Assembly (NCBI GenBank): GCA_033439265.1
Contig: JAVTVX010000024.1
Span: forward strand, 9,965,001-10,029,000
Length of the DNA: 64,000 nt
Origin: Dillenia suffruticosa
Taxonomy: Eukaryota; Streptophyta; Magnoliopsida; Dilleniales; Dilleniaceae
Reading direction: 5' to 3'
Shown here one piece after another: positions 1 through 64,000 of this stretch; the first letter of the stretch is position 1, and each line of letters starts with the position of its first letter. Position numbers and translations under genes: made by a program. The notes beneath the pieces were generated by a model. It worked only from the letters and a program-made list of their open reading frames with translations, had not been told where the DNA came from and ran no database searches.

Positions 1-801
1 GAACTCAAGCTTCTGTGTGGTTATTTTTTTGTCTTTGTTCCCCTTGGCCTATTGCCCTTGTTCTCAGCACATCCTGCTCCTCATTTGTACTTGGGATCTC
101 AAGTTCCTCCTCCTCACTTCTTGAGGATTCAAATGTGGAGTTGTTAGGCTCTGGATGATTGGAAGAAAAGTGGTGTGGTACTTGTTGGTCAGATGGGGGG
201 TGGTCCTCAACACCACTAGAGATCCTAATTTTTTATGGGTCCTCCTTTGGCCTAGATCTTGCCTCCTATGGTATGGATCTCACCTTCTAGAGGTTAGATC
301 TTGGCTTGCTCTTTTTGGATCTCAGCTCCTAAGGTGTGGATCTTGGCTATCCAGCCTAGATCTTGTCTCGGATTGGTCCTAGCTTTCATTGTATGCAATA
401 TATATGTGATTTGCTGGTTTATTTGCTCTAGACAACCAAGTTTTTTGTTGCTCTGCAAAATATGAGCATGTAAAGCTCTAAATTGAGTCTCCAATGTTTC
501 TATTCTTTCAGGATTAATGGGCTATTTTGATGATTTAGCCATTGAATAGGATAGATTTACACGTATAGATGTGGATGGCTGCCTCTTGGATAATTGGTGA
601 TGGATTTATGGAATGTGGTAGCTAATAGGATGAGTTGGTAGCATGACTTGGATGTTGGTGGCTCACAGATGGATGTGATAAGCCGCATCTCAGTTAGAGA
701 GGATGAAATGCTCATGGGTGTAGTCGAAAGTCATGGCTTCAGTGGAATGAATGGTGGCTACCCCTTGATAGAATTGGACACTCTCAATGAAAGTACCAAA
801 T
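1..801 (-). mobile_element. Gypsy-type LTR retrotransposon fossil, gag leader region
   Basis: Read on the minus strand, about 545 down to 294 gives a protein beginning MAKSSK, followed by an ERIETLETQFRALHAHIL-like heptad segment. This resembles the coiled-coil start of plant Gypsy gag proteins. Further upstream on the same strand, at about 780-801, is TTTGGTACTTTCATTGAGAG. I recall similar leader sequence just after the 5' LTR in such elements. The element is broken. It is interrupted on the right by the Tekay-like element starting at 1064. The first 290 bases are repetitive T-rich text (ggatctcagcttct-like repeats) that I cannot assign. Family-level call only; the lineage is uncertain. Confidence 0.4.
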
Positions 802-1063
802 TGTTGGGGTTACGGGTTTATGGATAGAAAGCACCAAAGGTGGTGTAATACTAGGGAAAACAAGTCTCTTTCATGGTCCGACCTTTTTGCACTGCAAGGA
901 TCTCTCAAGAGATGGTATAATCCTAGGGAAAACAAGTCACCTTCATGCACTTAAGCAAAGTCCTTGAAAGAAGAACTTAACTTGATAGTTTACTGAAGAA
1001 AGTTAACTCAAAAGTTTGGATATTACATTGAGCCATCTTCAATATTTATAGACTAAGTTATAC
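802..1063 (-). repeat. Probable LTR piece of the minus-strand Gypsy fossil
   Basis: TGTTGGGG begins directly beside the leader motif, as expected for the inner end of a 5' LTR on the minus strand. The piece contains two imperfect copies of a 37-bp stretch, at 839-875 and 911-947, both with the core TAGGGAAAACAAGTC. Their offset is 72 bp. The piece stops at the inserted element. The outer end of this LTR was not found with confidence. Confidence 0.35.
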
Positions 1064-1273
1064 TATAACACCAAGCTAAAAAAAAAAAAAGAAAAGGAGA
1101 GCCAAAAACGCAGCGTTTTGGCCCTCCCCAAATTGAATTAGGGCTAAAGCCCTAATTCGTCCCACACACTCTCTCTCTCTCCCTCTCTCCCCCGACCCTT
1201 CATCTCTCCCACACCGCAGCACCGCGACGCTACTCCTTCGCCGTGAGCTCCACCGCCTTCTTCTTCTTCTCCT

Positions 1274-1305
<32 letters not shown>

Positions 1306-4079
1306 TTCTTCTTCTTCTTCTTCTTCTTCTTCTTCTTCTTCTTCTTCTTCCCTCTCGGTTTCTCTCTCTACCTCACTCTGTCTTCTCTCCCTCCTGCGAT
1401 CTTCCACGATCGCCCTCTCTCAGCCTCGCCGCACACCGTCGCAAGCCACGATCGAGCACTGCCTTCCGCCACCGCATGCGACTGCAGCGCGATCCCCCAG
1501 CCACAGCACGAGCCAGGCCGCGAGCAGGACCCAGCCCGCAGCGCGAGCCCAGGCCGCGAGCAGGACCCAGCCTGCGAGAGCGAGCCCAGGCCGCCAGCGC
1601 GAGCCAGCGCACGAGCGGGCAGGGACCCAGCGCACGAGCGGGCGCGAACCCACGCACGAGCGCGCACGGGCGTGCACCAACGCACGGGCGAGCACCAGCG
1701 CAGCGCACGGCCGAGCACCAGCGCAGTACACGGGCACGCACCAGCGCCTGCACACGCGCCAGTACCTGCACACGCACTACAGCCCGCAGGCCCACGGGCC
1801 CACGAGGCCCGACAGCCCGTCCAAGCCCGTAGGTCCAGTACGGCCCGTGGCCCAGTTCAGCCCATCGGCCCGCCAACCCGCAGGCCCATCAGCCAAAGGC
1901 CCGTCGGCCCACTAGCCAGTCAGCCCACTGGCCCGCAGACCAGCGAGCCCGCTAGCTATAGCCCACGAGCCCACGAGCCCACGACGGCCCGTGACAGCCC
2001 ACGAACCTCCACGCAGGTAAATGACTTAGGGTTTTGCTTCAGATCTAAGTGTTTAGATCTAACAAATAAATTTTGTTTTGATAGGAAACCCTACAGACTT
2101 TGAAGTGACAGAACCGACTTTCGGACGAGACTCGGCGCTTGGAGAAAACCCTAGGTGAGGAGATTTCGGCTCTAACTGATACATTCAATGAATCTAGGAT
2201 TAAATTTAAGATAAAAGATTCTGTATATGTTTAGAGTGTAAGTAGAATGCAAATAGAATACAAATTCTGAAATGATTATATGTGATTTCGAAGGTTAAGT
2301 ATAGAATGTTACAGAAACTAGATGGTCTGATACGAAAGAAGCATATTATAGAATCACAAAATTTTATCGAGTGAATTCGAATAGTTTCCTTAGAGTTAAA
2401 CTTTGAAATATGCATGAAAATATCTGGGTTGTAGGGTTGGATTGAAATGAGCAGTAAAGTAGAGAATATTATACATTTCATGTCTTTCGGATAAACCCTA
2501 AAGATACTTGAAAAATTGATATTCAATTTTGATGACCTGACTAGGTTGATTTTTTTGGGAGACTCGAGGAAGCTAATTGAATTTGTTTTGAAAAATAGGG
2601 AGTGACCACCCTCCCTAGAACGGTGAGTGGGACTTTGACATTTGCTATTGATTGAAAACCATGTTTCAAAAATACTTTTTAAATGACATGTTTCTGCAAG
2701 ATGTATGATTGTTATGACTTTTGAATATTTTATGAAATGTTTTGTGATTTTTGGAGTGTCTTAAATTCTGCCTTTATTGATATGCATCCATGAGTTTTGA
2801 TAACTGAATATTGTGCCACATTTTCGACATATTGATATGCTTTAATATTTTCACTATATTGGCACATGGTTTTAAATGGATTTACTTACATATTGGGCTG
2901 TATACCCGGCCGACGTTATGATATGATGCATGGGGCTATATGCCCGGCCGACGTGGTGATGGGATGCATGGGGCTACGTGCCCGGCCGATATGATATTGT
3001 GATCCGTAGCTACGAAGGACATCTGGTAGAGGCACCCCTTGTGTCCGGATACGCTTCGGCCAGAGGTATCCGCCAGATTGTCATGTGTATGGGTGTCCCA
3101 GGTTGACCCTCATCGGAGAGGACGTTGAGTACGGCTCCGTCTGGCACCAGGCGGGGGCACCATACACGACCGACTAGTTATATGTACATTATGATTATTT
3201 ACAGGCTAGTTGGGATATTCTGTGGCCAACATTGGGGTAGAGAGCCATTATTTAATATTTACATTTGGAAAAACCCCTAATGCGCCGTCCTTGGTCGAGG
3301 TTGACCATTGCCGGGAATATTTCATTGGCCGGCTCTTCATGACATTGATGTAAATATTGGATGCATATTTTGCTTTCTGATATGTGCGTATATATATGAT
3401 TTTGGAATAACATGATCAGTTTGCACACTGTGGATATTTTCTTATCTATGCTTTGACACTCCAAGTTCACCCTCGATATTCATAGTATGATGTCAATCCC
3501 CTCACTTTCTGAGTATCCTCACATAAATACTCACCCCTCGCTTTCTTTCCCACAGGACTAGTGTTGGACCGAGGAGATATCACTGGGTTTGGGTATGGTT
3601 ATTTTTCATCTATTCCGCTATGATAATTGGTGATATTATTATGTATTAGAGATTTGACTGTATAAATTATGAATATTTATTCGTGGAACCCTCGTATTGA
3701 ATTATTTCATTACATTGAGACATTTGTAAATATTTAAAAATAACTTGGGAATTTATTTTATATATGCGTAGAATTTAAGTCTGCTCGGTTTGGTGGCTGC
3801 TCATGCTCTAGTTGGGCATGACATTAGAGGTCTATTGCTAGGACTGCTAGAAACTTTATAGTTTTGCGTTGTTCTGGATGTTGGCTGTTGTATTTGTTGA
3901 TTTTGAAGAGGCCGGGATGGCCAATTGTTTATTTTTGTATGATGAATGTCATATATAGGTGAAATTGTACATGGAAAACCTTTGATTTATGGGGAGGTTC
4001 TGCCCGATTTTCTGTAAAAATACAGTCAGTATCCAGGGACAACGGGCGACCGCTCACGATCCCTGTTCGGGGCGTGACA
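1064..4079 (+). repeat. 5' LTR of the Tekay-like element
   Basis: About 3,016 bp, terminal TA...CA here and TG...CA in the partner copy. Internal layout in order: an A-run; the near-palindrome at 1135-1158; CT-rich and (TTC)n tracts; a GC-rich CGCGAGC-type array (about 1470-2000); an intron-like segment (2017-2084); CTAGGTGAGG (2151-2160); the hairpin at 2598-2615 followed by GTGAGT; CCGGCCGAC repeats (2909-2990); GTAGCTACGAAGG (near 3005); and a pyrimidine-rich CCCACAG at about 3555. Confidence 0.88.
1255..1350 (+). repeat. (TTC)n microsatellite inside the 5' LTR
   Basis: An almost uninterrupted TTC/CTT run sits downstream of the LTR-start palindrome. The same tract is present but shorter in the 3' LTR (about 7330-7385), so its length has changed since insertion. 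It creates a phenylalanine-rich open frame on one strand and a glutamate-rich one on the other; neither looks like a real gene. Confidence 0.95.
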
Positions 4080-4086
4080 GTTCGGT

Positions 4087-4098
4087 TGGTATCAGAGC
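4087..4098 (+). other. Primer-binding site, tRNA-iMet type
   Basis: TGGTATCAGAGC lies 7 bp after the LTR end. It matches the usual complement of the 3' end of plant initiator methionine tRNA used by many Gypsy and Copia elements. Confidence 0.9.
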
Positions 4099-4422
4099 TC
4101 TTGGTTTAGAGCTATGTTTTATAAAATGATTTGAAAACATTCCCAAGTAACTTGGTTTTAAAAGTTCTCAATACATTTGAGAGTTTCACACAGTCATTTA
4201 AAGTCTCATACATGGTTTTCGGCATATGAGATATTCATTTAGGGTTATTCATTTAGGGGGTTAGATACGATCCATATCTAACCTAGTATGTCATTTTTAT
4301 TAAATTCTTAGAACCAAGACTTCATTTATTTTACGAGGTTAGTTGCTATGTAACTAACCCTGATTCTTAAATCTCGACAAACTATAACATTATATCTAAT
4401 GATAATTTTCCCTTACAGAGTT

Positions 4423-5691
4423 ATGCCGCCTAGACGCGGTAGACGAGCAGGACGCTGAGCTAGACCCGCGCTACCCGCGACCCCTCACGTGCCTGACCCT
4501 CCGAGGGAGCCTGAGACCCTTGGAGTGCCTGAGGCTGCTTTCTCTACACGGGCGCCCCTTGCAGCGCCTACTCGGCCGGCTGCTCCTACTGAGATTCCAC
4601 CACCGTCCCTTGAGGCGTTTAGGCAGGTGTACGAGTGGTACACTTTCCACGGGATTCAGATGCCACCCCCACCACCACCACCGACGGCCGTGCCGACTCC
4701 TACGGCCGTACCACCTTCTGTTGTACCAGATCAGCCACCAGTTGCTGATCCTTTTATTGTGTCGGGACCTAGCGACACTACCTCCTCCACCTTGAGGCGT
4801 ATTCACGAGCTCACCTAGCTGGTGAAGGAGGTGAGACAGTTAGGCTGCACAGAGTTTGTAGGGACAGGTGATCCCACAGCAGCGAAGCATTGAATCAACC
4901 ATACCCGCAGAATTTTGACTGATTTGGGGTTAGGCGAGGACTACCGGCTTCGGATAGCAGAGAGACTTTTAGATGGTGATGCCCTCACTTGGTGGGAGGC
5001 GATTTGTGATGATGCTACCGAGCCGCTGCGATGGGAGGACTTCCTATGGGAGTTCGATCGTAGGTACTTCTCTGAGTTCCAGCAGGACCGCAAGAGGGCA
5101 GAGTTTCTGCATTTGCGGCAGGGAGCCAGGATAGTGACAGAGTATGAGATAGAGATGAGGCGACTAGCTGCTTTTGTTCCAGACTTAGCGACGCCGACAC
5201 AGTTACGGTTCAAGTTTGAGGACGGCCTCAACTTGAACGTCAGGAGATACATGACAGTGACCCCTAGTTTCTCCTTTGCGGAGATTGTGGACTCAGCACT
5301 TAGGGCGGAGGAGATCGTCTGTGCTGAGGGCAGACAACGGGAGAACAGGGAGCAAAAGAAGAGATCATGGGCTTTTTCGAGCCAGGGCTCGAAGAAGGGT
5401 AGGACTTCAGGGTACCAGGGAGGCTCCTCTCAGTCGAGACAGGCACTTACTGGGCAAGAATCAAAATCCCAGGAGTACAGAGCACCGGCCCCTAGTGCCA
5501 CTACTCAGACTTCAGATCAATGGCACCCCTTTTGTCGCCGATGTCGTAGACACCACCCTTTTGGAGAGTGTAGGATGCCCATTACATGCTTCCGGTGTGG
5601 GAAGCAAGGGCACATCAGGAGCACCTGCCCTGAGTTGGGATTTGGAGGTCACATAGCTACGGGACACTCGAGTGTTCCCCGAGGAGGATAG
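4423..5691 (+). pseudogene. gag region of the Tekay-like element
   Basis: This is the Gypsy capsid and nucleocapsid precursor region. It starts at ATG (MPPRRGRR), the same start as gag in the element at 24007-34661. A proline-rich linker follows, then the retrotransposon gag domain (about 4915-5330: ALTWWEAI, FLWEFDRRYF, MRRLAAFVPD, LRFKFEDGL). A basic linker leads to a CCHC zinc knuckle, CFRCGKQGHIRSTC, near 5590-5632. The knuckle binds RNA in the family. The region is broken. It reads on the same strand as its LTRs. Confidence 0.8.
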
Positions 5692-6029
5692 CAGGGAGCA
5701 CCTGCGCACTCGAGTCACACCGCTCCACGGACGGTAACCAGGAGCAACACGGTGCCAAGACAATCACGACAGCAGTAGAGGACACAGGCCCGTGTATATG
5801 CGATGACGCAGGAGGATGCTAAGGCGAGTCCTGATGAGATTTTTGGTGTTCCTCCCACTGATCCCCATGTTTAGAGATGTCCATGTACTTTTTTTGAGAA
5901 TCATCACTAGTTAAAGCAGTAGATGCTTAACTATGTTGGTTGGATATACATTTTTATATATATATATATATATCTATATATATTTTCTTCCATATTTATC
6001 GACTGATTTTTTATTTCCCCACATTAGGA

Positions 6030-6915
6030 GTTATGGAAATATGGGAAGTCGACACTCGTGTCCTATTTGACACCGAGTCGAACCATTCGTATGTGAGAAG
6101 CGCCTTTTTACCCACGGGTTGGGTAAGCCTTGTCGTGAGGTTGCACGGCATACCTAACTCATGTTATCGACATCACTGTTGAGGACCCGAGGCTTGAGAA
6201 GGTCCCAGTGGTGCAGGTTTTCCCAAATATATTCCCGAGGAGCTACCCGGACTACCCCAAGTTCAGGAGTATGATTTCGAGATTGACCTAACTCCAGGGA
6301 TCACTCCTATATTTATTCTGCCATACAGAATGGCGCCAGTGGAGTTTATAGAGCTCTAAGTCTAGTTGTGGGAATTACTGGACAAGGGTTTTATCCGTCT
6401 GAGCATTTCGCCTTAGGGTGCTCCGGTATTATTCGTGAAGAAGAAAGACGGGATTCTAAGATTGTGTGTGAACTGTAGGCAGCTAAACAAAGTTTTCATC
6501 AAGAATCGGAACACTTTGTCGCATATTGCTGATTTATTTGAGCAGTTCCAGGGTACACGTGTTTTTCTCAAAGATTGATCTTCGATTTGGATATCATTCG
6601 TTGCAGATCAGGGCTGAGGATATGCCCAAAACCGCATTCCGCAATCAATATGGACATTACGAGTTCGTTGTCATGCCATTTGGGCTGACCAACACACCAA
6701 CAGCCACAAACAGTGACCGAGGTGCGAAGTTTCCTTGGTCTTGCGGGGTGTTATCGGCGATTCATAGAAGGATTTTCCCGGATCGCCGCTATACTTACCA
6801 GATTGATACGAAGGGCATCAAGTTCTTGTGGGACGATCGTTGTGACACGAGCTTTCAAGAGCTCAAACAACGTCTGACGAGGGAGGGCCAGACAGAGAGG
6901 ATCTTAGTGTTTTAG
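6030..6915 (+). pseudogene. Protease and reverse transcriptase remnants of the Tekay-like element
   Basis: Short segments recall Gypsy pol. There is a protease-like FDTESNHSYV near 6070. Reverse-transcriptase-like [40 protein letters not shown] and MPFGLTN motifs lie at about 6330-6700, followed by a short RT-end piece ([19 protein letters not shown], near 6810-6880). No integrase or chromodomain was seen. The coding capacity is fossil only, so this copy would have depended on proteins from relatives. Confidence 0.75.
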
Positions 6916-7129
6916 TTCAACACGCAGCTATTCTAGATTGATAGGTCAGAAAGCTACGGAGCAAAGAACTTTCATTGGTCAGAGTTTTGGGGAGGAGTGA
7001 CCAGATCGAGAAGAGACCTAAGAGCCCGAAGAGACTATTAAGAGACTTAAGAGACAGTACCCCCACATGTTCAGCGTATTACTTTCTTTTAGTTTCGAAG
7101 ATGAAACTTGTTTTTAGGGGGTTAGAAAA

Positions 7130-10100
7130 TGTAACACCAAGCTAAAAAAAAAAAAAAAAAAAGAAAAGGAGAGCCAAAAACGCAGCGTTTTGGCCCTCCC
7201 CAAATTGAATCAGGGCTAAAGCCCTAATTCGTCCCACTCTCTCTCTCTCTCTCTCCCTCTCTCCCCCGACCCTTCGTCTCTCCCACACCGTAGCACCGCG
7301 GCGCCGCTCCTTCGCCGTGAGCTCCGCCGCCTTCTTCTTCTCCGTCTTCTTCTTCTTCTTCTTCTTCTTCTTCTTCTTCTTCTTCCCTCTCGGTTTCTCT
7401 CTCTACCTCACTCTATCTTCTATCCCTCTCGCGATCTTCCACGATCGCCCTCTCTCCGCCTTGCCGCACGCCGCCGCAAGCCACGATCGAGCACAGTCTT
7501 CCGCCACCGTAAGCGATTGCAGCGCCTTCTGCAGCGCAATCCCCCAGCCGCAGCACGAGCCAGGCCGCCAGCAGGACCCAGCCCCCAGCGCGAGCCCAGG
7601 CCGCGAGCAGGACTGAGCCCGCGAGCGCGAGCCCAGGCCACGAGCGCGAGCCCAGGCCGCGAGCGCAAGCAAGAGCACGCGCGCGAGCCAGCGCACGAGC
7701 ACGCGCAAACCCAGCGCACGAGCGCGCGCAAACCCAGCGCACGAGCGGGAGCGGACCCAACGCATGAGCGGGCGCGAACCCAGCGCCGCGCGCGAACCCA
7801 ACACACAAGCGCGCACGGGCGTGCACCAGCGCACGGGCGTGCACCAGCGCACGGGCAAGCACCAGCGCCTACGCGCGCACCAGTGCCTACACACATACTA
7901 CAGCCCGCAGTCCCACGGGCCCACCAGGCTCGACAGCCCGTCCAAGCCCGCAGGTCCAGTACAGCCCGCGGCCCAGTTCAGCCCATCGGCCAGCCAGCCC
8001 GCAGGCCCATCAGCCGCCGGCCGGTCGGCCCGCCGGCCCACTAGCCCGTCAGCCCACTGGCCCGCAGACCAGCGAGCCCGCTAGCTATAGCCCACGAGCC
8101 CGTGACGGCCCGTGACAGCCCACGAACCTCCACGCAGGTAAATGACTTAGGGTTTTGCTTCAGATCTAAGTGTTTAGATCTAACAAAAAATTTTGTTTTG
8201 ATAGGAAACCCTACAGACTTTGAAGTGACCGAACCGACTTTCGGACGAGACTCGGCGCTTCAAGAAAACCATAGGTGAGGAGATTTCGGCTCTAACTGAT
8301 ACATTCAATGAATCTAGGATTAAATTTAAGATGAAAGGCTCTGTATATATTTAAAGTGTAAGTAGAATGCGAATAGAATACAAATTCTGAAATGATTATA
8401 TGTGACTTTGAAGGTTAAGTATAAAATGTTACAAAAACTAGATTGTCTGATACGAAAGAAGCATATTATAGAATCACAAAATTTTGTCGAGTGAATTCGA
8501 ATAGTTTCCTTAGAGTTAAACTTTTAAATATGCATGAAAGTATCTGGATTGTAGGGTTGGATTGAAATGAGCAGTAAACTGGAGAATATTATACATTTCA
8601 TGTCTTTCGGATAAACCCTAAAGATGCTTGAGAAATTGATATTCAATTTTAATGATCTGACTAGGTTGATTTTTTTGGGAGACTCGAGGAAGCTGATTGA
8701 ATTTGTTTTGAAAAATAGGGAGTGACCACCCTCCCTAGAACAGTGAGTGGAATTTTGACATTCGCTATTGATTGAAAACCATATTTCAAAAATACTTTTT
8801 AAATGACATGTTTCTGCAAAATGTATGATTGTTATGACTTTCGAATATTTTATGAAATGTTTTGTGATCTTTGGAGTGTCTTAAATTCTGCCTTTATTGA
8901 TATGCATCCATGAGTTTTGATAACTGAATATTGTGTCACATTTTCGACATATTGATATGCTTTAATATTTCCACTATATTGGCACATGGTTTTAAATGGA
9001 TTTACTTACATATTGGGCTGTATGCCCGGCCGACGTTATGATATGATGCATGGGGCTATATGCCCGGCCGACATGGTGATGGGATGCATGGGGCTACGTG
9101 TCCGGCCGATATGATATTGTGATCCGTAGCTACGAAGGACATCTGGTAGAGGCACCCCTTGTGTCCGGATACGCTTCAACCGGAGGTATCCGCCAAATTG
9201 TCATGTGTATGGGTGTCCCAAGTTGACCCTCATCGGAGAGGACGTTGAGTACGGCTCCGTCTAGCACCAGGCGGGGGCACCATACACGGCCGACTAGTTA
9301 TATGTACATTATGATTATTTACAAATTAGTTGGGATAGTCTGTGGCCAATATTGGGGTAGAGAGCCATTATTTAATACTTACATTTGGAAAAACCCCCAA
9401 TGCGCCGTCCTTGGTCGAGGTAGACCATTGCCGGGAATATTTCATTGGCCGGCTCTTCATGACATTAATGTAAATATTGGATGCATATTTTGCTTTCTGA
9501 TGTGTGCGTATGTATATATGATTTTGAAATAACATGATCGGTTTGTACACTGTGGATATTTTATTATCTATGCTTTGACACTCCAAGTTCACCATCGATA
9601 TTGATAGTATGATATCAATCCCCTCATTTACTGAGTATCCTCCCATAGATACTCACCCCTCGCTTTCTTTCCCACAGAATTAGTGTTGGACCGAGGAGAA
9701 TCACTGGGTTTGGGTATGGTTATTTTCCATCTCTTTGGTGATATTATTATGTATTGGAGATTTGACTGTATAAATTATGAACATTTATTCGTGGAACCCT
9801 CGTTTTGAATTATTTCATTGCATTGAGGTATTTGTAAATATTTAAAAATAATTTGGGAATTTATTTTATATATGCGTAGAATTTAAGTCCGCTCGGTGTG
9901 GCGGCTGCTCATACTCTAGTTGGGCATGACAGTAAAGGTCTGTTGTTATGACTACTAGAAACTTTATAACATTGTATTGTTCTGAATGTTGACTGGTATT
10001 TGTTGATTTTGGAGAAACCGGGATGGCCAATTGTTTATTTTTACAGGATGAATGTCATATACAGGTGAAATTGTATATGGAAAACCTCCGATTTATGGGG

Positions 10101-10185
10101 AGGTTCTACCCGATTTTCTGTAAAAATACAGCCGGCATCCAGGGACAATGGGCGACTGTTCACGATCCCGATTTGGGGCGTGACA
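7130..10185 (+). repeat. 3' LTR of the Tekay-like element
   Basis: About 3,056 bp, TGTAACACC...GGGGCGTGACA. It carries the same module order as the 5' copy: palindrome 7207-7230, shorter TTC tract, GC-rich array about 7515-8100, hairpin 8718-8735 followed by GTGAGT at 8743. Most differences from the 5' copy lie in the simple and GC-rich repeats. Confidence 0.88.
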
Positions 10186-10584
10186 CTAAGTCACTCGACA
10201 TTGGATTGGACAAGTCTTTCTACTCTAATACCATTTGATGTAGTCGTAAACATGATTAAAGAACTAACACTCAACTATACCCTTTGATAAACTTAACTGA
10301 AAAGACAAAACAAGTATAATATTGATTTATTCAAAAATAAGATGTTCTGCGGTAAGAAAACGCCACTAGCTAATTCTTTGTATAGCTTTGTATAGCTTTG
10401 CACAGTCTTGACTTATTTTTTATACTTGTTTCTTTTTTTAATCAAAAGATACTAGTTATAGAGAATATATATATATATATATATAGTATTTTAGCTATTC
10501 TAGGACTGTAGGAAATATCTATACAAATTATAATTCTTCATTAAGAGAGGAGATTTTCCTATCCAAAATTTTTTGAGATTCTCA
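10186..10584. other. Gap between elements: LTR-like ends
   Basis: Directly after the Tekay-like element comes CTCTAATACCA (10223-10233), the reverse complement of a primer-site-like TGGTATTAGAG. It is followed by TGATGTAGTCG, which could open a minus-strand LTR at about 10237. From roughly 10440 to 10584 the text (AT dinucleotide run, then ATTCTTCATTAAGAGAGG and ending TTCTCA) looks like the tail of the 5' LTR of the plus-strand Copia described next. No coding sequence was recognised. Confidence 0.35.
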
Positions 10585-10767
10585 TGGTATCAAAACTCTA
10601 GTTTAAGAATTGTCATGTGTATCTTATTCTCTTGTTCAGCTCAGCCCTGAATTCAGCCCTTTGCTTTGGTTTTTGGTTTTTTTCATCAAAATTTGTTAGC
10701 CTTGTGTCTTTAGACAAGTATTACGCCATCTTGATTTGTTTTAATGACAAAAATTACTCAATCCAGG
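10585..10767 (+). mobile_element. Copia element fossil, leader and start of gag (part 1)
   Basis: TGGTATCAAAACTC (10585-10598) is a tRNA-Met-type primer site placed immediately after an LTR-like CA end. A leader follows, and then translated text containing FNDKNYSIQ, matching the LNGKNYS[A/I]W motif near the start of many Copia gag proteins. The element is interrupted here by the Tat-lineage element and resumes at 20086. Confidence 0.6.
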
Positions 10768-11413
10768 TGATGTTACCTGATCCAAAAGCCCATTTAGAAC
10801 ACCACCTGATCCAAAAGCCCATTTAGTACACGGCATGAGCTCAAGGCCCAATGAACATAATACGTTAAGACCTGCAGAAACGTTTCATTTATACGGGACT
10901 GCCCCCTCCTCTCAATGCCTAACGACTGGATCTTTCTCGGTAGTTGCTTGATCGGCTCTTGAATCTCCTTGGTATCCAATATTCAATCAGCTAGGAGAAA
11001 TATTCATCTCTCCATAAAACACGAGGATAGCATCTTGTAATAGGGAAGGAAATCATTGAATCCTCTTTGATAAGTAAAGTAGTCCCCTTACAAACTAAAA
11101 CTTCCTTTAACCGGTAAAGACTCCGAAATTCTTAAAGCTTCTCCGGAGACCATATATGCATCCTTAATTCAGTTGGTCTAATAAGTTCTCATGTTCTCAA
11201 AACTTACACATAGCACACAAAGTTATTACAGAGCTCTCTTTCAGTCTGTTTCTTTTTTAAAAAAAATCATTTTTTGACTTGAGTGTCAATGTCTCCAGTC
11301 GGAGTACCTCTGTCGGCTTTTTACAAGTCTCATTAATCAAGATCAACAGACAACCAGACAAGTCGTTCAAGTCAGTAGAGCTATCATCTCTGAAATCAAA
11401 CCCACTTCCAATA
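10768..11413 (+). repeat. 5' LTR of the Tat-lineage element
   Basis: Pairs with 19400-20085. Shared blocks include CCCATTTAGTACAC, ATATGCATCCTTAATTCAG and CAACAGACAACCAGA. The left copy contains an internal short duplication of the TGATCCAAAAGCCCATTTAG segment near its start. Confidence 0.85.
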
Positions 11414-11489
11414 GATTGACACCATCTGTGGGAATAGGCCGATTTCTCAAGTTCTTATTGCCATTCATTCTTTCGTTTTTCCCATGATG

Positions 11490-11990
11490 ACATCAACCAA
11501 GAGAAAGAAGCCAATCATTGGTTTTGATGATGATGATTTGATAGGAATCAAAACTGATCGAAATGACCTTGAATCATCACTGCGAGAATAGGATCATACC
11601 TTGTCAAAATGACTTTCATTGATCAAGGAGCAGATCTAGACCTCCTCTTTTAGGAGGCCTTCCGGCGAACGGTCCTCAACTCATCTCATCTTGAACCCTT
11701 GGACGGAACCATAAAGATATTCGCTTACGAGTGAATACATCCAATGGTACCATCTCCCTTATTGTAAATTTTGGAATGTCTCTTTACTTTGCTACTATCA
11801 AAACTACTTTTCGCGTGATTAAACCCTCGTCCCCTACAATGCCATCCTCGGTCGTCCTAGTTTGGATGGTTTCAAAACACTACCGAGCACAAGGCATATA
11901 AAGATCAAATTCATCACTCCCTTAGGGGTTGCGACACTCCATGGCGACATCGATCCACCAATCATCCCCACCGTTGGTAAGGAAAATAAA
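11490..11990 (+). pseudogene. Protease-region remnant of the Tat-lineage element
   Basis: Translated fragments recall the Tat protease and its downstream linker: a DQGADLDLLF-like stretch (family pattern D-x-G-S-S-A-D-L-L), LEPLDGT, a YNAILGRP-like piece and HIKIKFITPLG. No recognisable gag was found between the 5' LTR and here. Fossil only. Confidence 0.6.
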
Positions 11991-11998
11991 CTTTTTGG

Positions 11999-13070
11999 GT
12001 GGATGCATTAGAGCTTAGAGATGACGTTGAGCGCCAATCTAAGCCTCAACCTGGAGAGGAGATAATCAATGTTCTGATCACTGATGTACCAAGTCAGACA
12101 GTCCAAGTTGGCACCCACTTACCGACACCTATCCAAAATGCAATTGTAGATTGTTTTGACAACATTCCAAAGTTTTTGCATAGTCATAAGAGAACATGTC
12201 AGGCATTCACCCATCAGTCATAGTTCACAAATTAATTGTTGATGTCAGTCGCAAACTTGTCAAGCAAAAGAAAAGGGTATTCACATCAAAGTGTCAATGC
12301 ACAATACAAGAAAAGGTCCAGAGGCTCCTAACAACAAGTTTTATCCAAGAAGTAGACTACTCAGAGTGGTTAGTCAATGTAGCCATGGTAAGAAAGACTA
12401 ACAACAAGTGGAGAATGTGTGTCGACTTTATTGACCTCAATAAGACATGTCCAAAGGATAACCATTCACTCCCCAGTATTGATAAATTGTCAGGTCACTA
12501 ACTCTTGAGTTTTATGGATGCATATTCTTACTACAATCAAATACCCATGGCTCCAAAAGTTGAAAAAAAAAAGAAAGAAAAGCCAGTTTCATCATAGAGT
12601 TCGACACTTATTGCTATAAGGTGATACTGTTTGGCCTAAAAAACATGGGAGCAACCTTTTAATGATTGGTCAATAAGGATTTTAGTGAACGACTCGATAA
12701 AAACATAGAAGTTTACGTTCACAACATATTTGTCAAGAGTACCAAAACCAAAAACCACATTGCAGATTTGGAAAAAACATTCCAAACGTTAAAACGTAAT
12801 AATATGAGGCTGAATCCAGCAAAATGTACTTAGGAATCACTTTCATAAAGTTTCTTGACTTCCTTATTACCAACCGAGAGATCAAAATGAATTCAAAGAA
12901 GATACAAGTCATACTGAACATGGTACCACCGAGAACTGTAAAAGAGATGCAACATCTCACAGGAAGGATTGTAGCTCTATGTGATTTATGTCAAAAGTGG
13001 GAGAGAAGTATAAGCCCTTCTATGATACTTTGAAAAAGTCCTAGAAATTCTCCTAAACACCGAAGTGCCA
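11999..13070 (+). pseudogene. Reverse transcriptase region of the Tat-lineage element
   Basis: Strong family motifs are visible: VDCFDNIP, TSFIQEVDYSEWLVNVAMV, KWRMCVDFIDLNKTCPKD, LPSIDKL, then a YVxxIFVKS-type catalytic loop near 12715-12740 and FLITNREIKMN, MVPPRTVKEMQHLTGRI. The KWRMCVDFxDLNKxCPKD form is characteristic of the Tat lineage rather than of chromoviruses. The region is broken and is co-linear with the RNase H piece that follows. Confidence 0.8.
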
Positions 13071-13558
13071 AGCGGTGTTCGAACGGCTCAAAGAGTACCT
13101 ATTGTCGCCTCTACTCCTCTCTAGACCTATCCCTGATAAGAAACTCTATCGTTACCACTCCATCTCTAATCGAGCACTCTACTCTGATCTTGTAAGGCAA
13201 TAGTCTACCACATAGAATCCTTTATATTGTATCAGTCGTATACTTCAAGAGGCAGAGGTCAATTATTGCCCAATTGAGAAGATCACCTTCGCTCTAGTCA
13301 TAACTGCCAGATGCCTCTGGCCCTACTTTCAAGCGCACACCATTATAGTATTGACTAACCAACCTCTGAAACAAATCCTATAAAAGAGAGACACTTAAAA
13401 CTGACTTGTTAAACGGAGTATTGAAGTTAGGCAAATTTAATATCGAATATCAATCAGGGCAGACAATAAAAGGTCAAGCCCTAGCCAACTTCATCGTCGA
13501 ATGCACACTCCCATACCTCACTGAACAGCCCCTCACCGATGACTGAGAAGATCATTCA

Positions 13559-13860
13559 TTGCCCAAATGGACCCTTCATGTAGATGGATCATCAAATTCC
13601 TCAAGAAGTAGGGCTAAACCCATCCTCTTGGGACCAGACAGTTTCATAACCAAGTACACCCTTCGCTTTGACTTCAAAGCAACAAACAACCAAGCAATGT
13701 ACAAAATCTTCTTAACCAAATTGCAGATAGTAGTATTACTGGGAGCCCAAAACATACGAGTCTTTACTGATAATCAGCTAGTCGTCAAGCAAATTAAAGA
13801 GTCTACAAGATTAGAACCTAATAATGGCAAAGTATTTAACTAAGCTATGGGAAGCAGTGG
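13559..13860 (+). pseudogene. RNase H piece of the Tat-lineage element
   Basis: WTLHVDGSSN opens the piece and RVFTDNQLVVKQI follows about 70 residues later. These are the first and later acidic motifs of the RNase H fold in Tat elements. The acidic AxxNNQAMY-type helix lies between them. The coding text is cut shortly after by the solo LTR at 13927 and resumes after it with integrase. Confidence 0.8.
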
Positions 13861-13926
13861 ACAAGTTGATACCCTTTTAAAACTAGCGAGCTCTAACTCA
13901 GTAGTAACTAGCAGAACAGTCTATAT

Positions 13927-16431
13927 TGTAACACCAAAAAAAAAAACAAAAAAAAAACATATCCCCAAATTGGATTAGGGCTAAAAAGCCCTAATCTCTT
14001 TTTCCCTTCTCTCTCTCTCTCCCTTCCTCTCCCGCAGCGGCGCCCGATGACCGCCACTAACACTGCCGCTCGCCACCATCGCCACAGCACCCAGCCACCA
14101 CTGCTCCTTCCTTCTCGCGTGCGCTGAACCTCCTGCCCGAGCGCTCTACAGCGCGAGCGTGCGCCTGCTCGGGACCACGCCTGCACACGACCGCACGCCT
14201 GCGCACGAGCCAGCTGACCCAGTGCGAGCCAGCGCGAGCCAGCACGCGACCCCAGCGTGAGCCAGAGCGAGCCAGCGCGAGCCCTGCACGCGATCTCTTG
14301 CGAGCCAACGCACAAGCCAGTGCACAACCCCAGTGCGAGCCAACGCAACTCCAAACGAGCACCAGCGCGCTCCAGCGCTACCCACTGCGAGAGCACAGTG
14401 CGCTTCAGTGCGACCCACTCTGACCCGCGAGCCTACTGCGGCCCACGAAGCCCGCTGCGGCCAGCAAGCCGAGCTGAGAGCCCGCGAGCCCACTAGCGGG
14501 CCATCCCACTAACCCGCCAGACCACCGTCCCACGAGCCCACAACGGCCTGCGAGCCCGCTACCGGCTTTCCCCTTCGAGAGCTCACATGCATCTTTACTG
14601 CAGGTAACGACTATGATTTGGTTGAAATTCTAGGGTTTGGTGTTAGAAATTTAGTTGTTGCTAATATATTTCAAATTTGAAAATATTACAGGTTTTAGAC
14701 CAATCCGACAGGCGAACGAGAATTAGGTCTGAAACTCGAGAAAGTCTAGGTGAAAGAAACGCACCCATTTCAAAGTTTGAATAAAATTTGTTAAAAATCC
14801 CTTATTAGGGTTTTATTTTATATAAAATTTGACGATTTGATTAGTTTTGTCTTTGGAGACTCGTTGAAAAATAGGGAGTGACCACCCTCCCTAGATATGT
14901 GAGTGGAACCGTAATCTCTTGCATAAAATAGTAAAACGTATTTTCTGTCATATTTTCGATAAATCATGCTTTTGATATACATTGATTTGATGTATGATAT
15001 TAAATTTCAAATCTGTTTTGTGATTATTGGAGTGTTTTGAATTATATTTACGATGACTATGCATCTATGGTTTGAAATGAAACAAAAATTATGTCATTAC
15101 TTGAAAATAGATAATTTCCTTTTCTACCATTGCATTGATATGCTATTTTAAAATGATTTGATGAAACGTATTGACACGCAAACTTAAAATACTTTGATGA
15201 ACTATATGGGTCGAATGCCCACTAGTTATGCGATGATATGATTTTACTTGTGGGCCGTTGTGCCCTGGGACGTTGTGCCCTTGTGATACTATGATGATGA
15301 CATTGATGATTCCGCAGCTACGAAGGGCGTTTGTAGAGGCACAGGTTGCCCAGATACGCTTCTGCAGGAGGTATCCACAAACGTCATTTATTCTAAGTGC
15401 TATAGGCGCGATCGGTTGAACCCATGTAGGGGGAGGACGTGTGTGACGCCACTGTCTAGCACCGGGCGGGGTTCTATACACGATGATGAGTTAGCCCCAG
15501 CGAACTCATGGCCAACGTCGGGATAGAGAGCGTTTTAAAGTCTATACATAATAAAACCCCCAATGCGCCTGTCGTTAGTCACGGTTGACCTTTGCCATGA
15601 CCATTTTTGACTCGCTTTGATATTATTTGATTTTAAATGGATGCATATATGCTTGTTATCGTGTGATTGATTAAACGATTTCAAATTGCTAAACATATCA
15701 TGTTTTGCTGCGAAATATAAATTTTTATTTCGAATGATGTTATTTGACACTCTAATTGTTCACCCATACTATTTATGCTTGATATTACCCCCCTCACTCA
15801 CTGGGTATCTTCTCATGATACTCACCCCTCTCTTTTTCCTCCTCAGATAGGTTTATTGTGATAGAGTGATGTTACAGGCTCTAGGGCGGATTTGGTATTC
15901 ACGACGGTGAGATTTACTTCAAATAGAAATATGAAATCTTTATTTTATTTCGACCCTGCGAGGTCTTGACATTTAAATCCGTAGTTGGCTGTGTATATTA
16001 TGGGATGACTGTATAACTTATGAGCAGTTGTGTGCATAACTCTCACTTTGGTTCATTTTACTCGTATTGAGGCATCTGTAAGCGTTTTAAACTTTCTATT
16101 TGGGAAATGTATTATACATTGTATAAACTTAGACCCGTTCGGTGTAGCGGTTGCTCATGCTCTAATTGAGCATGACAGTAAAGGTCTGTGGCTAGGACTG
16201 CTAGAAACTTTGTAACATTGCATTGTTCTGAATGCTGGTGTGGTATTTGTTGATTTTGGAGAGATCGGGATAGCCATTTGTTTAAATTACAGGTTGATTT
16301 TGAATATACAGGTTTAATTGTACACGGGAAACCTCTGATTTATGGGGAGGTTCTGCCTGATTTTCTGTAAAAATACGCCGGCATCCAGGGGCAATGGGCG
16401 GCTGTTCACGATCCCGGTTTGGGGCGTGACA
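13927..16431 (+). repeat. Solo Tekay-type LTR inserted in the Tat-lineage element
   Basis: It starts TGTAACACC, ends TTTGGGGCGTGACA, and is flanked by a perfect 5-bp duplication, TATAT (13922-13926 and 16432-16436). At 2,505 bp it resembles the 1064-4079 LTR in both ends and in module order: palindrome 13973-13996, GC-rich array about 14080-14560, intron-like segment 14604-14691, hairpin 14874-14891, GTGAGT 14899, CAGCTACGAAGG near 15315 and CCTCCTCAG near 15845. Much of the sequence between these modules is different. No internal region is present, so this is the product of LTR-LTR recombination. Confidence 0.92.
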
Positions 16432-16539
16432 TATATGAAAGTCTGTCATACCCGATCATTGATGAGCCCAAACAAATCGTATCCGTGGATAATGCACCAA
16501 GTTAGAAAGACCTAATAGGGACCTATCTGAAATATGAAC

Positions 16540-17500
16540 AACTACCAAGCTCGACCACTGAAGCTACTAAGCTAAAGCATAAGGCCATCCACTATGCCAT
16601 TACCAATGATGATCTCTACAAGAAATCCTTTAGCCATTCGTACTTGAAATGCTTGACATCCAAGGAAGGAAACTACGTGCTCAAAGAAATTTATGAGAGA
16701 ATATGTAACAGTTAATTAGGTATACGAAACTTAGCAAACAAAGCTCTTTGGCAAGGATATTACTAGCCCATTATGAAAACCGATGTGGATAGCTACGTCA
16801 AAAGACGCGATAAGTGTCAGCGGTTCTTGTGAGCACCTCACCAACCCTCGACCGAGCTTATCCAGATAGCTAGCCCATGGCCGTTCACACAATGGGGGAT
16901 GACATCCACAGACCATTCCGACCAGCTACCAGATAGTAAAAGTTCCTAGTCGTGGCCATTGACTACCTTACCAAATGGGTAGAAGTCGAAACATTAACCC
17001 AAATTACTACTAGAAAAATGCAAAACTTCATGTAGATGTTTGTCATCACAAGATTCGCTACACCCCGTGTCCTCATTACTAACAATGAAAAACAGTTCGA
17101 CAGCAAGAGCTTTCAAGTGCTCGATAACAAGAGTTTTCATGACTTCTGTAGCAAGTTAGGGATTCAACATCGTTTCACATCCGTTGCATATCCTCAGACT
17201 AACAGCCTTGCTAAGATAACAAACCAAATGATCCTGTAAGGACTGAAAGTTGCACTAGATAAAGCTAAAGACCATTGGGTAGACGAGCACTATGGTATTC
17301 TTTGGGCCTATTAAACGACACCTCGAAGGACAACAGGAGAAACCTTGCTTAGCCAAACTTATAACTGCAAGGCAATGATACCAATGGAGATCGGTATCCA
17401 TACACTCCGAATAGATCAATACAAGCAGAGGTAGAATGAACTCGCATTACTTGAATAGTTGGACTTACTCCTTGAACTGCGAGAAACTGTGTCCGTTTGA
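16540..17500 (+). pseudogene. Integrase region of the Tat-lineage element
   Basis: The zinc-binding part is seen at about 16600-16830 (HYAITNDDLYKKSFSHSYLKCL, then KRRDKCQRFL). The catalytic core includes VAIDYLTKWVEVE (near 16955), FATPRVLITNNEKQFDSKSF (17056-17115) and GIQHRFTSVAYPQTNSLAK. These are typical Gypsy integrase blocks. The part is broken. It directly continues the element interrupted by the solo LTR. Confidence 0.8.
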
Positions 17501-17869
17501 ATGGCGGCTTATCAACAAAAATGTTATGATACTATAACAGACAAGTCAAGGTAAGAACATTCAAGCCAAGAGACTTGGTGTTCAGAAAAGTAGAGGCCAC
17601 TAGGCAGCCTCAACCAGGAAGGAAACTAGCACCCAATTCGGAAGGGCCCTATTGAGTATAATCAAAAGTTCAACCGATGACGTATCATCACAACCACCTA
17701 GATGACTCAGTTGTTCCGAGTACTTGGAACTTTGAAAACCTGTGAATCTACTATCAATGATGATTATCACTCTCTCGAGAAATAACACTTTGTTCCGTGC
17801 CTAGCCGAACATTTAGGTAAAACCTCTACGACCCTTCATCTTGCTATACTAGCTTATCTACCAACTAAT

Positions 17870-18380
17870 CTGTTTCTATACCAAACATAACGTGTCATCA
17901 ATAATAGATATATCTCCTCGGCCCTTCCAATTATTTGAACCTTCTCAATCGAGTGTCATGTTGAATGTAATATGTTGTCAATATGGGATGTATCTCCCTG
18001 TCAGGTAGACACAGCCCTTCCAATCATTTGAACTTTCTCAATCAAGTGTCATATCAAATATAACGTGTCATCCATAAGGGGCGTATCTCCCTGTCGAGTA
18101 GACATAACCTTTTCGATTGTTTGAATTCTCTTACTTGAGCATTATACCAAACATAGCGTGATGTCAATAAAAGATGTATCTTCTTATCTGGTAGACACGG
18201 CCCTTCCAATCGTTTGAACTCTCTTACTTGAGCATCATAGTGAACATAATACGTCGTTAATAAGGGATGTATCTCCTAGATAGGTACACATAGCTCATTC
18301 TCTCATTTGAATGTCCTACCGAACATAGCATGTTGTTAATAAGAAATAAAGCTCCCTGGCAGACAAATGTTGCCTATACT
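17870..18380 (+). repeat. Tandem array of about 93-bp units in the Tat-lineage 3' region
   Basis: Five diverged copies of one unit follow each other. The landmark CCCTTCCAATxxTTTGAAC occurs near 17922, 18015, 18108, 18201 and 18293, so the period is 92-94 bp. Each unit also carries an ACATAxxGTGTCATCAATA-like block and GGGATGTATCTCC. The array lies between integrase and the 3' LTR. 3' untranslated tandem repeats are a known habit of Tat/Ogre-type elements and a known source of satellites. Confidence 0.85.
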
Positions 18381-19399
18381 TTTAATGAAAATTCCTAACA
18401 AGTTGGTAGACATTAAACACATGAATGAAAAGGTCAGTTGAATGATTCAAATGTATTGAGAAGTGTTGTTATGTTTCATATCATAGGTACCAGTTGGACA
18501 TATAGTACAATCTCTAAGAAGGAAAAACAAGAAATTCAGTCATCAATATTATTACAAGAGAGAGTAGATACAAACAAAATGAAACGCAAAGGCCCATACA
18601 GTGTAAAAAAGACATCATACAATTAGAAAAAAAATTACAAAAATTTTACAAGAGAAGTTAGAAAAAATTTTGTAGAAGGTAGGAGTTAACCAAAAAGAAA
18701 CAAAAAAGATGCATCAAACTTTGCACCTCCTCAATCATTTGGCCTCCTCCAATCTTCCAACTCCTCTTGTCATCCAACTCGAAAAAGGCCAAGGAAGAAT
18801 CCTTAGCCACCCATTATACACAAGATCTGGATATTGATTCTGACCTTGAGAAAAAAGCTTCCACCATGAACAAAAATCTCTTATATCCGAGCTAAGATCT
18901 CTCTGAACCCAAAGCCAACATCTTTAAAGAGTGATGATAGATTCCACCATAACGTCAAAACCCTGAACATCACCCTTGTATTGACAGCCTCCACTTGATA
19001 GCACCTTATATCGTCAAAAGCCTCCTAATATGTAAAGTTTGGGGCGATTAAAATCCATATTCACACTATCTCGAGGAAGCACCGACTCTCATCAAAGAAA
19101 TCTCAAGAAATCGATCCCAAATCACTTGAAATCATTTCGTGATAGTACTGGAGTTTCCACCTCTATTTATAATCAAGAAAACATGACCTTTATGACTGTT
19201 GGCAGCTAAAACGTTCCAAGGAAAGATGGTATAATGAATGAAGAATTCAAGTTTTCCAACTTCCTATGAAACATTTATTTCAGGATTATTTATTTGATAG
19301 TTATGTCCATTAATACCCCCACTACCTTCAGGTAATAACTTTTAGACTTATTCTTCATGTCATTTCTCTTTTCAAAATGACAAAAGGAGCTGAGGCAAA
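18381..19399 (+). other. Non-coding 3' region of the Tat-lineage element
   Basis: No coding motif was recognised. It includes A-rich text near 18590-18700 and ends in AAAATGACAAAAGGAGCTGAGG just before the 3' LTR. That end is a plausible, imperfect polypurine tract. Confidence 0.5.
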
Positions 19400-20085
19400 T
19401 GATATTACTTGATCCAAATTCCCATTTAGTACACATCGCAATCCCAAGGCCTAATGAACATAATATGCTAAGACCTACCGAAATGCGTCATTTACACGAG
19501 ACGTGTCCCCTCCTCTCGGCACCTAACAACCAAGTTTTTCTTTTGATCGGCCCTCGAACCACTTCGGTATCCAATATTCAATTAGCTTGAAGAAATATTC
19601 ATCTCTTTGTAAAACGCAAGGATGGCATCTCATAAACAAGGAAGGAAATCTTTGAATCCTCTTCAATCAAGAAAGTAGTTCCCTTACTAATTGAAACTTC
19701 CTTTAACTGGTAAGATTCTGTATCTCTTGAAGATTTTGTTTAATCCCCGTAGACTTTCATAAGAAAACGAGGGTTTTAACATCCCAAATGCATATGAAAT
19801 TCAGCCCCGAAGATCCTATATATACATCCTTAATTCAGTTGGCCAAGTAAGTCATAATGCTTTCAAAACTTATACATGGCACACAAAGGCATAATAGAGA
19901 TCTCTTTCAGTCTATTTCTTTTTTTTTTTTGAAAACCACTCTCTGATTTGAACGTTGGAGTCTCTCCTGACAGAATATCTTATGGCGGTTTTTTGCATGT
20001 CTCATTAATCAACATCAACAGACAACCAGATAAGTCATTCGAGTCAACAAAGCCATCATTTGCGGAATCAAACTCACATCCAACA
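19400..20085 (+). repeat. 3' LTR of the Tat-lineage element
   Basis: Pairs with 10768-11413. It carries about 40 bp of extra sequence around 19735-19780 relative to the left copy. It ends CATCCAACA and is followed by CTAGG, the likely target duplication. Confidence 0.85.
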
Positions 20086-20393
20086 CTAGGCTTTCCACTT
20101 CAAGATATTTGTCAAACATAAGGATATCAAGGGTTATATAGATGGCTGCAATTCTATTCGTGACAAAGATAAGGATGGGCCCACCAAGAGGGAAGTTAAA
20201 GATGCTCAAATCGTGGCATGATCCTTATATTTGTTGAATCCAACATCGTTTTGAATCTTTGACCTTTCAAGACTATAACTGAGATGTGGACTTATCTAAA
20301 AAAACTCTGTGATCAACATAATAGAACAAAAATTAGCCACTTTTCAACATAACAATTTATCTATAGCTAATCTAGCTTTATGAATCTTTGTGT
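20086..20393 (+). mobile_element. Copia element fossil, gag (part 2)
   Basis: The text continues the Copia gag begun before 10768. It contains FHFKIFVK, DGPTKREVKDAQIVA, VESNIV and EMWTYLKKLCDQHN, matching the AFHFQxFVKGK, KWEVKDAQIxAWIL and EMWxYLKKxYxQ blocks of Copia gag proteins. It is interrupted at 20394 by a CACTA-like element and resumes at 21420. Confidence 0.7.
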
Positions 20394-21419
20394 CACTACT
20401 AGAAAATAAGGTATTAGGGACGAAAATATCTGTCGCATATAGTAAATATTTCATCGCTAAAAACTATTAGCGACAGAAATTTCGTACCTAATCCGTCGCT
20501 GATAGTTAAGCGATGGATGTATTCCATCGGTAATATTTAGTAGAGTGAAAAATTATGAGTTGTCTCTACCGGAATCAAACATGTGCGTACAAGATGAATT
20601 ATGAGTTGTCCAACCACTATACCACAAGCTGTTTTATGATATCTTTTTTTATTTATTATCTAACTCTTACTTTTCTTAATATTAATGTCACTCTCACTTT
20701 AAAAAAAAAAAAATTATCTTACTCTTATATTTTTTTATCTCACTCTCATCTCTTCTTTTTTTCCTTCACCTTGGGGTAATTTTTTTATTAAATATTCTCA
20801 TTGAATTTTTTTAACTATTTAAATTTGACATTAATTAAATTTGTGCTAAATAAAGAAATAAATATTTCTTTGATTAATTAAATTAGAATAGCAAATTATT
20901 TTTTTGATTTACCTTTAAATTGAATAATGAAATAATAGAATAAAAGAAAAAAGAAAATAAATAAAAGAAAAAAGAAAAAGAATTATAAAATAATAAAAGA
21001 GAAGAAAAAATTAAAAATAATTAAAAATAGTAAAATAATTAAAAAAAATCTATTGCTAATATTTATGTCGGTAATCCGTCGCTGATTGTTCAATTATCAG
21101 TGATAAATTAGCCACGGATATTTTCTGTCACTAAAAATTTTGCCGCTAATCCGTCACTGATAGCTGTACATATTTTGTTTTTTTTTTCACCATTTACCAC
21201 TACACCGATGGATTAGTGATGGATGTTTTCCGTTACTAATAGGTTTATAATTTTTTTTTCTTCTAGACCACTATAGTGACGGATTAGTGATGAAAATATT
21301 TTCGTAGTTAATTTCTGTCACTAATCCGTTGCTAAACTCTCAGTAGTCCATCCGATATTAATCCGTCACAATTCCGTCACTATTTATGATGGAATTTTTT
21401 CCATCGGTCTGATATAGTC
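20394..21419 (+). mobile_element. Small non-autonomous CACTA-like DNA transposon
   Basis: It begins CACTACTAGAAAA, the usual CACTA-superfamily terminus. Both ends are packed with short variants of ATCCGTCGCTGAT and GATGGAT in both orientations, which is typical subterminal structure. The right end is read as TATAGTC at 21419, a degraded TAGTG, because Copia gag resumes immediately after it. The candidate 3-bp duplication is imperfect (TGT/TAT). No transposase is present. The AT-rich middle carries a tRNA-like segment. Confidence 0.65.
20562..20630 (-). tRNA. tRNA-like (pseudo-tRNA) segment
   Basis: On the minus strand the segment has a good A box, TGGTATAGTGG (20614-20624), and a near-canonical B box, GTTTGATTCC (20571-20580), at about tRNA spacing. 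The acceptor stem is not convincing and I cannot assign an anticodon. It is best read as a decayed tRNA-derived piece inside the CACTA-like element, not a working tRNA gene. Confidence 0.4.
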
Positions 21420-22841
21420 TATGCTACCTTACATCCTGAAATCCTATAGCTTTATTAAATCTATTCAGGAAACTACCAAGAGAGATCAATTTCTTATGAA
21501 ATTGAGATCTGAATTTGAAGGCACCAGCTCCAATCATATGAACCAAGATCCTGTTCCCTCGGATGCACACCTTAATGATTTGTTTCATCACTTACTCCCT
21601 CAAACTAGCATGGAACAACAAACATCCGTCGCTATTAACATAGTAAGCCAAGAGGAAGGGACCTAGGCACTATCCGGTGTTTAGTTGCAAAAGATTTAGT
21701 ATTATGCTTCTAATTGTCCATTTAATTACTATATAAAAGATAACCACATTATCAAAGGAATATCCTACGAAACCCCCAAGAAATCTTCTGCAGCATATAC
21801 TACATTGATTGGCTCTTCTAATGCAATTGGATCTATGGATATAGTTCGTCTGACACAAAAATGCTCCTGCTCGTGTTCAATTTGTCACTCCTAAAATGAT
21901 TCAGCAAATGATCATTTCCATATTTTTATGGTTTAGAACTCTCAGGAAAAACATTATCTCAATCATCTCCATAGTACTTTGATTCTGCGGCTTCCAATCA
22001 TATGAGAAACAATGCTTATCTCATTACCAATACAAATAAATATTCGGGAAGTCTCAAGATCCATACTGTTGATGGGAGCCTGTTGCCTATCACAAACATT
22101 GATGATATTTCTCCTCCCCTAACTGATGTCTTTCTCTCCTGGTCTTACAACAAATTTTGTCTCTATCGGAGAGTTAGTTGGTACTAATTATAAAGTAGAA
22201 TTATCAAAATCGAGTTATGTTATGCAGGATCAACAATTAGGGAAACTAATAGCAAGAGGGCCTAAAATAAGACATCTTTTCCCTCTCCAACTTCGTTTGT
22301 CTCCATGTCTTTGATTACCCTTTGTCACTACTTTTGTTGATTATCGAGTGAGCATAAATGTGTCGTGCTTCCAGACCTTAATGTGCTTCATGTTTTACTA
22401 AAAACTGGTATATTTGGAAATAAAAAGTCACCGACTCTTGGTACTGTTTACTTTGATTGTGATTCTTGTAGACCAGGAAAAAGTAAAACTCTATCATTTC
22501 CCACTCACACTACAGACATGTCCAGCCTTTTGATTTGATACATATGATGTGGCACCGGTTACTTCTCATGCTAATTGCAAGTAATTCATTACTTTTATTA
22601 ATGACTATAGTCATTTCACATGGATTTATTTTCCACGATCTAATGACAAAGTATTTTCTGTTTTCCAACTTTTTATGCATATATCTAGATCCAATTTTCT
22701 GCCAATATCAGGATCCTTCATTCTGACAATACAGGTGAGTACATGACATACTCTCTTTCTTCTTCATTTTATGTTTTGCCTTTGTTTAATAAATCTTATG
22801 CAAGTACCTCATCATCCAAACCTCTCTTGGTGTATTAGCAA
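21420..22841 (+). mobile_element. Copia element fossil, gag end, protease linker, integrase (part 3)
   Basis: Gag resumes with KRDQFLMKLRSEFEG and MNQDPVPS. Further on, NFVSIGELVGTNYKVELS and QDQQLGKLIARGPK match the protease-to-integrase linker. FDCDSCRPGKSKTLSFP matches the zinc-binding region of integrase, and ITFINDYSHFTWIYFP its core start (about 22590-22650). Recognisable coding ends near 22740. The element is broken in many places, and no 3' LTR was found before the GGCC-rich insertion. Confidence 0.75.
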
Positions 22842-23409
22842 TGCCCATCTGCCACATTTCATTTTTGACTCGAGAAAACTCGAAGAATTAAGGCTCAAGT
22901 TTGGTCTGGAAAATTAAAAGAGTTTTGGGTCCATTTCAAACCAAGTTTGGCCCGAAAACATAATTTTTTTGTTACATAATTTCATTTTTCAAATTTTTAA
23001 CCAATTTTATAATATAATAAATATAAAATAAAAATACATAAATCATCCAAAATAAAATACAAAACAAATATTATCTTGTCAAATTAAGAATTACACATTA
23101 TTATGAAAATTAACAATAGCATCATAAAAAAATTTTTAAAAATTATATTAAAAATAATTAGTAAAGTTATCAAAATCATCATTTAAATACCACAATATTT
23201 GATTTTAAATTAGAATAAAAGAATTTATACAGGCCGAGCCTATAACGGGCCGAGTGGGCCGAGTCCACTAGTGTTCACACTCAACATGTAATTAAAACGG
23301 GTCTAAGAAAAGGCTAGAGCTTAGCCCAATCCTGAAATAAGCCAAGCTCGGCCCTTCAAAACGGGCTAAGCTCAGGCCATACTCAGGCCGGCCTGACTGA
23401 ATTGCCGGT
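22842..23409. mobile_element. Unclassified GGCC-rich insertion with possible 8-bp target duplication
   Basis: The stretch is flanked by ATTAGCAA (22834-22841) and CTTAGCAA (23410-23417), which match at 7 of 8 bases. Inside are several copies of GGCCGAG, GGCTAAG, GGCTCAAG and ACGGGC-like words around an AT-rich core. An 8-bp duplication would fit a non-autonomous hAT element. The terminal inverted repeats are too weak to be sure. Confidence 0.35.
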
Positions 23410-23417
23410 CTTAGCAA

Positions 23418-23571
23418 CTATGTGTTTGTCCAAAAAAGATTTATCATTCTCTCTTCCTCTCACGCGTGATCAGTGCTCCTCTTTCATCTTTTTCCAGCAG
23501 AAGAAACCCAACTTGCAACCAAGCCGTAGCAGCAATCCTAGCCCAAATAGCCCTATCCGATGATGAAGCTG
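23418..23571. other. Unassigned DNA left of the MULE, with its 9-bp duplication
   Basis: CT-rich text leads to a short open stretch (VAAILAQIALSDDEA). It ends with ATGAAGCTG (23563-23571), the left copy of the MULE target duplication. I do not recognise a gene family in it. Confidence 0.4.
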
Positions 23572-23687
23572 GAGTTTGTATGGAATTAGCATCAAAAAAT
23601 AAAAAATAAAAAATTCTTAAAATGACATACCGCGGGAATATATTTTAAAAGTAACCCAAATTTGTTGAGTATTGAAAACTCAACATA
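23572..23687 (+). repeat. Left terminal inverted repeat of the MULE
   Basis: Inverted match to 40881-40986. The inner end carries GAGTATTGAAAACTC, itself a small hairpin. The A-rich tract near 23590-23610 differs in length between the two ends. Confidence 0.85.
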
Positions 23688-24006
23688 TTCAAAGGCTCTT
23701 CAAAACACATCTACCCCCTCTTATTTTCCCCATTTCTTTCTCTTCTCTTCTCCTCCTATGGCCGAACCACAACCTTTGGTGCATTCCAGTAGACATGAAA
23801 CCATTCGTCGATTGTATTCTATAACCTGCAACTTTTCGTGCATTCCATACTCGGCACATTCCAGTTACTGTGTTCTGCAAACTCTGAAGGTATATTGATA
23901 TTTTTTATTCATTTGAAATGCTTATTTTGATAGTGAATGATATTTTTAGCATGATGTATGTTATGTTCACTAAATTAGTTTTGTTGAAAAGTTTAATTAT
24001 TATAAA
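23688..24006 (+). promoter_or_regulatory. Left subterminal region and probable leader of the MULE
   Basis: CT-rich text (TTCTCTTCTCTTCTCCTCC) is followed by CTCTGAAG then GTATATTG, a plausible splice donor of a leader intron. By position this is upstream of the transposase start at about 34830, once the Gypsy insertion at 24007 is discounted. No promoter element can be named with confidence. Confidence 0.35.
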
Positions 24007-26505
24007 TGTCACGCCCCGAACCGAGATCGTGAACAGCCGCCTGTTATCCTGAATGCCGGCTGTATTTTTACAGAAAATCGGGCAGAACCTCCCCATATTT
24101 CGGAGGTTTCTCAAGTACAATTTACCCTGTATAAAATACAATCATCCTGTATTAAAATCAAATGGTCATCCCGGCCTCTCCAAAATCGACCGATCTCACA
24201 GCCGACATCCAGATAACACAAGGCTATAAAAATTTCCAATAACCTAGCCACAGACCTCTATTGCCATGCCCCCGTCAAAGGCATGGACAGCCGCCAGTCG
24301 CCCCTCCTGTGATTTAGAGGAGGCACCGAGCGATCCTAGAGGGCACTTCTAAGACTTGACACAACCCCAAGTACTTACACAATGAATCAGAAATGCCTCA
24401 ATGCAATGTTATGCAATGACATGTCCATATTTATACAGTCATCCCAGAATTATACAATGTTCGTCTATAGATCTCATAATACAAATACATCACCAATACA
24501 ACTACTAACTCACGAAATTGCAGCGGAAATATACAATAACTCCTCAGATCCAAATCAAATCTCCCAATGATACTGAGCGTCCTAAAAGCAACTTTCCTTG
24601 CCAAATACTATCCCTGAAACAAAAAGGGAAATGAGGGGTGAGTACTCGGGGAAGAATACTCAGCGAATGAGTGGATCAATGCAATCGTCAAATATGGGTG
24701 TGAAGCTGGAGTGTCAAAACACAAGTATACAAATCATCTTTCACATCATCATGCTTTTCATTTCAACAATATGTCATTTGCACGCATTATCAAGTCAAAT
24801 ATACATCCAAAGCACTGTCATTAAAATCATAGAGCTGCCAGTCGAAAATGTCCTGGCAGAGGTCTACAGCGACCTATGACAGGCGCACCGGGAGTGTTAT
24901 ATGCAAAGTTATTTAAAGTGCTCTCTACCCAGGTGTTGGCAACGAACCTCGTCCAGGTGCTAGACTTGGAGAGGATATCAAAATCCAAATCCAAATCCTC
25001 CCCCTTTCGGGTTCAACCTAGCTAGTACCGTGTCGATAATCAAATCACGACAACTCGGGGGATACCCCAGGCCTAGGCATATCTAGACGCCACCAAAGCA
25101 TCTCTCACGGTGTCCTTCGTAGATACGGAACAATACAATCCAAAGCCCTCAAGGCTAAAATCAATATCGCATCAAAAATGTGCCGAAATCAGGTTTACAA
25201 ACCAAATGCAACATCTAGCATAAAATGGTACATTATACATTTCAACCATATGGATGCATAATTTCATAATTCAACACAGTTTTTGGACACTCCATCGGTT
25301 CACAAAAATCAATTTTAAAAACAGTCAAAACATTTCAAACATACGACAAATCATGCTCATTCATCAAAATGTTATAAAATAGAGTTTACATATTAAACAA
25401 AAGTATTGAAATAAATCCCACTCACAGTTTTTGGGGAGGATAACGCACTCCCCAATAAAACCACAATACGTAAAGCAATGCTCCCCTCAATCGAATCACC
25501 AAAATAGCCAACCTAATCAATCATCACGATTTTCATTAGATTTCGACTATTGTCAGGGTTTATCATTTTCTTTAAATTCGTACAAACCCTAAATTCCTCA
25601 ATTTATAAACATATTCAAATGTCATCAATTTCATTCTATTTATAAGTAAATAACAAAATCAAAATCAATCTTAATTAGAATCTAAAACCAATTAATACTA
25701 CCTAATTTGACAAAGTTTATCCAAAGGTTGAAGAGATTTCGTTTCTCTCACCTAGGGTTTCTCGGATCTCGGATCTAGCTTTCGTTCGCCCGTTGGTTTG
25801 GTCTAAAACCTGAATGTTTCCAAATTTGAAACAATTGCGAACAATTTAAGTCCAACTACTAAAGAATTTCGAAACCCAAGTGCGAAAATCGAAACTTAGA
25901 TTCATTTACCTTCGCAGAGGCTCACGGACTGTCACGGGCCGTCGTGGACCGTGGATCGCGGGTTGGCGGGCCTGGTGGGCCTGCGGCCCTGATGGGTCTG
26001 GTGGGTGGTGGGCCGTGGGCCAGACTGGGCCACGTGCTGGACTGGGCCACAGTGGCTAGGGCTTGCGCTCACGAGCTGGATCGAGCGATCGCGCGCTGCT
26101 TGCGCTAGGCTCGCGCTGGCTCGCGCTAGGCTCGCGCTGGCTCGCACGCTATCGCGGGAAGGAGGGCGCAATGGCGCGAAGGACAGGGAGGAGCTGCAGC
26201 GGCTCGTTCGCGGGAGGGACCGGGTGGTGGCTGCGATCGCGCTCGGCGGAGGAGGAAGGCGCTGCGGCTAGCGCGCTCGCTTGAGGAGGAAGGAGCAGCG
26301 GCGGCTGGGTGCGGTGGCGAGCGGCGGTGCTGGCGGCGCAGCGGGAGGGGAAGAGACACGGCGGCGAAGAGATCGGGAGAAGAGAGAAGAAAGAGAGGGA
26401 GAGAGGGAAAGAGGGAGAGAGAAAGAGAGAGAGAGGGGAAATGGAAGATAAATTAGGGCTTTAAGCCCTAATTTTAAATATCCCGTTTTTTTTTTTTGTA
26501 TTATA
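24007..26505 (-). repeat. 3' LTR of the Tekay chromovirus
   Basis: About 2,499 bp. On the minus strand it starts TATAATACAAAA and ends GGGGCGTGACA. Modules on the minus strand: palindrome (26473-26451), GA/CT-rich tract, GC-rich array (about 26340-25925), intron-like segment (25909-25810), CTAGGTGAG (about 25760), hairpin (25453-25433) with GTGAGT (25425-25420). Its GC-rich array is about 200 bp shorter than that of the 5' LTR. Confidence 0.92.
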
Positions 26506-26526
26506 TTTTCTAACCCCCTAAAAACA
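26506..26526 (-). other. Polypurine tract of the Tekay chromovirus
   Basis: On the minus strand, TTTTTAGGGGGTTAGAAAA lies directly before the 3' LTR. It is nearly identical to the tract before 7130, and would be the second-strand primer site. Confidence 0.85.
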
Positions 26527-26552
26527 AATTTCGTCCTCGAGACTAAAAGAAA

Positions 26553-26975
26553 CTATACAGAGAAAAGTTGGGGGTGCTGTCTCCTCATGGCTTCTTCAGG
26601 CTCCCAGGTCTGTTCCTCGACCTGGTCGCTCCTCCACAAAATTCTAACAAGAGGAATCTCTTTGCTCCGTAACTTTCTGACCTGTCGATCCAAAATAGTC
26701 ACGGGCTTGACAGGTAAGCTCAAGTCCTCTCGAAACTCAACTAGCGGAGCCTCTAAAATGTGTGAGGGATCTGGCTGATATCTCCTAAGTACTGAGACAT
26801 GAAATACATCGTGAATACGCGATAGGTCTGCTGGCAACTCCAATTTATATGCTACACTTCCGACCCTATCAAGGATATGGAAGGGCCCAATATACCTGGA
26901 ACTCAATTTCCCTCGCTGCCCAAATCGAATGACTCCCTTCAAGGGAGATATCTTTAAGAATACCATGTCTCCCAC
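26553..26975 (-). pseudogene. Integrase C-terminal and chromodomain-like region
   Basis: GDMVFLKISPLKGVIRFG and KLSSRYIGPFHILDRVG are the GPY/F-type end of Gypsy integrase, followed by DVFHVSVLRRYQPDPSH. The tail PVTILDRQVRKLRSKEIPLV...WEPEEAMRR has the fold signature of the plant chromovirus chromodomain, which is thought to steer integration towards marked chromatin. This segment is about 140 residues and reads openly. Confidence 0.85.
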
Positions 26976-26990
26976 AGTAAACTCTAGAGG

Positions 26991-27871
26991 TCACCGCCTA
27001 CGATCTACATAGGATTTCTGTCTATCTTGAGCGGCTTTCATCCACGTACGGATAATCTTCACTTTCTCCTTCGTCTCCTCTACTAGCTCAACATTGGTGA
27101 GTCGTCGCTCACCAACCTCATCCCAGCACAACGGGGTACGATACTTCCTCCCATACAATGCCTCGTAAGGTGGCATGCCAATGCTAGCCTGATAGCTATT
27201 ATTATAGGCGAACTCTACTAACGGAAGATGCCGATCCCAACTCCCCCAGAAATCCATAATACATGCCCTAAGCATGTCCTCTAAAGTCTGAATGGTTCTC
27301 TCTGACTGACCATCTGTCTGGGGGTGATACGCTGTGCTGAAATTCAGTCTAGTACCCAAAGCCTCCTGCAGACTGGGCCAAAAATGGGATGTAAATCTGG
27401 GGTCTCGATCTGATACTATCGATACTGGAACCCCATGCAATCTCACAATCATATCAATATAGAGGCGTGCCAATGCCTCAAGTGAGTAATCACTCCTAAT
27501 CGGGATGAAGTGTGCGGACTTAGTAAGTCGGTCAACTATCACCCAAATAGCATCATGCTGTGTCGAAGTCTACGGTAATCCTACTACAAAATCCATCGTG
27601 ATATGCTCCCACTTCCACTCAGGAATGGGAAGGGGCTGAAAGTGCCAGCTGGACGCTGGTGCTCAGCCTTTATCTGCTGACATACAAGGCAACGAGCAAT
27701 AAATTCTGTAATTTCCCGTTTCATACCCGACCACCAATAACTGTCTCTAATGGTGCGGTACATTTTAGTACTACCGGGATGTAAAGCATAGGCAAATGAA
27801 TGGGCCTCCTCGAGAACAGCCCTGCGAAAATCACTATCTGCTGGTACACATACCCGATCTCGAAAAACCAA
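26991..27871 (-). pseudogene. Integrase zinc finger and catalytic core
   Basis: The HHCC zinc-binding part includes HPGSTKMYRTIRDSYWW and CLVCQQIKAEHQ (about 27800-27660). The core includes [49 protein letters not shown] and [11 protein letters not shown], giving the D-D-E acidic triad of integrases. It joins donor DNA ends to the host genome in the family. Confidence 0.88.
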
Positions 27872-27934
27872 CAGTCTATCCTTGCGAACTCTAAAGTCAT
27901 CAATATCACCTCTGCTAGCTTTCTCATAAATACC

Positions 27935-29338
27935 TCAGAACTCTTCATCACTCTGCTGATGCTCCCTGATACGGTCGAGCAAACTCGACCGAACCTCAAA
28001 TCTGGCTAGTATAGCTCCCTGATCATCACTAGGCAACCTGACTCCCAAGGCTCGGAGTCCCAATAAACATAAGAGATAAGTACTCTCAGTAGTCTGACAA
28101 GAGGAAGACGACTTCCGACTCAAGGCATCAGCGACTACATTAGCCTTGCCCGAATGATAGTCAATAATGAGTTCGTAATCCTTTAGCAGCCCTAACCATC
28201 TCTGATGCCTCATATTCAGCTCCCTCTGAGTGAACAGATACTTCAGACTCTTGTGATCTGTAAACACTCTGCATGTGACCCCATATAAATAGTGGCACCA
28301 TATCTTTAGCGCAAAGACTATGGCCGCCAACTCCAAATCGTGCGTAGGATAATTCACCTCATGCTTCTTTAGCTGTCGCGAAGCATAGACGATAACTCTA
28401 CCATCCTGCATCAATACACAACTCAATCCCTGCCTGCTGACGTCACTATACACTACATACTCTCGATTACTCATGGGAAGGGCTAGAATCGGAGCGGACG
28501 TCAATCGCTGTTTGAGCTCCTGAAAGCTCACCTCACAACGATCATCCCATACAAACTTGACACCTTTTCGCATCAATCTAGATAACGGAGCAGCAATTCG
28601 AGAAAAGCCCTCTACAAATTTGCGGTAATACCCGGCTAGACCAAGAAAACTCCTGATCTCAGTCACTGTCTGTGGCTGCTCCCATCTCGTAATGGCATCG
28701 ACTTTCTGCGGATCGACAAAAATACCCTCCGCAAAAACTATGTGGCCAAGAAAACCAATCTGTCGTAGCCAAAATTCACACTTGGTGAACTTGGCATAAA
28801 GTTGTCTCTCACGAAGAGTTTGCAGAACCACCCTAAGATGCTGAGCATGCTCATCATCACTCCGCGAGTAGACTAAGATATCATCAATAAAAACAATAAC
28901 GAACCGGTCCAAATAATCATGAAAAATTCGGTTCATCAAGTCCATGAATGCAGCAAGGGCATTAGTCAGCCCAAACGGCATGACTAGAAATTCGTAGTGC
29001 CCGTATTGAGTGCGGAAAGCTATCTTTGGCATGTCTTGACTCCTAATCCGCAATTGATGATATCCCGATTGAAGATCAATCTTCGAGAAAACTTGAGCAC
29101 CTTGTAATTGATCAAATAAATCATCTATGCGAGGCAGTAGATATCTGTTCTTCACAGTCACCCGATTAAGTTGTCTGTAATCCACACACAATCTCAATGA
29201 GCCGTCTTTCTTCTTTACAAACAACACTGGAGCACCCCAAGAGGACGTGCTAGGACGGATAAACCCCTTATTCAACAACTCCTGCAGCTGGACCTTGAGC
29301 TCCCTCAGCTCAGCTGGCGCCATCCTGTATGGCGGCAT
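27935..29338 (-). CDS. Reverse transcriptase and RNase H segment of the Tekay chromovirus
   Basis: This is the longest open segment in the window, 467 residues. Reverse transcriptase motifs in order: [71 protein letters not shown], and the catalytic loop FIDDILVYS near 28870-28896. [16 protein letters not shown] leads to the RNase H part ([55 protein letters not shown]). These domains copy element RNA into DNA. It belongs to an element that is broken elsewhere, so it is listed as a fossil part, not an active gene. Confidence 0.93.
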
Positions 29339-29401
29339 AAAGATAGGGGTAGTCCCTGGAGCTAAATCGATTTCAAAGTCAAACTCCCGAACCGATGGTA
29401 A

Positions 29402-30005
29402 TCAGGGTAGCTCCTCGGGGAAAATATCCGGAAAGTCCTGTACCACTGGGACATCCTCTAGTCTCGGTCCCTGAGCAGTAGTGTCAATGATATGAGCCAG
29501 GTAAGCCGCACATCCATGGAGAATCATGCGTCTGGCCTCCAAAACTGAAATGACACAGCGGGGTAAAACCCGCCTCTCGCCCTCAAAAATCAACACTGGC
29601 TGATCGGGTTTTCGAAACTCCACCTGCTTCTTAAAGCAGTCAACAGAAACCCGATGCATATGTAGCCAATCCATCCCCAAGGTGGCATCAAAATCAGTCA
29701 TGGCGAGGGGGATTAGATCTGCTTTCAGCACTGTATCCCCAACTTTGATCTCATATTTTTCTATATACTGTGTCGCGCACAATCTGCTCACCCAGAGGAG
29801 TGATGACCAATAGCTCCTCATCGAACAGTGAGAGTGGCCTATCAGAATGTCGGAAGAATTGATCGCTCACATATGAATAGTTAGACCCCGTGTCAATAAA
29901 GATATGAGCATCTATTCCGAAGATAGGTAGAGTACCTATCATTGAACAAAATGCACATAAACTTAGAATAATTTCAAACTTAATATGTATATATATATAT
30001 GTCAA
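29402..30005 (-). pseudogene. Aspartic protease region of the Tekay chromovirus
   Basis: HIFIDTGSNYSYVSDQF carries the retropepsin D-T-G active-site triad (near 29880). FDATLGMDWLHMHRVSVDC is the usual second block, and DIFPEELP the linker into reverse transcriptase. The enzyme cuts the polyprotein in the family. Confidence 0.85.
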
Positions 30006-30399
30006 AATAGTTGAGCCTCTAAGGCCTCTACAACTTTAGTGTACAAAGATGTCAGAGTAGTATCATGTCGACAAAAAGGAACACAACATAAAATACCTAT
30101 ACAACTGATACAATGCTGACATCCTCAAAAGAAGTGAAAATACGAATAGAGATCCTATTCTACAGGATCAGAAGGAGGAGTACCCATGATGATGTCGGGG
30201 TTTGCCTGGGTGTCCTCCTGCATCATGGCATAAACCCGGGCCTGAGCCCTAGCCTGTTGTCGTGCCTGAGTCTGCACTGTGTTACTCCCAGTGGTCACCC
30301 TGGGAGTAGAAGCTGCTGGCCGAGCAGGCTACCCCTGCTGTCCCATATGAAGAGTACTAGTGCGGCTCAGTGAACTCTGTCCTCCGAGTCCTAACTCAA

Positions 30400-31614
30400 G
30401 ACAAGAACTCCTAATATGCCCAGACTTCCCATAGTGGAAGCAAGTGACCGTCACTGAACAAGGTCCTATCGGATGGGACCTATTGCACCTGCGGCAATAA
30501 GGATGTCGCTGAGCAGTACACTGTGCAGGGTGAGTCGGAGTAGGCTGTCTAAACCCGTGGGAGTACTGTCCCCGCTCAGCTCAAGAAATCCAGATCCAAA
30601 TCCGCCTCTGTGCGAACTGGATCCCCTGCCCCTCTTTTAGTTCTGCACAAACTGAGACTTCTCTTTCTTTCTTTTCTGCTCTCTGCTCTCTTTCTGCCTA
30701 GTCTCTGCTCGGACCAAAGCCTCCGCGCAGTGAGCAGAGTCTATCATCTCGGCCAGTGTAAACTGTGGAGTAACAGTCATATATTTCTTTATGCTGAGAC
30801 TAAGACCGTCCTCAAATTTGAAGCGCAAATACTGAGGTGTAGCTAGATCTGGTACGAATGCGGCGAGTCTCCGCATATCTGCCTCGTACTCCGAGACAGA
30901 TCTGGACCTCTGTGTAAGCCGTCCCAACTCTGACCTCATCCGGTCCTGCTGGTAGAGTGGGAAAAATCTGCGGTCAAACTCCCGAAGGAAGTCATCCCAC
31001 CGCAGTGGCTCTATCGCCTCATCAGTGAGGGCCTCCCACCATGAGAGGGCCTCTCTCTCTAATAATCGCTCTGCCACTTTCAGGCAGAGCTCCTATCCAA
31101 TCCCGAGATCAGTCAGAATCCTGCGAATGTAGTTGATCCAATGCTTGGCTGCCGCAGCATCACCAAGCCCTGCAAAATCTGTGCACCCCAGCTGACGGGC
31201 CTCCTTAACCAACTGAGTCAACTCATGTACCCGTCTAAGAATAGCCGATGTAGTCTAACTCGGCTCGGACAAAGTAAAAGAACTGGCCACCAGCAGTGGA
31301 ACCGGTGCCGTAGGAACTGGCGCTGCTGTAGGTGCAGGCGCTGCTACAGGAGATGGTGGGGGCGGAATCTGGACCCCATGCGAAGCATACCACTCGTACA
31401 CCTATCAAAAGGCGTCGAGTGTGGGTACGGGAGTCTGAGCCTGAGCAGCTGGCTGAGTAGGTGCCGGTGGTGGCACGTGAGTCGAGGTACGATCCTCCGA
31501 CTCATCTAAGTCCTTTGGTACTCGTGGGGTCTCGGGTGCCCGAGGTGCATCTGGCACTAACAGACCCTCAAGTGATGTGAATCTAGCACTTCTCCTACCA
31601 CGTCTAGGTGGCAT
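30400..31614 (-). pseudogene. gag region of the Tekay chromovirus
   Basis: It starts MPPRRGRRSARF with a proline-rich spacer (PPAPTQPAAQAQTPVP). The gag domain follows at about 31077-30637 (ALSWWEALTDEAIEPLRWDD, FLREFDRRFF, MRRLAAFVPDLA, LRFKFEDGLSLS). A zinc-knuckle-like CFHYGKSGHIRSSC lies near 30440-30400. The segment is homologous along its length to the gag at 4423-5691. It is broken. Confidence 0.82.
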
Positions 31615-31922
31615 AATTCTGCAAGAAAAAGATGCTTATTAAGTATCATAAAAAGAATAGGCATGGTTCAAGAATTTTGGACTAATCATAGCATGGCTAC
31701 CCTCACAAAAGGATGAAATTCTTAGTTCAATAGGAGAAGAATATAGCAAGTTAGGTTAGATACAACCGTATCTAACCCCCTAAAATAGATGAACTCATAT
31801 GCCTATGACCATGCACCGGGACTTCATGAATGTATGAAACTCTCATGCATTGAGGACTTTAAAAACTAATATAATCGGGAATGTTTCCAAGACCCTCTTC
31901 CTACATAGCTCTTAACCAAGTC

Positions 31923-31934
31923 GCTCTGATACCA
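31923..31934 (-). other. Primer-binding site of the Tekay chromovirus
   Basis: TGGTATCAGAGC on the minus strand, 7 bp inside the 5' LTR end. It has the same tRNA-iMet type and spacing as in the element at 1064. Confidence 0.9.
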
Positions 31935-31941
31935 ATCCAAC

Positions 31942-34546
31942 TGTCACGCCCCGAACCGGGATCGTGAATAGCCGCCCGTTATCCTGAATATCGGCTGTAT
32001 TTTTGTAGAAAATCGGGCAGAACCTCCCCATATTTCAGAGGTTTCCAAAGTATAATTTACCCTGTATAAAACACAATCATCCTGTATTAAAATCAAATGG
32101 TCATCCCGGCCTCTCCAAAATCGACCGATCTCATAGCCGACATCCAGATAAAGCAAGGCTATAAAAATTTCCAATAACCTAGCCACAGACCTCCACTGCC
32201 ATGCCCCCGTCAAATGCATGGACAGCCGCCAGTCGCCCCTCCAGTGATTTAGCGATCCTAGAGGGCACTTCTATGACTTGACACAACCCCAAGTACTTAC
32301 ACAATGAACCAGAAATGCCTCAATGTAATGTTATGCAATGACATGTCCATATTTATACAGTTATCCCAGAATTATACAATGGTCGTTTATTGATCTCATG
32401 ATACATATACATCACCAATACAATCACTAACTCACGAAATTGCAGCGGAAATATACAATAACTCCTCAGATCCAGATCAAATCTCCCAATGATACTGAGC
32501 GTCCTAAAAGCAACGCTCCTTGCCAAATACTATCACTAAAACAAAAAGGGAAATGAGGGGTGAGTACTTGGGGAAAAATACTCAGTGAGTGAATGGATCA
32601 ATGCAATTGTCAAATATGGAGTGTGAAGCTGGAGTGTCAAAACACAAGTATACAAATCATATTTCACATCATCATGCTTTTCATTTCAACAATATATCAT
32701 TTGCACGTATTATCAAGTCAAATATGTATCCAAAGCACTGTCATTAAAATCATAGAGCTGCCAGTCGAAAATGTCCTGGCAGAGGTCTACCGCGACCTAT
32801 GACAGGCGCACCGAGGGTTTAATATGTAAGTTTATTTAAAGTGCTCTCTACCCCGGCGTTGGCGACGAACCTCGTCCAGGTGCTAGACTTGGAGAGGATA
32901 TCAAAATCCAAATCCAAATCCTCCCCCTTTCGGGTTCAACCTAGCTAGTACCGTGTCGATAATCAAATCACGACAACTCGTGGGATACCCCAGGCCTCGG
33001 CATATCCGGACGCCACCAAAGCTTCTCTCACGGTGTCCTTCGTAGCTACGGAACAATACAATCCAAAGCCCTCAAGGCTAAAATCAATATCGCATAAAAA
33101 ATGTGCCAAAATCAGGTTTACAAACTAAATGCAACATCTAGCATAAAATGGCACATTATACATTTCAACCACATGGATGCATAATTTCATAATTCAACAC
33201 AGTTTTTGGACACTCCATCGGTTCACAAAAATCAATTTTAAAAACAGTCAAAACATTTCAAGTATACGACAAATCATGCTCATTCATCAAAATGTTGTAA
33301 AACAGAGTTTATATATTAAATAAAAGCATTAAAATAAATCTCACTCACAGTTTTTGGGGAGGATAGCACACTCCTCAATAAAACCACAATACGTAAAGCA
33401 ATGCTCCCCTCAATCGAATCACCAAAATAGCCAACCTAATCAATCATCACGATTTTCATCAGATTTTGACTATTGTCAGGGTTTATCATTTTCCTTAAAT
33501 TCATACAAACCCTAAATTCCTCAATTTATAAACATATTCAAATGTCATCAATTTCATTCTATTTATAAGTAAATAACAAAATCAAAATCAATCTTAATTC
33601 GAATCTAAAACCAACTAATACTACCTAATTTGACAAAGTTTATCCAAAAGTTGAAAAGATTTCGTTTCTCTTACCTAGGGTTTCTCGGATCTCGGATCTA
33701 ACTTTCGTTCACCCGTTGGTTTAGTCTAAAACCTGAATGTTTCTAAATTTGAAACAATTGCGAACAATTTAAGACCAATTACTAAAGAATTTCGAAACCC
33801 AAGTGCGAAAATCAAAACTTAGAGTCATTTACCTTTGCAGAGGCTAATGGACTGTCACGAGCCATCGCGGGCCATGGATCACGGGCTGGCGGGCTGATGG
33901 GCTGGCGGGCCTGGTGGGCTTGCGGGCATGATGGGTCTGGTGGGCCGCGGGCCAGACTGGGCCGCGTGCTGGATTGGGCCGCAGTGGCTAGGGCTTGCGC
34001 TCGCGAGCTGGATCGAGCACTCGTGCAATGGGTCGCGCGCTGGAGCTCTCGCGCTCGTGCTAGGGTGCGCTCGAGCAATGGATCGCGCGCTGGAGTGCGT
34101 GCTGGCTCGTGCTGGGGCGTGCTGGAGGTGCGCAGGGGCTCGTGCAGAGGCGCGCAAGGGTGCGCTGGCGCTCGTGCAAGAGCGTGCAGAGGCGCGCTGG
34201 GGGTCGCGCGCTGCTCGCGCTGGGGGTTGCGCGCTGCTCGCGCTGGCTCGATCTGGGCTCGCGCTGGCTCACACGGGCTCGCGCTGGCTCCCGCGCTGTC
34301 GCGCGAAGGAGAGCGCAGTGGCGCTCGTGCAGGGAGGAGCTGCAGCGGCTCGCTCGTGGGAGGGACCGGGTGGTGGCTGCGATCGCGCTCGGCGGAGGAG
34401 GAAGGCGCTGCGGCTAGCGCGCTCGCGTGAGGAGGAAGGAGCAGCGGTGGCTGGGTGCGGTGGCGAGCGGCGGTGTTGGTGACGGTAGTGGGAGGGGAAG
34501 AGACACGGCGGCGGGGAGATCAGGAGAAGTGAGAAGAAAGAGAGGG

Positions 34547-34577
<31 letters not shown>

Positions 34578-34661
34578 GGGGGAAATGGAAGATAAATTAG
34601 GGCTTTAAGCCCTAATTTTAAATATCCCTTTTTTTTCTTTTTTTTTTTCCTAGGTATTACA
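31942..34661 (-). repeat. 5' LTR of the Tekay chromovirus
   Basis: About 2,720 bp, TGTAATACC...GGGGCGTGACA on the minus strand. Modules are as in the 3' copy: palindrome 34617-34595, GC-rich array about 34500-33860 (longer here), CTAGGTAAG near 33680, and the hairpin near 33357-33376. The inner text includes CCGTAGCTACGAAGG (about 33050). Confidence 0.92.
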
Positions 34662-34829
34662 ATAAATTTAGGGTTTAGTATGTTTAAGACTTAGTATATT
34701 TGTTGAATTGTTATAAGTTTATGTTTAGGATTCAAATTGCAAAAGTTGGGTTATTTGCATAACTTTATGATAAGTTGAATTAGATGTTAACAAGTTTAAT
34801 TTTGATAGTTATAAAAAATAGCGGATATA

Positions 34830-35951
34830 GTGAGATTGTTATACTATAGTAATAGTGAGATTGTCACGGGTAAGGATGGAATTGGTTATGATTGTGGTCA
34901 TTCGACATTGATTAGGGTGAGAAATAATGTATATTTTAATAAGTTGATATCTGTGATATGTAAATGCTTTCGGATAAATTCTATAACACAATATATGGAG
35001 GTTTTCCATCGGTGTCCTATCTAAAACATTCGACATGGGAATGTACAATATGAATTGGTGCCAATTAGTGATGATGATAATATTTTTAAATTGATGAAGT
35101 TTGCGGTGAGCATGGGAGTTTACTCATGAGTTGTACATAAAATCTTACAATAGTGAAATGTCCTCGTAATAAGGTTGTGATTATACGGATGATTATCCAT
35201 ATATTGAATCTCGAGTAAATCTTGTTTTCATAGAAGTGGATAACGATATTAATGAGGAAGAAATAGTGGAAGAAGAGACAGAAGAATAGGACGATGATGA
35301 AGATAAAGATGATAAAGAAGTTATTAATGGTGGTGGTGGTGGTTATGATGCTAACGAGTTAATGATCGAGTCCTCATTGGCCCTTGCAGTCGGAGATAGT
35401 AGTCTTGGTAATGCCTATGGCCGAATAGGTGACTCAATTCCCTTCATAACCACTGCACTCGGAAGTGATAGTTTTGTATTGAGAAAGATAGTAGATTGGC
35501 AAGCGATAGTTGGAGTTCTAACAATGAATTGAAGAGAGGGATTCATATTATCAAAATACACCATGTAAAATATCACTATCAATTTCGTATTGCGAAAATA
35601 ACTCTTATACTTTGAATAGAAATATATACTCAAAGGGATGAAGGTTATAGGTAGAGGTTGCATGCTCGAAGAATAAGACTTGTTGATACTTTTGTGATTA
35701 CTATTGTTGATGAACCACACACATGTGTGAATGCTAGTTTGATGCAGGATCATAGGTAGCTAGATTCAAATTTGATGGCCTGATATTTTCTTAATTCTGT
35801 AAAGAATGATGTCAATGTCAAAATTTCTTTCCGGTGAATTGTTATGATAGAGAGAACCATATATATAGTTTCTCATAAAAGAGTTTGGATAACGAAGAGA
35901 AAGGTTATAGAGATAGTATACAATTATTGGGATGATTCTTATAAACAATTA
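34830..35951 (+). pseudogene. MuDR-type MULE transposase, N-terminal half
   Basis: The text VTGKDGIGYDCGHSTLIRV...LISVICKCF and YELVPISDDDNIFKLMKFAV matches the N-terminal MuDR domain of MULE transposases. An acidic linker follows (EEEIVEEETEE and D/K-rich stretch, about 35250-35320). Next comes the WRLHARRIRLVDTFVITIVDEPHTC and QDHRQLDSNLMA block of the zinc-binding N-terminal region, then KRVWITKRKVIEIVYNYWDDSY. Several in-frame stops and frame changes show a decayed gene. It is interrupted at 35952 and continues at 37345. The enzyme would cut and paste the MULE at its inverted repeats. Confidence 0.82.
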
Positions 35952-37344
35952 TTATTACACGATTCTGGTGTATCAAGATTTCGAGTAAGTATACCCTAGT
36001 CAAGTATTGCGTGTAGTGTGAACAGGAGTCGTTCTCATGAGAATTAGACAAAATAAATCAAGATTGCAAAAATTTGAAGACAAAAAATAATAGATAAAAA
36101 CCATAATTTTATAAAACTCTAAAATATTGATTTGATCTGTTTTCAAGTTTTTTATATAGTCAAATTCTTTCAAATTACTTGAAGTTATTGGTTATAGAAT
36201 TATTATTGATGATGGCAGATTTTTTCTAAAGTAGATTCACCTAATGGCATGCAATGAAATCCTAATTGAATTAACCAAAACTCAATGGTCATACAATTTT
36301 GATTAAAACAAATTGCAATAAAATAAATAGAAAATCTGTAATTAGAGTTTTCTCTAAAACCCCACACATGATATTAATCCAATGGGCATACTTATAATCT
36401 CATATAGATTTTATTATTTGGACTAATCTCGTGCAATTATATTAGTCATACATGCATTCGATTTCAAATCTTCAAAATATAAGCCTAAACGTTTTGAAGC
36501 ATTAAGTTCAACAATAAAATATTGTCAAACAATAATAATGCCAATAAATATTTAAGAAAAACAAACAAATTAAATCATGCTATTAATCAAAAAATAGAAT
36601 TAATTGAGTTCTAGGAATAAGAAATTTAGGTAGACATAATGAAGAAAAACAAAAAAGTAAAGAAAACATTACAACCCCTTTTGCACCTAAAGTAGATGAA
36701 AAACGTCCTATAGAGGCTGCAAGGGTTAGTCTTGTTCTCCTCTTCCTCTAAATTCATGCAAGGTAGCCCTATATTTATTGGTCCAAAACCCTAATCAACA
36801 AGAGGTGGTGAATGGTTAGGAGATTTGGCTTTTCACTAGGACTTGGAAGTTGAGTTGTGATAATAAAGTTTATCCTATTGCTCTTCCCAAATTTGGAAAC
36901 TTGAACATTATCATTCATTTTGATGATTCTTGAAATTACCTATAAATTTATCCCAAAAATCTCTCACTAGATAAGTTCAAGTAGTTTCCCTTTTCAACAA
37001 AAACTTCTCTTTCTTAAATTTCAACAGTATAGCAACTTGTTCCAAATTTTTGAATATTTTTTGGCCTAAATCAGTTTCCATACTCTTTACAAAATTTGTA
37101 TGCCTTGAAGTCTTCTTTGTAATGCCATAAGAATCACGTTAATCAGCTATCGGAGAAAAAATTATGCCCAAAATACTAATAGGTGTCTTTGTAGTTCGAA
37201 CTTTTTTAAATAACCTCAAAATTTTCTAAAACAAAACCCATGAAAATAATTAATATGATGTTATAAAACAAGATTTCTAATAGTCCTAAAAGTCATAAAT
37301 AGGACCTAAAATAAAATAATTCATGTGTATAAAAATATTGCTAT
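35952..37344. mobile_element. Unclassified 1.39 kb insertion inside the MULE transposase gene
   Basis: Transposase text stops at ...SYKQL and resumes as LSRLLDVIV, so about 1,393 bp are foreign. The junction repeats CAATTA (35946-35951) and CAACTA (37345-37350), a possible 6-bp target duplication. The left part (AGTATACCCTAGTCAAG, AACAGGAGTCGTTCTCATGAG) resembles widespread non-coding plant repeats that I cannot place. There are no inverted ends, LTRs or coding motifs that I can see. The body is AT-rich. Confidence 0.55.
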
Positions 37345-38640
37345 CAACTATCTCGCCTATTGGATGTAATAGTGTAAAGGAATCTAGGGACACGAGTCAC
37401 TTGAAAGTTGGGTCCGCTAAATGCAAATAGTGAAAGGGTATTTGAATCTGTGTTTTGGGTATTTGGTCTAAATATCATGGCTTTTAGGAGTTGTAAGCCA
37501 TTGATCCGTGTAGATGGGACTTATCTCTATAGAAAATACAAACACAAATTGTTGATTGCATATAGTATGAACGATACCAATCACATTGTTCCACTAACAT
37601 TCGGGTTGATTGATGGAGAGTTGTGGTTTTTGAGTTGTGTGCAAGAGCATGTTGTTGGAGATAGGGAACATCTCATCTGCTTAATTTAATATCAGCATGA
37701 ATGGATAAGGGCAATAGTTGCTTGTCCAAAGGTTGGATAGTCACCTCCAAATGTTATGTGGTGATTTTGCATGCGTCATATTGTTAGCAACTTCAACACG
37801 CACCACAAAAAATCAAGCTTATAAGAAAGTTGCCATCATTGCTGCATTACAGCCATAGCTTGAGAAGTTTGAGCAATATATGGCGAGGATAAAGGATATA
37901 AAAGAAAATACTCCCGTTTATTTTACAAATATTGCCCCCTAAACAATGGACTCTCTTAACATGGTGGCTTTCATTTTGGGTATGTGACGACAAACATAAA
38001 TAGAAGTTATAATGTCATATTAAAAGGAGCAAGGAATCTACATGTTTTTTTTTTTGCCTTGGTGCTTAAGACTTTCTACAACTCGATGAACTATTTTGAG
38101 ACTCGACTAGGTAAGGTGAGAGCGGGAATGGCAAGAGGAGAGTGATACACAAAGTATGCCGCAGCCATGCTAGAGAGATGGATAAGCACAGTTAACCTCT
38201 AAATGGTTGTCTCTTTTAGTAGAGAGCATGGGATCTATGAGGTAGAAACAGACAATAAACAAACACGGTATGGCAACAACGGAGGTAGTAAACAGATTGT
38301 GGATGTGAGAAATGAGCATTGCACATGTAGGAAATGACAAATGTATAGAATTTCTTGCTCTCATGTAGTTGCTACAATAACCCGGATGATAATTGATGTG
38401 CATATGATCGTCGGGAAATGGATGACATGGGAATGCCAACTTAGAGTTTATAACCATCATTTCTTACCAGTAGGAGACAATTCGGGTTGGCCTATAGGTT
38501 CGTACCCAATAGTTATTTTCGTTGTATCACTTCAACGTGAGAAAGGAAGAACTAGATCATCTCGATCATGTGAGAATTATAGTGCAAAGAATCACAATAG
38601 AAGGAGATGCACAAGGTAAATGAGGTGTAGATTTTATGAC
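37345..38640 (+). pseudogene. MuDR-type MULE transposase, catalytic core and SWIM zinc finger
   Basis: ERVFESVFWVFGLNIMAFRS, KPLIRVDGTYLYRKYKHKLL and NHIVPLTFGLIDGE are the first catalytic block of the MULE DDE domain (VDGT aspartate near 37515). FCMRHIVSNFNTH (about 37770) is the usual HxxC-type region, and LEKFEQYMARIKDI follows. The SWIM finger is visible as CTC (38320-38328) and SCSH (38352-38363), with a TGA where a tryptophan is usual. It ends with a basic NHNRRRC tail. There are several further stops. It is not functional as read. Confidence 0.85.
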
Positions 38641-38944
38641 AGATAAGGACACAATTGAAGACTTTATCCAACCCAAACCAATAATCCTTGATTGTTAATG
38701 TATTTTATGTGTACTTCTTGTATTTCTTATGATGATGGAAATTATCTTGTATTAATGTATTTCTTAATGAATATTAACCATTATTATACTTTATGGCTTT
38801 CTTAAAACACTTACTCAAGACTTTCTTAATGAACATCTTAACTGTTATTATACTTTTTAACTTTTTGGATTAATGTATTTCTTAATGAACATTAATTGTT
38901 ATTATTTTTCTTGTATTAATGTTTTTTTTTTCATTGCGTCCCAT

Positions 38945-40560
38945 ATGGATCCTGAACCTATTGTTTAGAGTTTTCTACACTTCCATCCATGTCACCGTTC
39001 TTCGAGAGTTTTGGATAGAGAGAATACTACTTGGCTCACTTGCCATCGACGTGAAGTAGTTTTATGGCGTTGGGAGCACGGTCATATTGACTAGCGGGGT
39101 TCTCCCTCTCCCAAAGCAATCAGGATATTTGGGTGTTGCTCGACTACGATTCATTCAGTTGGATTGGTATTTGATCACTGCCCTAGTAGAAAGATGGGGA
39201 CAAGAGACACATGTTTCATATGTCCCACGGTGAGCTCATGATCATACTACGTAATGTAGAGATTCTTTTAGATTTACCTATAAATGGGATTTCCTTAGTA
39301 AATATGTCGATAGATAGCTCGTGGGGTGATATGTATGAGAAATTGTTAGGTGTTAGACCTTTACGTTTAGCATTTAAGGGTAGTTCTTTGAGCACGTATT
39401 GGTTGTCTTAGTTTTTTGGTGTGTTGTCCAAGGGTGTATATTATGTACAAATTATACGGACTTGGACATATATTTTGTTATTGAGAAGAGATGTGTTGTT
39501 TTGTGATAAGACTGCATACTTCATTTATTTATATTTTTTGTTACTTCTAGAGGACTTAGATATATTTTTATCATCATAGTTGGGGATCTATGTATTTGAC
39601 ATATTTGTATAGACAATTTTGTAAAAGCACACAAGCAAACTCACATGAGATAGGTGGGGCACTCATCCTACTTCGGATTTTAAAATGGGAGAGGTTTCTT
39701 TATATTACTCCCATTAGGTAATCACTGGATTTGGAAAAGGATGGTCCACTAGCCATAAGGTGGAAGTGATTACCCTCCTTATGCACGTGATGACAATGTA
39801 TGGGGAGGTATTTTGATAAACAGTCAATCAATCATGTCGTGTGGGTGCCCAATACTAAGAATGTATTGTCTTCCTTTGTTGACTACTGTTATGAGGGTAG
39901 AAATTGAGAAGCATATTTGAACTATACGGTAAGTGTACAACTTGCTATTTTGTATTTATATTAATAATTTAGATATGCTAGTTTAACTAATATATATATA
40001 CTTTCTTGTAGTGGGATACTCTGTATCAGATTACACACTTCGATGGTGTCGACATGCCTGGGATGGTGAATTCTGCTATTGTGGTCATGGCAGATGATAT
40101 GGCACACCTTTTGATACGTAAACTGACTAGAGTGGTGACAAAGGAGATGATGAGGACCGAGAACATCGACAACCATGAGAGAGGACACGTCCTAGGAGAT
40201 CATCACTATCGCCATATCATGCATCACCGCCACCATTTTAATATCTACCCGATATAACAAAACTTTTGAGTAGGTATGTAGAATCTTCATCTTTTGTCAA
40301 CTAGTGTTTGATGATATCCCTCATGTTTTCACTCTGAGAGCTCCACAGAGGGGAGTTCATCCCGATATTTACATGAGTGAGGAATTGACATAGGTTGAAA
40401 GAGATAATACATCACCCTGTATAACATGTCCCCACTAGTTTTTTCTGATCCCCACTATAATGATATAGAACCCTCCTAAATCACATAGATAGACGATTTG
40501 GATTTAGTGTTTCATGATAATAGTATAGATGTAAGATCTAATTTAGGTTTTAGATAGTAT
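38945..40560 (+). pseudogene. Plant mobile domain (PMD, MAIN-like) gene carried by the MULE
   Basis: It starts MDPEPIV. LGVARLRFIQLDWYLITALVERW (38,0xx-39,200 in pieces), HMFHMSHGELMIILRNVEIL, LDLPINGIS and WGDMYEKLLGVRP follow; these are core blocks of the aminotransferase-like plant mobile domain. TWTYILLL, LFCDKTAYFIYLYFLLLLEDLD and WGSMYLTYLYRQFCKSTQANS, IGGALILLRILKWERF continue the domain. In host plants this domain occurs in MAIN/MAIL1 proteins that influence genome stability and transposon silencing, and copies are known inside transposons. Here it lies about 300 bp downstream of the transposase on the same strand, within the same inverted repeats. Stops interrupt it. Confidence 0.8.
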
Positions 40561-40880
40561 ACTAGGAGAAGAAGAAGACATTAAAACTTTTACATTCTAT
40601 ACTTTGCATATTTCATTGTGTTAATAAAAATTATATTTTTATTTTATCGATAATTGTATTATGAATTACTATAGTCTGTTTGTTAGTTTTACTATGTTGG
40701 TCAGCTATTGGATATGAGAATTCGTGACATTATATATTGTTGATATTACGTGCTGGTGTTTGCATTTGGATATATGAGAATCGGATAAAGAAGTTTGGGT
40801 ATGAGAATTAGTGTAGTTTGAATATGAGAGTTGGAAATGGACATGAGAATTCAAAATGAGCTAGCTTGTGGGGACAAAAG
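40561..40880 (+). other. Right subterminal region of the MULE
   Basis: Non-coding, AT-rich. It contains repeated GGATATGAGAATT-like words (near 40712, 40770, 40798, 40825 and 40846), a cluster of subterminal motifs of the sort often bound by a transposase, and leads into the right inverted repeat. Confidence 0.5.
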
Positions 40881-40986
40881 TATGTCGAGTGTTAAAAACT
40901 TGACGAATCTGGGTTACTTTTGAAATATTTTACCGCAATATGTCATTCTAAGAATTTTTTTTTTAGGTTAATTTCGTACAAAGCTC
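40881..40986 (-). repeat. Right terminal inverted repeat of the MULE
   Basis: Inverted match to 23572-23687. The outermost bases GAGCTTTGTACGAAATTA (minus strand) end at 40986, followed by C/ATGAAGCTG, the second target duplication. Confidence 0.85.
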
Positions 40987-42014
40987 ATGAAGCTGTCCTA
41001 GGCCTAACCCTAGCCTCCATCATCATCCGTACCCTCCTCAATTTCACTTTTATTTTTTTCCCTTCTTCGCACTATCACCATAACTCCTTCTCTCTCCATC
41101 TCCAACCTCGAGTCTCTCCTCTCCTTTGACAATGAAGAACAATGACAACAACAATACTCCAATGGGTCATCAAAACTTGTCTTCGTTCATCGCATCATCG
41201 AATCTAAAGTGAACGTTGATGGCTCATGGAAAAGCATGTTGTCGGGTGCTTTGGTTTCACGTGAGTCTAGAGATAAAGCGGTAATTATTCAAAGAACTAT
41301 ACAACCAAAAAAAAATTATTCAAAAAACTCAATTAGTATGCTCTTGGTATCTTTGATTGGTTTTTTGCAATTTCTTGAAAAGTTTGTGTGCTAATTTAGG
41401 GTTTGTCTAGAGATAAGTGGAGAGACATTTGAGGGGGGAGAGAGAGAGAGAGAGAGAGAGAGGAGTAGCTAAGTTAAAGATTGCCAAATATTGAATCTCT
41501 CTCTAGTAAAGACCAAGAAACCTAATGAGATTCATCTTTAGTTCTGATTCATTCTTGATATCAACCTTTCGATTTAACCTTCTATGAAGATGATATCTAA
41601 GGGTTTTTTCTCTTTATTTTTTGTTTGTAGTTTAAAGCAGAATCAATAGCAGATAAGAATGTTCACTTGTTGGAGGAGGTTGCAAAGTACAACAAAACCA
41701 AGGATTGCTAGCTTATTATCTCCGGCAAGGTCAAATCTTAACTTTCCGATCTCTTAATTTCTCTCATTCATTTATTGATGAGTAAATTAAAATTGCTTCA
41801 TATACTCCCTACTCCTATTCTTTTTTCATAGTTGGGAGTCAAATTGAATGCTTAGTAACATATAGAGTCTGAAATTTGGAGTTCTTCATTGTACTAATCG
41901 GGTCAAAATTGGATCCTTTTAGTATATTAATTTTTGCAAATAGCCTTTCCTAGCATCGTAAAAAGGAAGGTTGTTGATGGTCACTCTTAGGTCTTGGATT
42001 GATCACTTTTTTAT
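40987..42014 (+). other. Unassigned sequence, possibly a decayed gene piece
   Basis: After the target duplication there is CT-rich leader-like text. An ATG follows at about 41132 (MKNNDNNNTPMGHQNLSSFI), then a (GA)n tract (41438-41462). A short coding-like piece, KAESIADKNVHLLEEVAKYN, sits near 41635-41700 with AAG/GTC-type junctions. I do not recognise the family. The remainder to 42014 is AT-rich without clear features. Confidence 0.3.
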
Positions 42015-43205
42015 TTGAGTTCAATTTTAGTGTGTTTTAAAATCAATTTGAATTTATACCATATCGATCCACCATTATTGCTAAGACATTTGATTGAGAC
42101 ATTTAGAATGCAGAAAAGAAACTTACATATGATATCCATTGATTTAGATAAAATATATGATAGGATTCATAGAGATATATTATCGTGGGCGCTGATGAAA
42201 AGGGAAATCTTGTTGAGATATATTAATCTCTTTAAAGATATATATGAGGAAGTTGTGAACAATAGAAGAATTTGCGAACTGATCATTTTCCAATTAATAT
42301 TGGGATTCACCAAGGTTCAGTATTAAGTCTCCCTTTTTTTGCAATAGTGATAGAAGAAATTACAAATAGTATTCAAGATAAAATACCATGATTTATACTT
42401 TTTGCAGATGATATCGTATTGGTCAATAAAAACGAAAAAGAATATTAGTACTAAATTGAAGTTATGGATGGTTACACCAAAAGTTAGAGGATTTAAATTG
42501 AACTGATTAAAAATTGAGTATATGAGATATATATGTAGTTACAATTATCAGAAAGATGAACGAATGATAGATTTAAATTGAAACGATCAAAAACTGAGAA
42601 TATGAGATATACGTTTAGTGGTAATTATTGGAAAGATGAATGAATGATTAAGTTAACATGAAAAGGTATACCATAACATAAACGTTTCGATATTTTAGTT
42701 TTATCATTCAAAAGGATGGTAATATAGATAGAGATATAAATTATAGAATTCAATCAGATTGAATCAAATGAAGAAGAGTGTTTGGAGTTCTTTGGGATCT
42801 CATGATACCATTTCATTTAAAAGAGAAGTTCTACAAAACCACAATAAAATCTGCGTTATTAAATGACAATGAGTTTTAGACCATCAAACAATATTAAAGT
42901 ATAAAATGGCTATAGTTAAAATGATGATATTTAAGTAGATATATGTATAAAAAGAAAAGATATTATTAAAATGAATAGATACGTACTAAATTAAAAGTGA
43001 GTTCAATTATGGATAAAATATAAAAATATCATCTAATTTAGTTTGGACGTATGCAACAAATACCCAAACACACATCAATTAAGACAATCGAGAATTGAAT
43101 ATTTAGTGAAACGTAAGAATAAACCGTTGACAATTTAAATACAAATTATCCATAAAAATATGATAGTTATAGAGTTAGTTGAGCAAATGGTTTTAAATAA
43201 AAATG
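42015..43205 (+). mobile_element. RTE-type LINE fossil, reverse transcriptase 3' half
   Basis: LLRHLIETFRMQKRNLHMIS, IDLDKIYDRIHRDILSWAL and RYINLFKDIYEEVV are the fingers/palm blocks of plant RTE-like LINE reverse transcriptase. SVLSPFFFAIVIEEI-like text and FADDIVLVN (near 42400-42426) follow, then FRY-like, IIQKDGNIDRDI, RIQSD and KLKVSSIMDKI pieces of the C-terminal region. There are many stops and frame changes, no 5' part and no clear poly-A tail or target duplication, so it is a truncated, old copy. Confidence 0.8.
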
Positions 43206-43333
43206 AATAAAATAGGAGAATTCAAACAAATTAAACCACCTCTAGTCATTTTAAATTTTTATGGATTTTTTCTTCTGTTTCTTCTTCTTTTAGAAAAAAT
43301 TAACTATATATATTTTTTATCTCTTTCATTTGT

Positions 43334-46116
43334 TGTGGCAGCAACAAAAAAAAAATTCAAAAATCACTTTCCCAATTTTTTTTCCTCATTTCTCTCCCGT
43401 CTCCCTCAATCTCTCTCTCTCAATTTCTCTACCTCCCACGGCCAACACCTTCCTCCTCCGACCACTGCACGCGGCCATTCTTCCCTCTCTCTTTCCCTTT
43501 CTCTCTCTCTCTCTAGCTCTCAAACAGAGCTTTCTCTTCTTCTCCCTCGCACGCACGAACAGTTTTCCCTCTCCTTCCTTTGTTCGCTCACACAATGCTC
43601 GTTGTGAGCACTTCCCTTCTGCAACCAACCCAAACCAGAGCCCGATTGGACCTTTGAAAAACCTTAGGCCACGACTGCGATTCTCTCTCTGCACAGATAA
43701 GGACTGGTTCCTAATCCTAGCTCTAGGGTTTTGAATTTACTTAGTAATTAGGTTTAATTGCTAAAATGTGTCTCAATTTGGAAGCGTTACAGGCTCCAAA
43801 CTGAATCAAATGGCGCACGAAAGCTAAGTTTGCGAGTTGCGAAAACCTTAGGTGAGGGAATTTCTAATCCCTTTGATAAATTGAATGAATTTAGGGTTAA
43901 TTTAGGATGAGAAATCCTGTATATGTCCTGAAAATGTATGGGATTAGAATAAGAATGCATTTTCTGAAATTCATGATTTTTGCTTAATGAGCATACTATG
44001 ATCTTTTAGTCATAACTCTCTCTGCACAAAAGCAAATCATGTGAGGCTTTTTGCATATGAAAGTAGACTCCCGTATCTTGAAAATGAGATGTGATTCGTT
44101 GAAATCGCATAAGAGCCAAATTTGTTATGATTTATCAAAGAATTTTAGTGGTGCAGATTGTCCTGTTTCTGTTCTGCTGCAGTTGTTTGTCTTCCCTTCA
44201 ATTTTAAGATGCCTTTGAGGCTGAATTCTGCTAAGCCCTGAACATGAAAGTTGTAAGTCTATATCTTATCTTTAATTTGAGATAAGAATCATGTGATTTG
44301 GATATGTGTAGTAAAAGTTATAGGCTTTTTCCCATGGCTGCGCAGATAGGAATTTTGAATTCTGGACTATGATGTTCGTGGACTTAGATGCTTTGCTATG
44401 ATTTGAATGGATTTAGGACATAAGCATCAAAATTGTAGTTTTATATCTAATTTTTAAGTAAAAATTGGAATTTCCATGATCTAAGAAGTGTAGGTCAAGA
44501 TACAGCTATTTTTTTTATATAAAATGTTGTGCCAGAAATTATTGGGAGGTTAGGAATTTGTAATGTATTGAGAAGAACCACTTTGTTCTAGTATTGGTGT
44601 ACGATTTAATGATTTATTTGTGACCAATGTCTTAGGTTAAGGCATTCGGAATTAAAGAAGGAGTAGGAATTTATTGAATTTGGGAATTGGGAGTGATTAC
44701 CCTCCCAAAAGGTGAGTGGATGGTTCATTGTGTTCTTAAATGAGTAACTTGTTTTAAAATTGCTTTATAAATGGTTTTGTAAGATTTTTACATGTTTTAT
44801 ATAAATTGTTTTGTGATTGTGGGATATATGAACTGAATTGTGAAGTATGAATGCATCCACCGTGTTTATGAATGCATGTGTACCATATGTTATTTGATAT
44901 TGTTTTATGAATTGCTATGACAAAAAATTTATGATTATTTGTTGGAAATTATGACACATGAATTGTGAAATGAGGTGTTTGAGAAATGAGGGTGCTGGTA
45001 GTTAATGGCTATAGTCATTCCCACCACAGAGCGACCCGACGGGTTGGTGTGGTTGGGATTGGGGTTGGATGTGCGGGGGAGTTAGATGTCCCTCCCTCTG
45101 CTGAAGTCGTGCTATATCTAGTTTGCACCCCGGTGAGGTACGAGCCAATGCCAAGGAAGGGGGTATATTTTGAAACCCTTGGCGGACTTTCATCTAGGTT
45201 CGGCCAGCCTAAAACGGGAGTGCTTTCGATGGAACCCTATGATTTTCCGATGGAATGATCAATGTGGATGCATGATTTGCAAATTGATCGAATTATTGAA
45301 ATGATTTTACATATATAAAGTGTGGTTATGAGATATGTTTTGACTGCCCCACATTCACCTCTCATTTATGAACACAATCACACCATTGCACTCCACTTAC
45401 TAAGTATTCTCCAATATTCACCCATCTCTCTATATTTTTCAGAGAATACTTAATTCGGAGACTGGACGTTGGAGCTTGCGAAGGATATTTCGCCGACTTG
45501 TATAGGTATCTAGCAAATGTAGAATTTTTGGGAATTGTAGTTCATAGAACCATGGGAAGGAAGTCTATATATCTTATGCATGCGGATTTACTAATACTGG
45601 TTGATTCTTCAGCAAGTATTGGTAAAATCCGATAATTATGATTTGGAATTTCATTATTTTGATTTAACTATTTTTAGATAATATTTTATATTGTATTGGG
45701 ACATTTAGATTGAAATGTTGAATTTTGACATTTATTTTTGGTGTTATGAAGTTCTGTACATTTCATACCGTTTGGATTTTATTAATACTGGATTGTTTTC
45801 TTCAGATAAGCATTAGTAAAAATCCTACGACTATAATTTGAGATTTCTTTTATTTTAAATACTTTATTTGTACTAAGATTTCTGGAATGGCTGGATTGCC
45901 ACACTGTATGCTTGTGTGTACAGGGATAAACTAGATGGGTCCTTTGCATGTGTATTATTTTTTATGAATTTCTTACATTGATGGATTTGTGTACCAGAAG
46001 ATTCATTGTTCAGTCATGTAGCCTTGTGGGGTCCCGGTGTATGGGGAGATTTTGCCTGTGTACCGAGACAATGCGGCCGTTGTTGCATGCTCGATCCAAG
46101 GATCGAGGCGTGACAT
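43334..46116 (+). repeat. Solo LTR of a second long-LTR Gypsy family
   Basis: It ends AGGATCGAGGCGTGACA at 46116, the same end style as the Tekay LTRs, and carries their module order. There is a CT-rich leader with CTCTCTCTCT; an intron-like end TTACAG (about 43790); AACCTTAGGTGAGGG (near 43850); the hairpin at 44689-44706 with GTGAGT at 44712; and CTATATTTTTCAG near 45435. The left end is placed at TGTGGCAGC because TTTGT (43329-43333) nearly matches TTTAT (46117-46121). This start is less certain than the end. No internal region follows. Confidence 0.7.
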
Positions 46117-46599
46117 TTATCTCTCAAATGACCGACATCAAATTTGAAATTAAAATTCAGGTTATTGTTATTATTGTTGTTGTTGTTATTGTTTTGAGTT
46201 CATTTTATGTCTTTCGAAAATGCTTAATTAAATTCTCACACAATCAAAATATAATGTTTGATCGTTTTAAAATATATTTTGTTATGAATGTAAATTTACA
46301 ATGGTATATGCTTTTCTAATCTTGATCCCGGCGTATTAAGAAATTTAGGGTGGTGGTTACTCCAGTGATGATGGATTTTAGGGCCTGGATTGATGTTGAT
46401 GTTTTCTTTCTTGTTTGTAATATGAAGATGGCTTATTCGAGACTTGTCCAGAAACATGTCTACGTTTTCTTTTCGGTGGTCCTTTTTTAGGGGGGGATTT
46501 TTTCTGGGGGAGGGGCTTAAAATTGAGACACAATAGGGATTCTATCACTTCTAATTTTTTTGGTATTACGAAGGCATAAAAGCTGCGACTAATAAGTCA

Positions 46600-46837
46600 G
46601 AATTTCTGTTACACTTGCCATATGGGCCAGAGCTCTCGCTCGCTTATGTTTTTGGCCATCTAGAGCGAAACAGGTTTCACTGCATTTTACCACATTTTTT
46701 ATGATTCGTTTGTGGACTCACAGTGCTGACTTCAACTTAACATTATTTTTTTCAGAAATTGTCTGGGCATAGCAGGTTACAGCATCAGCCAATCGACGCT
46801 GGAAACAATCTTTAATCATTTTGCAGCTAACTCATGA
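46600..46837 (+). pseudogene. 3'-terminal exons of an ABCA1-type ABC transporter (fragment)
   Basis: Two exons are visible. The first (to 46673) reads HLPYGPELSLAYVFGHLERN. An 82-bp intron with GT (46674) and AG (46755) follows, then the second exon (46756-46837) reads [19 protein letters not shown], then NHFAANS and a stop. From memory this matches the C-terminus of plant ABCA1 (full-size ABC transporter of the A subfamily, AOH1), where LSLADVFGHIERNR joins [15 protein letters not shown]. The phase across the intron is correct. The large upstream part of the gene is not in the window, because a solo LTR ends about 480 bp before. It is a displaced or truncated fragment, not a working gene. 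Confidence 0.65.
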
Positions 46838-48098
46838 GGTACCCTTGAGCCTTTCACAAAATTTTCAATACCCCCAATTTTTCCGAGGGATACACGTGCA
46901 TGCTTAACATTGTTGTCCATAGATTGAGTCCACATTGAAATGGATTTATATCCATGGTGTATACGGAACTTTGTCCCACTGTAAATGACATCAATATTTG
47001 TTACAGAAACAATGTGCAAATCTGCATTTGTATATATAGCAGGAATTTTCTCTTTCTCCTTGTCAAATTGAACTTATTTTATAAAAACCATTTCTAGGTA
47101 AATATACCCACGTAAGGGCATTTACTACAAACTAAATTAATTAAATTTAAATTTAAATTAGGAGATAATTGATGGTTCACCCATTATCTCCACTCTCCCT
47201 AAACTTCTCCGGTCTCCCTAAACTTCCTCCACATTTATCCTAGATGAGTTGGTATCTCCTTCTTTAATTGAGTGAATCGAAGAATTATGCTTGCAAAGGG
47301 TGAACACACATCATTCTCTAAAGAGATTGATTGAGGCGTTAGAGAAAAATTCTAAGTAGTGAATTTTTACATCATTTTTTGTCACCATGGTTATCATTCC
47401 GACTGCGAGATCGTAAAAAAATGTATTATGATTCCCAGATTGTCTAATACACCTGAAAACTTAATCTTTTCATTATTCCAAAAACCATCAAATTTCGGCT
47501 TTGAGATAATTAAATCTAACACCTTTCAAATAGAATTAAGAACTGACAACTGATCTTTTAGAACCCTCCTTACCCATACCGATTTCGAATAGTATTTATA
47601 TAATAAAAAAAAAATTGACGTGTATTACAGCATATTATCATGTTTCAAACGCATAAAAAGACATACTGTTTCCTTGCTTTAGTATCTGCAAATGACCTGT
47701 TCTAGCCAATATATGGGACTTTGACAAGTCACTGTTTCATACAAAATAAAAAATTTTGAATTCTATTGCTTCCGTAGCCTACAAGTCCGCTTCTGCTAAG
47801 CAAATTTGGTAAACCAGCCCAGATCTTTGCTTGATCTCTGAGACTAGTACAAGTCCTTTTAGCATTAGGTGAAAACTGACTTTTCAATCTTCACATTTTC
47901 ATTGAAAAGTGAGCCTGAAGACCGTATGTTTCTTAAGATTTTTACATATACCATTGTAATGACTTGGAGCACACTGCAAAATGTGCTTAGCCTGGAGTTT
48001 CCTTCGCATTTGTAATGACTTGGAGCTCTGCGCAGTGTGCATTTTTACAACTAAATGTAATTTGCTTATGATTGAGTTGTACAAATCCTGTTTTGTAG
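46838..48098. other. No recognisable gene between the two host gene fragments
   Basis: The first 200 bases are presumably 3' flank of the ABCA1-like fragment. The text near 47180-47270 repeats a TCTCCCTAAACTTC-like phrase. An A-run (47606-47615) and AT-rich text follow. The last 500 bases could be intron of the MEI2-like fragment, since they end TTTTGTAG at 48098. Confidence 0.4.
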
Positions 48099-48663
48099 GT
48101 CCTCCCAAAATTTCATTAGTGAATAATTCTAAAGAAGCAAGTAGTAGTGCTTGGGGCATTGTATCGGAATCTAATGCTTATCAGGCTTCTAAAGATGCCA
48201 CTCTTTTTCCAAGCTCCTTACCTGTTCTCCCTCATGGAAAGTGTATGTTTCAGCCCTTAGCATAATTATTGTGTTTCACGTAAGGAATATATTAATTCTA
48301 TACATCATTGGAATGTTCTATTTTCTAGTTTGTAAATCTGCAGTGAAATTAAATGATGTAGATCATGCCCTTCAGTCTGTTGATGATGCTTCAGATAGCT
48401 TGAATATGCTCCCCCAAGGCATGGAAGGTAATGATATACCTGAGGATCTTGAAAATATGCTTTCGGATGAGGATGATCTTTTAGCCAAAATAACAGATGA
48501 TTTTGACCTATGTGAGTTGCCTAGTCAACTGGAAGAGCTGGAAGAGTGTGACCTTTTCGCATTGGAGGTGGTATGGAATTGAAAATGATATGCAAGAAAG
48601 CCTGAACCTAGGCATTTCAAAGGTGAGCATTGCCGATTGTGCTGGTAACGGCATGTCTCATTT
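48099..48663 (+). pseudogene. MEI2-like RNA-binding protein gene fragment (two exons)
   Basis: Exon 1 (48099-48242) reads PPKISLVNNSKEASSSAWGI and ends SLPVLPHGK. An intron with GTATGT (48243) and TGCAG (48343) follows. Exon 2 reads LNDVDHALQSVDD, EDLENMLSDEDDLLAKITDD, LPSQLEELEECDLF, then GGGMEL, and MQESLNLGISKVSIADCAGN. This matches the region of plant MEI2-like (AML/OML) proteins just before the first RNA-recognition motif. Those proteins bind RNA in meiosis and development. The frame shifts near 48560 and again near 48582. The RNA-recognition motifs do not follow, so the fragment ends at about 48663. Not a functional gene. Confidence 0.68.
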
Positions 48664-49192
48664 TAAAATATGTTCTAGGTTCCTTCTCCATCCTAAAACT
48701 CTACTAGCATTTATTGCTTACTCGATGCAGTACTGTTTTGTGTTAAATTAATTAGAGAAAGAATAATTAACCTAAATACAATAGTATAGTCTTTGACTTG
48801 AACTGTTTGTAATTTCTAAAAGTTTCAGGGTTTTTTTGTGAATTTTCAAAATTTCACAGAGTCATATATAAATTCTAAATTCTAGGGTTTGTATGAGAAA
48901 AGATGGGAAAGGAGAAAAATTCACTGAAGAATTTTTTTCAACCTCCATGTCTTTTTCTAAACATCTAGAATTTTATTCTTCTATATTAGTTTACAAAAAA
49001 ATGATTAGAGCTCTTTCTACATAGAGAACTAATTCCAATTGATCTACTCACATAAATGAACCATTCGAGAGATCATATAGATGAAAACTAGGGTTTGAAG
49101 TGACTCTTAGATCAATGAAGGTACTGTCATTCAAGACATGAAGCTAGAAAGTAGGACTCCTTTCTGAATTTAGGTACTATCGGCAACAACAA
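48664..49192. other. AT-rich sequence without recognised features
   Basis: No coding motif. It ends with AACAA (49188-49192), the left target duplication of the Copia element. Confidence 0.5.
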
Positions 49193-49399
49193 TATTGGTG
49201 TAGAATAGAGGAGAGACTCTTCAATTTTACAAAATATTTCTCACACTTTATTCATTCAAGATGAACATAATTTATACAATACTTTGTAACTGACACCCAT
49301 TGGAATTTGAAATATTTTGGAACTCACAAAGAGACCTTTGACATGCCCAACTAAATACATATTATTTATTTTACTTAAAACAAGTTTAAGTTTCCAACA
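49193..49399 (-). repeat. 3' LTR of the Copia element
   Basis: On the minus strand it starts TGTTGGAAACTT and ends CTACACCAATA. The adjoining AAGAGGGGG (49400-49408, minus strand) is the polypurine tract. Confidence 0.92.
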
Positions 49400-49611
49400 C
49401 CCCCTCTTAAACTTGTAATTCAACCTTTAATAACTCCAAAAGTAGCTCTCAATCTGCAAAAATCTTCAAACTTTAGAGTTTTTGTAAATATGTCAACGTG
49501 ATCCTTAGACGACACATGCTTAAGCTGAATCACCTTCTTCGCAATGCATTCTCGGATGTAATGGTACTTGGTGTCGATATGCTTGCTTCTGTCATGAAAA
49601 ACTGGATTTTT

Positions 49612-50892
49612 TCACAAGGCTATTGTTGATTTGTTATCAACAAAAATATCAGTAGCTCCATCTTGTTCAAACGTTAGAACCTTTAGAAGGCTCCTCATCC
49701 AAATGGCATGACAAACACAGAAAGCTGTTGCAACATACTCTGCTTCACAGGTTGAAAGAGTGACAATTGGTTGTTTCTTTGAACTCCAAGCAAATGCAGT
49801 CGCACCCATAAAGAAAACAAAACCACTTGTACTTTTTCGATCATCAACATCTCCCCCCAATCACTGTCACTAAACCCATACAATCTGAAATCATTTGCAG
49901 CAGTATAAAATAAACCATAATCTAATGTTCCTTTAATATATCGAAGAATTCTCTTGGCTACCTTCATGTGAGTTAGAGTTGGAGCTTCCATATATCAACT
50001 AATGACACAAATACCATACAAAATATCCGGCCTTGTACAAGTCAAAAACCGTAGCCTTTCAACTAATCTTCTAAACATCGTTGGATTTACCTTTTCCGCA
50101 TTGTCAAACTTTGAGAACTTGATTCTACACTCCACAATTATAGTAACTGAATTAATTTTATCCATTTTGAACTCTTTCAAGATTGCTTCTACATAAGTCC
50201 TCTGAGAGAGAAAATCCCTTCTTCACTTTGTCTAACCTCAATTCCAAGATAATAGGACATGAGTCCCAAATCAATCATCTCAAATTTTTCAGACATTTTC
50301 TTTTTGAATTTTTCAACCATCATCAAATTATTACCTGTGAAAATCAAATTATCAACATATAAACACACATACATAATCTCTCCAACCTGTGACTTCTTTA
50401 CATATAAAGCATGTTCATAAGGGCACTTAAAAAACCCATCTTTCTGAAAATATTCATCAATACATGCATACCAGGCCCTTAGAGCTTGTTTGAGGATGTA
50501 TAAAGCCTTTTTCAACCTTAGCACCTTCTCTTCTTAACCATTAACAATATAACCCAATGATTACTGCACATAGACTTCTTCTTCCAACGTGCCATTCAAG
50601 AAGGTAGATTCTACATCCATTTGAAAAATCTTCCAATTTTGTTGAGCAGCCAAAGAAATAATTAGCCGGATAGTTTCAAAACGAGCTACTGGTGCAAAGA
50701 CTTATCATAATCGATTCCAGCTTTTTGGGTGAATCCCTTTGCAACAAGCCGAGCTTTGTATTTTTCAACCTCTCCTTTAGTATTTTTCTTAACTTTGTAA
50801 ATCCATTTTACTGCAACAGGTTGTTTTCCTATTGGGAGTGTTGTCAACTGCCAATTATCATTCCTTTCAACGGCTTTTATCTCTTCATCCAT
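49612..50892 (-). pseudogene. Copia reverse transcriptase and RNase H region
   Basis: Reverse transcriptase blocks: MDEEIKAVERNDNW, VKWIYKVKKNTKGEVEKYKA, RLVAKGFTQKAGIDY, LKKALYILKQALRAWY and the catalytic region MYVCLYVDNLIFTGNN. YLGIEVRQSEEGIF and RRLVERLRFLTCTRPDILYG follow. RNase H: MKVAKRILRYIKGTLDYGL, KSTSGFVFFMGATAFAWSS, TLSTCEAEYVATAF and IFVDNKSTIAL. The order and wording are those of plant Copia pol. The region is broken. Confidence 0.9.
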
Positions 50893-50913
50893 AGCTAATT
50901 TCCATCTTTCATC

Positions 50914-52293
50914 TTAGATTGCTTCATCAAAACTTATTGGCTCTGTGTCTGCAAATAAACAAAAGAAAGTGGAATCATTGAGTTCTTTCGTTTCTGCATA
51001 GATTTCTTCCAAACTTCGCATACGAGGAGACCTCTCGCAAGAGCTTTGAGGGGAAAAATCTGCTTGATTTGATTGAGGTGCATGTAGAGAAGTTTGTGAT
51101 GTAGTGGTAGCAGCTTGATTTGTTTGAGATACTCGTGGAGGAGTCTGTGATGTAATAGCAGCAGTAATAACTTGGTCTGGAGATTGATCTGCATAAACAA
51201 AATTATCAAACAAATGAATAAAGTTATAATTTTCATCTTGAGGAATATTCCATTCCCAAGAGCCATTTTCATCAAACTCCACATCTCTGCTGATGATAAT
51301 TTTTCCGTTCTGAGGATTATAAAATTTGTAACCTTTAGAATGTTTTGCGTATCCTATGAATACGAGCCTTTCACTTTTATCGTCCAATTTGCTTCTTATC
51401 TCTTCCGGAACATAAATATAACCAATACTGCCGAACACTCTTAAGTATGAAATATTTGGCTTTTTCCCACTCCATGCTTCTTGTGGAGTCATTTGCTTCA
51501 ATCTCATTGTGGGACTTCTATTTATCAGATAGACTGCACATGCAACTGTCTCAGCCCAAAACTCTTTTGGCATTCTCTTGCCTTTCAGCATACTACGAGC
51601 TACGTTAAGGATGGTTCTGTTTTTTCTTTCCACCACACCGTTCTATTGAGGTGACCTTGAAATAGTCAATGAGTGTCGGATACCATGATAATCACAAAAT
51701 TGATAAAACTTTTGTGATGTGAACTCTCCTCCTCGATCAATTCAAATGGCTCTAATTAAGCAGCCCTTTTCATTCTCAACTTGAATTTTGAATATTTTAA
51801 AAGCTTCAAATGCTTCAGATTTTTCCTTCAAAAAATAAACCCAAGTTTTGCGAGAATAGTCATCAACAAACAATAAAAAATACCTGCTCTTCCCATATGA
51901 ATTTGGGTTGAAAGGCCCACATATATCAGCATGTATCAAATCAAGTGGTTGTGAGGCTCGAGAGAAAGACTCCTTCGGAAAACTTTTCCTGGTTTGCTTA
52001 CCGTACATACAACCTTCACATATTTGATTGGGATGGTTTATGGGAGGTAAACCATACACCAACCGTTTCTTAGACAGCAACTCCAATTTACCAAAATTCA
52101 AGTGACCCATCCTATGATGCCACAACCATGATGTATCGCCTACAGTAGCCTTTAAACACTTGGGAATATCAATATTGATCTTCAGTTTAAACATATTGTT
52201 CTTTGATAATGGCACTTTTGCAATCAGTTTTCCTTTTCCATCTTTCATAACAAGCCTATTCTGGTTCACCATTATCCCATATCCCTTTGCCAA
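50914..52293 (-). pseudogene. Copia GAG-pre-integrase and integrase region
   Basis: The pre-integrase zinc region contains LWHHRMGHLNFGKLELLSKK and CEGCMYGKQTRKSFPK. The core has PLDLIHADICGPFNPNSYG and YFLLFVDDYSRKTWVYFLKE, followed by [20 protein letters not shown] and [14 protein letters not shown]. The C-terminal part includes [20 protein letters not shown] and a serine/threonine-glutamine-rich tail. Confidence 0.9.
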
Positions 52294-52392
52294 AAGCTAT
52301 CCAATACTCAAAATATTTGTTTTTAAGGCAAGAACATAATAAGTATGAGAGATAAATTGGTGATCTCCATTCTTCAATCGTATAAGAATATC

Positions 52393-53557
52393 TCATTTGC
52401 CCATGATAGGAACAGTAATTTTATCGCCTAAAGAAATTCTACTTTTAACAGATTCATCAAAATTACAAAACAAATCTTTGTTACATGTTATATGATTGCT
52501 GGCTCCAGAGTCAAGATACCAAAACTCCAAATTTCTTTCTTCATTTTTGTTGCAAGTCATTAGCAAGGTGGACTCTTCATCTTTCTCGACCTCAACAAAA
52601 TTTGCCTTCTCATTTTTGTTAAAATGCATTTTACAGTCTGCAGCAAAGTGATTCCATCTTTGACAATTGTAACATTGTATACTAGATACTCGACCACGGC
52701 CTCCTTGAAACCAGCCACCTCTACCGTGTCCTCTTGATTTTTGTTGCTAAACATCTAGTTCCTCATTATCAGTGAAATTTCTGCCTCCTCTACCTCTTCC
52801 ACGTCCTCCTCGAGTCCAGCCTCGACCTCTTCCACTTAGTCTTCCTCGGCTTCGGCCTCTACTACGTCCACCAGCAAATTATTGTTTTGTATCCTCCTTT
52901 TCATTGATATTTAATTTAGCCTGTAATACTTGGCCAACAGGCTCTTCTCTTTTCTTCAATCTTTCTTCATGGGCTTGTAAAGAACCCAAAAGTTGATCAA
53001 TTGACATTTGCTCCAAATCATGTGACTCTTCGATTGTAGTCACAACAAAATCAAATTTTGGAATCAACAAACGAAGAATTTTTTCAATCACACGAACATC
53101 GTCCTTCATTTCTCCATATCTTCTTAGTTGATTAACAATTGCCAAAACTCTATTAAAATATTCTTCAACAGATTCAAAGTTCTTCATTTTCAGATTTTCA
53201 TACTCACCTCTCATGGTTTGCACACGCACTTTAATAACTTTGTCTTTTCCTTTAAAGGAATTTTGAAGGACCTCCCATGCACCCTTTGCACGTGTTGCAG
53301 AAGAAACCTTTTCAAACATACTCTCATCCAAGCACATATGGATAAGAGTAAGTACTTGCTGGTCTTTCTTCTTAGCCTTTTGCAAAGCATCTCTTTGTGT
53401 AGTCGTCATTGCTCCCTCGTTCTCAGGCTAATCACAGCCCTTCTCAACAATGTCCCATACATCTTGGGATCCAAGTAGTGCTTTCATTCTAATGCACCAG
53501 TTGTCATAATTTTCTTTGGTGAGTTTGGGAAATTGGAAAGGAAACATTCCATTCATC
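52393..53557 (-). pseudogene. Copia gag and protease region
   Basis: It begins MNGMFPFQFPKLTKENYDNW near 53557. The gag domain includes [56 protein letters not shown] and [20 protein letters not shown]. An Arg-Gly-rich stretch leads to the zinc knuckle CYNCQRWNHFAADC (about 52677-52630). The protease active site YLDSGASNHIT lies near 52500. The region is broken. Confidence 0.9.
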
Positions 53558-53627
53558 TTGTTTCAAGAGGAGGGTTCTGATTTTTGTAAAGTGATGTGAG
53601 GGCTTCCTTTTTTTTGAGAAATGAAAA

Positions 53628-53640
53628 GGCTCTGATACCA
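53628..53640 (-). other. Primer-binding site of the Copia element
   Basis: TGGTATCAGAGCC on the minus strand, three bases inside the 5' LTR end. tRNA-iMet type. Confidence 0.88.
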
Positions 53641-53643
53641 ATT

Positions 53644-53850
53644 TGTTGGTGTAGAATAGAGGAGAGACTCTTCAACTTTACAAAATATTTCTCACACTTT
53701 ATTCATTCAAGATGAACATAATTTATACAATACTTTGTAACTGACACCCATTGAAATTTGAAACATTTTGGAACTCACAAAGAGACCTTTGACATTCCCA
53801 ACTAAATACATATTATTTATTTTACTTAAAACAAGTTTACGTTTCCAACA
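53644..53850 (-). repeat. 5' LTR of the Copia element
   Basis: 207 bp, TGTTGGAAACG...CTACACCAACA on the minus strand. Partner of 49193-49399. Confidence 0.92.
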
Positions 53851-53855
53851 AACAA

Positions 53856-54314
53856 TCCCTCTTATTAAATCTGCATATTACTTTATTTTCCACTAACGTT
53901 GGTGGATTAAAAAAAATAATGCAACACATTGAATTGGAAGAACCCAGATACATGAAATCTATCCTTTTGAATTGCAATGCAACACGTTAAATCAAGAAAA
54001 AGGATAGGAAACGCTATAATAGCACCTAACAGAAAGAATTAGGATAAGCAGATGAAACCTTAATCTAAGAAAGAGCAGAGACAGAGACAGAGATATGAAT
54101 CTTCACGGATTGAGAAACTTTAGTCTAACAGAGCAATCTGACATTCGTCAATGCTGTCACTGCAATTCACCGAATTCCCCTTTCACAATACGCGGCGACG
54201 ACCCTCAACCAATGAGAAGAGATGAGCGAGGGAAGGGAGGGAGAGAGAGAGAGATAAGACACGAATGAAGGGAGAGAGGGATTATGTAGATTGCAATTTT
54301 GTGTTTTTTTTTTA
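53856..54314. other. Unassigned DNA, leader-like on the minus strand
   Basis: No protein motif was recognised. On the minus strand the text near 54240-54040 runs from CTCTCTCTCC through a GC-richer stretch to an ATCTCTGTCTCTGTCTCTGC phrase, resembling a plant 5' untranslated leader. It might be another displaced host gene piece next to the ABCA1-like and MEI2-like fragments. Confidence 0.3.
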
Positions 54315-54664
54315 CACTAACACCGATGGATTAACGATGGATTATAATCCGACACTCATAAACTCAGTGACGAATTAACGACGTATTATATTCCATCCCT
54401 AATTCTGCCTCAAATCCGTCGGTAATCTAACGGAAAAAAATTTCCCAGACTAAAAATTGTTTTCCCTCTTATTTTATCATCGAATTTAGCAACAAATTTT
54501 TTCGTCGGTAATTTTTCCTCTAAATCCATCGTAAATCCATCGGTAATTTTTACATTTCTTATTTTCTAAATTTTGTCGTTAATCCATCACAGATCCATCG
54601 CAATTACCGCCAGATTTTTTTTGTCGAAAATTTTTCGTCGTTGATGCACAGATTACTTGTAGTG
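54315..54664. mobile_element. CACTA-type terminal region or small non-autonomous CACTA element
   Basis: The segment starts CACTAACACCGATGG and ends ACTTGTAGTG. Read inward from the right it is CACTACAAGT, the typical CACTA end. It is filled with AATCCGTCGGTAAT, AAATCCATCGG and similar short words, the same subterminal vocabulary as in 20394-21419. The flanking triplets (TTA and TTT) match at two of three bases. It is either a 350-bp deletion derivative or the right end of a larger element whose left end I could not find. Confidence 0.55.
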
Positions 54665-55539
54665 TTTAGTCTTTCGATCATTAGCTGAATTTATATTGTT
54701 AAATGTGTGTAGTTAGTAAAACATAACTTGGTTGGTACTAAGAAAACAAGTCGGAGCATGGGCAGATGGATTCAAAATGGTTTCGTAATGATTTGGTTTC
54801 TTTTTTTTATAATTTGTAATGACTTTGATTCAGAATATGACTTCATTTTGTAATGGTTTAATATATAAGTTCATGTCTTGTATATAACTACATGATATAT
54901 TGGTATTTTAAAACTTATTTTGTTAAAAAGTAAATTTATTAAAAATTTAGTTATATATAATTATTAATAATATTAATAATATTATAAAATAATATACACA
55001 ATATATAGTCTTATAGACAGGTTGGAGTGACAAAAATATGATTTTTTTGAATTTTTACTAGTATTTAGGTAAATACCCTAAACTGTCTAGCGGCCAAGGT
55101 AACTACTGGCACAGATACCAACCTATGCCAGCAACCAAGGTGACCATTGGCATAGATCCCCACCTAAGCCAACGGCCACATGACCGTCCTTATCCTGTTT
55201 GCGTTTTGTTTCAATTAATTGGTACACTTTTGTGGTTGTCCAGCTAAGGGTAGGCCTTTTCAGCTAACTGCAACTGAGATTACAGCATATATCCTTTTTA
55301 GCATTTTCAACCTACCCACTCTTGACGGAGTGCACTATTGTGCCGACTTATCATCTCAATTAAGATTATAGCATATATCCTTAACAGAGTGTTCTTTCAT
55401 TAGGCCATAGTTGGATATCAGGATGGTAAGTTGTTATTTTGTTGGGTACTCTAAAAAATTTAAAAGGTTCAAATTTTAAAATTCCACAAATAAGGTTGTA
55501 TTTGAGTAAGCAAATACTCATTTTTTGAGAATGTTGAGT
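54665..55539. other. Mostly featureless AT-rich DNA with a short degenerate repeat
   Basis: Within it, 55085-55190 contains two and a half diverged copies of a unit of about 45-50 bp built on CCAAGGTxACxAxTGGCA and ATGCCAGC. The rest shows no coding or element signal. Confidence 0.5.
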
Positions 55540-57229
55540 TTACAGAAGGAGAAATAAGTTAGGATAATGTTGGAGTATCCTCATTCAGTAAAAACAAACT
55601 CTATCATCTCCAAAATCTATGCCATAAGGAGATCTGCAAGAGTTAGGCATCCTGACAATAGTATTTCACATTTCACTAAATCATCATCTCGTTAGCTTTT
55701 GAGATAAATTCAATTCATGATTGTATAGAACATAAGTTCTATAGGAATTGATACTTTTTCCTAGTTTTATATGTTAAAAGGATTCTCAAAAGATATAACA
55801 TTTGGAATTATAAATCAGGAGATATTCTATGGTTAACGGAGACAATATTAGTCTCAACCAGTGTCTCAAGAATGATCTTAAATAAAAAAGAAATGTAGAA
55901 GATTCTTTATGCATTGGTAGCATGGAGTTTGATGTATACTTAAGTTCAAATGCATTCGGATATTGCATACACTACAGAAATGTTGGGAAAATATTTAAGT
56001 AACTCAGGAGCAGACCATTGGAAGGCAACCAAATAGGTCTTATGGCACTTATAGAGAAAAATATATATATATGCTCACATAAAAATATATATATATGCTC
56101 ACATGTTGAGAGTCAGATCAATTTGAAATCATTCAATATACTGATTCCAATTTTACTAGATGCCAGAATAGTATTAGGATAGTAGATTTTGAGGCATCCA
56201 CATACGGAATAGACTACAAAATTTGTCACGGGACTACGTATAATAAATAGTATTGATAGACCACTCAAGTTATAATGTAATAATAAATTAGCAATCTTAT
56301 AATCTAATAACAAGAGTTCGATGAGGTCAGAGAATGTAGACTTCAGGTTCCCAGGTGTTATGGAAAGGATTTAGAGTGAATAGCTATCTATAGAGCAAGT
56401 TGGTATAAATTCCATAATTATGGATATATTTAATAAGGAATTGCCACCCAAAAGGTTTATGTGCACACTACACGTATAAATTTCATATCATTTCATGATA
56501 TTCAGTTTCAGTGGGAGTTTATGATATTAGATTCTCATCTAATATAAATTTTTTTATTATTTTAGTTTAAGATATTTTGAAATTATTTTTTACAAAAATA
56601 TAAATTCAATTTTTAAATCATAATCTGATATTAAGTACAACTAATCTCACTGTGATTTAGAGATGACCAATTAAAAATAAATATTTTACAGATCACCTTT
56701 TATATAATTTCCATACTGCATATCCACATCACGATCCATGTCATTCGATTGTATTAGCATATAGGACTATTGATGGATCAAGTTATGATAAATGTAACAA
56801 ATGTCACTTTGATTTTATGTTGATATGATTGATGGACAGGATTGATTATAAATACATTTTAGTATTGATAGCAAAGTCGAACTTATTTCAATTATAAAAG
56901 TATACAAATAGTCCAAGTGGGAGATTGTTGGATCATTTAATTCAACATTAGGTTAATAAGTAAAATATTTGTATATTTAAACTGCCATATGAAATGAGTT
57001 CGTGAAAATATGATTTATTAAAATTTTGGTTAATTTTGGATGCTAAACTATCTAATAGGGCATGATTCTCATGTGTAGAAATCTAAGGTTATAATCTATA
57101 TCTTGGTGATAGGTTTAGATAGTGATATTAGAAAATAACACAATTATCTTTAAATCGAAGATATAGTTCCCAAATCTGGTATACTCTTTTATCCTTAACA
57201 TCCATCAGTTAGAGAATGTTTAGGGAGAA
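55540..57229 (+). mobile_element. Copia element fossil: RNase H region and 3' LTR, truncated
   Basis: HSDIAYTTEMLGKYLSNSGA and DHWKATK (about 55950-56030), EIIQYTDSNFTRCQNSIR (near 56125) and LSIEQVGINSIIMDIFNKEL (near 56390) match the end of Copia reverse transcriptase/RNase H. CCAAGTGGGAGAT (56913-56925) is a typical Copia polypurine tract. TGTTGGATCA then opens a 3' LTR (56926) that stops where the Gypsy element begins at 57230. Heavily broken and old. The left boundary is approximate. Confidence 0.75.
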
Positions 57230-60135
57230 AGTAATACTGAAAATTTCTATGTTAGAAAATTTTCATCAAATTTTTGCTAAATAATTGATTTTGATAAATC
57301 AATGAAGGCCTTATAAAAATTTTTTCGGAGAAAAATATGTTTTGATGATAGTTTGGGATAATTAAAACTTATTTGAGTCGATTAAATAAAGTCAAGTCAT
57401 CTCGACCCATAATAAGGTGACTTGAAGCTCAAAAATTTCATTTTTTGTTAAGTATAGACCTCACAAGGTGACTTGACCTGAGCAGATTAACTCTGAAAAT
57501 CCTTAACTCTGCACAAAGACAAGTCGCATTGTCATATGACAAGTTGACTTTTGCTTCCAAAAACAGGTCAACTTACCCAAAGACAAGTAGACGTTTGCTT
57601 CCTAACTTTGTGTCTAGTAAGACTACTTGTCACCAGCACAAGCCAACTCGTCAGATTTAAGTCTCAAAAACATTGTCTGCAACTTTAGCAAGGCGACTCA
57701 ATAAAAAAGTGTGTCGACTTATAAGTTACAAAATAAGGAAAATGAGTCGCCTTAAGGCAATTTTGAGGCAACTTGGGACTTGATAAACCAAAGAATAAGG
57801 TGACTTGTTGGATAATAAGGCAACTTGATCTCCGAAAACCTCAGACACATAAGGCAACTTGTACTCTTTCGCAAGTCGACTCATAAGTGTGAAATATTAC
57901 GAAATGATAAAAATTGACAATGAAAGTTGAACACAACTTAAAAATAAATAAGGGAAAAATGGATATTTTATCTCATACCATTAAAAAGGTTTAAACAAGC
58001 CTTCATTCTATGTTCTTCTCTCCCAAACAAACCCTATGTTCACTCGAGTCTATGTCTTTCTCTCGACTCTCATCTCTCTCGCGCCCATCTCACTCTCATT
58101 CTCTCTCTTGAAATCAAGCCCATTCTTCCCAAACCCAGTCTCTAAACCTCCCAAACCTTCAAATAAACTTGCGAATGAAGGAGATTTAGGGGGCTTTGCA
58201 CAAAAAGGAGGAAAAATCTAGGGTTTTTGAATCCCAACATCCAAGGTTCAATCCAACTACATGATTGAGGTAATTTCTTCCTTCTAAACATGGATTTAGT
58301 TCCATTACTCATGAATTTAATTTTTTTTATGTTTGAAATTTTTGGGATTTTTGTAGAGAGAGAAAGTTAGGGTTTGGACGAAACCGATCTAGGATGAAAT
58401 TTATGAATTTTCCAGAGATAAATTTTGCTCTTTCAACCTAGATTTATGTTTTATAGCATGAATTTGGATTATTAAACTTGGATTGTGAGATTTGATTTGA
58501 GGATTTAAATCTTAAGTTTATAAATGTTGAGATTTGGGAAAAATTGTAAATAGAAATTGTATGTAGATGCAAATGGGATGTAGATGATGGATTGAAAATA
58601 TACAATCATGGAATTAAGAAATTAGGGTTGTGTTAAGTTTGGGAAAAACTCATAAACCATAATTATATGCATGATTTAACATTTAATTCATATTTATTGT
58701 TTTAGGAAAATTCAATTGGAATCCAAGAAGTGATCATTGTTGTTTGATTGTGAATTAGGAGTGATTACCCTCCCAAGAGATGAGTGGTTTCATGATTGTA
58801 TTTAAATAAGAAAATTCTTTTATTGAATTTTCTAAATAATTTTCAAAACTTGGATTTAAATGTTTTAGTGTGTGAGGAATATTCCAAACAATGAATTTTG
58901 AATTCTTATGCATCATACATTCTTTGTGAATAAATGTGTCAAATGAATCTATTGATGTTGAATCCATTGGTATGATGATTAATTATGAGAAATTGTTAAA
59001 ATTGATACCACATGAATTGGATTTATGATTTTATGAAATGGTGCTTATGATTTGGCTTGGGGTGAGTGCATGAACCACTATTAAATGACTTGTCATTTCC
59101 CACTACAGAGCGACCTGACGGGGTGACGTAGTAGGGCCGATAGACCATGAGATTTAGCCGAGTACGTGCGGTGCATTCATGGTTAGATATGATAAACAAG
59201 GTAATGGGATAATTGGTTGCACCACCAATAGAACACCACATCCAACGTCAAAGGATTGGGACATTTTTAAAATATGAAAATTATTAAAACTATTGACGGT
59301 TTCACCCTAAATTGTGATAGACCTTTGTTGGGAACATAAATTTTGGTTTACCCCGTGTTTGAAAATATGAAATTATTGAATGCATATAAAATTGAATTAT
59401 GACAATTGAGAATTTTGATGATATTGAAAACAATATTTGAGTTATTCATTTATTTGATGAAATTGTGAATGGCATGATGGTTTGAAATATATATATACAA
59501 TTGATATATCTATCACACAAATCTTATTCTCGTACAACTTGTATATTATTCACTGGGTACATTATATATTCACCCCTCATTCTTCCATTTTCAAAGAGGA
59601 AGCATAGTAGATACTTATAAATGCATAGTGTCGGATTCATAGCAAGTTGTTTGTTGGATTTCTTCGGATAATAGTTTTCATTTAGAATTGAGGCATTAGT
59701 GGGCTCAAGTGGATGCATAACATGTAATTATTTTGAAAACTTATTTGCTACTATGTTTTTATATATTTAAAATATGACTATGGTTTGTATATTTAAAAAA
59801 TGAGGTCCATTTTTCTTTATTTCCTTGAAATTTATTTTTTTTTTTTTAGAATTGTTTTAAAGGAATTTTATGTGGATCACTTGAGTAAGGATTTGTTTAT
59901 ATACTGTGGATTTGATTTGAATAGTCAGGTTGGCCCGATGGTGCATGTTTTGAGCAGGGATGGACCGAGTTGGTCCCATGATTGTGTGCTGGTTTATTTT
60001 GATGGATTCATTATTTTGGAAAATAGGTAAATATTAGAATGCCTTGCGGTATCTCAGAACACGGGGTGGGGTTTACACCTGTTTCGGGGTAACGCGGCGG
60101 TTGTCTCGTGCTTGACGAGCAGGCAGTGGGTGACA
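57230..60135 (+). repeat. 5' LTR of the gag-bearing Gypsy element
   Basis: About 2,906 bp ending CAGTGGGTGACA. The order inside is a CGACTTG motif cluster (57400-57880), CT-rich leader (near 58010-58110), AGGGTTTTTG, hairpin GAGTGATTACCCTCCC (58759-58774) followed by ATGAGTGG, ACAGAGCGACCTGACGGGG (near 59104), and ATTCACCCCTCATTCTTCC (near 59568). Confidence 0.8.
57400..57880 (+). repeat. Cluster of GGCGACTTG-like motifs in the LTR
   Basis: At least a dozen variants of AAGG[C/T][G/A]ACTTG, CAAGTCG and GTCGACTT occur in both orientations over 480 bp, at irregular spacing of about 20-50 bp. The same motifs reappear in the start of the 3' LTR (63830-64000). By position this is U3, where promoter and enhancer sites lie in LTR elements. 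Confidence 0.75.
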
Positions 60136-60141
60136 ATTATA

Positions 60142-60154
60142 TTAGTATTAGAGC
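60142..60154 (+). other. Degraded primer-binding site
   Basis: TTAGTATTAGAGC lies 6 bp after the LTR end and differs at two sites from the TTGGTATCAGAGC seen in the related elements. It occupies the same position. Confidence 0.65.
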
Positions 60155-60385
60155 ATAGGTTTTCGGTTTGAGAATGTGTTAAAAAATATTTGAAAAGTTT
60201 CACAAGTATTATAAAGGTTCTCATTTATTTTCAAACTATTTTGAAATGTTTGATATTTATAATATTTCAAATAATCTCAAAAGTCTCCTATGGGTTCTAA
60301 AAATTAGGATTATTATTTTTAAGGGGTTAAGTATTTAGTTTAAATTTTATTATAATTGTTAAGTTTAGATTTTCTTTTATAGAGC

Positions 60386-61256
60386 TATACCTCCTAGACA
60401 AAGATTGAGGAATCCGAATGAGATTCCTCACTCCTTCCCAACCCAAGGTCGAATCATCGTCACATGCACATCTTCCGACACCGATGCATTCAACTCTTCC
60501 GATTTGAATTGCAGCTCCTCTCTTTGCTACCCTTCAGCAGGTGATGGAGTGGTGAAACACTTATGGAGCTCAGTTACAAGCTCCATATCAAACTTTAGCT
60601 CCCCTACTGACTTCTCCTTCTAGGTCTTCTTCTCATTTGAATTGAAACTCATCCCATAGGGAATCCAATGAGAAGTACTACACCAACTTCTATAGAGACC
60701 AAAAGCGGGAGGAATTTTTTGAGATTGTGCAAGGAAACAGAACGGTAAATGAATATGAGACAGAGTTTAGGGAATTGTTTAGATATATCCTAGAGTTCCT
60801 TATCTCCGAAGAGATCTTGTGTGATAGATTTAAAGCAGACTTGAATTTAAACATAAAGGAAAAGATGTCGGAGACTAAAGCCCATACATACAAGGATATG
60901 TTACAATTGGCCTTGCGGGTAGAGAAAATGATAGTTGAGCAAAGAAAAATTGAAGAAAGGCATGGCAAAAGAAAGAAATTCAAATTTATTTCAAGCCAAG
61001 ACCCCAAGAAAAATAGGAATACAAACCCCAAAAGTGGTATTTCCATTTCCGGATCCATTTGCACCCCACAGAGCCAACCATCTAATTTTAGATCTTCCAT
61101 ATCTAATACTATCTTAGAGAGTAAATCGGCGAGAAACAAGAAAGTACAGTGCAACCACTGTGAAAAGTATCATTCAGGGATCTGTCGTGCACTCAAGAAG
61201 TGTTATAAATGTATAAATGAGTGTCATTTCCATGATGCTTGCCCAGAATTAGGATA
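60386..61256 (+). pseudogene. gag region of the gag-bearing Gypsy element
   Basis: A PPRQRLR-like start (compare PPRRGRR in the Tekay gags) is followed by a spacer. The gag domain comes next at about 60715-60930 (VNEYETEFRELFRYI, LISEEILCDRFKADLNLNIK, KDMLQLALRVEKM). After a basic linker it ends with a zinc knuckle, CYKCINECHFHDAC, near 61200-61240. Pol motifs do not follow. Broken near its start. Confidence 0.75.
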
Positions 61257-61639
61257 GGGAAGCCAATTAAACAACACAATGGCTGCTCCAACCCAAGGTC
61301 CACAAACAAGGTCTCAAACAAGAAGCTATGTGATGACTAATGAACATGTCCAAAACAACCCAGACATAGTTACAAGTAAATTCCCTTGGACCTGGATTTG
61401 CTAATTTAGCAAAATTTTGATACAAACACTTGTGATTATTGTGTTTAAGGTTTTGATTTGAACATATCCTGATGGTATCGTATGATAGTGAAATTGGAAG
61501 ATGTGATTTGATGACTTATGGTAGTTTGTGGTAGTGATGATAATTTTATACCTTGACTGAGAGTTGGTTGAACTTGTCAATTAATTTCTATCAGAATCCT
61601 ATAAGTGTTATTCATTAGGGTCAGACTGTTGAAATGTTG

Positions 61640-62560
61640 AACCAATTTCTTTTTGAATTTCGAAATGCAACAATATGAAATAAAATTTGAGATAAAGTAC
61701 TATGAACATTGTAGAGTGCCTTCCCTAAAAATAATAAAAGATCATACATCATTGTTAGTAACTTTTGATCTAAAAAGTGAGTGGATGGTTATATTTAGTA
61801 TGGATGATAAATATTTTCAATGATTATTTGTAAATTGAATTTTCAAAGGAATTTGAAGTGGATTTGAAATATTTTGTGATTGTGATGTGCCCAATTGAAA
61901 TTGTTGATAAATTCATGACTCTTTTATTGATTTTTGAATCTATTTGCATTATGTTACAATGGAATATTGATTGTGAATTGTGAAATTTGCTCTCCTTTGT
62001 ATATGAGCACAAATGTTGAATAATGAAATGAAATTTTTGTAATATGGTGCTGGAAAAAGACTATAGTCTGATGATTCTTCCACGGACTGGGCCATCAGGG
62101 CAGCATGGTAAAGACTAAGTTGAAATTTGGCTTGGTGGTAGGCGGGATAGAGAGTCTCCTCAAGTTGTTTCCGTGATAAGGTGGCTGTACCACACTGAAC
62201 TCCGGGCCAATGCCAAGGAGGGAGTATTTTATAAAAATTATAGAAAACCTCTTAACGGATCTTACCAACGATCATTGGTGGGATAGTGGTTTTCGTAACC
62301 CCAAAGAAAATTTGGAAAAGAAAATGAAAATGAATTATTGATGAACAACTTATGAGTCATGGAAGATTTATTTCGATATTTATCTTTTGCAATTGATTTT
62401 CATAATTGCATTAGAAATATATCTGACATATGAATTTGACACCACCACCCTCACTCTTCATTCATATTTAGTATGCCATTGTACTCTATTTACTATTAGA
62501 TGGAAATATACACAGCTATGAGAGTTGTTTTTCCTATAAGAATTTAGGAACATGCAAATT
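61640..62560 (+). repeat. LTR piece of the 43334-46116 family inside the Gypsy element
   Basis: Shared landmarks in the same order: GTGAGTGGATGGTT (61779; compare 44712), ATGGTGCTGG with CTATAGTC (near 62045-62066; compare 44990-45017), GCCAATGCCAAGGAGGGAGTAT (about 62207; compare 45145) and a closing pyrimidine-rich block (near 62450; compare 45350-45440). It represents the middle third of that LTR, embedded in the internal region. Confidence 0.65.
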
Positions 62561-63637
62561 TTGAGAACATGAGTGTAAGTAGCCATATTGATATTGTAAG
62601 ATATTGAGATTGACAATGATGCCATCTCAGAGACAATAGCAGTTGAAACTGTGGTTGTAGATCTGATAAAAACTCTAGTAATAGTGATTGTTGGATAGGG
62701 ACATGCATGGAAAATAAGGCAACGATAGTCACTTATTCTTGATATCTGTGATGCTAAAGTTAGTAGCTATGATCTTGGGTTTGGCCACATTATATACGAT
62801 GGTTCATATTTAAAAGAATTTGGAGTGTTGAAACTAGGTATTAGTTTGCACCACTAGAAACATGAAAACCATTATAGAAGATTGTCAAATGCCTTTATGG
62901 CAAAAGACTGGACAAAACAAAAGATATTTGCATCAAGAGATTGGAGGTTGCATTGCACGGGAAGCACCCATAGAATGGTATTACATGGTCAAATAATATG
63001 CCTTAAGGATGGATATTACAGTACGAATGAAGTCCATGTGAATCAATAAGTGGTTCTCAGACGTTGAGAAAAGAATATTAAAGATAGGTTAGCAATTGTA
63101 AGAATGGTAATTTTAGTTAATGGTAAAGTGTAATTGATAATGAATGCAACCAAAGGATCCATTTTTGTAAAAGTAAAATGTTGTTAGGCTTTATAATTCT
63201 TCAAATTCTACCGGAAGAGAAACATTGAGATCATTACTAGAAAGGTCAAGAGAGGTGAAGTTCGTAACCTTCCTATTTCTGTTGAGATAATTGTAAGAAA
63301 GGTTTGGGAAGGACTCACTTACCAAGTTCTCTACTTCTAGAGGAATAGAGTCAGAAACTATTTCATGAAATTTTAAGATCTATATGCAGGGTGAGATCTA
63401 TAAATAATAATTAAAATAGTCAGACGAAAGAGAATTTGAACTCCAGCAAAGGTTTGAATTTAGATAGAATATTAATTGCAAGTGGTATGATTCTATTTTG
63501 CTTGCTCTTAGATGGTTCCTATAGTTAAGGTGCAAAGAAGGAAATGATATGGGTTGCATACCATGAGGATGCGATATCCTCATCATTTTGACAATTCTAT
63601 TGACATATAATCTTGTTTAAATTTTGAGAACGAAATT
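62561..63637 (+). other. Internal region without recognised coding sequence
   Basis: AT-rich text with no pol motif that I can identify, ending at the polypurine tract. It may be non-coding filler of a non-autonomous element. Confidence 0.4.
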
Positions 63638-63658
63638 TTTTTTAGGGGGGTTAAGTAT

Positions 63659-64000
63659 TGTAATATCGAAAATTTCGGTGTTAGAAAATTTTCACCAAAT
63701 TTTTGACTAAGTAACTGATTTTGACACATCAATGAAGGTCTTATAAAAATTTTATTTGAAGAAAAATATGTTTTTGTGATAATTTGGGATAATTAAAACT
63801 TATTTGGAGTCGATTAAATAAAGTCAAATCGTCTTGACCCATGATAAGGCGACTTGGAGCTCAAAATTTTCATTTTTGGTTAAGTATAGACCTCACAAGG
63901 CTACCTGAGCAATTATCAAGGCGATCTGAGGAGATTAGCCCTCAGAATTCTTAACTCTACTCAAAAACAAGACGCCTTGCCCGATAACAGGTTGATTTGT
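63659..64000 (+). repeat. Start of the 3' LTR, truncated by the window end
   Basis: TGTAATATCGAAAATTTCG, then co-linear with 57230-57570 including AGTCGATTAAATAAAGTCAA and AAGGCGACTTGGAGCTC. If it is as long as the 5' copy it ends about 2.6 kb beyond the window. Confidence 0.82.

Follow-up and report, generated by a model that had tools for sequence, protein, structure and literature searches.

The window analysed here, a 64,000-nucleotide stretch of Dillenia suffruticosa DNA, contains at 23572-40986 a Mutator-like element (MULE) with terminal inverted repeats (TIRs) of about 115 bp and a target duplication of exactly 9 bp. We give a probability of about 96% to the reading that this MULE, which would have encoded a plant mobile domain (PMD) protein, was inserted into an SPL2-like exon, that a Gypsy retrotransposon and a second element, now a solo long terminal repeat (LTR), entered it later, and that its genes decayed. 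The coordinates of the features are given in Table 1.

Table 1. Features of the nested locus, in window coordinates.
Feature	Position	Strand	Basis
Left target part: 5' end of SPL2-like first-exon copy, last 9 bp being the target site	23423-23571	+	12/12 contiguous paralogous sites; reading frame
MULE target-site duplication, left copy, ATGAAGCTG	23563-23571	.	9-mer search of window
Left TIR	23572-23687	+	TIR alignment
ATAAA duplication of Gypsy element, left copy	24002-24006	.	
Gypsy LTR retrotransposon, both LTRs, broken frames	24007-34661	-	Boundaries, domains, LTR comparison
ATAAA duplication of Gypsy element, right copy	34662-34666	.	
Decayed MULE transposase, 5' part	34818-35952	+	tblastn with intact L061 transposase
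Decayed 5-bp duplication of solo LTR, ATTAT / ACTAT	35948-35952 / 37347-37351		
Solo LTR, Gypsy-type element, 1394 bp	35953-37346	-	Copy alignment; strand inferred from L056
Decayed transposase, 3' part (MULE core and C-terminal region)	37347-38673	+	Pfam piece, tblastn
Decayed PMD gene, exon 1	38945-39928	+	Start codon by eye; ~300-bp deletion at ~39896
PMD gene, likely exon 2	40012-40257	+	Open frame; likeness to L061 180-aa frame by eye
Right TIR	40881-40986	-	TIR alignment
MULE target-site duplication, right copy, ATGAAGCTG	40987-40995	.	9-mer search of window
Right target part: remainder of SPL2-like first-exon copy	40996-41404	+	Flank search, paralogue alignment

The 9-mer flanking the element did not occur a third time in the window when both strands were scanned. 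Alignment of 23572-23687 with the reverse complement of 40881-40986 gave a significant inverted repeat, 82% identical across 84 bp (23604-23687 versus 40881-40964). Its score was 93; 500 shuffles reached no more than 30, and up to 2000 random pairs drawn from the window, those less than 300 bp apart being skipped, no more than 59. Beyond the 84-bp alignment, the extreme ends of the element, GAGTTTGTATGG and GAGCTTTGTACG, also matched each other. The sequence-only reading, which had proposed this alignment, had claimed inverted repeats with these same ends, 17.4 kb apart and flanked by an exact 9-mer; the ends were as it described them, and the TIR score lay far above the controls. The element thus has the TIRs of the MULE superfamily and a target duplication within its range of 8-11 bp, as seen both in the exact 9-mer and in 12 of 12 empty paralogues.

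These paralogues were reached through the right flank of the MULE, which is a multi-copy sequence matching from the first bases past the duplication; a genome search with the left flank matched other repeats. Among the best 40 of 1417 candidates scored with the right flank, 12 places cover the part next to the junction. In all 12 (L036-L047), the two flanks run into each other across a single 9-bp site, with point differences, which directly shows that 23572-40995 consists of an insertion and its duplication. The empty sites compared here are paralogous sequences, approximately 75-86% alike, rather than the same locus in another plant, and we counted this against the comparison. We infer past transposition of the window MULE solely from these filled and empty sites. 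The target can be read as a gene's first exon (in L036, MSSRDQAVAAILAQVALAGDGAVLGLALAYV...), which we take to resemble an SPL2/SP1-like E3 ligase; a Pfam scan of the exon found no family. Because the copies with longer flanks (L036-L038) had this exon region alone in common with the window, and the window copy contains stops and frameshifts, the target was probably a gene fragment already at the time of insertion, or soon after.

A decayed MuDR transposase and a PMD gene had been predicted inside the MULE, and both were found, with stops and frameshifts. In a Pfam scan that took in open pieces only, the transposase piece matched PF10551 (E 2.3e-5) at 25.2 bits, under the curated cut-off of 27.6, and the PMD piece matched PF10536 (E 3.2e-6) at 27.0 bits, under the cut-off of 34.9; both shortfalls were counted against the assignment. 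Aligned with the intact copy L061, the transposase was 59% identical in protein over 790 codons with 21 stops, and the PMD was 54% identical over 315 codons with 7 stops. The window MULE therefore carries a MULE/MuDR transposase in decayed form and a PF10536 gene inside its TIRs, and a tree placed its PMD with the PMDs of old MULE copies. An intron-like GT...AG stretch (39929-40011) separates the two PMD exons, and tblastn with the second frame of L061 gave no match to exon 2 in the window. The stretch of about 300 bp missing from the window PMD was present in six of six relatives, and its bounds, inspected by eye, were not GT...AG, indicating a deletion; precise loss of an intron at this position was rejected on the same grounds.

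Relatives of the MULE were sought in the assembly of 596 Mb in 37 contigs. The left TIR gave 24 matches, itself included (24 of 24 candidates scored). Without the two inserts and their duplications the window MULE measures about 5.36 kb, and end to end L048 and L049 measure about 5.3 kb and 5.1 kb. Both ends were located in 7 of the 13 relatives examined; where related copies might have ended elsewhere, their end positions were homologous to those of the window MULE. Direct repeats of 9-10 bp were seen at the ends of six of these seven: exact in L005, with one mismatch in L048, L004, and L050, with two in L049, and with three in L002; several were read by eye, in L004 at two bases from the end as estimated, and the repeats have no chance control. 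At the ends of L053 no duplication was found at up to two mismatches, which counted against the series. L002 (about 460 bp), L004 (about 850 bp), and L005 (about 670 bp) are short and therefore non-autonomous.

The larger insertion was as the sequence-only reading had described it, a Gypsy element with an ATAAA duplication, and its boundaries, domains, and duplication were all found. Its minus strand contains gag, protease, reverse transcriptase, RNase H, and a weak integrase piece (26 bits, below the cut-off of 32.6). LTRs with TG...CA ends, the 5-bp duplication, and Gypsy-type gag/pol place it in Ty3/Gypsy; on its inner side the left LTR apparently ends in ...TATTATA, one mutation off TATTACA. 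Divergence between the LTRs was K2P 0.071 over 2493 aligned sites. At 1.3e-8 or 7e-9 substitutions per site per year, the insertion would be about 2.7 or about 5 million years old, which would be the minimum age of the MULE.

The smaller insertion, previously called an unknown 1.39-kb sequence, is real and of that size, and it can now be named as a solo LTR. The genome contained 1063 first-look candidates for this repeat, of which the best 40 were scored, and both ends in the window were set by alignment with five other copies. Three of the five have exact 5-bp duplications (TTGGC in L011, TATGT in L012, and CTAAA in L013); of these, L012 and L013 also have TG...CA ends. No clear duplication was seen at L010 or L014. 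The window copy lacks an internal region and carries one mutation each in the TG and the duplication: its 5' end is TA, and its duplication has one mismatch, both of which were counted against it. Among the matches scored, the sequence occurred in same-strand pairs approximately 3-6 kb apart in at least three places, and one such pair enclosed a frame matching a retroviral-type aspartyl protease (E 2.7e-5). Taken together, the duplications, the TG...CA ends, and the paired copies with the protease frame indicate that the 1.39-kb insertion is a solo LTR. A DNA transposon was rejected as its identity on the alignment with the other copies.

The order of events was examined in six related MULEs using 80 bp of MULE sequence from each side of each insert. 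The solo-LTR site was free of the insert in all six (scores 129-194), and the Gypsy site was clearly empty in four (L048, L050, L052, and L053), which scored 146-201 with no more than 7 extra bases. At the Gypsy site L049 and L051 scored 76 and 71, values that have no control level, and much of the MULE is missing there in both. The sequence-only reading had called for a genome search for the same MULE without the two insertions; these related MULEs without them indicate that the MULE came first and both insertions followed. The relative clock that it proposed holds to this extent, and sets no order between the two inserts.

The history that best fits these data begins with a TIR-type MULE of about 5.4 kb that encoded a MuDR-type transposase and, further downstream in the same orientation, a PMD protein with two exons; judging from the gene remains, it was probably autonomous. 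As the empty paralogues show, it entered a duplicate of an SPL2-like first exon, producing the 9-bp duplication in the manner usual for Mutator elements, and then died. A Gypsy retrotransposon later entered its 5' region. Another Gypsy-type element later entered the transposase gene and was reduced by LTR-LTR recombination, as its solo structure suggests. Both genes decayed through point stops, frameshifts, and the deletion of about 300 bp.

Elsewhere in the same genome there is a young family whose frames for the transposase (870 aa) and the PMD (490 aa) are intact. Profile searches of the genome, in which 150 of 737 candidates were scored for PF10551 and 117 of 1536 for PF10536, give lower bounds. 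In all 15 listed 870-aa transposase frames, a PMD match followed on the same strand within 1.7 kb downstream, and by hand count it was free of stops within a 490-aa frame in 11 of the 15. L059-L061 were 97.7-99.7% identical over their main aligned stretch of about 8 kb and have duplications of 9-10 bp (TGGTACGGCG, TTTCTCTAG, and AGTTATGGC). The L061 transposase contains DBD_Tnp_Mut (PF03108), MULE (PF10551), and SWIM, all above cut-off; its PMD scored 293.6 bits for PF10536, and the PMD gene continues in a second frame of 180 aa after a short GT...AG stretch. A PDB search with the intact PMD returned a single match, a capsid protein, at E 0.31. The TIRs of the window and L061 aligned weakly (scores 33-39), which points to the window copy belonging to a related but distinct and older lineage.

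We compared the old copies (the window and L048-L053) with L061. All seven gave a dN/dS of 0.25-0.39 in the transposase and of 0.28-0.35 in PMD exon 1; in PMD exon 2 the six old relatives gave 0.25-0.46. These ratios are to be read with caution: synonymous sites approach saturation in the old copies (dS 0.8-2.0), tblastn stretches are biased to conserved protein, and neutral decay is also present in the old copies. A younger decayed copy, L069/L075, gave 0.75 for the transposase, 0.63 for PMD exon 1, and 3.6 for PMD exon 2 (94 codons, few changes). Mutual comparison of three young copies gave 0-4 synonymous changes per gene, too few for dN/dS. Values of about 0.3 in both genes suggest that the PMD was selected as part of the element.

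In a FastTree phylogeny of 19 PMD rows, the nine other PMD loci are separated from every MULE row of this lineage (local support 0.91); whether the MULE rows form one clade depends on the root. The old MULE copies split from the remaining PMD rows with a support of 0.996; the window PMD falls among them, and its position within them is unsupported (0.19, 0.59). Two of the nine other PMD loci, L072 and L073, adjoin MULE transposase matches, and L076 adjoins L073. At L067, a stretch resembling the N-terminus of a MULE transposase lies in one open frame with a PMD.

Several alternatives were weighed. A window of 64 kb yields short repeats by chance, and A and T are abundant in the left TIR, so that the 9-mer and inverted repeats might be a product of chance or rearrangement instead of marking a single 17-kb element. 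We give this almost no credence: no random pair came near the TIR score, both MULE ends were found again in relatives, and the target paralogues are unbroken in 12 of 12 places while the window breaks exactly at the 9-mer. A chance 9-mer is ruled out by the empty target sites. For the 1.39-kb insertion, the imperfect duplication and TA start of the window copy, together with the lack of a clear duplication at L010 and L014, would fit a separate non-autonomous DNA element or a truncated retrotransposon. Such an origin is very improbable given the exact duplications at L011, L012, and L013, the TG...CA ends at L012 and L013, and the same-strand pairs at three places, one of them enclosing the protease frame; we therefore retain the solo LTR.

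The place of the PMD in the MULE also admits more than one explanation. MULEs often pick up host fragments (PMC6446971), and the literature on MULE-borne PMDs, in the passages that deal with them, shows no function; the PMD might then be a captured host fragment carried as a passive passenger, with no role for the transposon. Against this, its place and strand are identical in the window, the six old relatives, and the young family, and the dN/dS of its first exon is close to that of the transposase in the seven old copies. We consider a passive passenger unlikely. A joint reading, which we advance tentatively and at well below even odds, is that the PMD may be a working part of this MULE lineage, selected as tightly as the transposase and possibly a mimic of the host MAIN/MAIL silencing proteins with an anti-silencing or host-chromatin role; the genome would then hold at least two separate MULE-PMD lineages and at least one locus (L067) where the host may have reclaimed the gene.

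Published work already describes both MULEs that carry a PMD and the nesting of LTR elements in MULEs, and the nesting event itself is commonplace. Dupeyron et al. (2019) list a PMD for MULE-Solanaceae_1, VANDAL, MuDR-9_OS, MULE-Monocots, MDR, MUDRAVI2, and MUDR (PMC6446971). The window lineage shares with these plant MULEs a transposase with SWIM/CCHC fingers, a 9-bp duplication, and an extra PMD gene, and TIRs are present both here and in most groups of that study. The PMD here is a separate two-exon gene on the sense strand, whereas it is antisense in several of those groups; within the group descriptions of that paper, we found no difference in kind. Ikeda et al. (2017) describe fusions of MULE transposase and PMD-C in several grasses and Amborella and speculate that MULE-borne PMDs are used in a TE anti-silencing pathway (PMC5418596). 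As in that account, MULEs of an angiosperm carry the PMD; unlike the fusion proteins it describes, the frames here are separate (870 aa and 490 aa). Eudicots are described as having mainly genic PMD-C, and other angiosperms as having variable numbers, both genic and TE-associated (PMC7156037). According to the part of Zhao and Jiang (2014) that treats nesting, nested insertions occur in 36% of the candidate coding MULEs of maize and in 41% of those of rice, and over half of such maize elements carry two or more (PMC3903597); the LTR retrotransposons nested in the window MULE are the same in kind.

The nested fossil is routine but unusually well documented, with an empty target, an exact duplication, and two later inserts, one of them datable. 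Of some interest are the PMD gene, which was apparently under selection, and its intact young relatives. A young intact family beside old decayed relatives provides material for asking whether a transposon-borne PMD acts against host silencing.

Relatives of the window's Mutator-like element (MULE) were found elsewhere in the same genome. Both terminal inverted repeats of the element were present at three short, non-autonomous loci (L002, L004, and L005), which were about 460-850 bp in length. In the young family, three 8-kb MULEs (L059, L060, and L061, on contigs C20, C26, and C5) carried intact transposase and plant mobile domain (PMD) frames and were flanked by exact 9-10-bp duplications; these copies likely represent a recent burst. 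At another locus, a transposase was followed by a PMD (L076 and L073). This transposase was 36% identical to that of the young family, and its PMD was placed apart from the first MULE-PMD lineage in the PMD tree. L076 and L073 are a second MULE-PMD lineage.

The first exon next to the MULE, which we take to be SPL2-like, recurred at 12 places (L036-L047) among the matches listed, and a common frame end, SLFSS, was shared by six of these copies. The copies look as if a gene fragment had been dispersed. The Copia-type pieces in the window contained gag-pre-integrase, Retrotran_gag_2, and SH3_retrovirus domains, and the multi-copy repeat shared about 71-84% similarity with other genomic loci.

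Coordinates of the features in the window and at related loci (G000, the same genome; C, its contigs)
Feature	Location	Remark
Copia-type element pieces and another gag with zinc knuckle	50914-53427 (-) and 4894-5691 (+)	
Multi-copy repeat	22867-23372	immediately left of MULE target
Repeated first exon	40996-41404	
L002	within C11:6598252-6601365	
L076 and L073	G000:C17:18244600-18249100	
L067 frame	L067:56-1189 (G000:C11:19836955-19838088)	

A single open frame of 378 aa at L067 joined a stretch resembling the MULE transposase N-terminus to a PMD. The N-terminal stretch was 27% identical to the L061 transposase over 94 aa (E 7e-7 in a single comparison), and the PMD part scored 1.8e-44. L067 is possibly a host gene derived from a transposon.
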